Program-made: the position numbers and the translations under genes
DNA from: a virus
IMG/VR virus record: IMGVR_UViG_3300048037_000822
Span: 1 to 23,839 of that record
Direction: 5' to 3' (one strand)
DNA length: 23,839 bases
Part shown: positions 1-23,839 of the stretch, piece by piece
How the letters are laid out: every line of letters begins with the position of its first letter
Position numbering within the stretch: position 1 is the first letter of the stretch
Notes under the pieces: model-generated
The model's database searches: none
Seen by the model: only the letters and a program-made list of their open reading frames with translations
What the model was told of the DNA's origin: nothing

Positions 1-43
1 TACTTTGTAAACAAAAGTAAATCAGTGGAAAACTTTACTATCT
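1..43. other. Window edge, short leader with imperfect inverted repeat
   Basis: These bases precede the first small open frame. Bases 1-6 (TACTTT) and 14-19 (AAAGTA) form a short inverted repeat. TACTTTG at 1-7 recurs at 6236-6242, upstream of another gene, so it could be a variant of the Bacteroidota -7 element (TAnnTTTG). The upstream part is cut off by the window edge, so neither a promoter nor an operator can be asserted. Confidence 0.2.
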
Positions 44-139
44 ATGGCGAAATTTAATAGAGGACGTCACAGAGATCAACAAATAGCAGATGCCATCTTC
101 GTGTTTGCTGTTATATTAATATTAATTTTAATAAACTAG
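44..139 (+). CDS. 31-residue single-span membrane microprotein
   Basis: A complete ATG-TAG frame encodes 31 residues. The first 13 are polar and basic (MAKFNRGRHRDQQ). The rest is an almost unbroken hydrophobic helix (AIFVFAVILILILIN), long enough for one membrane span. The positive-inside rule predicts the N-terminus in the cytoplasm. It ends 4 nt before the SSB-like gene, so it fits the same transcript. The function is unknown: a holin-like, superinfection-exclusion or membrane-anchoring role is possible, but none is shown. The frame is short. The clean basic-then-hydrophobic layout and tight spacing argue that it is real. Confidence 0.5.
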   Translation: MAKFNRGRHRDQQIADAIFVFAVILILILIN

Positions 140-143
140 ACAT

Positions 144-476
144 ATGTCAACATTAATAAATGCGTCGATTAAAGGCTCAGAGCTAAAAAACATCGACAAA
201 ACTAAGGTGATCGTAGGTAAAAAAGATACCTATATTCCAATAACTATTTCAATCAATGATCAATCAAGGTTTGGAAAGAACGTCTCTATATCTGTGCAAC
301 AAAGCCCAGAAGAAAGAGAAAAGAAAGAGAAGAAGCACTTCATAGGTGAGGGTTCTGTTATCTGGACTGACGGAAATATAGTTAAAGGCCAAAAGGATCA
401 GCCCGCAACAAATAGCGAGCCGTTTAAAACAGTAGAGAAAAAATCTGCTGAACAATTAGACGATCTACCATTTTAA
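144..476 (+). CDS. SSB-like protein with acidic C-terminal tip
   Basis: This 110-residue protein starts at ATG with an A/T-rich upstream region. The last ten residues, SAEQLDDLPF, match the acidic-hydrophobic tail of bacterial and phage single-stranded DNA-binding proteins (consensus DDDIPF), which recruits replication partners. The first roughly 75 residues are predicted beta-rich and could form an OB-like fold; residues 55-65 are a lysine/glutamate-rich stretch (EEREKKEKK). The following residues, about 80-100, are low-complexity and linker-like, as in SSBs. The position beside DnaA-like, organizer-like and primase-helicase genes supports a role coating ssDNA at the phage fork. The OB-fold itself is not obvious by eye, so the call rests on the tail and the context. 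Confidence 0.65.
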   Translation: MSTLINASIKGSELKNIDKTKVIVGKKDTYIPITISINDQSRFGKNVSISVQQSPEEREKKEKKHFIGEGSVIWTDGNIVKGQKDQPATNSEPFKTVEKKSAEQLDDLPF

Positions 477-481
477 CAACG

Positions 482-501
482 CCCCGCTTCGGCGGGGTTT
501 T
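482..501 (+). terminator. Intrinsic terminator with UUCG tetraloop
   Basis: CCCCGC (482-487), TTCG (488-491) and GCGGGG (492-497) form a perfect 6-bp GC stem closed by a stable UUCG loop, followed at once by TTTT. It is a rare GC-rich spot in AT-rich DNA. It starts 6 nt after the SSB-like gene and ends 12 nt before the next gene. It probably separates high-level SSB expression from the downstream replication genes, by full or partial termination. Confidence 0.88.
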
Positions 502-512
502 AAAATTTAATT

Positions 513-1073
513 ATGACGAATAAAGAAAACTATTACACGTTAGATGTGATATCAAACAAAATCGCTGACTTTGAAAAAGTACCAACAAGTTTTCTATTTA
601 GAGACACAAGGAAACATGATGTGACGAACCTAAGAAAGATCTTTCATTATTTCGCAAGTAAGTACACAAGCCTATCGCTTGCTAAGATTGGTAACTATTC
701 AAAAAAATGGGGTAGAAAAACTGGTCACAATCATGCAACTGTACTGTATGGCGTAAACAAAATCATTGACTGGTGTCAATACGATTCTGACTTAAGAAAT
801 AAAATTAACTTACTTGACGATGAAATAAAAGTAATCGTTGACTACAACACTCAAATACACACACAGCTGAACAGCTCAAAAAAAAGTATAGTAAAAAAAT
901 TATACTCTGAGAACGATGTAAACTTTGTCCAAAAATTTGAGGACTTTACAAACCTTATCTATTCAGGAAAAAAACAACACCTGCTTGACGTTGCACACGC
1001 TTCTGCCAACGGAGCAAAATCACAACAAGAGAAATATGAAAGGATTTATAAAGCTACACCGAAGAATACTTAA
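513..1073 (+). CDS. DnaA domain IV-like DNA-binding protein
   Basis: This 186-residue protein contains, at about residues 10-86, the layout of the C-terminal DNA-binding domain of the bacterial initiator DnaA: an early helix, then LAKIGNYSKKWGRKTGHN and HATVLYGVNKI at residues 56-83. The second part corresponds to the DnaA signature helix (usually DHTTVLHAVKKI) that reads the DnaA box. No AAA+ ATPase (Walker motifs) is present. The remaining 100 residues are helical and lysine-rich, without a family I recognise. It probably binds specific sites at a phage or host origin. It follows the terminator at 482-501 and overlaps the next gene by 38 nt. I chose ATG 513, preceded by AATTT-rich sequence. 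Confidence 0.72.
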   Translation: MTNKENYYTLDVISNKIADFEKVPTSFLFRDTRKHDVTNLRKIFHYFASKYTSLSLAKIGNYSKKWGRKTGHNHATVLYGVNKIIDWCQYDSDLRNKINLLDDEIKVIVDYNTQIHTQLNSSKKSIVKKLYSENDVNFVQKFEDFTNLIYSGKKQHLLDVAHASANGAKSQQEKYERIYKATPKNT

Positions 1074-1743
1074 TTGGGAATGGTACACTGACTCAAACGT
1101 CAAAAGCGTATTTATACATGTACTGCTCAATGCGTGTTACGACGACTGTAGATTCATGGGTAAAAAAGTAAATAGAGGAGAGTACATGACAAGTCTCTCA
1201 AGACTATCGTCAGATCTGAGCATACCTGTACGTCAGCTGAGAACATCTTTGACAAGATTAAAGCAGACAGGTGAAATCGACATGCAAACGACAAACAAGT
1301 ACACAAAGATAACCATCTGTAACTACGATAGTTACCAGGTTGAAGAAAGAGCAAAGAAACCAAAAGCGACAAGCAAAAGACAAACAGTAAAGGTTATTAA
1401 TGTTGTACAAGATTATGTACAAAAGTGCCTTCATGATCCAAGTTGGACAGAGGTTGTGTGCATGCAAAACAACATTAGTAAAACTCAGTTAAGTAAAATG
1501 CTTGATGTGTTTAACAATCACCTTTTGATGACAGACGAGAAAAAACAAAACATACGTGACTTTAAGTCACACTTTGTAAACTGGCTTAAGTATAACAAGG
1601 GATCTGTAAAGAACGACGAGGGCCCATACAAGTGGAAATGGAAAGGACAGCTAGAGAAAAGTGGCACTTACGACATGCTTGTAAAAGACAAAGAAGTGTT
1701 TGACAAACCAGGATTTGAATTTAAAGTAATACAGAATGGATAA
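1036..1743 (+). CDS. Replisome organizer-like winged-helix replication protein
   Basis: This 235-residue protein starts at ATG 1036. The N-terminal 100 residues (beginning MKGFIKLHRRILNWEWYTD) match the winged-helix domain of phage replisome organizer/DnaD-type initiation proteins: RGEYMTSLSRLSSDL, then a recognition-helix segment around RQLRTSLTRLKQTGEI, then a wing ending ITICNYDSYQ. Residues 110-125 are a basic linker. Residues about 140-195 (SWTEVV through HFVNWLKYN) resemble the C-terminal domain common in Bacteroidota phage and prophage replication proteins. It probably bridges origin DNA and the helicase encoded next. The frame is open upstream to 925, but that part overlaps the DnaA-like gene and has a different character, so 1036 is preferred. 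The 3' end overlaps the primase-helicase start by 8 nt. Confidence 0.8.
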   Translation: MKGFIKLHRRILNWEWYTDSNVKSVFIHVLLNACYDDCRFMGKKVNRGEYMTSLSRLSSDLSIPVRQLRTSLTRLKQTGEIDMQTTNKYTKITICNYDSYQVEERAKKPKATSKRQTVKVINVVQDYVQKCLHDPSWTEVVCMQNNISKTQLSKMLDVFNNHLLMTDEKKQNIRDFKSHFVNWLKYNKGSVKNDEGPYKWKWKGQLEKSGTYDMLVKDKEVFDKPGFEFKVIQNG

Positions 1744-3496
1744 CGATTTCGTTATAAAAGAGTATAACGTATATAAACTTGACACAAAAAGCAAACAATC
1801 GATATGCCCAAAGTGTTCTCACGAAAGAAAAAAGAAGAGCCAAAAGTGCTTAATGCTTGATTGGGACAGAGGACTAGGGACTTGTCAGCACTGTGGTGTC
1901 GTTCTTCAACTCCACACCTACGAAAGAAAATCAGAATCTAATTATGTGACGCCAGAACCAATACAAGAGATTACAATTAAAGATAATGTTGTTGGTTGGT
2001 TTGAGGATAGAGGCATAAGTAAAAGGACATTGCAAGATCTGCAGGTCACTAATGGAAAGGAGTACATGCCACAAGTAGGCAAAGAAGTGAACACAATTAT
2101 GTTTGGTTACTATCTTCGTGGCACGCTTGTAAATATAAAATACCGAGACTCAAAAAAGAACTTTAAACTTTACAAGGGCGCACAGAAAATATTTTACAAC
2201 ATAGATTCAATTGCAGGAAGTGAATCTTGTGTCATTGTTGAAGGAGAGGTAGATGCGATGTCATTCCACGAAGTAGGAATTAAGCATGTTGTAAGCGTAC
2301 CAAATGGATTTACTGCAACAGGACAAGTAAACATGGACTATTTAGAGGATCTGTATTCATACTTTGAGGACAAGACAAAAATATATCTGTGCGTTGACAA
2401 CGATGAAGCTGGAGAAAACGGAAAAAAAGAGTTGATCCGTAGGTTTGGCAGTGATAAAGTATGGCTGTGTGATTTGAAAGACACGAAAGACGCTAACGAA
2501 TATCTTATCAAATACGGTAAAGATTCTCTTCGTAAAGTGATTGAAGATGCGACGCCGTGTCCAATAGAGAATGTGTTGAGAGTAGAAGACATGGCCAACG
2601 ACCTTGACGACTTCTACAAAAACGGCATAAAAAATGGATACAAAATTGGTCTAGAAGGTTTTGACGACATATTTTCTACATACACAAAACAATTTATTGT
2701 AGTAACAGGGTTTCCTTCAAGCGGTAAATCCGACTTTGTTGATCAAATGACTATCGGATACAATATGATGTATGGGTGGAAGACAGCTTATGCCTCTACC
2801 GAAAACTACCCTCAGTACTTGCACGTCGACAAGCTAGTAAGAAAGCTATACGGAAGAACACCCGAGTATGCGGACACACAAAAAGACGATTGGAAATCCT
2901 GTGTTGATCATGTGAACAAAAACTTTTACTTCATAGATTTTGAAGAGGGTTACGATATCGATAAGGTGTTGCACAAAGCAGAAGAACTTGTCAAGCGTGC
3001 TGGCATCAGGTGCTTAGTGATAGACCCATACAATAAAATACGTGACAAGAAAAACCTTTCTCTTTCTATTACAGACTACACAAACATATATCTCAACAAA
3101 GTAGATAACTTCTGCAAAAAGAATGACGTAATATGCATGTTAGTTGCGCACCCAACAAAACCGCAGAACGACAAGGGTAAACTTTTGGAGCCAACCTTCT
3201 ACGATGTCAAAGGTGGAGGTGAATTTTATGATATGAGCCCCCATGGACTACTTGTACACAGAGACTACGACAATGCCACCGTGAAAATAAAAGTATTAAA
3301 AGTAAAGTTCGGCAACCTTGGTGAAAACCAAGCGCACGCAGACTACTGTTGGAATGTAAACAATGGCAGATATACCTCACTTAAACACGGCGCCCCTAAG
3401 TGGGACAACAAGAACTGGATAACGTCTGACAAAAATCCTTTTGATATCAGCAAGACGTTAGACATAGAATTTGAAAATGTAAAACAAGTATTATGA
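1736..3496 (+). CDS. Bifunctional primase-helicase (T7 gp4 type)
   Basis: This 586-residue protein would unwind the phage fork and lay down RNA primers. Visible parts: a zinc-binding domain with C24, C27, C50 and C53; a TOPRIM fold with E169 in VEGEVD and D221/D223 in CVDNDEAG; a RecA-like DnaB-family helicase with Walker A G325-S332 (GFPSSGKS, catalytic K331) and Walker B CLVIDPYN with D430; and a later conserved segment LVAHPTKP. Domain order and length agree with T7 gp4, so primase and hexameric helicase activities are both expected. It overlaps the upstream replisome-organizer gene by 8 nt and the downstream 3D-domain gene by an ATGA junction, consistent with co-translation. All key motifs are intact. 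Confidence 0.95.
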   Translation: MDNDFVIKEYNVYKLDTKSKQSICPKCSHERKKKSQKCLMLDWDRGLGTCQHCGVVLQLHTYERKSESNYVTPEPIQEITIKDNVVGWFEDRGISKRTLQDLQVTNGKEYMPQVGKEVNTIMFGYYLRGTLVNIKYRDSKKNFKLYKGAQKIFYNIDSIAGSESCVIVEGEVDAMSFHEVGIKHVVSVPNGFTATGQVNMDYLEDLYSYFEDKTKIYLCVDNDEAGENGKKELIRRFGSDKVWLCDLKDTKDANEYLIKYGKDSLRKVIEDATPCPIENVLRVEDMANDLDDFYKNGIKNGYKIGLEGFDDIFSTYTKQFIVVTGFPSSGKSDFVDQMTIGYNMMYGWKTAYASTENYPQYLHVDKLVRKLYGRTPEYADTQKDDWKSCVDHVNKNFYFIDFEEGYDIDKVLHKAEELVKRAGIRCLVIDPYNKIRDKKNLSLSITDYTNIYLNKVDNFCKKNDVICMLVAHPTKPQNDKGKLLEPTFYDVKGGGEFYDMSPHGLLVHRDYDNATVKIKVLKVKFGNLGENQAHADYCWNVNNGRYTSLKHGAPKWDNKNWITSDKNPFDISKTLDIEFENVKQVL

Positions 3497-3831
3497 TGGG
3501 TAAACTATTTTTCACAATCATTGTTACAGCGACGATTTACCACGCTGATCCAAAACAAACCAATGCAGACTATTTGACAACTGCATCTTTGAAAAAAATA
3601 AATCCTCAGTGTCCTGGAGATCATAGGTGGGTAGCTGTGTCTAGAGATTTAGAGGAATATGGATTTGTTTTTGGTAAAACAATATACGTAGAAGGAGCAG
3701 GAGATATGGATGGGCTTTGGACTATAGAGGACAGAATGAACAAACGCTGGACAAAAAGAATTGACTTTCTTGTAGACTATGAAGTAAAGGGAGGTAAATG
3801 GGGTAATGTAAAGATATATCTAATTGAATAA
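3493..3831 (+). CDS. 3D-domain (double-psi beta-barrel) protein
   Basis: This 112-residue protein fits the 3D (Asp-Asp-Asp) domain family related to MltA/RlpA barrels. It has an N-terminal strand TATIYHADPKQTNADY (residues 12-27), then RWVAVSRDL (45-53), FGKTIYVEGAGDMDGLWTIED (60-80) and KRIDFLV (88-94). Candidate acidic residues are D52, D80 and D91. In this family the domain is linked to peptidoglycan binding or cleavage, so a lysis or envelope role is plausible. The hydrophobic start (LFFTIIVTATIY) looks more like the first barrel strand than a signal peptide. It begins at the ATGA overlap with the primase-helicase. Its place inside a replication operon is unusual for a lysis gene. Confidence 0.75.
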   Translation: MMGKLFFTIIVTATIYHADPKQTNADYLTTASLKKINPQCPGDHRWVAVSRDLEEYGFVFGKTIYVEGAGDMDGLWTIEDRMNKRWTKRIDFLVDYEVKGGKWGNVKIYLIE

Positions 3832-4045
3832 AGAAGTAGACTACGTGTATCTATGTATACACAATGACATAAAAGTTTATCCTGTCGTTCATGACATGGA
3901 TCACTTTGCTGTGGAGGTAGATTATGCTGGTAGAAAAAAAAGAGGAGTAGAGATATTTAAATGGCGTACAGAACAAAAACTATTAAAAAATAAGATACTA
4001 GAAATCTATAATATACTTGGAAAAAATATAACAAATAGGGAATAA
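3824..4045 (+). CDS. Small hypothetical protein, TTG start
   Basis: This 73-residue frame starts most naturally at TTG 3824, overlapping the end of the 3D-domain gene by 8 nt. The next ATG is only at residue 25. I do not recognise a family. The N-terminal half is beta-like (VDYVYLCIHNDIKVYPVV) and the C-terminal half is a lysine-rich amphipathic helix (EQKLLKNKILEIYNIL). It is the last gene before the 70-nt regulatory-looking gap at 4046-4115, so it may end the first plus-strand operon. Confidence 0.6.
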   Translation: MNKEVDYVYLCIHNDIKVYPVVHDMDHFAVEVDYAGRKKRGVEIFKWRTEQKLLKNKILEIYNILGKNITNRE

Positions 4046-4062
4046 AAATTAAAAAAAATCCT

Positions 4063-4092
4063 AAAATGTTGTTTTATTTAAAAAAATGTTGT
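4063..4092 (+). repeat. 10-bp direct repeat spaced by 20 bp
   Basis: AAAATGTTGT occurs at 4063-4072 and again at 4083-4092. The 20-bp period is close to two helical turns, so a dimeric regulator could contact both copies on one DNA face. The repeat overlaps the promoter candidate and directly precedes the palindrome at 4094-4118. The copies are AT-rich and short, so chance is not excluded. Confidence 0.4.
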
Positions 4093-4099
4093 ACATTTC
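4069..4099 (+). promoter_or_regulatory. Candidate Bacteroidota-type promoter upstream of the MazG-like gene
   Basis: TTG at 4069-4071 and TACATTTC at 4092-4099 are separated by 20 nt. The Bacteroidota primary sigma factor recognises about TTG at -33 and TAnnTTTG at -7 with roughly 19-21 nt between, so this matches all but the final G. It lies in one of only two sizeable plus-strand gaps. A start point near 4102-4106 would leave a leader of only about 10-14 nt before ATG 4116. Confidence 0.45.
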
Positions 4100-4118
4100 C
4101 TAAAAATTATAGGAAATG
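4094..4118. promoter_or_regulatory. Palindromic operator or start-codon hairpin
   Basis: CATTTCCTA (4094-4102) and TAGGAAATG (4110-4118) are perfect 9-bp inverted arms around the 7-nt loop AAAATTA. The last three bases are the start codon of the MazG-like gene, and AGGAA just before it is the only Shine-Dalgarno-like string in the area. The palindrome also overlaps the -7 element, so as DNA it could be an operator. In a read-through transcript it would fold into a hairpin hiding the start codon. Confidence 0.6.
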
Positions 4119-4511
4119 CCTACCGGTAAACCGAACGATGATCCAAAAATAGAGATGGTTAAGGTCTTTAACAAGACATTTGGTGTACCAACATCAAAAA
4201 ACCCTACACTTCTATCAGAGGATGATTATTCACTAAAATATGACTTGATGAAGGAGGAGTTGAGTGAGTATCTCAACGCCTGTCGTAGTAACGATCTAGT
4301 TGAGGTATGTGATGCCGTTGTAGATATGATGTACATTCTCAACGGCATTATTGTTTCACATGGGTTGCATGACATTTTTACTGATCTGTTTTCAGAGGTA
4401 CACAATTCCAATATGAGTAAGCTAGAAAACGGAAAGGTGTTGAGAAGGCATGATGGTAAAGTCATGAAGGGTTCGGAGTACTTCAGACCTAACTTAAAAC
4501 AATACTTATAG
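4116..4511 (+). CDS. MazG-like nucleoside triphosphate pyrophosphohydrolase
   Basis: This 131-residue all-alpha protein resembles the MazG/HisE superfamily, which hydrolyses nucleoside triphosphates to monophosphates and pyrophosphate. The metal-binding pattern is visible: E47, E48 and E51 in MKEELSEYLNA, then D66 and D70 in VCDAVVDMMYI, followed by NGIIVSHG. The C-terminal part (NSNMSKLENGKVLRRHDGKV) resembles the tail of phage members. Phage MazG-like enzymes are thought to adjust nucleotide or alarmone pools during infection. Its ATG lies inside the palindrome 4094-4118, behind its own promoter candidate, suggesting separate control from upstream genes. The next gene starts 2 nt after its stop. 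Confidence 0.8.
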   Translation: MPTGKPNDDPKIEMVKVFNKTFGVPTSKNPTLLSEDDYSLKYDLMKEELSEYLNACRSNDLVEVCDAVVDMMYILNGIIVSHGLHDIFTDLFSEVHNSNMSKLENGKVLRRHDGKVMKGSEYFRPNLKQYL

Positions 4512-4513
4512 AC

Positions 4514-4744
4514 ATGGAAGACGTAACAAGACACATAAACAAGGTGCTGGGTTATAAAACCTGGAGTGACAAGCGTAAGATAGATTCTTTACTGGAGTAC
4601 GATTGTAATATGTACACGAGACTCGGTACAGATTCGACCAGAACGCAAAAAGAAGAAACCAAAAAAAAGTCCAGGGCAATTTACAGAGCGATCAAAGAAA
4701 TTGATTATGATCAAGGTAAAGATTATCTATGGCAGATGGATTAA
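4514..4744 (+). CDS. Small charged hypothetical protein
   Basis: This 76-residue protein, MEDVTRHINKVLGYKTWSDK onward, is highly charged and predicted helical, with a lysine-rich central stretch (TQKEETKKKSRAIYRAIKEID). I recognise no domain. It sits between the MazG-like gene and a 56-residue gene with 2-nt and 0-nt gaps, so it is probably co-translated. Confidence 0.65.
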   Translation: MEDVTRHINKVLGYKTWSDKRKIDSLLEYDCNMYTRLGTDSTRTQKEETKKKSRAIYRAIKEIDYDQGKDYLWQMD

Positions 4745-4915
4745 ATGACACTAGAAACACGTCACAAATACTTAACCAATGTATTTGACAGGCTTCATGA
4801 CAAACTTGATGATGCCTTCGAAACTATTTATGATGGAGATTTTGAGGACTGCAAAAACACAGTTAACTCACTAATTTACGATTTGAAACAACTCAAAAAA
4901 ACAATGGAATCATGA
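4745..4915 (+). CDS. 56-residue helical hypothetical protein
   Basis: An ATG directly follows the TAA of the previous gene and the frame ends in TGA, overlapping the start of the metallophosphoesterase gene (ATGA). The product is acidic and helical, with two amphipathic helices: MTLETRHKYLTNVFDRLHD (residues 1-19) and CKNTVNSLIYDLKQLKKTM (36-54). There is no known family. The perfect packing between two genes supports that it is translated. Confidence 0.6.
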   Translation: MTLETRHKYLTNVFDRLHDKLDDAFETIYDGDFEDCKNTVNSLIYDLKQLKKTMES

Positions 4916-6009
4916 ATAAACGTTGCAGAATTACACCCGACGAAGCAACAGCTTTAAGCATTAATCAAAAGCCAACAGAAAAAGGCAGAAACACCTTTAG
5001 AGTGTGGCTTGATGGTGGCCAACAACTAGAGTTAAGTAAAATGAGGCATAGCGGTGTTTACGATTACTGTAAGCAAAGGGGTATAGACTTTTCCTCAATA
5101 AAAGAGTATTGGGATAAAACTAAAGAGTACTCTGTAAAAGTTCGACCGGATGTTATATCATATAATGACATCTCTGAACAGATTATGGAGGAGATGGACA
5201 AACACTCTCCAAGTTACAAGAAAATAAAAAGGGTTGCGTCTAAAAACCCCCACCTTCTGGTTGTTGATCCAGCTGATGTGCATATAGGTAAACTTGCAAG
5301 TTCATTTGAAACAGGTGAGGAATATAATTCTCAAATAGCTGTACAAAGAGTTCGCGAAGGTATAGAGGGGATACTAACAAAGTCATCTGGATTTCGTGTG
5401 GATAAAATATTGCTTATTATAGGTAATGACATTCTTCATATAGACACCCCAAAAAGACAAACAACGTCAGGAACTCCGCAAGACACAGATGGAATGTGGT
5501 ACGAAAACTTTTTGATTGCAAAAAAACTATATGTAGAAGTGATCGAAAAGCTAATTAATTTTGCAGATGTCCATGTAACGTTTAACCCCTCAAACCATGA
5601 CTATACAAACGGTTTCTTTTTAGCTGACGTTATTAAATCTTGGTTTCGAAAGTCAAAGAATGTAACATTCGACACAAGTATTGCTCACAGAAAGTATTTT
5701 CAGTATGGACAAAACTTAATAGGCACAACGCATGGCGATGGAGCAAAGGTTAACGACTTGCCTCTGCTTATGGCCGTTGAAGCAAAGGATGAATGGGGTA
5801 GCTCTAAACACAGATATGTATACACACATCACGTGCATCATAAGAATGCAAAAGATTATGCAGGTGTAACAGTAGAGAGTTTGAGAAGCCCATCATCTGC
5901 AGATTCCTGGCACCACCGGAAGGGTTATCAGCATAACCCAAAGGCTGTAGAGGGATTTATTCATCATCCCGAACTAGGTCAAGTCGCACGTTTAACACAT
6001 ATATTTTAA
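4912..6009 (+). CDS. Calcineurin-like metallophosphoesterase
   Basis: This 365-residue protein carries the full metallophosphoesterase motif series: D122-V-H124, G171-N172-D173, N228-H229-D230, H274-G275-D276 (THGD) and H306-H-V-H-H (residues 306-310). These residues bind a two-metal centre that cleaves phosphoester bonds. The fold includes phosphatases, 2'3'-cyclic phosphodiesterases and the Mre11/SbcD nucleases. In phage replication regions a DNA nuclease or phosphatase role is most likely, but the substrate cannot be read from the sequence. The N-terminal 110 residues are a separate domain, helical and basic, that could bind nucleic acid. It starts at an ATGA overlap; the stop lies 1 nt before the next gene. 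Confidence 0.88.
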   Translation: MNKRCRITPDEATALSINQKPTEKGRNTFRVWLDGGQQLELSKMRHSGVYDYCKQRGIDFSSIKEYWDKTKEYSVKVRPDVISYNDISEQIMEEMDKHSPSYKKIKRVASKNPHLLVVDPADVHIGKLASSFETGEEYNSQIAVQRVREGIEGILTKSSGFRVDKILLIIGNDILHIDTPKRQTTSGTPQDTDGMWYENFLIAKKLYVEVIEKLINFADVHVTFNPSNHDYTNGFFLADVIKSWFRKSKNVTFDTSIAHRKYFQYGQNLIGTTHGDGAKVNDLPLLMAVEAKDEWGSSKHRYVYTHHVHHKNAKDYAGVTVESLRSPSSADSWHHRKGYQHNPKAVEGFIHHPELGQVARLTHIF

Positions 6010-6010
6010 T

Positions 6011-6187
6011 ATGAATAAAAAATGGGATATGGTGTCGTTTGCCTTCCGTTGGCCGCACCAAGGTATAATTATTGGATATGAGATCTGGGAGGCCTCTGAA
6101 GAGGTTAACTATCACGCTTTCAGACTACACCTTATGTTGATAACTATATCATACGAATTTGGAGATGGTGATTCTCCTTATGCATAG
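6011..6187 (+). CDS. 58-residue hypothetical protein
   Basis: The frame runs from ATG 6011 (1 nt after the previous stop) to TAG 6187. The product, starting MNKKWDMVSFAFRWPHQG, has a central segment IIIGYEIWEASEEVNYHAFR and a C-terminal part LHLMLITISYEFGDGD. It looks like a small mixed alpha/beta fold rather than a membrane protein. No family is recognised. Its spacing suggests it ends the second plus-strand operon, before the 121-nt gap at 6188-6308. Confidence 0.6.
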   Translation: MNKKWDMVSFAFRWPHQGIIIGYEIWEASEEVNYHAFRLHLMLITISYEFGDGDSPYA

Positions 6188-6193
6188 TTTTTT

Positions 6194-6242
6194 TAAATTT
6201 GAATACCAAAGATGCTTTGTCACAACATTCTTTGTTACTTTG
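6194..6242 (+). promoter_or_regulatory. Weak candidate -7 elements and small inverted repeat
   Basis: TAAATTTG at 6194-6201 fits TAnnTTTG but has no TTG at the right upstream distance. TTTG at 6216-6219 followed by TACTTTG at 6236-6242 is a second, poorer match with a 16-nt spacer. CAAAG (207-211 of the 6000s) and CTTTG (215-219) form a short inverted repeat there. Some promoter is expected in this gap, but the choice is uncertain. Confidence 0.25.
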
Positions 6243-6255
6243 TTTTCATGTTAGG

Positions 6256-6294
6256 AAAGCCCTCCGTTATGGTTAAAATATCAGAGGGTTTTTT
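6256..6294 (+). terminator. Terminator or attenuator before the 6309 gene
   Basis: AAAGCCCTC at 6256-6264 pairs with GAGGGTTTT at 6284-6292 (one G-T pair), closing a 19-nt loop, with the T run (289-294) on the 3' side. The GC core is only 5 bp and the loop is large, so it is weaker than the terminator at 482-501. It lies 15 nt before ATG 6309. It could end the upstream operon or act as an attenuator for the gene behind it. Confidence 0.55.
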
Positions 6295-6308
6295 CGTTAA
6301 ATTTGCTT

Positions 6309-6764
6309 ATGGACTTCAGCAAAAAAATATTCGTAAGCAGAGATGTAACCGACCACGAAGTATATCTTGTAAAAGAGATATTACACAGCATAGATTTCGA
6401 AAGTTACCTCTCAGAATCCTTCTTGTATATAGACATGAGAAAGGATGGGGGGCTGGAGATTATAAGTGTCGACAACGAACAGGTGTTCCTTGCCTCCAAA
6501 GAGCTGAGGGTAAGTAATAAAATGGCCATAGAATACTTGAGATACCAAACTAAAATAGAGCAATCCATAAACAGCGTCCTGTACTGGGCAGGCATAAACA
6601 ATATGAAGAAGTTTGTTCCCGTAAAGGAAGATGACGGAAACAACAAAGAGTACGCTGATATGAATGTTTACGCTCACAGCATGCCGGAAGCCCTTAGATA
6701 CCTAGATGAGCTATACAGGGGTGACTTTGTGTACATAGAAGATGTCGATGAGGAGATATGGTAA
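6309..6764 (+). CDS. Hypothetical protein, 151 residues
   Basis: I place the start at ATG 6309 (MDFSKKIFVSRDVTDHEVYL), because the only earlier start in frame is a TTG two codons upstream. TAAATTTG at 6298-6305, just before the ATG, is a perfect TAnnTTTG but would give an essentially leaderless mRNA. The protein is acidic, mixed alpha/beta, with a central helix-rich segment (SNKMAIEYLRYQTKIEQSIN) and an acidic C-terminus ending EDVDEEIW. I recognise no family. It overlaps the downstream nuclease gene by 23 nt, so the two are probably coupled. Confidence 0.75.
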   Translation: MDFSKKIFVSRDVTDHEVYLVKEILHSIDFESYLSESFLYIDMRKDGGLEIISVDNEQVFLASKELRVSNKMAIEYLRYQTKIEQSINSVLYWAGINNMKKFVPVKEDDGNNKEYADMNVYAHSMPEALRYLDELYRGDFVYIEDVDEEIW

Positions 6765-7200
6765 AAAGCGCCAGATAACCAGGCACAAGAAAACCACCGT
6801 TGACGGCATACAGTTCCAGTCAAAGTTAGAGTCTCACATGTATTTGTTGTTTAAGGCACACAAAATCCCAGCTGAATACGAAAGCACAAAGTTCACAATC
6901 ATTGACTCTTTCGAGGCAGACTTTTCATCTTACGAAAAAACACCAGCTAAAAAACACCTTCAAGACAGAGGTCATAAAAAGATATTACCTATTACTTACA
7001 CCCCTGATTTTGTTGATCCAAACAACCCACCCCGCTACATAGTAGAGTGCAAAGGAAACCCAAACGAACGTTTTCCGCTTGTCTGGAAGCTTTTTAAGCG
7101 CTATATAAAGCTTAATGGGTGGAAAACTGACCTGTTTGTTCCAAGAAACCAAAAGGATTGCTTAGAAGTAATTAAAATAATAAAAGAAAAGTATTATTAA
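6742..7200 (+). CDS. PD-(D/E)XK nuclease, T7 endonuclease I/DUF1064-like
   Basis: This 152-residue basic protein shows the PD-(D/E)XK core: E30 in SKLESHMYLLFK, P88-D89 in YTPDFVDP, and E102-C-K104 in YIVECKG. Such small phage nucleases include Holliday-junction resolvases (T7 endonuclease I) and DUF1064 proteins. A role in resolving branched DNA before packaging, or in host DNA breakdown, is likely. Two ATGs (6742 and 6748) compete as starts, both inside the upstream gene. The N-terminus is rich in Arg/Lys, typical of DNA binding. The stop TAA overlaps the stop of the convergent 2126-residue gene on the other strand. Confidence 0.8.
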   Translation: MSMRRYGKKRQITRHKKTTVDGIQFQSKLESHMYLLFKAHKIPAEYESTKFTIIDSFEADFSSYEKTPAKKHLQDRGHKKILPITYTPDFVDPNNPPRYIVECKGNPNERFPLVWKLFKRYIKLNGWKTDLFVPRNQKDCLEVIKIIKEKYY

Positions 7201-10200
7201 TCTGCAGACTGATCAACAACAGTTCCTTTTTCTAAAATATCAAATTCGTTTTCGATAGCTCTCTGAAGATACGTCAAGAACCTATCCATTTCTTTTCTAG
7301 GTCCTGGGTTTACTGTGTTCATTAATCTTAGTGTTGCGTTCAGAGTAATAGCTCTTTCTAGCTTCTCTTGTCTTTCAGGAGATATTTTAGCACCAACACT
7401 TCGTTTCATGGTACCAAAGTCTCCGAGATATATCTCGTGTTGATAACGTAAGGCTAAACTTATTGCATCTACTACTTTTGTGCTTTGCTTTGTTGCTATA
7501 GAGAACATACCTAAGTTGTTTGCTATAAAATTCAATCTACCTCCTTCAGTTCCAATATCTACCAAATCACCTGTTGCAAATTCAGTAAAAGGTTTTTCAC
7601 CTGTAAGTAAATTAGATATCTTGTTTAAGGCAGCAAACCCCATATCGTCAGCGCCCTCGAAGAGCATAAATGGAACGCCCATGGTCAGTGTTTCCTGAAC
7701 AACAGGCATCAAAGCATTGTAGTCTTGTTTAATCTTAAACTGATTTTCGTACTCTCTTGCGGCTCTATCTATATAGTACATTGCTTTATCTATGTCTGAT
7801 ATCTCTTCATAGTCCAAATCAGCAAGTAATGATATCGCTTGACCTTCCTTGGTGGTTTTAAGAATAGGTGCCTTACCGCTCTTCAAATCCTCGTACCCTT
7901 TGTCAAGTATAGGCAGAACATCTTCACCAATAAATCCTGTCAAACCTCCTCTTTCTCTTATCTCCTCATCTTCCAATCCAAACCCGACAACACCAACTAA
8001 ACCAGAAATCAATGCTGCATCGATTGCCATGTTGGTTGCCTTAAAACCAAATACCTCTGTTATCACACCTTTCATTGCGTTACGAGCATCTTCTTTTTGG
8101 CTTTCAGGAACCTTTGGATCTTGAAGTATAAGGTATTGATTCATGAAGTTTACCCTTGCGTTTGTGACAAACCTTTGAAAGGCAAACATGCTTTTAAGAG
8201 TGAAGTCTACTGCGCCTTTCGGATCAGTGTATATTGGAGCTTCTGACATCTTTCCTGTCTGACGCATTGTTCTGGCTATGAGATTATCTGCGAAGTCAAT
8301 AGACGCCTGGTCAGGGTTTTCGTTTTCTGCCTTCCACCATTCTCTCATGTTGACACCCTTGAGATCTAAACCTTGCATGGTTCTGTGTTCAATGTAAAAT
8401 GCCTCAAAAGCGGCATTTGCTGCAGATCTATCTGCGCTTGCAAGGAACACCTCAAGACCCTTCTCACTTTGGTTTCCAACCCAATCAATAAATTCTGTTA
8501 TGTTATATTTTAACCTTGTTGATACGCCCTCTGGTAGATCTAATTTTTCACCATCCACTCCGTAATGGTCTAAGTAATACTTCAGTGGAAGTTTAGTGTT
8601 GTCTTTCAAGTCAAATTCTGCCTTCAAGGAGTTTCTCAATGACGTTCTGGATAAATTATAGATATTAGACAGATCGCCATTACCAAAAATACTGTTTTGA
8701 ATAAACCTTTTGTATTTAGTTTTTGCTGTGCTTCCGGTGGACAATCCTGAATGACCAATTATAAATTTACCTAAATGTTTAAGTGCGTGAGATTTTGCTT
8801 TTCCAGAGTTTAAATAATTGTATGCACCACCCAATGCACTTACGTACTGCTTTGGCCTTTGTGATAGCCCAGCCAATGCACCTGCAGACAACAATTTGTA
8901 TGTACTTTCGATTGTTCTTCCAACAGCCTGTTTAGCAAAGGGAAAATCTTGCATACCCTTCAAGTCATTTGTTCCGTCCGTTACAATTTGATCGTACATA
9001 CGGATTTTACCCATGAACACACTTTTGATTAAATCATATTCTTCTTTACTTTCAAACTGTTGCTCGAACAAAGGGTTATTTAATAAATATTGAAGAGTTG
9101 TTATGTCTTTTCTTGACATGGCGTCAAGCTTATTGTTCTGTGTGTACTGTATTACTTGTTTTGCAAACATGCCAGGATTTAATCTAAGACCATCCTTGTC
9201 CACTGAATCCACAAACTCTGTCTCTTTAAAACCTACAGCACTTCTAATCCCATCACCATCTGTATCTTGGTTGTTAGACTTGTAATTAGGACTTTTGTAG
9301 AGCACCATAGGAATGTATGTGCCGTCAACAAATGGTTGCTCTGTTCCTCTTTTTTCGTTATAGTTTGATCCCCAAAAATCAGTCACTCTTGTAAGTGCTG
9401 TTTGAGTGTCCTGTATTGACGCAACCTTTTCTATGAATGAAATGTTTGCAGGGTTTGCGTTCTCTTTTAAGTCATCGAAGTTAAAAGCTGAACTAAATCC
9501 TAATCTATCGTAGGCTTCTTTCATTAAAAAGTAATCGTTCTTCAAACGTTTTTTGTTCTTAGTGTCAGCGTTTTCGTACTCTTCTTTTCGTAATGCAAGC
9601 TCCTGCTCAACCATTGTCTTCCATCTACTAAACTCTAAATCAAGCTTTATCTCTTTTGAGCTGCCATCATCTTGCAGTCTAAACTTGGTTTTTTCAACTC
9701 CTGACTTACGGAAAGCATACGCTAACAGGTACTGCTCCATGGCATTGTATGGATCATTTATGTCTGTTGACATTTTGCTTTTAGAAAGCGGTAGATTCTT
9801 ATTATACTCTATAGCTTCTTTTTTGTATTCTTGGCTATAGTTGTCATAAACACCTTTAAACTCCCTTTCGTTTACAGATTCATTGTTTAATATGCTTCGA
9901 GTTAAATTGTAAAACTCAGATCCGACTTCTTTATCTCTAAAAACCGTTTGCAGAAGGTTGTCGACTGTAGCAAAACCTTTTCCTTCCAATAGACCTGTTC
10001 CTAATCCAAAAGTTCTTTGACCCCAATTAACCCATTTTGTGTACAACTTATTAAGATCACTGCTTCCTTCTGTCATATCAGAATCAAAAACCTTTATCTT
10101 CTCTGGGTTTTTAGCAGATATATCTAGCGCTATGCCATAAGCGTCAAGTATAGATTCTATATCACCTGCTCCAATCAACGGGTCTTTGTTGCTCTTTTTT

Positions 10201-13200
10201 ATGCCGTTTAAGTATGATATAATTTTGTTTCTTTGAGGGTCAGGCAAAGAAGTCATGAAATCGATATCGTTGTTGTATTTTTCTAGCCTATCTAAAATGT
10301 CCTCAAAACGTGCTGGCATATCAATAAACTGAGGTAGGTCCTGAAGTTTTGAATCGTCAGAAAATTTATCATCTGTTTTTTCAAGCTGCTTTGGATCGAA
10401 GGCCATGACTTGCTGACGAAGATTCCGAATGTCTGATACGGTGTTGTTGAGGTTAAATGATCTAACTTCCTCTTGATCCAACTCTACATTTAAATCAGCT
10501 GGGTTTATAACAACATAAGCTTCTTTTGGCTCGAACTTGACTCTATTTTCTTCTTTTCCATCAATAACATCTCTTTTAAAAATCTCAGCTGCTCTTTTGG
10601 AAATATCTTCTTGAGAAAAATTGAACTCCAACGTTTGCCCTGGCTGTGTCTCTGCTTGCTCCTCCACTTCTTTTGTCAACTCTTTAACAGCTAAGTCATC
10701 ATACTTCATTTGAGTTGGTTTGCTTTGGTAATAATAACTAACCAAAGAAGGGTAGTTAGCAAACACTTTAGACATTTCATCGTATACAACCTGAAGGTTT
10801 TCCTGTGTCTTTCTTTTTACATCTGGGCTAATATTAACGTCAGAAAATTTTGTTCTGGCCTGCTCAAGTTTCACGATGTTGTTAAGAAGAGACATCTTGT
10901 GCTCAGGCTCCATCATTTCGATCAATTCAATCTTAGCCTTGTGTGTATTTAGAATATCATCATTAACCTGTTGCTGTAGTTGAATTGCTGATTTGAACTC
11001 TGGATTACTCATGTCATCCAAACCTCTATCCCTATATGACTGAACCTGACCATCGAAATAGAATTTTTGTGAAGCAAGAGTTTTTTCGTTGCTAAGAGAC
11101 ATGTTGCTAAGTATATTGTTTTCTACAGCTTTATTCAGAGCCCGGCTTTTGCCCATCTGCGCAAACTTACTCAAAGCTGATGAAGTAAACATAGTTGTAA
11201 GCCCTGTGTCCTTGAAGAGCTGTGCCGCTTTTTCAGCATCGTATTCCTCTATACCCCAAGCTATTCTTATTCCGTAATCACTAAAAGCAACCAACTCCTC
11301 CTCTGTAAACTCATTTGCTAGTGCCCTCGGGCTGATTCCTAAATATCTAGACACATTGCCTATCAAACCCTTTCTCATTTCTTTCGAGTAGCTATTTGCA
11401 ATCTTTCTAGCGTTTTCTAGATTTCTAGTACCTTTAAAGTTTTTAGCGCCAGCCATGTTTTTAAAAAAGCGCATAGTAAACAGTGCAGTAAAAGCAGTCT
11501 CAGTTGATGCAGATGATAAAGCCAAAGCTCTTGCATCCCAATCAGACATATTTAAAATCTCTTGTTGTGAAGCTGTCAATGCCTGACCTTCTTCAAGCTG
11601 AAGTCTTGTTGCTTCTCTAAGCTGATCCATCTCGTACTTTGTACCGCCATAAGATGACACAGCAGTTGTGCCTAATCCCAAATATGGATTTACAGCAAAC
11701 ATTGCGTAGTGCGGTATGCTGGCTGTAAAAGGCTCACTGACTAATGCCAACATTTCCCCAAAACTATCAGAATCACTTATATTCTTATCCCAAAGTGGTA
11801 AATATTCTTCTTTTAGTGACTCAACAGTATCATAGGAGAGTGCAGATGGCTTCAGTATTGGAAGACCATGAACTCCATAAACAGACATATCAGCAACCAT
11901 TGGGTGCATGCCTAAAGCCACTAATCCGTCTCTCATAGTGTAACCCAAAGCTGCAGCTAAGTCCAGTGCACCTATACCTAGGCCTTGTACAAAATCACCG
12001 ACCATTAACCCAGCAATTTTTGCATTAGGCGTGTCAGAATCAACAGCACTGTTTCTTTCTACAAGACTTGCTGCCCCTTTTACGTAGGGAGATAGCTGAC
12101 CATACACATCTGGATTATCATCAATATCTATTTTAATTTCACCTTTAATAACTGCATTCCTACCTTGAGGATTTAATATTATGTCTTGTAAATCGTTAAG
12201 TGATGAGGCTCTACCGTTTATTTTTATTCCTTCAGTCGAAATATCTTCTGGCTTCAGACCTCTGTCATATAAATCCATAACAACTTGCTGATCATTAAGA
12301 TCTAAATCTTTCATTCTACCTGAAAGTGTTAAAGCTTTTGCTATCATTCTAGATGAGAAATCTTCTTGCTCAACTATTTTATCATAGATGCTCGTAATGG
12401 CTTGACCTAACAAATATTTATCGTACTCTTCTTGATCCACAGCTTGAGGTCCGTAGAAGTCCTCCATAAACCCTTGTTCCTCGCCTAAAAAAAGAGAAGA
12501 GTCAAGTAATCCAATACTTCCACCACCTGCTGTCATCATCGCCCTTTGTTTTGCCCCTTCTACTGAAGGATCCGTCGGATGCAAAGGGTATTCTTCAGCT
12601 AACTGAAGTAGTTTTTTCTTAAAAAATTGTATGTCAAAATCACCGTTGTCTTTGTAAAACGCATTAAAACTTGACATGTTGGTTAACTCTGCTATGAATT
12701 CGACTGAATCCATGTTTATACTTTCCATGTTGACATTGCCAGGACTCACAAATCCTTGGTTTGCAAAACTTATGGATTTAATAAGGTCATCTGATTTGGA
12801 GAACCCCATGGTTAGCCCATCAAGCATATCCATGGATTTGTTTTTGTTTGTCAGGAAAGATTTTAAATCATCTACTACATTTTGCTTTTTTAACTCAAGG
12901 GCTTCTTCAGGGGTCCTAATAGCTGTGTCATCTTGCGCAACGTAATCAGTTAGTTTTACTTGTGCGCTTCTTATGTCGTTGTAAAGTTGAAAATTGTATT
13001 TTTCTCCATCTGGTGCTGTAATCTCAAGCTTGTTTTCCCCAAGGCCATATTCACTAACCTCATACCCGAAAGGGCTGAGTTTATTAGAGAGCATAATCTC
13101 TACATCACCTTCGTTTCCTGTAATGTCTTGTGTAGTTATATTGTCAACAACCTTGCGTAAGATACGAGGTCTGTTATTATTAATCTCTACCTCTGGTAGA

Positions 13201-13577
13201 TCTTCGAGCTCTTGCTCCGACAAAGATGTCGTATCTGAATGCGTGGATGGTGATTCCGAAACTGAAACCACGTTTGCGCTTTGAGATAAATCTTTTGGTA
13301 AGGTCTGGGATAGATTTTTTTTTTCAACGTCTTCTTTCTCCAGCCAACTACTGTAAATCGAATCACGGCTTTCACCCTTCGGCATCAAATTACCTATACC
13401 ATAGTTGGTATGGAACCTGCTGATGTTATTCTTAAGATCACCATCTGACACCCAAAACTCCAAAGCCTGGTCACTCAACTCTATTCCGTTTTCTAACGCA
13501 ATATCAGAGTAGTATTTTTTTGCCAATTCTTTTTTGATTGGGGGGTCGGTTTGTGTGATATTGTTGTTCACAATCAT
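7197..13577 (-). CDS. Giant putative ejection/internal virion protein (2126 residues)
   Basis: This 2126-residue protein is the last gene of the minus-strand virion block, in the place of T7 gp16, the large internal protein that enters the cell envelope during DNA ejection. The N-terminal 150 residues are polar with a Ser/Asp-rich linker. Hydrophobic, glycine-rich stretches lie near residues 520-560 (GDFVQGLGIGALDLAAALGY), about 620-640 (NPYLGLGTTAVSSYGG) and 1845-1865 (ALISGLVGVVGFGL). Charged helical, possibly coiled-coil regions lie around 830-900. A polar DTDGDG sequence near 1435 may bind calcium. No transglycosylase, protease or polymerase motif is evident. The mix of soluble helical regions and membrane-active patches suits a protein translocated into the host. 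The start ATG is 11 nt from the stop of the preceding gene. Confidence 0.7.
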   Translation of the reverse strand: MIVNNNITQTDPPIKKELAKKYYSDIALENGIELSDQALEFWVSDGDLKNNISRFHTNYGIGNLMPKGESRDSIYSSWLEKEDVEKKNLSQTLPKDLSQSANVVSVSESPSTHSDTTSLSEQELEDLPEVEINNNRPRILRKVVDNITTQDITGNEGDVEIMLSNKLSPFGYEVSEYGLGENKLEITAPDGEKYNFQLYNDIRSAQVKLTDYVAQDDTAIRTPEEALELKKQNVVDDLKSFLTNKNKSMDMLDGLTMGFSKSDDLIKSISFANQGFVSPGNVNMESINMDSVEFIAELTNMSSFNAFYKDNGDFDIQFFKKKLLQLAEEYPLHPTDPSVEGAKQRAMMTAGGGSIGLLDSSLFLGEEQGFMEDFYGPQAVDQEEYDKYLLGQAITSIYDKIVEQEDFSSRMIAKALTLSGRMKDLDLNDQQVVMDLYDRGLKPEDISTEGIKINGRASSLNDLQDIILNPQGRNAVIKGEIKIDIDDNPDVYGQLSPYVKGAASLVERNSAVDSDTPNAKIAGLMVGDFVQGLGIGALDLAAALGYTMRDGLVALGMHPMVADMSVYGVHGLPILKPSALSYDTVESLKEEYLPLWDKNISDSDSFGEMLALVSEPFTASIPHYAMFAVNPYLGLGTTAVSSYGGTKYEMDQLREATRLQLEEGQALTASQQEILNMSDWDARALALSSASTETAFTALFTMRFFKNMAGAKNFKGTRNLENARKIANSYSKEMRKGLIGNVSRYLGISPRALANEFTEEELVAFSDYGIRIAWGIEEYDAEKAAQLFKDTGLTTMFTSSALSKFAQMGKSRALNKAVENNILSNMSLSNEKTLASQKFYFDGQVQSYRDRGLDDMSNPEFKSAIQLQQQVNDDILNTHKAKIELIEMMEPEHKMSLLNNIVKLEQARTKFSDVNISPDVKRKTQENLQVVYDEMSKVFANYPSLVSYYYQSKPTQMKYDDLAVKELTKEVEEQAETQPGQTLEFNFSQEDISKRAAEIFKRDVIDGKEENRVKFEPKEAYVVINPADLNVELDQEEVRSFNLNNTVSDIRNLRQQVMAFDPKQLEKTDDKFSDDSKLQDLPQFIDMPARFEDILDRLEKYNNDIDFMTSLPDPQRNKIISYLNGIKKSNKDPLIGAGDIESILDAYGIALDISAKNPEKIKVFDSDMTEGSSDLNKLYTKWVNWGQRTFGLGTGLLEGKGFATVDNLLQTVFRDKEVGSEFYNLTRSILNNESVNEREFKGVYDNYSQEYKKEAIEYNKNLPLSKSKMSTDINDPYNAMEQYLLAYAFRKSGVEKTKFRLQDDGSSKEIKLDLEFSRWKTMVEQELALRKEEYENADTKNKKRLKNDYFLMKEAYDRLGFSSAFNFDDLKENANPANISFIEKVASIQDTQTALTRVTDFWGSNYNEKRGTEQPFVDGTYIPMVLYKSPNYKSNNQDTDGDGIRSAVGFKETEFVDSVDKDGLRLNPGMFAKQVIQYTQNNKLDAMSRKDITTLQYLLNNPLFEQQFESKEEYDLIKSVFMGKIRMYDQIVTDGTNDLKGMQDFPFAKQAVGRTIESTYKLLSAGALAGLSQRPKQYVSALGGAYNYLNSGKAKSHALKHLGKFIIGHSGLSTGSTAKTKYKRFIQNSIFGNGDLSNIYNLSRTSLRNSLKAEFDLKDNTKLPLKYYLDHYGVDGEKLDLPEGVSTRLKYNITEFIDWVGNQSEKGLEVFLASADRSAANAAFEAFYIEHRTMQGLDLKGVNMREWWKAENENPDQASIDFADNLIARTMRQTGKMSEAPIYTDPKGAVDFTLKSMFAFQRFVTNARVNFMNQYLILQDPKVPESQKEDARNAMKGVITEVFGFKATNMAIDAALISGLVGVVGFGLEDEEIRERGGLTGFIGEDVLPILDKGYEDLKSGKAPILKTTKEGQAISLLADLDYEEISDIDKAMYYIDRAAREYENQFKIKQDYNALMPVVQETLTMGVPFMLFEGADDMGFAALNKISNLLTGEKPFTEFATGDLVDIGTEGGRLNFIANNLGMFSIATKQSTKVVDAISLALRYQHEIYLGDFGTMKRSVGAKISPERQEKLERAITLNATLRLMNTVNPGPRKEMDRFLTYLQRAIENEFDILEKGTVVDQSAD

Positions 13578-13588
13578 TTGCCTTGTAT

Positions 13589-15502
13589 TTAAATCTGTTG
13601 TAAATATTGATAAACAACAGCAGTAAAGTTACCATCTAAAGTAGCGTCATCACTTTTCAGAGTTCTTGGGTTCTGTATACCTTTCGACTCTAAAAACGAT
13701 TTCATTTCTGGGGTGTTTTTTAACTCATTATAAATCAAATCCCAATACTCTCTTACTTGGTTTTCTGACGCTACAGCATAAACAGGTATAGTGTATTGAG
13801 ACTGTTGCCCTACCTGACTACCAACACCAGCATCTTCTTGCTTTATACTTCCCACAACATTCTGTTGCATCTTAGCTACGGTTGAATCTCCTACAAACAC
13901 AATCTGTATATTGCCTGATGAGGCTATTCCATCAATTGACTTAGATTCGGGGACAGCAACAACGTTTGTGATGTTACTTAACTTGCTACCTCTGGAGGAC
14001 TCTAAAGTAAATCTATCCATTAATTTATCAGAAACATAAGTATTTACATCTGCAGATTGTACAGCACCTTCATATCCTTTTAATATACCTTTTGGATTAT
14101 GCGCCATACCGTATTCAAATGGATTTTTTTGGTATTGTGCATATTCTGTATTAAAATCCACTCGAGAATTAGAATCAGTATCATCTGAGACTATTGCCAA
14201 TAATCTTCCTTCTCTCTCAATTTTATCAATTGCATTCAGTATGTTTAGATCAAAAGGCCTAGAATTTCCAAGATCATCATTCATCCTGCTTTGTCTAATT
14301 GTGCCAACTTTGTTTTCTTGAGTCTCATCTTGTTTAGGCTTCTCATTTCGAAGAGCGTAATCTTTAGACGTAACTCCAATCTTTCGCAGGAATCTGTCTC
14401 TCAAATCTGCTGCAACAAGGGCTCTTTGTTCGTCAGTAATCACTTCATTTCCATCAATGTCAAGTTGGAAGACCGTTGGATCTGATGTAAATGCAAGCCC
14501 TTTACCGTCAGCATCATAAAATCTAGGGATTTCCTGGTCACCTTGTATAGTCATAGAACCAAACATCTCCTGAACCTCCTCCTTAGTTAGAGCTTTTCTT
14601 TTATTTGGATCACCAAACGATCCAGCATTATAGTTTTCTGCCAGGACTGATATAATGAAATTGTCATCAGATATCCTTCTTTGTATTTCGTTTTCTATAG
14701 ACCTTCCTAAAACAGCCATCGGAGGGCCTGATACATTACCTTGATAACCTTTTGCTGGTGTATAATTGAGAAAGTTTTGATTTAACTCTACGCTACCATC
14801 AGGCTGAACGTAAGCTATATTTTGACTTGCAAGACCATCCGCGAAGTCTTTTGTTATCTCTGCCATATCAACAGGCCTTAAATAAGCAGGATTTGTTGTA
14901 GCTATTTTGTTGATAGGCATTGAACGTACTTCTGTTTGCTTCTCGCCATTCTCATCAATATATTGAAAGCTTTTGTTAAGGTTGAAATTATTTCCAACTA
15001 AACTAATTGATATTGCGTCATCATTAATTCTTTCCCCATCAATATATTTAGGGTTTAGATTTGGGTCGCTAAAGTACATTCTATTATACCTAGTCAAAGA
15101 GTATGGTATTATGTCCCCATCAGCGACACCCTTATTAATTTCATCTACACGGTTTTTAGCTATCTCTGTGTAATTAGTCCACAACTCAACATCGCCTTTA
15201 ATTTTGTTTTTTTTCGCTGTAGCACCAGCCATAGAAATCTCACCCGCACGAACCTGATCGTCGAGTGTTAAATATTCAGTTCTTGATTGGTTAGCTATAG
15301 AGTTATGTAAGTTGTCTATTTCGGATATTCCTGTAGCAGATATTTCTTTTATAGACTCAGACAAACTTCCAAGCTCATCAGACCTAATTTTATTGACTTG
15401 GTTTTTGATATCCAAGATTTGCATCTGTCCTTTTAGATAGAACTCTGCTAGACTTGCATAGTTACCAAGTACGGGGGCTGTTATTCCTGTTCCTTTTGCC
15501 AT
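13589..15502 (-). CDS. Putative internal virion/ejection protein (637 residues)
   Basis: This 637-residue soluble protein lies between the 255- and 2126-residue proteins, a place matching T7 gp15. The N-terminal 120 residues are helical (YLKGQMQILDIKNQVNKI and following), the middle is mixed alpha/beta, and residues about 390-410 are a charged linker (NEKPKQDETQENK). The C-terminal 90 residues (VREYWDLIYNELKNTPEMK, ending VVYQYLQQI) are helical. No enzymatic motif is visible. The role is inferred from position and size only. The start is preceded by AAATAATAAAAG, an A-rich Bacteroidota-like initiation region. Confidence 0.6.
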   Translation of the reverse strand: MAKGTGITAPVLGNYASLAEFYLKGQMQILDIKNQVNKIRSDELGSLSESIKEISATGISEIDNLHNSIANQSRTEYLTLDDQVRAGEISMAGATAKKNKIKGDVELWTNYTEIAKNRVDEINKGVADGDIIPYSLTRYNRMYFSDPNLNPKYIDGERINDDAISISLVGNNFNLNKSFQYIDENGEKQTEVRSMPINKIATTNPAYLRPVDMAEITKDFADGLASQNIAYVQPDGSVELNQNFLNYTPAKGYQGNVSGPPMAVLGRSIENEIQRRISDDNFIISVLAENYNAGSFGDPNKRKALTKEEVQEMFGSMTIQGDQEIPRFYDADGKGLAFTSDPTVFQLDIDGNEVITDEQRALVAADLRDRFLRKIGVTSKDYALRNEKPKQDETQENKVGTIRQSRMNDDLGNSRPFDLNILNAIDKIEREGRLLAIVSDDTDSNSRVDFNTEYAQYQKNPFEYGMAHNPKGILKGYEGAVQSADVNTYVSDKLMDRFTLESSRGSKLSNITNVVAVPESKSIDGIASSGNIQIVFVGDSTVAKMQQNVVGSIKQEDAGVGSQVGQQSQYTIPVYAVASENQVREYWDLIYNELKNTPEMKSFLESKGIQNPRTLKSDDATLDGNFTAVVYQYLQQI

Positions 15503-15508
15503 CTTTTA

Positions 15509-16276
15509 TTATTTACCGCCAAATAAACCACCAACTAACTTAAATAGCTGTTCAGGTAAAAACTTTATAACCCCACCAAGGTCAGTGTTAAAAAAACCTT
15601 TTCCAGATGAACGCATTTTTTTTCTGTTTCCTGAAAAATCGTTAGCCACAAACCCTCCGATACCGGCGTTTGTAAATCTTTTTTGTTGCCTGTTGTTCCT
15701 TCTGCCTTGTCTAATTTCTTGTGGCGTTTGAGGGCCTGGGTCATTATCATCTAAACCAGCTTGAGCTTGTGCAGCTTGTTTTGCTGTGCCTGCTGATATA
15801 AGGCCTGTAGCTATATCAGTAATTGCACCTGTTTGCATCTGAAGGCCAGACATAACCTCCGCTTCAGCGCTAGCTTTCTCGGTTCGATATCTATCCTCCA
15901 TCATACTTCTAATTGTCTTGTCCTCCTCTAAAGCAAGTAAATCAGTCTTAAACTGCTTTTCGATGTTTGACCCATAGATGTCCATCTTTGATTGGCCTGT
16001 TTGTGTAAATCCTGACTGTAAAAGCCCCATAGCACTAGCAGCGTCCATACCAGACGCGACATCTGCTATTGTTTGCTCTTGTTGAGATATCCTTGCCAAA
16101 GCTTGTCGTTCTTGCTCAAAAGAAGGCTTGAGGTTCTTTGCTAAGTTGGTTAATTCAGGCTCTTTAAGCTGGGCTAGCCGTTTTTCACCAGATGATTTGG
16201 CGTTTGATCCGTCAATAAACTGTTTTACAGCTCCAGCTCCACCTAAAATTAATCCTAATGTTGTCATGAAAGGCAT
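15509..16276 (-). CDS. Putative internal virion/ejection protein (255 residues)
   Basis: This 255-residue protein begins MPFMTTLGLILGGAGAVKQF, a glycine/alanine-rich hydrophobic start typical of small phage ejection proteins such as T7 gp14 or P22 gp7-like proteins. Residues 30-140 are long charged helices. Residues 145-170 (ITDIATGLISAGTAKQAAQA) are again small-residue-rich and could insert in a membrane. The region 175-235 is basic (RQGRRNNRQQKR) and could touch DNA. It ends in an amphipathic segment with glycines (LFKLVGGLFGGK). Order and properties support a pore or channel component. It follows the only noticeable gap (29 nt) of the block and precedes the 637-residue gene by 6 nt. Confidence 0.65.
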   Translation of the reverse strand: MPFMTTLGLILGGAGAVKQFIDGSNAKSSGEKRLAQLKEPELTNLAKNLKPSFEQERQALARISQQEQTIADVASGMDAASAMGLLQSGFTQTGQSKMDIYGSNIEKQFKTDLLALEEDKTIRSMMEDRYRTEKASAEAEVMSGLQMQTGAITDIATGLISAGTAKQAAQAQAGLDDNDPGPQTPQEIRQGRRNNRQQKRFTNAGIGGFVANDFSGNRKKMRSSGKGFFNTDLGGVIKFLPEQLFKLVGGLFGGK

Positions 16277-16291
16277 TTATTTAATATTTTA

Positions 16292-16299
16292 CAAATATA
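16292..16299 (-). promoter_or_regulatory. Possible internal promoter -7 element
   Basis: On the minus strand TATATTTG fits the Bacteroidota -7 consensus TAnnTTTG, 15 nt upstream of the 255-residue gene and inside the only 29-nt gap of the block. A start point would fall about 8-11 nt before the ATG. No TTG occurs at the proper -33 distance, so this is a half-match only. Confidence 0.3.
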
Positions 16300-16305
16300 C
16301 AAATT

Positions 16306-17079
16306 TTACATGTTGCTCTTGAATACCTCTGTGTTGGCACTAAAAAGCTCTACAAATGAGGTAGACATGTTAGTCAACGTAATCTTAGCGTGATATCCAC
16401 GCACTCCATATGACTCAGCAGATGCATTTTTTACAACAAAACAAAAATCGTTTGTTGCTGGCACATTAGCTGAAGCCACTGTAGTAATAGTTTTGTCTGT
16501 GATCTCCTGTATGACACCGATAAGTTTTGAACTTCCATCGTTAAAATACAACTCATCCCCACCTTGATTATCGGTACCACTCTTCGAAACCTGGTTTGGT
16601 ATATATCCACTAAAGGTGTATTGGTTAGACCCCGGTGAACTCTGTAGATTTCCAATGCCAAGTATAGATAATTTGTTAAAATCAAGCTTATCTGTCTCAT
16701 TTCTGCGTATATAAGCGTATTTTATACCTTCTTTATCCTCAAATTTGTACGAAGAGCTGTCTCCGATAAGCCCAGATTCCAACTCACTATCTATATCTGC
16801 GTACCAACTACTAGAATTAGTCTCTAATGACAGATTTTTGAACATTTTGACAGTCGATGGTTCTTGATTCGAAGAAAAGGTCACACTACACCCATAAGAA
16901 GTGCCATAAAAGCTTCCTCTTTCCTCATTGGCATCATGCTCATACATCTCTCCGTTCTTGAATGAATACATCTTGTTACCAAGTCTTTCCATCCACTCTG
17001 GCGTATATGCATGAAAAGAAGTCCAAGCGTTGTAGACTTCATCCCATGTAAGCGTCTTTTTGTTTGCTTCTAATGCCAT
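16306..17079 (-). CDS. Detached tail-hub C-terminal segment (257 residues)
   Basis: This 257-residue protein starts MALEANKKTLTWDEVYNAWT and continues SFHAYTPEWMERLGNKMY and KNGEMYEHD (to about residue 50). In the tail-hub/stabilization proteins I know from Bacteroidota podoviruses this strand pattern (a W-S-F-H-Y-P stretch, then GNKFYS-type and a lone H-D) follows directly after the propeller. Here it is a separate gene. The remainder is beta-rich (YTFSGYIPNQVSK; KLIGVIQEITDKTITTV; YHAKITLTNMSTSFVELF). Its ATG overlaps the stop of the 1826-residue gene as TAATG, ideal for termination-reinitiation. It probably completes the hub structure by binding the larger protein. The family comparison is from memory. 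Confidence 0.65.
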   Translation of the reverse strand: MALEANKKTLTWDEVYNAWTSFHAYTPEWMERLGNKMYSFKNGEMYEHDANEERGSFYGTSYGCSVTFSSNQEPSTVKMFKNLSLETNSSSWYADIDSELESGLIGDSSSYKFEDKEGIKYAYIRRNETDKLDFNKLSILGIGNLQSSPGSNQYTFSGYIPNQVSKSGTDNQGGDELYFNDGSSKLIGVIQEITDKTITTVASANVPATNDFCFVVKNASAESYGVRGYHAKITLTNMSTSFVELFSANTEVFKSNM

Positions 17080-20000
17080 TAGTTATCGTCTTTAATTTTA
17101 GGCCATGTCTCACCTGGTGGCGTGAATCCTAAATCGTTTAATATACCCGTTAGATGATATAGATAGTAGTACTCCCACTTATCAAATCTATCTGTATTTG
17201 AACCTGGTTTAATTGGCGCCTCACCATCACCTTGATTATCTTCATCCTCAACATCGTATCTGAAAGCAAAGTACGGCTGACTTGTTCCAACCTTCATGTC
17301 TGATAAATTATATTCTTCTCCGTACTGACCTGTTCCGTTTTCAACAGCCTCTATTAGGTTTTTAAAATGGGTGCCCTGATTAGCGTCATTTTTAACCTGT
17401 ATAATACCACCTCTATAGAAACCGGTGTTAGTTTCGTTTCTATTTAATGTTTGCGTTCTTAAATGATTTATATCCTCATTAAAAGTGCCTGTTTTGGTGC
17501 TATTAATAGTCCAGCTACTTCCTGGGGTATAACCATCGTGGGTATCAGTCGTAACAGCTTGTGCTTCATCTTGGAAAACAATTATTATAATAGATTCAGG
17601 TATGGGATTGCCATTTGAATCTGCTGGCAAAGTGGTTGGTGTCCAGGGGCCTGTGTTACCATTTACCTGCGTAACCATATAATTCACATCAACATCAGAA
17701 AGAGCTAGGAAAGTTCTTTCGTTTGCTCTATTGTGATCTGTGTTTGTATTGCTTGTTCCCCATTCTTTGTTCTCGTCGTCAGAATACATAACCTTAACCC
17801 TACTGTCGTAAAGATCGCTACCATTTAAAGCAGAATCTGTAGATTCCGGATTACTAGCGTACAGAGGCTGAATGGTCTCTTTAAGAGAATTAGCAACCAT
17901 TTCGTTCAATTTAACGCCTGTTCTATCCATAGACCCAGAGGCGTCAAAATATATGTAGATAAACGTGTTTTCGTTAATATTGAGCGCTTGTGTGGTTACT
18001 GTAGCCACATCTGTACAAACATCAGATGCAATACCCTCAGCATTTTTAGATGACACTCTATATTGAAAGTTATCTGACAATGAAGCTCCATCTGTGTGCT
18101 GATAAGTAATAGTTATGTTATCTTGCGCATCGTTGACAATTGCCGTCCCGTTACTAGGCGGGGTTTCTATCTCTACAATGTAATTACTTGGCACAGTGTC
18201 GTTTGCAAGGACATCAATGACCTGTGAGCTTCCGTTTTCAATTCCTATTACCTGATCGTCAGTAAGGGCTGGAATGTCATCTACATAATCCCATAGAAGA
18301 TAAAGTTTTAGGTCTTTAGTCTCTCTATTGACCTCAAATGTAATAGTGCTTTCTTGAGTATCATCAGTAGTTTCTGTTTGTATCTCCGGGTAAGTAAAAT
18401 CATTTAGCCTTGTGCCTACTTCTTCAGCGCTTAAAGTGTCAGATTCCCACATGTACCCCATCTTATTGCAATCTGTGAAGGTTCCCGTATGGTCTGCTAA
18501 TATTTTATACGATGACATAACAAGATCATCGAGTTGAGCAGGTATAAGATCACTACCCATAGGGCCCGTTATTGTTTCGTATCGTGTATTACCGCTGTAC
18601 TTGAACACATCAAGGTCAGAATCCCAGTTGTTACCACCTACACCTAAATGCTTAAATCTGTTAATTATTGTATTATCAGCTTCAGCGGGGTCGTTCCTGA
18701 CAATAAGCACGATCTCCATGGTGTCAGGTTGTGGACATGTGTGAGTCAACGTGACGGTCGCTGTTGTTGCTGGAGTTACAGTCACATCCATTAAAGATGA
18801 AGCTGCTAAGTCGCCTGTAGACACAGGCACCTCTACCGTTCCGGTTCCTGTAAGACCTGTTTCTGTAGTGGTCTCTCCATTGTACAAGACACTGATAGAT
18901 ATTTCGCTATCGGTTTCATAGTCAATTAACGCTTTACCAGGATACACTCCTAAATTAACATCGTATTCGAATGCTGATGATATCTTTCTTCTTATTTCTG
19001 CAGCACAATCTACGACTAATGGGTCTGCAGGTCTTTCGTCTGCTCCAATAGTAAGCACATACTGGTGATATTTTGGATCAAAACCACCTATGTTAAAACT
19101 GTTTTTATTTGCAAACAAGTTTTCCTTGAAAAAAGACTTCATACCTTGGTAGGATATAGGCTCAAGCCCATCGCCCCCAAGCCTGAGAACCGTTCCTCTG
19201 TGTGCGTCTGTAAAGTACATTCTTCCTTGAAAGTTACTAAAGCTTTCTGGATGTCTAGATATTCCGTATTCTCCAGCAAATGCAACATCTTGCCCAAGAA
19301 CCTGTTCTATTTGCGTTAGGCTTCCAGACCCATCCGGGCTTGATAGCAGGTTTTTACCATACAACACCTTTGACACTCTGTCTTCTTGAAAGACTATAAG
19401 GTCTGTGTCCCTTGCAAATAACTTCTGTATAGAACCATATTTAAGATCTAAAAACTTTGTTATGCCTCTACTCGCATTAAACTCATTGAGAGAATTATAA
19501 CCTGTGTTCTCGTTGAAAGATCCGCTGAACACAAGCTTGTTCGTATCCTCTCTCTTTTCATAACCCTCTATCAGGGCAATGTTTGGTCTAGTTTGTATGT
19601 CAAGGGCTTTCTTAAACCTATCGTCTAGTATACGAACACCTTCAATTCCATCGCCAAAACTAAAACAGTTACCAAAACCTAGCTTGCATACGGCAGGAAT
19701 GTACGGCAATGATTGATTTGAAACATTACCTAAATGAACCCCATTGCTTATTTCAAATGTTTCTTCTGTTTCGTAAAAGATGTCGTTATCGATTTCGTCA
19801 GGGTCAGTCTCAAATATCACCAAGTCGTTTGACAATATTATATTAATCTTCATAGACAAATCCCCTGTCTGGGCTTTATTCTTTCTTTCATTTGGCTTTA
19901 CGTGTAAATACCACCTGTCACCTGTAATTGTTTTCTGATAGAATGTAAGTGTAAAATGTTTTTCCTTTGTACCTTCATTCTTAGGCACAATGTATTGAAC

Positions 20001-22559
20001 GGCATTTACGTTGCCAGATCCAAAATCATCAACTACGGAACGAACAAAATTTGTTTCAGCCTCGAACCACTGCTCGAGAGCATTTCTGTTTGTTTCGGTG
20101 TTGTTTTGGTATTCTTTCTGAACAATATATTTTTTAACAAATTTGAATGCTTTTTCTTCACCAAATAGTTTACTTTCGTGGTAGTCAATTTCAAACGCAA
20201 TACTTGTGTCAGGCAGAAGGTCAATATCGTAATAACCATCATCATCCCAATCACCCAGATCTCCAGGTTTTTGCTTTTGTAATATACCGTATTCTGTTTT
20301 CTTGTTTTCATTACCAGGAAGATTAATAGTCATTACTCTGTCCATACCTCCTTTTGATGGCCACATTGGCCTATGATCCCTGTTGTAATAATTTACATAG
20401 TTGTCTTCTACAAAATCCATAACAAAACCAAGCGGTCTTATTTTCATGTACAGCCCAGACCTTTCAATAATATTCCCATTAGTAGCATCTATATTTCCAG
20501 CTATCCAACCTTCTTGATCTCCTTCAAAGTCAGGCGGAACAAAATCTTGTGCACCTTTGGTAGTGACATCAAGCACCTTACACTTCACTTCTCTGTCCAT
20601 TATACCATCACCATCTCTTTTTACAAAAAGAGTCATCCCTTTCTCAACCTTGCCTATATTTGCTCCCTCCAAAAGAACCCACCTGTAAACACCATCTTCA
20701 TAAAATACTGTACCGTATATGTTAAAATGAGGTCCTTTGTTTTGTTTTACAAAAAACTTGTAGCGGTCAGCCCAATAAGGCGGTTGATGTCTGACAGTTA
20801 ATTGTAAACTATTTAGCTTTGTTGAACCTGAGGGAGGGCAAAAAACTTCAGTTCCCTTTTCTCCAAAGTTTTTGCTAGGTAGCAAAACACTTGAGTAACG
20901 CCCATAACCATCCAAATAACACATTCCAACCTCGTAGCTTCTGTTTGATTTAAGAGACAAAGACGAGGAGCTTTCTTTAAGGGTTGCCGCTGCTACAGTA
21001 AATTTAAACTGCTCATCCTCTGTTTCCTCTGTTACGACCTCAGGATCTGGGTCGCCATCATAAACAGCAGTAAGCACAGGCGCCCTCAAAGTAAATGTAT
21101 TTGTTGTTGTCGCTGATGATTCTAATGAGAACTCACCGTACTCCTCTCTTATTATTGGCAGATTTGGCTTAAAAACAGTTTCTACATTATTCTTGAAAAA
21201 CCCATTTAATGCATCCAGAAGTTCTATGAAATCAGCAGATTCAGTAAATTTTTTAATATTTTGATAGTTCTGAGAGAAAACAATACCAACTACTATCTCA
21301 AGTTTTCCACCGCCGTATGTTTCTGGCTCTACTCCTTCTGTTTCAGAAAAAAGATCTATGCCAAAAGTAATCGATCTTCCTTTTTTTAACTCTAATCCAG
21401 ATCCGTCAAACTCACAAGTTATAAGATCTTCACTTATCTCAATTACAAAAGGCTCACCTGTATACTCTGCCGAAACAACTTCAGCCGAAAAGTTTATATT
21501 GATCTTCTCTTTACTTTCCTCTTCATCTGTCAAATCATATTGTGATGTTGTATTACCGAATATCAATCTATCACCAATAAACTCTTGTGACTTTGCGGTC
21601 AAAGGAATATCGTCGTATATTCTATTTACTTCGTCGGCAGGTAGAGTTTTGTATATTTTTTTATTTGTAAACTCGTATGTGTAATCCCTATCGTCTAAAA
21701 TAGATTTTTCTTTTTTATTAATGCTTTCAACCACATAAAGGTTTGGTTCTGTTGGAAACTTAAAAAGCAATTGAACATCTGTAACCCTTTTGTCTCCTGA
21801 ATCGTATGTAATTTTGTAGCCATTAAAAATATTCTGCATGCCTTCATTAACCATAGATGCAAAATCCACGTCTGATTCCCCGGGGAAAAACTTAAAGTAT
21901 GTAAAAGAAGATGGTGCAGAGTAGCCACCGTCTAAGTATCTGTATCTATAACCAAAAGAAAAGAAGTTTTCACGCACAGCATTCTCTGTTGAATTTGCTG
22001 TATTGAAGGGTACAACAACAGGTGCTTTTCTCGGAGGCTTTTTGTAAAGAGATATATCGTCCTCGTAAAAATTGTTTTTACCAAATGCTTTTGCTCTTTC
22101 GATATCAACCATTCTAGGTTGATTCAGTCCATCAGTAAAAAGAAGCAGTTTTGACTTCTTGGCAGGATTATAAACTACATTAACACCTGTAATCTTGTAA
22201 TCTTTGTTAAACTTTAGTATCTGCTCATCTGTGTCTCTTTCGTCAGCAAGAACAGTTGAGGTTATAGCTTTTTTTACATCATGCTCAAAGACGTAGGAAT
22301 ACCCAAGGTCATTTACAACAAACCAATATATTCTTTCGTCACCTTCGTCAGATACCGAGCCTATACATTCAGGGTTATTGCCTAGCCCTAAAGATGTGAC
22401 CTTAACGTTACCCTTTTCATTTTCTATAGCACCAGCATCAGAACCTGAAGTATTTAAGACTCTAATATTATAGCCGTCAATAAACTCGCCACTAGGAATA
22501 AGACGTTCATCGACGTCCTTGTTCATTTTCCCGGTGGAAAATAGATTTTTAATTTTCAT
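17079..22559 (-). CDS. Giant tail-hub protein with Ig-like and vWA domains (1826 residues)
   Basis: This 1826-residue protein is the largest tail component. Residues 10-51 (GKMNKDVDERLIPSGE onward) and about 1100-1135 (GRMYFTDAHRGTVLRLGGDG) match the beta-rich hub/stabilization proteins of podovirus-like phages (compare P22 gp10-type propellers), sited at the tail tip. Acidic calcium-loop-like sequence lies near 765-780 (GDWDDDGYYDID). After the propeller-type part (to about 1170) comes a roughly 650-residue extension: an unknown beta-rich region (1180-1440), a cadherin/Ig-like module around 1440-1526 with NDT (D1454) and a V-rich end, and a von Willebrand A-like domain from about 1530 with MIDAS D1539, S1541 and S1543 (FDASGSMD) and a strand ending FQDEA (D1664). 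The extension would project toward the host surface and bind metal and ligand. The start is 1 nt from the preceding stop. Confidence 0.85.
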   Translation of the reverse strand: MKIKNLFSTGKMNKDVDERLIPSGEFIDGYNIRVLNTSGSDAGAIENEKGNVKVTSLGLGNNPECIGSVSDEGDERIYWFVVNDLGYSYVFEHDVKKAITSTVLADERDTDEQILKFNKDYKITGVNVVYNPAKKSKLLLFTDGLNQPRMVDIERAKAFGKNNFYEDDISLYKKPPRKAPVVVPFNTANSTENAVRENFFSFGYRYRYLDGGYSAPSSFTYFKFFPGESDVDFASMVNEGMQNIFNGYKITYDSGDKRVTDVQLLFKFPTEPNLYVVESINKKEKSILDDRDYTYEFTNKKIYKTLPADEVNRIYDDIPLTAKSQEFIGDRLIFGNTTSQYDLTDEEESKEKININFSAEVVSAEYTGEPFVIEISEDLITCEFDGSGLELKKGRSITFGIDLFSETEGVEPETYGGGKLEIVVGIVFSQNYQNIKKFTESADFIELLDALNGFFKNNVETVFKPNLPIIREEYGEFSLESSATTTNTFTLRAPVLTAVYDGDPDPEVVTEETEDEQFKFTVAAATLKESSSSLSLKSNRSYEVGMCYLDGYGRYSSVLLPSKNFGEKGTEVFCPPSGSTKLNSLQLTVRHQPPYWADRYKFFVKQNKGPHFNIYGTVFYEDGVYRWVLLEGANIGKVEKGMTLFVKRDGDGIMDREVKCKVLDVTTKGAQDFVPPDFEGDQEGWIAGNIDATNGNIIERSGLYMKIRPLGFVMDFVEDNYVNYYNRDHRPMWPSKGGMDRVMTINLPGNENKKTEYGILQKQKPGDLGDWDDDGYYDIDLLPDTSIAFEIDYHESKLFGEEKAFKFVKKYIVQKEYQNNTETNRNALEQWFEAETNFVRSVVDDFGSGNVNAVQYIVPKNEGTKEKHFTLTFYQKTITGDRWYLHVKPNERKNKAQTGDLSMKINIILSNDLVIFETDPDEIDNDIFYETEETFEISNGVHLGNVSNQSLPYIPAVCKLGFGNCFSFGDGIEGVRILDDRFKKALDIQTRPNIALIEGYEKREDTNKLVFSGSFNENTGYNSLNEFNASRGITKFLDLKYGSIQKLFARDTDLIVFQEDRVSKVLYGKNLLSSPDGSGSLTQIEQVLGQDVAFAGEYGISRHPESFSNFQGRMYFTDAHRGTVLRLGGDGLEPISYQGMKSFFKENLFANKNSFNIGGFDPKYHQYVLTIGADERPADPLVVDCAAEIRRKISSAFEYDVNLGVYPGKALIDYETDSEISISVLYNGETTTETGLTGTGTVEVPVSTGDLAASSLMDVTVTPATTATVTLTHTCPQPDTMEIVLIVRNDPAEADNTIINRFKHLGVGGNNWDSDLDVFKYSGNTRYETITGPMGSDLIPAQLDDLVMSSYKILADHTGTFTDCNKMGYMWESDTLSAEEVGTRLNDFTYPEIQTETTDDTQESTITFEVNRETKDLKLYLLWDYVDDIPALTDDQVIGIENGSSQVIDVLANDTVPSNYIVEIETPPSNGTAIVNDAQDNITITYQHTDGASLSDNFQYRVSSKNAEGIASDVCTDVATVTTQALNINENTFIYIYFDASGSMDRTGVKLNEMVANSLKETIQPLYASNPESTDSALNGSDLYDSRVKVMYSDDENKEWGTSNTNTDHNRANERTFLALSDVDVNYMVTQVNGNTGPWTPTTLPADSNGNPIPESIIIIVFQDEAQAVTTDTHDGYTPGSSWTINSTKTGTFNEDINHLRTQTLNRNETNTGFYRGGIIQVKNDANQGTHFKNLIEAVENGTGQYGEEYNLSDMKVGTSQPYFAFRYDVEDEDNQGDGEAPIKPGSNTDRFDKWEYYYLYHLTGILNDLGFTPPGETWPKIKDDN

Positions 22560-22560
22560 A

Positions 22561-23448
22561 CTACTTTATCCACTTATCTCTACCCCTAAGAATCTTGGTT
22601 AGATCCCCAATTGTAATAGAGCTTAATCTGATTTTCGCGTTTCTTAAAGATGCAAGGGCTTGTTTTTGTGCTCTACGTACTATATATTCCTGCACACCAA
22701 ACTTCTGTTTCAGTATGTTGGAAACCATGTAGTCATACATAAACGTTTCTGCTAGCTTGTGTATTTTGATCTCGTTGTCTGCAAGACCATACATACCATC
22801 TGAAACGTATTCTATAATGATATTTTTATCGGACAAGTCTGAACTAAATAAAATGTACCCTTGGTTTTTGTCTAAAACATAGCTACCGTTACTAGATGCG
22901 GAGGCCGTGTCCATCCCAAACCTTTTACCAACTAGATTGTTTTCCGGCTCGCTAACTTTTCCTGATTTTGAGTCTCGCCAATTTTGCTCGATAACAGGAG
23001 TACCAGTAAGCGCATTGTCGTCGTTGTCCATCAAAATATTTTTGAATGGCGTATTATCCTGCAAGTAACTCTTTGGAGTGGCTGTGTTGAAGTTTTGTTT
23101 TATTTCATAAGTTAAACCCTTGTTACCCACGTAAGACACTTTCACAGCACTTACAAAGTCATGTGGCAAATGAACCTTCAGTGTCGCAGGAATTTCTACC
23201 TCAAAACCTCTTATTTCACGTAGAGCGTCGTAGTGTAGCTCCTGTAAACCTCTTTTAGCGTGGAATATAACCTCGTTTCGATCCACTTTATTAATAACCT
23301 TGTCGTCACCTACATAAGTCAATAAAAAGTTGTTGATAATATCCTGTAACAACATGTATTGGTATGTTCCCCAATTGTCAGATCTTGGCTCCGTACCGCT
23401 GTTTTGATAGTATTCTCTTTGATCGATATGTGTTCCAATTGTAGGCAT
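22561..23448 (-). CDS. Tail ring/connector protein (295 residues)
   Basis: This 295-residue protein probably forms a ring between portal and tail hub, as gp11 in T7-like phages or ring proteins in crAss-like phages. Supporting parts are the helical N-terminal region (YMLLQDIINNFLLTY, residues about 32-46), the segment RNEVIFHAKRGLQELHYDAL (58-77), a beta middle (FEVEIPATLKVHLPHDF), and a C-terminal helical block (FMYDYMVSNILKQKFGVQEY) that ends in basic LTKILRGRDKWIK. The family assignment relies on similarity remembered from Bacteroidota podoviruses. It is 3 nt downstream of the truncated gene and 1 nt upstream of the hub gene. Confidence 0.65.
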   Translation of the reverse strand: MPTIGTHIDQREYYQNSGTEPRSDNWGTYQYMLLQDIINNFLLTYVGDDKVINKVDRNEVIFHAKRGLQELHYDALREIRGFEVEIPATLKVHLPHDFVSAVKVSYVGNKGLTYEIKQNFNTATPKSYLQDNTPFKNILMDNDDNALTGTPVIEQNWRDSKSGKVSEPENNLVGKRFGMDTASASSNGSYVLDKNQGYILFSSDLSDKNIIIEYVSDGMYGLADNEIKIHKLAETFMYDYMVSNILKQKFGVQEYIVRRAQKQALASLRNAKIRLSSITIGDLTKILRGRDKWIK

Positions 23449-23451
23449 GTC

Positions 23452-23839
23452 TTATGAGTTTTCTTTAACAAAGTTATTTTGCTCTTCGTTTGTAGCAAGC
23501 TGAACAACATCCGCTTCCCTAATACTGAGTCCAGCAAACTTACATATCTTGATAACGAGTTCTGTTTCGTCTGAAGCTGAAATTTCAAAATCAGTTGAGC
23601 TATCTTCATTGTATACAGGATCGCCTGCTAACATAGTGTGCCCCCAATGTGGATCTTGTGGTTTTCTAACATAGTTAGCTGATACTGTGGTTGTTATACT
23701 GCTGGGGCTAATAAATAAACTATTGTCAGCTCTTTTGTATATAGGGTATGTTACAGATGGTTTTGTAAGATTGCTGTTCACAATCATGTCGTACTTATGA
23801 TTTGCGACCTCTTGCACTATTTTACCACCATATACCACA
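23452..23839 (-). CDS. Connector/ring-type virion protein, 5' end cut off
   Basis: The frame is open to the window edge; the GTG at 23838 is not a convincing start, so the gene is partial at its N-terminus. At least 128 residues remain. The sequence YVRKPQDPHWGHTMLAGD (residues 57-74) and the following acidic helix DETELVIKICKFAGLSI (89-105), ending in a polar EEQNNFVKENS tail, resemble structural proteins just upstream of the ring protein in Bacteroidota podovirus-like phages. It precedes the 295-residue gene by 3 nt. Confidence 0.65.
   Translation of the reverse strand, partial: VVYGGKIVQEVANHKYDMIVNSNLTKPSVTYPIYKRADNSLFISPSSITTTVSANYVRKPQDPHWGHTMLAGDPVYNEDSSTDFEISASDETELVIKICKFAGLSIREADVVQLATNEEQNNFVKENS

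Follow-up and report, generated by a model that had tools for sequence, protein, structure and literature searches.

A vWA-like module with a complete MIDAS set on the split muzzle of a marine relative of gut crAss phages

What might a von Willebrand A (vWA)-like domain do at the tip of a phage tail? The question arises from a 23,839-nucleotide stretch of viral DNA (IMG/VR record IMGVR_UViG_3300048037_000822, positions 1 to 23,839; hereafter the window), for which the original prediction, made from the sequence alone, placed such a domain at the C-terminal end of a 1826-residue "hub-like" protein and proposed that it binds a receptor. We asked which protein carries the domain, how well the vWA assignment holds, and what the surroundings of the module suggest about its use.

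Identity of the carrier protein and its neighbors

Homologs and gene order identify the carrier as the N-terminal portion of a muzzle (tail nozzle) of the crassvirus type rather than a tail hub. PHROG family phrog_14478 (virion structural protein) matches the 1826-aa ORF over residues 3-1514 with 860 bits, the adjacent gene encodes a crAss_MUZ_C domain, and a vWA-bearing homolog (L047) matches Pfam crAss_MUZ with 45.6 bits. The 1826-aa protein itself falls below the Pfam crAss_MUZ cut-off, and its homology to that family is indirect, running through L047 and through fused (unsplit) muzzle relatives, which align to crAss001 gp44 (E 1.1e-8). The order ring, muzzle, large cargo-like proteins is that of crAss001 gp43-gp47, with the ring and cargo roles in the window being putative assignments by position. 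Thus, the placement of the module on a tail-tip structural protein was borne out and the hub label was replaced. PDB sequence searches with the whole protein, the vWA alignment, the muzzle body, or MUZ_C returned no meaningful match. The features of the locus are as follows.

22561-23448 (-): probable tail ring (barrel) protein, 295 aa; phrog_13977 (virion structural) and synteny with crAss001 gp43-gp44
17079-22559 (-): muzzle N-terminal part plus inserted module, 1826 aa; ORF call
19050-22559 (-): muzzle body, residues 1-1170 (ring-joining, propeller, IG, and crass regions by homology); alignment with unsplit elemo and phi38:1 muzzles
17082-19049 (-): inserted module, residues 1171-1826; absent from fused muzzles; AlphaFold pLDDT 79.6
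18279-19049 (-): beta-rich segments, residues about 1171-1427; AlphaFold secondary structure; conserved with the phi19:3 insert
18039-18278 (-): Ig-like domain Big_9, residues about 1428-1507; Pfam PF17963
17082-17999 (-): vWA-like module, residues 1521-1826; alignment A6, AlphaFold, and BFVD fold match
17931-17945 (-): MIDAS DxSxS, D1539, S1541, and S1543; invariant in 27/27
17712-17714 (-): MIDAS Thr, T1616; 26/27
17568-17570 (-): MIDAS second Asp, D1664, followed by invariant E1665; 27/27
16306-17079 (-): muzzle C-terminal domain as its own gene, 257 aa; Pfam crAss_MUZ_C, 40.4 bits (cut-off 27); aligned to unsplit muzzle C-termini
7197-16276 (-): three downstream genes (255, 637, and 2126 aa) where crAss001 has its cargo proteins gp45-gp47, by order only

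The 295-aa gene lies upstream of the muzzle, like R1 gp43 in crAss001, and the ATG of the 257-aa gene and the stop of the 1826-aa ORF share one base. Downstream, the 2126-aa protein (7197-13577, -) occupies the crassvirus giant-cargo position and has no Pfam or PHROG match. A primase/helicase with Toprim and DnaB-like regions is encoded at 1736-3496 (+), and the replication genes are opposite in strand to the structural genes. The closest named relatives of the 1826-aa protein are those of Cellulophaga phages phi18:3, phi19:3, phi46:3, and phi13:2, with about 33% identity up to residue ~1519-1537, and its homolog in phi18:3, phi19:3, and phi13:2 is a structural protein; phi13:2 serves as outgroup in the crAss001 structure paper (PMC10172136). 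The phage is marine and is a relative of the crAss phages of the gut.

The vWA-like module and its MIDAS residues

The motif strings first reported for this protein, DASGS at residues 1539-1543 and IIIIVFQDEA at 1657-1666 (hence D1664), are exact in the ORF translation, and the Ig/cadherin-like module described alongside them is a Pfam Big_9 domain at ~1428-1507, which in a scan of the C-terminal 533 aa scored just above threshold (25.0 bits, cut-off 23.6). Alignment supplied the MIDAS Thr that had not been found previously, T1616 in ERT(F/L/W)xAL. Relatives of the module were recovered from 18 IMG/VR loci with a single-sequence query and from 38 with an alignment query, as well as from three MAG contigs. 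We compared 27 sequences (the 24 of alignment A6, two cellular proteins, and one more phage); for some, identity to the window is no higher than about 31-45%. D1539, S1541, S1543, and D1664 are invariant in all 27, and T1616 is kept in 26, being Ala in L051. E1665, directly after D1664, is also invariant. Since the four invariant motif residues belong to a set of only 27 invariant positions among the 306 window positions of A6, DxSxS is more than a chance string.

Two homologs differ in architecture. The 2450-aa muzzle homolog at L051:1809-9161 bears a second vWA-looking stretch (MDVLFLVDYSSLSGS) that precedes the FQDE-type one in its insert, and it is in the FQDE-type stretch that Ala takes the place of the MIDAS Thr. 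The much longer muzzle ORF at L036:1353-8858 (2501 aa) retains the same C-terminal vWA-like module.

Within the module, the beta strands and MIDAS residues are conserved; variation and indels are greatest in the loops after beta2, beta4, and beta5. In the vWA fold these loops surround the metal, and from topology we infer that they lie on the MIDAS face here as well; the contrast between core and metal-side loops is imperfect, given that the loop before beta4 varies too. A conserved MIDAS with variable loops would suit a constant metal center with changing ligand specificity.

The structure prediction suggested with the original prediction yielded an alternating alpha/beta core with the motif residues at strand ends. 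AlphaFold modeled the module alone (24 sequences) with pLDDT 81.7 and pTM 0.86, and the whole insert (20 sequences) with pLDDT 79.6 and pTM 0.52. The predicted order of elements in the module is strand-helix-strand-helices-strand-helix-strand-helix-strand-helix, with no separate beta3 strand. DxSxS follows the predicted strand 1532-1538, and D1664 comes directly after strand 1656-1663; in vWA domains, the MIDAS DxSxS and second Asp likewise come directly after strands.

Fold and profile searches gave a more divided picture. With the module as query, Foldseek found no PDB match below E 0.001; the top weak match was a phosphatase (E 0.13, prob 0.06), and those at E 0.17-1.7 included several vWA domains (Cachd1, PilB, ANTXR1, ANTXR2/CMG2, and collagen VI) among unrelated Rossmann enzymes. 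In the viral library BFVD, three matches passed 0.001, one of them annotated VWFA (Virus NIOZ-UU157, E 1.3e-4), and many of the weaker matches were VWFA proteins. The whole 656-residue insert retrieved mainly Ig-like and other beta proteins and was uninformative on the vWA part. Neither the window protein nor the scanned homologs reached the PF00092 gathering score in Pfam, NCBIfam and PHROG scans for vWA gave no match, and hhalign alignments to canonical vWA domains were confined to the motif (P 0.057-0.077). Of the original vWA call, then, the complete and conserved MIDAS and the alternating alpha/beta model stand, whereas a Pfam VWA, profile-profile, or significant PDB fold match does not. 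Because the Pfam and PDB fold searches gave no significant match and the profile-profile alignments stop at the motif, we consider "vWA-like with a complete MIDAS set" a fair description on the strength of motif and model, with PF00092 membership not demonstrated.

The module also has divergent cellular versions, on proteins that look like lipoproteins and in some cases contain Ig domains. One of the MAGs is titled Chitinophagaceae, and of the 245 genomes in its class three carry the module; the cellular protein of L140 has an N-terminus that is lipobox-like by eye, and L139 and L057 combine Big_2 Ig domains with the module. The N-terminal part of the L140 protein (L140:793-2130; WCLEW...REIQSVVWSLAGY) also resembles bacterial thioester adhesin domains by eye. 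The cellular relatives support an adhesin-type history with apparent gene flow between phages and bacteria. The eukaryote-like origin that had been suggested gained no support from searches that did not take in eukaryotes, in which the homologs were phage-type or bacterial.

The hairpin slot and exchange of the insert

By alignment, the insertion point is a hairpin close to gp44 residue 1200, probably within the C-terminal propeller region. There, ~650 residues (beta segments, the Big_9 Ig domain, and the vWA-like domain) and a stop interrupt the muzzle chain, and the second half is encoded as a separate gene. The muzzle runs unbroken through this hairpin, leaving the slot empty, in the elemo and phi38:1 phages and in L101, L104, L105, L108, and L130. 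We surveyed the slot in the 80 loci found with the propeller segment: it is either empty or holds inserts of about 100 to 760 residues before the split. Besides the vWA-like domain, present in a minority only, the slot accommodates Ig domains of the Big_9 and He_PIG types as well as unassigned modules. BACON domains looked likely by eye in other occupants; Pfam made no call, and we do not claim them.

In some of the 80 loci the N- and C-parts lie up to ~3.8 kb further apart, and in L097, L100, L106, and L117 the muzzle N-part and the crAss_MUZ_C gene have about 3.8 kb of extra DNA between them. In MW202828 (L002:14644-15195), a small ORF annotated "putative glycosidase" lies between the two. 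The fused muzzles of L090 and L103 carry about 1,000 extra residues past MUZ_C (repetitive, with a PKD-like match in L103), and this region is a second add-on place.

Comparison of the window with two close relatives, L006 and L007, bears on how the slot is filled. Third-position identity to L006 is mostly 0.35-0.6 over residues 61-1080 and mostly about 0.9 over residues 1081-1740, and dS, which is about 1 in the N-terminus and propeller, is 0.09-0.18 across the insert. The mosaic with L007 is opposite in pattern: third-position identity is about 0.9 in the body (1-960), 0.33-0.73 over 961-1740, and 0.96 in the last 26 residues, and at the nucleotide level a block of 59-88% identity at about 19.64-17.24 kb is flanked by DNA of mostly 91-97%. 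These opposite patterns show that the insert is exchanged by recombination independently of the muzzle body. The tracts also take in part of the propeller, and the high-identity tract shared with L006 runs on into the downstream genes, so the exchange there was larger than the insert.

Proposed role, rival readings, and known systems

The reading we prefer, at a probability of roughly 0.6, is that the feature is a swappable, metal-dependent adhesion module on a split crassvirus-type muzzle that contacts a host surface protein. The adhesion role is plausible, we infer receptor binding, and the module probably helps the phage grip a host protein. In this reading, a beta-propeller hairpin has been opened by the ~650-residue insert, with the gene split in two at that point, and the insert would form an Ig-containing stalk tipped by a vWA-like domain whose D1539, S1541, S1543, T1616, and D1664 hold Mg2+ or Mn2+. 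The variable loops around the metal would then recognize an acidic side chain of the host protein. The gp44 muzzle forms a hexamer, with the gate in the propeller (PMC10172136); the muzzle here is probably hexameric too, and if it is gp44-like, six MIDAS modules would ring the tip and could provide a multivalent grip near the gate. A related 66.6-kb genome with the same module encodes a 2511-residue fiber with an S74 chaperone and another fiber protein. Because this vWA-bearing relative has separate fibers, the module is probably not the only receptor binder, and first attachment probably occurs elsewhere; the fibers may attach first, with the module acting afterward in secondary binding or triggering. 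A bolder extension, which we regard as doubtful, is that the split-muzzle hairpin slot is a dedicated recombining site for host-range cassettes in marine crassvirus relatives and that in phages of the vWA lineage ejection of genome and cargo is mechanically triggered when a host surface protein is bound, through the metal, beside the gate, in the manner of an integrin-like switch.

The MIDAS could instead act as a structural joint within the virion, linking muzzle halves, subunits, or fibers without host contact. The last ~26 residues (to WPKIKDD) are near-identical between the window and L007 despite the differing cassette before them, as expected of a C-terminus that touches the muzzle or the next protein, and the chain split lies exactly at this point. 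However, some split-muzzle relatives lack any vWA domain, which is therefore not needed to rejoin the halves, and conservation is lowest in the loops that should surround the MIDAS, which would be odd with a fixed partner; we consider such a joint unlikely. We give slightly less credence still to general stickiness toward extracellular matrix, capsule, or marine particles, as proposed for phage Ig-like and BACON domains. In its favor are the Ig-type domains among other slot occupants and the association of BACON repeats with tails in crAss phages (PMC6949934); against it, the intact MIDAS and variable surrounding loops fit specific protein ligands. Least probable of these readings, and in our view improbable, is a Rossmann-like domain of another kind, possibly an enzyme, that has a DxSGS loop: it would accommodate the lack of significant PDB and Pfam matches and the phosphatase at the head of the weak PDB matches, but not readily the Thr and second Asp at their expected places, the vWA domains of Cachd1, PilB, ANTXR1/2, and collagen VI among the same weak matches, or the significant BFVD match annotated VWFA.

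Crass-like phage receptors and triggers are largely unknown, and a defined module that can be swapped on the gate-bearing protein, and whose metal site can be tested chemically, would offer a direct handle on host recognition and tail opening. Already known are vWA domains on phage tail appendages, eCIS fibers, and pilus adhesins; a vWA-like module on a split crassvirus muzzle appears to be new, as the open-access literature, to which the search was confined, gave no report of vWA in crass-like phages or on a crassvirus muzzle, nor of a muzzle that is split at this hairpin and recombines there.

Among known systems, a vWA domain occurs in a baseplate/fiber protein of a Bt phage (Bacillus phage 0305phi8-36 gp164; PMC2147016), and VWA occurs in eCIS tail fibers (PMC12923769); these share with our module a vWA domain on a tail appendage, with domain swapping described, but they are baseplate or fiber proteins of other tail types and not a podovirus muzzle. 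The pilus adhesin PilB has a vWA domain whose MIDAS is needed for twitching and not for the binding of two ligands in vitro (PMC8179133). With vWA/integrin I domains and pilus adhesins (PilB and RrgA), the module has in common the MIDAS pattern, a predicted alpha/beta core, and an adhesin-type setting; it differs in lacking profile similarity past the motif and a predicted beta3, and it has FQDE where vWA domains commonly have a TDG-type motif. The vWA-annotated proteins crAss001 gp52 and N4 gp25 occur in a crassvirus and in N4-like podoviruses, but they are encoded by separate genes and lie outside the muzzle. Nearer to our locus, phi19:3 (Pachyviridae, Baltivirus) has a split muzzle and an insert with Big_9, sharing the beta and Big_9 segments, but its insert has a different ending of ~100 residues, without vWA. 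Finally, crAss001 gp44 (crAss_MUZ/crAss_MUZ_C) shares the homologous body, C-terminal domain, and gene order, but is a single chain without the module. Published variation in muzzle length concerns the crass and IG2 regions (PMC10172136), whereas here the propeller hairpin is affected and the gene is split. Although the muzzle has been described as one conserved chain, our locus suggests that it can be divided and serve as a docking platform.

Follow-up and report, generated by a model that had tools for sequence, protein, structure and literature searches.

A crAssphage-type muzzle protein divided between two adjacent genes at the site of an inserted extension

Identity of the two genes

Two adjacent genes, P0001 and P0002, in a 23,839-nucleotide stretch of viral DNA (IMG/VR record IMGVR_UViG_3300048037_000822, positions 1 to 23,839; hereafter the window) encode two parts of a muzzle protein of the crAssphage type, the counterpart of crAss001 gp44. 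We are strongly inclined to see in them one muzzle made in two chains, probably co-assembled, with an adhesin-like cassette placed in a loop and serving as a host-contacting arm. The arrangement varies a protein already known and does not amount to a separate kind of system. In crAss-like phages the muzzle is believed to gate the release of DNA and protein; a propeller that, across a large phage group, needs a second gene for its completion would explain genes of "unknown function" such as phrog_18548, would mark the probable seat of host-range determinants, and offers a natural experiment in which a core virion protein is built from two chains and continuous relatives are available for comparison. 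A search of open-licence papers found no published report of a split muzzle.

The order on the minus strand is a phrog_13977 virion protein, P0001, P0002, and then three further large genes. The features discussed below are:

22561-23448, minus strand: P0006, virion protein directly upstream of P0001 (phrog_13977, 5.5e-53; gene order)
17079-22559, minus strand: P0001, N-terminal chain of the muzzle plus extension, 1826 aa (phrog_14478, E 7e-258)
19047-22559, minus strand: muzzle part proper, P0001 residues 1-1171, propeller blades with inserted domains (alignment with fused muzzles)
17082-19046, minus strand: inserted extension, P0001 residues 1172-1826 (absent in fused homologs; most split relatives have homologous inserts)
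18729-19025, minus strand: module 1, beta jelly roll, residues about 1179-1277 (AF2; jelly rolls of SIDT1 and collagenase CBD/PPC match at Z 9.6-12.1)
18285-18674, minus strand: module 2, beta-rich domain, residues about 1296-1425 (AF2 secondary structure)
17988-18278, minus strand: module 3, Ig/cadherin-like (Big_9-type), residues about 1428-1524 (Z about 7.7; Pfam Big_9 in relatives)
17118-17987, minus strand: module 4, von Willebrand factor A-like, residues about 1525-1814 (Z 8.0 to the vWA of inter-alpha-inhibitor HC1; MIDAS)
17931-17945, minus strand: MIDAS motif DASGS, residues 1539-1543 (D, G, and S invariant in 21/21 aligned relatives)
17083-17085, minus strand: TAA in the P0002 frame, two codons 5' of the P0002 ATG (sequence)
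17077-17081, minus strand: TAATG stop/start overlap of P0001 and P0002 (sequence; geometry in relatives)
16306-17079, minus strand: P0002, C-terminal chain of the muzzle, 257 aa (PF25729 crAss_MUZ_C, 4e-10; phrog_18548, 6e-36)
17005-17055, minus strand: TLTWDEVYNAWTSFHAY, strands that come right after the propeller strand in fused relatives (alignment A1; crAss001 1201 onward)
16699-16923, minus strand: crAss_MUZ_C domain match (Pfam)

P0001, whose phrog_14478 match spans residues 3-1514, is a homolog of phi38:1 gp97 and crAss001 gp44; P0002 begins with MALEANKKTLTWDEVYNAWTSFHAY and matches crAss_MUZ_C with 40.4 bits against a cut-off of 27. Searches of the PDB with P0001 alone or P0002 alone (phmmer) or with the small profile A1 gave no matches, and only the family profile A3, drawn from fused and split relatives and including L096, a near-identical copy of the window, reached the crAss001 muzzle gp44 (7qok, 7qol, 8ckb; E 3.3e-19). 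The match of A3 to 7qok_A comprises two stretches, 28-159 and 1049-1281, and is unbroken across the join, with YFTYKDHCLCYSELINQFTSFMSY in crAss001 facing YVLTI/TLTWDEVYNAWTSFHAY in the window. An AF2 model of the fused phi38:1 muzzle had 7qol/7qok as its sole strong PDB matches (E 3e-11); the model is poor at the join (pLDDT <50), where strands could not be placed. The crAss001 muzzle is described as hexameric, with a propeller of seven blades; it sits at the tip of the tail and is believed to gate release (PMC10172136). The sequence-only reading had spoken of a two-part "hub" protein; the two-part tail protein stands, and on the crAss_MUZ_C and gp44 matches the "hub" becomes a muzzle. By gene order only, P0006 occupies the position of the ring protein gp43 upstream of crAss001 gp44. 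The nearest named isolates, with only the muzzle compared, belong to the Pervagoviridae, Pachyviridae, and Elemovirus, which their records place outside Crassvirales.

The muzzle part of P0001 ends in the strand YVLTI (KYHQYVLTIG is residues 1163-1172, and GADE begins at 1172); alignments with fused muzzles stop at residues 1169-1173, in agreement with an end previously placed near residue 1170, and the family profile match to 7qok_A also supports residues 1-1171 as the muzzle part. The second gene does start through TAATG, within which P0001 and P0002 overlap by one base. The TAA just upstream of the P0002 start and an in-frame TAG two codons past the P0001 stop exclude both readthrough and any frameshift upstream of that TAA, and the genes therefore yield two polypeptides.

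The inserted extension

An AF2 model of residues 1160-1826 (pLDDT 79.5) resolves four modules. Foldseek of the whole extension returned only Ig-rich matches with very low TM-scores, after which the single domains were resolved by VIA structure comparison. Big_9 is recognized by Pfam at the position of module 3 in two relatives (L098, 6e-10; L002, 4e-21). Module 4 superimposes on the vWA domain of inter-alpha-inhibitor HC1 with an rmsd of 3.8 over 156 residues, the AF2 model being weak over parts of the domain, and Pfam searches gave no VWA match; DxSGS or DxTGS is nonetheless present in all 21 aligned relatives, and the D of FQDE is also invariant. The first insert modules are related in 53 of the 56 loci split at this site, and different inserts occupy the same place in L015, L040, and L156. 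The insert of the distant L017 also ends in a vWA module (E 2e-55), which by sequence similarity is consistent with horizontal movement.

Comparison of closely related loci suggests how the extension has traveled. The window and L013 share 92-98% identity over residues 1-730, a figure that drops gradually to 80-88% over residues 993-1190; identity is 59-72% in the extension and returns to 94-96% where the extension ends and the C-terminal gene starts. With L092 the picture is the opposite: the extension is 88-98% identical, and residues 334-530 and 733-930 are 64-68% identical. Judged by these identities, the extension behaves as a moving cassette, swapped between near-identical phages with both flanks kept. 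The C-terminal gene has dS of 0.33-0.38 and dN of 0.007-0.010 relative to both L013 and L092, and dN/dS is well below 1 for both muzzle genes.

Continuous and split relatives

In phi38:1 one 1324-aa gene holds both matches, that of P0001 ending at 63928 (residue 1169) and that of P0002 beginning at 63947 (residue 9), so the halves adjoin and the stretch beginning TLTWDE directly follows the propeller, as the sequence-only reading had stated for related proteins. Both halves likewise lie in one gene, with 2-17 aa between them, in Calle_1, the elemoA and elemoF phages, L046, L048, L066, L070, L074-077, and L148-150; in the Tenacibaculum phage Gundel_1, assigned to Pachyviridae, the muzzle is a fused protein of 1386 aa in which 7 aa separate the two matches; and cr1_1 and cr50_1, both fused, have linkers of 3 and 5 aa. 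Across fused homologs the linker at the join is 2-21 aa, with no insert. Two of the closest known proteins, both continuous, resemble the window's in different ways. Both halves of phi38:1 gp97 (Pervagoviridae) are homologous to it (P0002 37% identical over 96%), but gp97 is fused with a 3-aa linker and lacks the insert; crAss001 gp44 agrees in its propeller strands, its C-terminal domain, and their order, and its gene has a ring protein gene upstream and large genes downstream, but it is a single chain without an insert at this loop. The crass and IG2 regions vary in length according to the crAss001 paper, in which passages on the muzzle mention no split (PMC10172136). Every Crassvirales muzzle examined (crAss001, cr1_1, cr50_1, and cr118_1) is one polypeptide; the window's is not, and it is thus a split variant rather than a standard muzzle.

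The window's own insertion and split site (site A) is split in 56 of the 72 dereplicated loci that, besides crAss001, make up our tree sample, the window included, so that split is the commoner form in the sample. In these 56 loci 112-1258 aa follow the same propeller strand before a stop, and the C-terminal part is its own gene; recurrence on this scale argues that the arrangement is not due to chance. The split form marks a large group of uncultured, mostly marine phages, and none of the loci sampled carries a large site-A insert inside one unbroken chain. Among 111 undereplicated pairs, the next gene lies between a 1 nt overlap and 23 nt away in 82 (one of which, L164, is actually split at the second site described below); in the other 29 the distance is 0.2-5.8 kb. 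G001 and G002 have their C-terminal gene about 11.2 kb downstream.

The Pachyviridae phi13:2, phi18:3, phi46:3, and phi19:3 are also split, with a 500-aa insert. The cultured Cellulophaga phage phi18:3 resembles the window in having two genes (gp114 and gp115) split at the same loop, with homologous first insert modules, and the annotation of its record lists both halves as virion proteins verified by MS/MS; its 500-aa insert, however, lacks the vWA motif and, past the Ig domain, is closed by one further short domain. The record is silent on the two genes being one protein in relatives.

Two further arrangements were seen. In L054 (7957-9789), L055, L056, L081, and L087 the C-terminal gene is apparently extended at its N-terminus, by hundreds of residues as judged from the open frame, a mirror image of the window arrangement. 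In Maribacter phage Panino (L009, 8500-8760) the muzzle is annotated as two genes with a frame change near GCTTTTTCC, inside the propeller, which may be a sequencing error or a programmed frameshift.

Evolution of the split

The proposal that an insertion had split one gene into two co-translated parts predicted homologs with the halves adjacent and no insert. Several lineages have exactly these, phi38:1, Calle_1, the elemo phages, L070, L148, Gundel_1, crAss001, cr1_1, and cr50_1 among them, so it is not the case that all homologs carry two separate proteins with an unrelated junction; moreover, the insert is present only in split forms. We would amend the proposal: the split is old, not recent, and is common to a large clade rather than specific to the window phage. 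The tree needs three changes for site A, although its long branches limit it; a single origin of the site-A splits is neither demonstrated nor rejected by the AU test (p 0.156, or 0.090 once Gundel_1 is added), and crAss001 cannot root the tree because its outgroup branch is 6.2.

A second split site (site B) is found in L157 and L161-L164. These are continuous at site A (about 6-14 aa) and have 399-919 aa inserted inside the C-terminal domain, followed by a stop; the last 90-100 profile positions of that domain form a separate gene. By these alignments, insertion plus split took place at two different loops in two clades, the second case being independent of the first.

Two other accounts of the gene pair deserve consideration. 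Two genes could be ancestral and the fused muzzles the product of insert loss and joining, as the prevalence of the split form in the sample and the unsure root of the tree might allow; but all Crassvirales muzzles examined and four or more other lineages are single chains, the join sits between two neighboring propeller strands, and two clades are split at two different loops. We therefore place the continuous form first and think fusion quite improbable. T7 gp12, a solved outgroup nozzle, is one continuous chain and also points toward fused forms at the base. It is scarcely conceivable that frameshifting or stop readthrough nevertheless links the two frames, so that the protein is not truly split: the Pachyviridae gene pair happens to share a frame (TAA, 3 nt, ATG), but gaps between the genes fall in all three frames across loci, the stop is TAA in 109 of the 111 pairs, the C-terminus of P0001 is conserved right up to its stop in the alignment of relatives, and the TAA and TAG of the window close both of its own frames.

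Proposed architecture

Taking the continuous muzzle as ancestral and the chains as separate, we envisage that i) an adhesin-like cassette ending in a stop would have been inserted in a late propeller blade, in the loop that joins two neighboring strands; ii) the remaining strands and the C-terminal domain would restart as the next gene from the overlapping ATG, probably by termination-reinitiation; iii) this second chain would supply the following strands of the same blade as well as the C-terminal domain; iv) the two chains would most likely assemble non-covalently into one propeller and ring-joining unit at the tail tip; and v) the extension, with its jelly roll, beta domain, Ig domain, and MIDAS vWA domain, would be left as a free-ended arm contacting the host surface. 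The TAATG overlap suggests translational coupling, or co-translation, of P0001 and P0002; tight coupling would not be essential, since the C-terminal gene is 0.2-11 kb away in some relatives. By its strand order the site-A loop is similar in kind to the one that bears IG1 beneath the crAss001 propeller, so the arm probably points toward the cell; the AF2 model being weak in this region, the direction was read from the sequence by eye. A split need not follow from an insertion, since IG1 and IG2 are inserted in the muzzle without one; a plausible reason for keeping the split is that a free-ended arm can be exchanged without touching the propeller.

Function of the extension and genes between the halves

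The extension is most likely an exchangeable receptor-binding arm on the tail tip. It could instead serve the tail tip in a structural role or in cargo handling and not be an adhesin, given that crAss001 encodes a separate vWA protein, gp52, and that vWA and Ig domains also serve in assembly. We find this unlikely: the insert is highly variable and is swapped between near-identical phages, and relatives add Pro/Thr-rich adhesin-like ORFs and sugar-modifying genes, both as expected of a host-facing part. We also suggest, at slightly less than even odds, that loop splitting is a recurrent way to hang an exchangeable free-ended arm on a tail-tip propeller that is itself conserved and that the gap between the halves is a hotspot for adhesins and the enzymes that hydroxylate and glycosylate them.

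The contents of that gap vary. In G001 (L184, 224-12161) the muzzle halves are about 11 kb apart, and the DNA between them codes for four repeat proteins rich in Pro/Thr/Ser together with a 2OG-Fe(II) oxygenase, an O-fucosyltransferase/carbamoyltransferase fusion, a GlcNAc-type glycosyltransferase, and an NDP-sugar epimerase; judged from these gene contents, the products are possibly hydroxylated and glycosylated phage adhesins. Modification-type genes (oxygenase, radical SAM/SPASM, glycosyltransferase, DegT aminotransferase, GNAT, and O-FucT or carbamoyltransferase) also lie between the halves in L054 (4185-7934), L055 (3168-8266), L081, L061, and L015 (5184-7890). In L008 (9144-9695), L053, L063, L068, L078, L057, and about ten more loci, the long muzzle gene is followed by short ORFs of a single family; its members start with the motif YYLD..TF..AT.IYDDA.LTT.A.DGWYSDG..VRQQ.SGVL, and one is annotated "putative glycosidase".

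Elsewhere in the window, positions 513-1070 encode a protein of 186 aa in which Pfam recognizes the C-terminal helix-turn-helix domain of DnaA (Bac_DnaA_C, 1e-10), and positions 7197-13577 a 2126-aa protein with no Pfam match and a chance-level PHROG match (E 0.08), the end of whose gene overlaps a convergent gene at 6742-7200.
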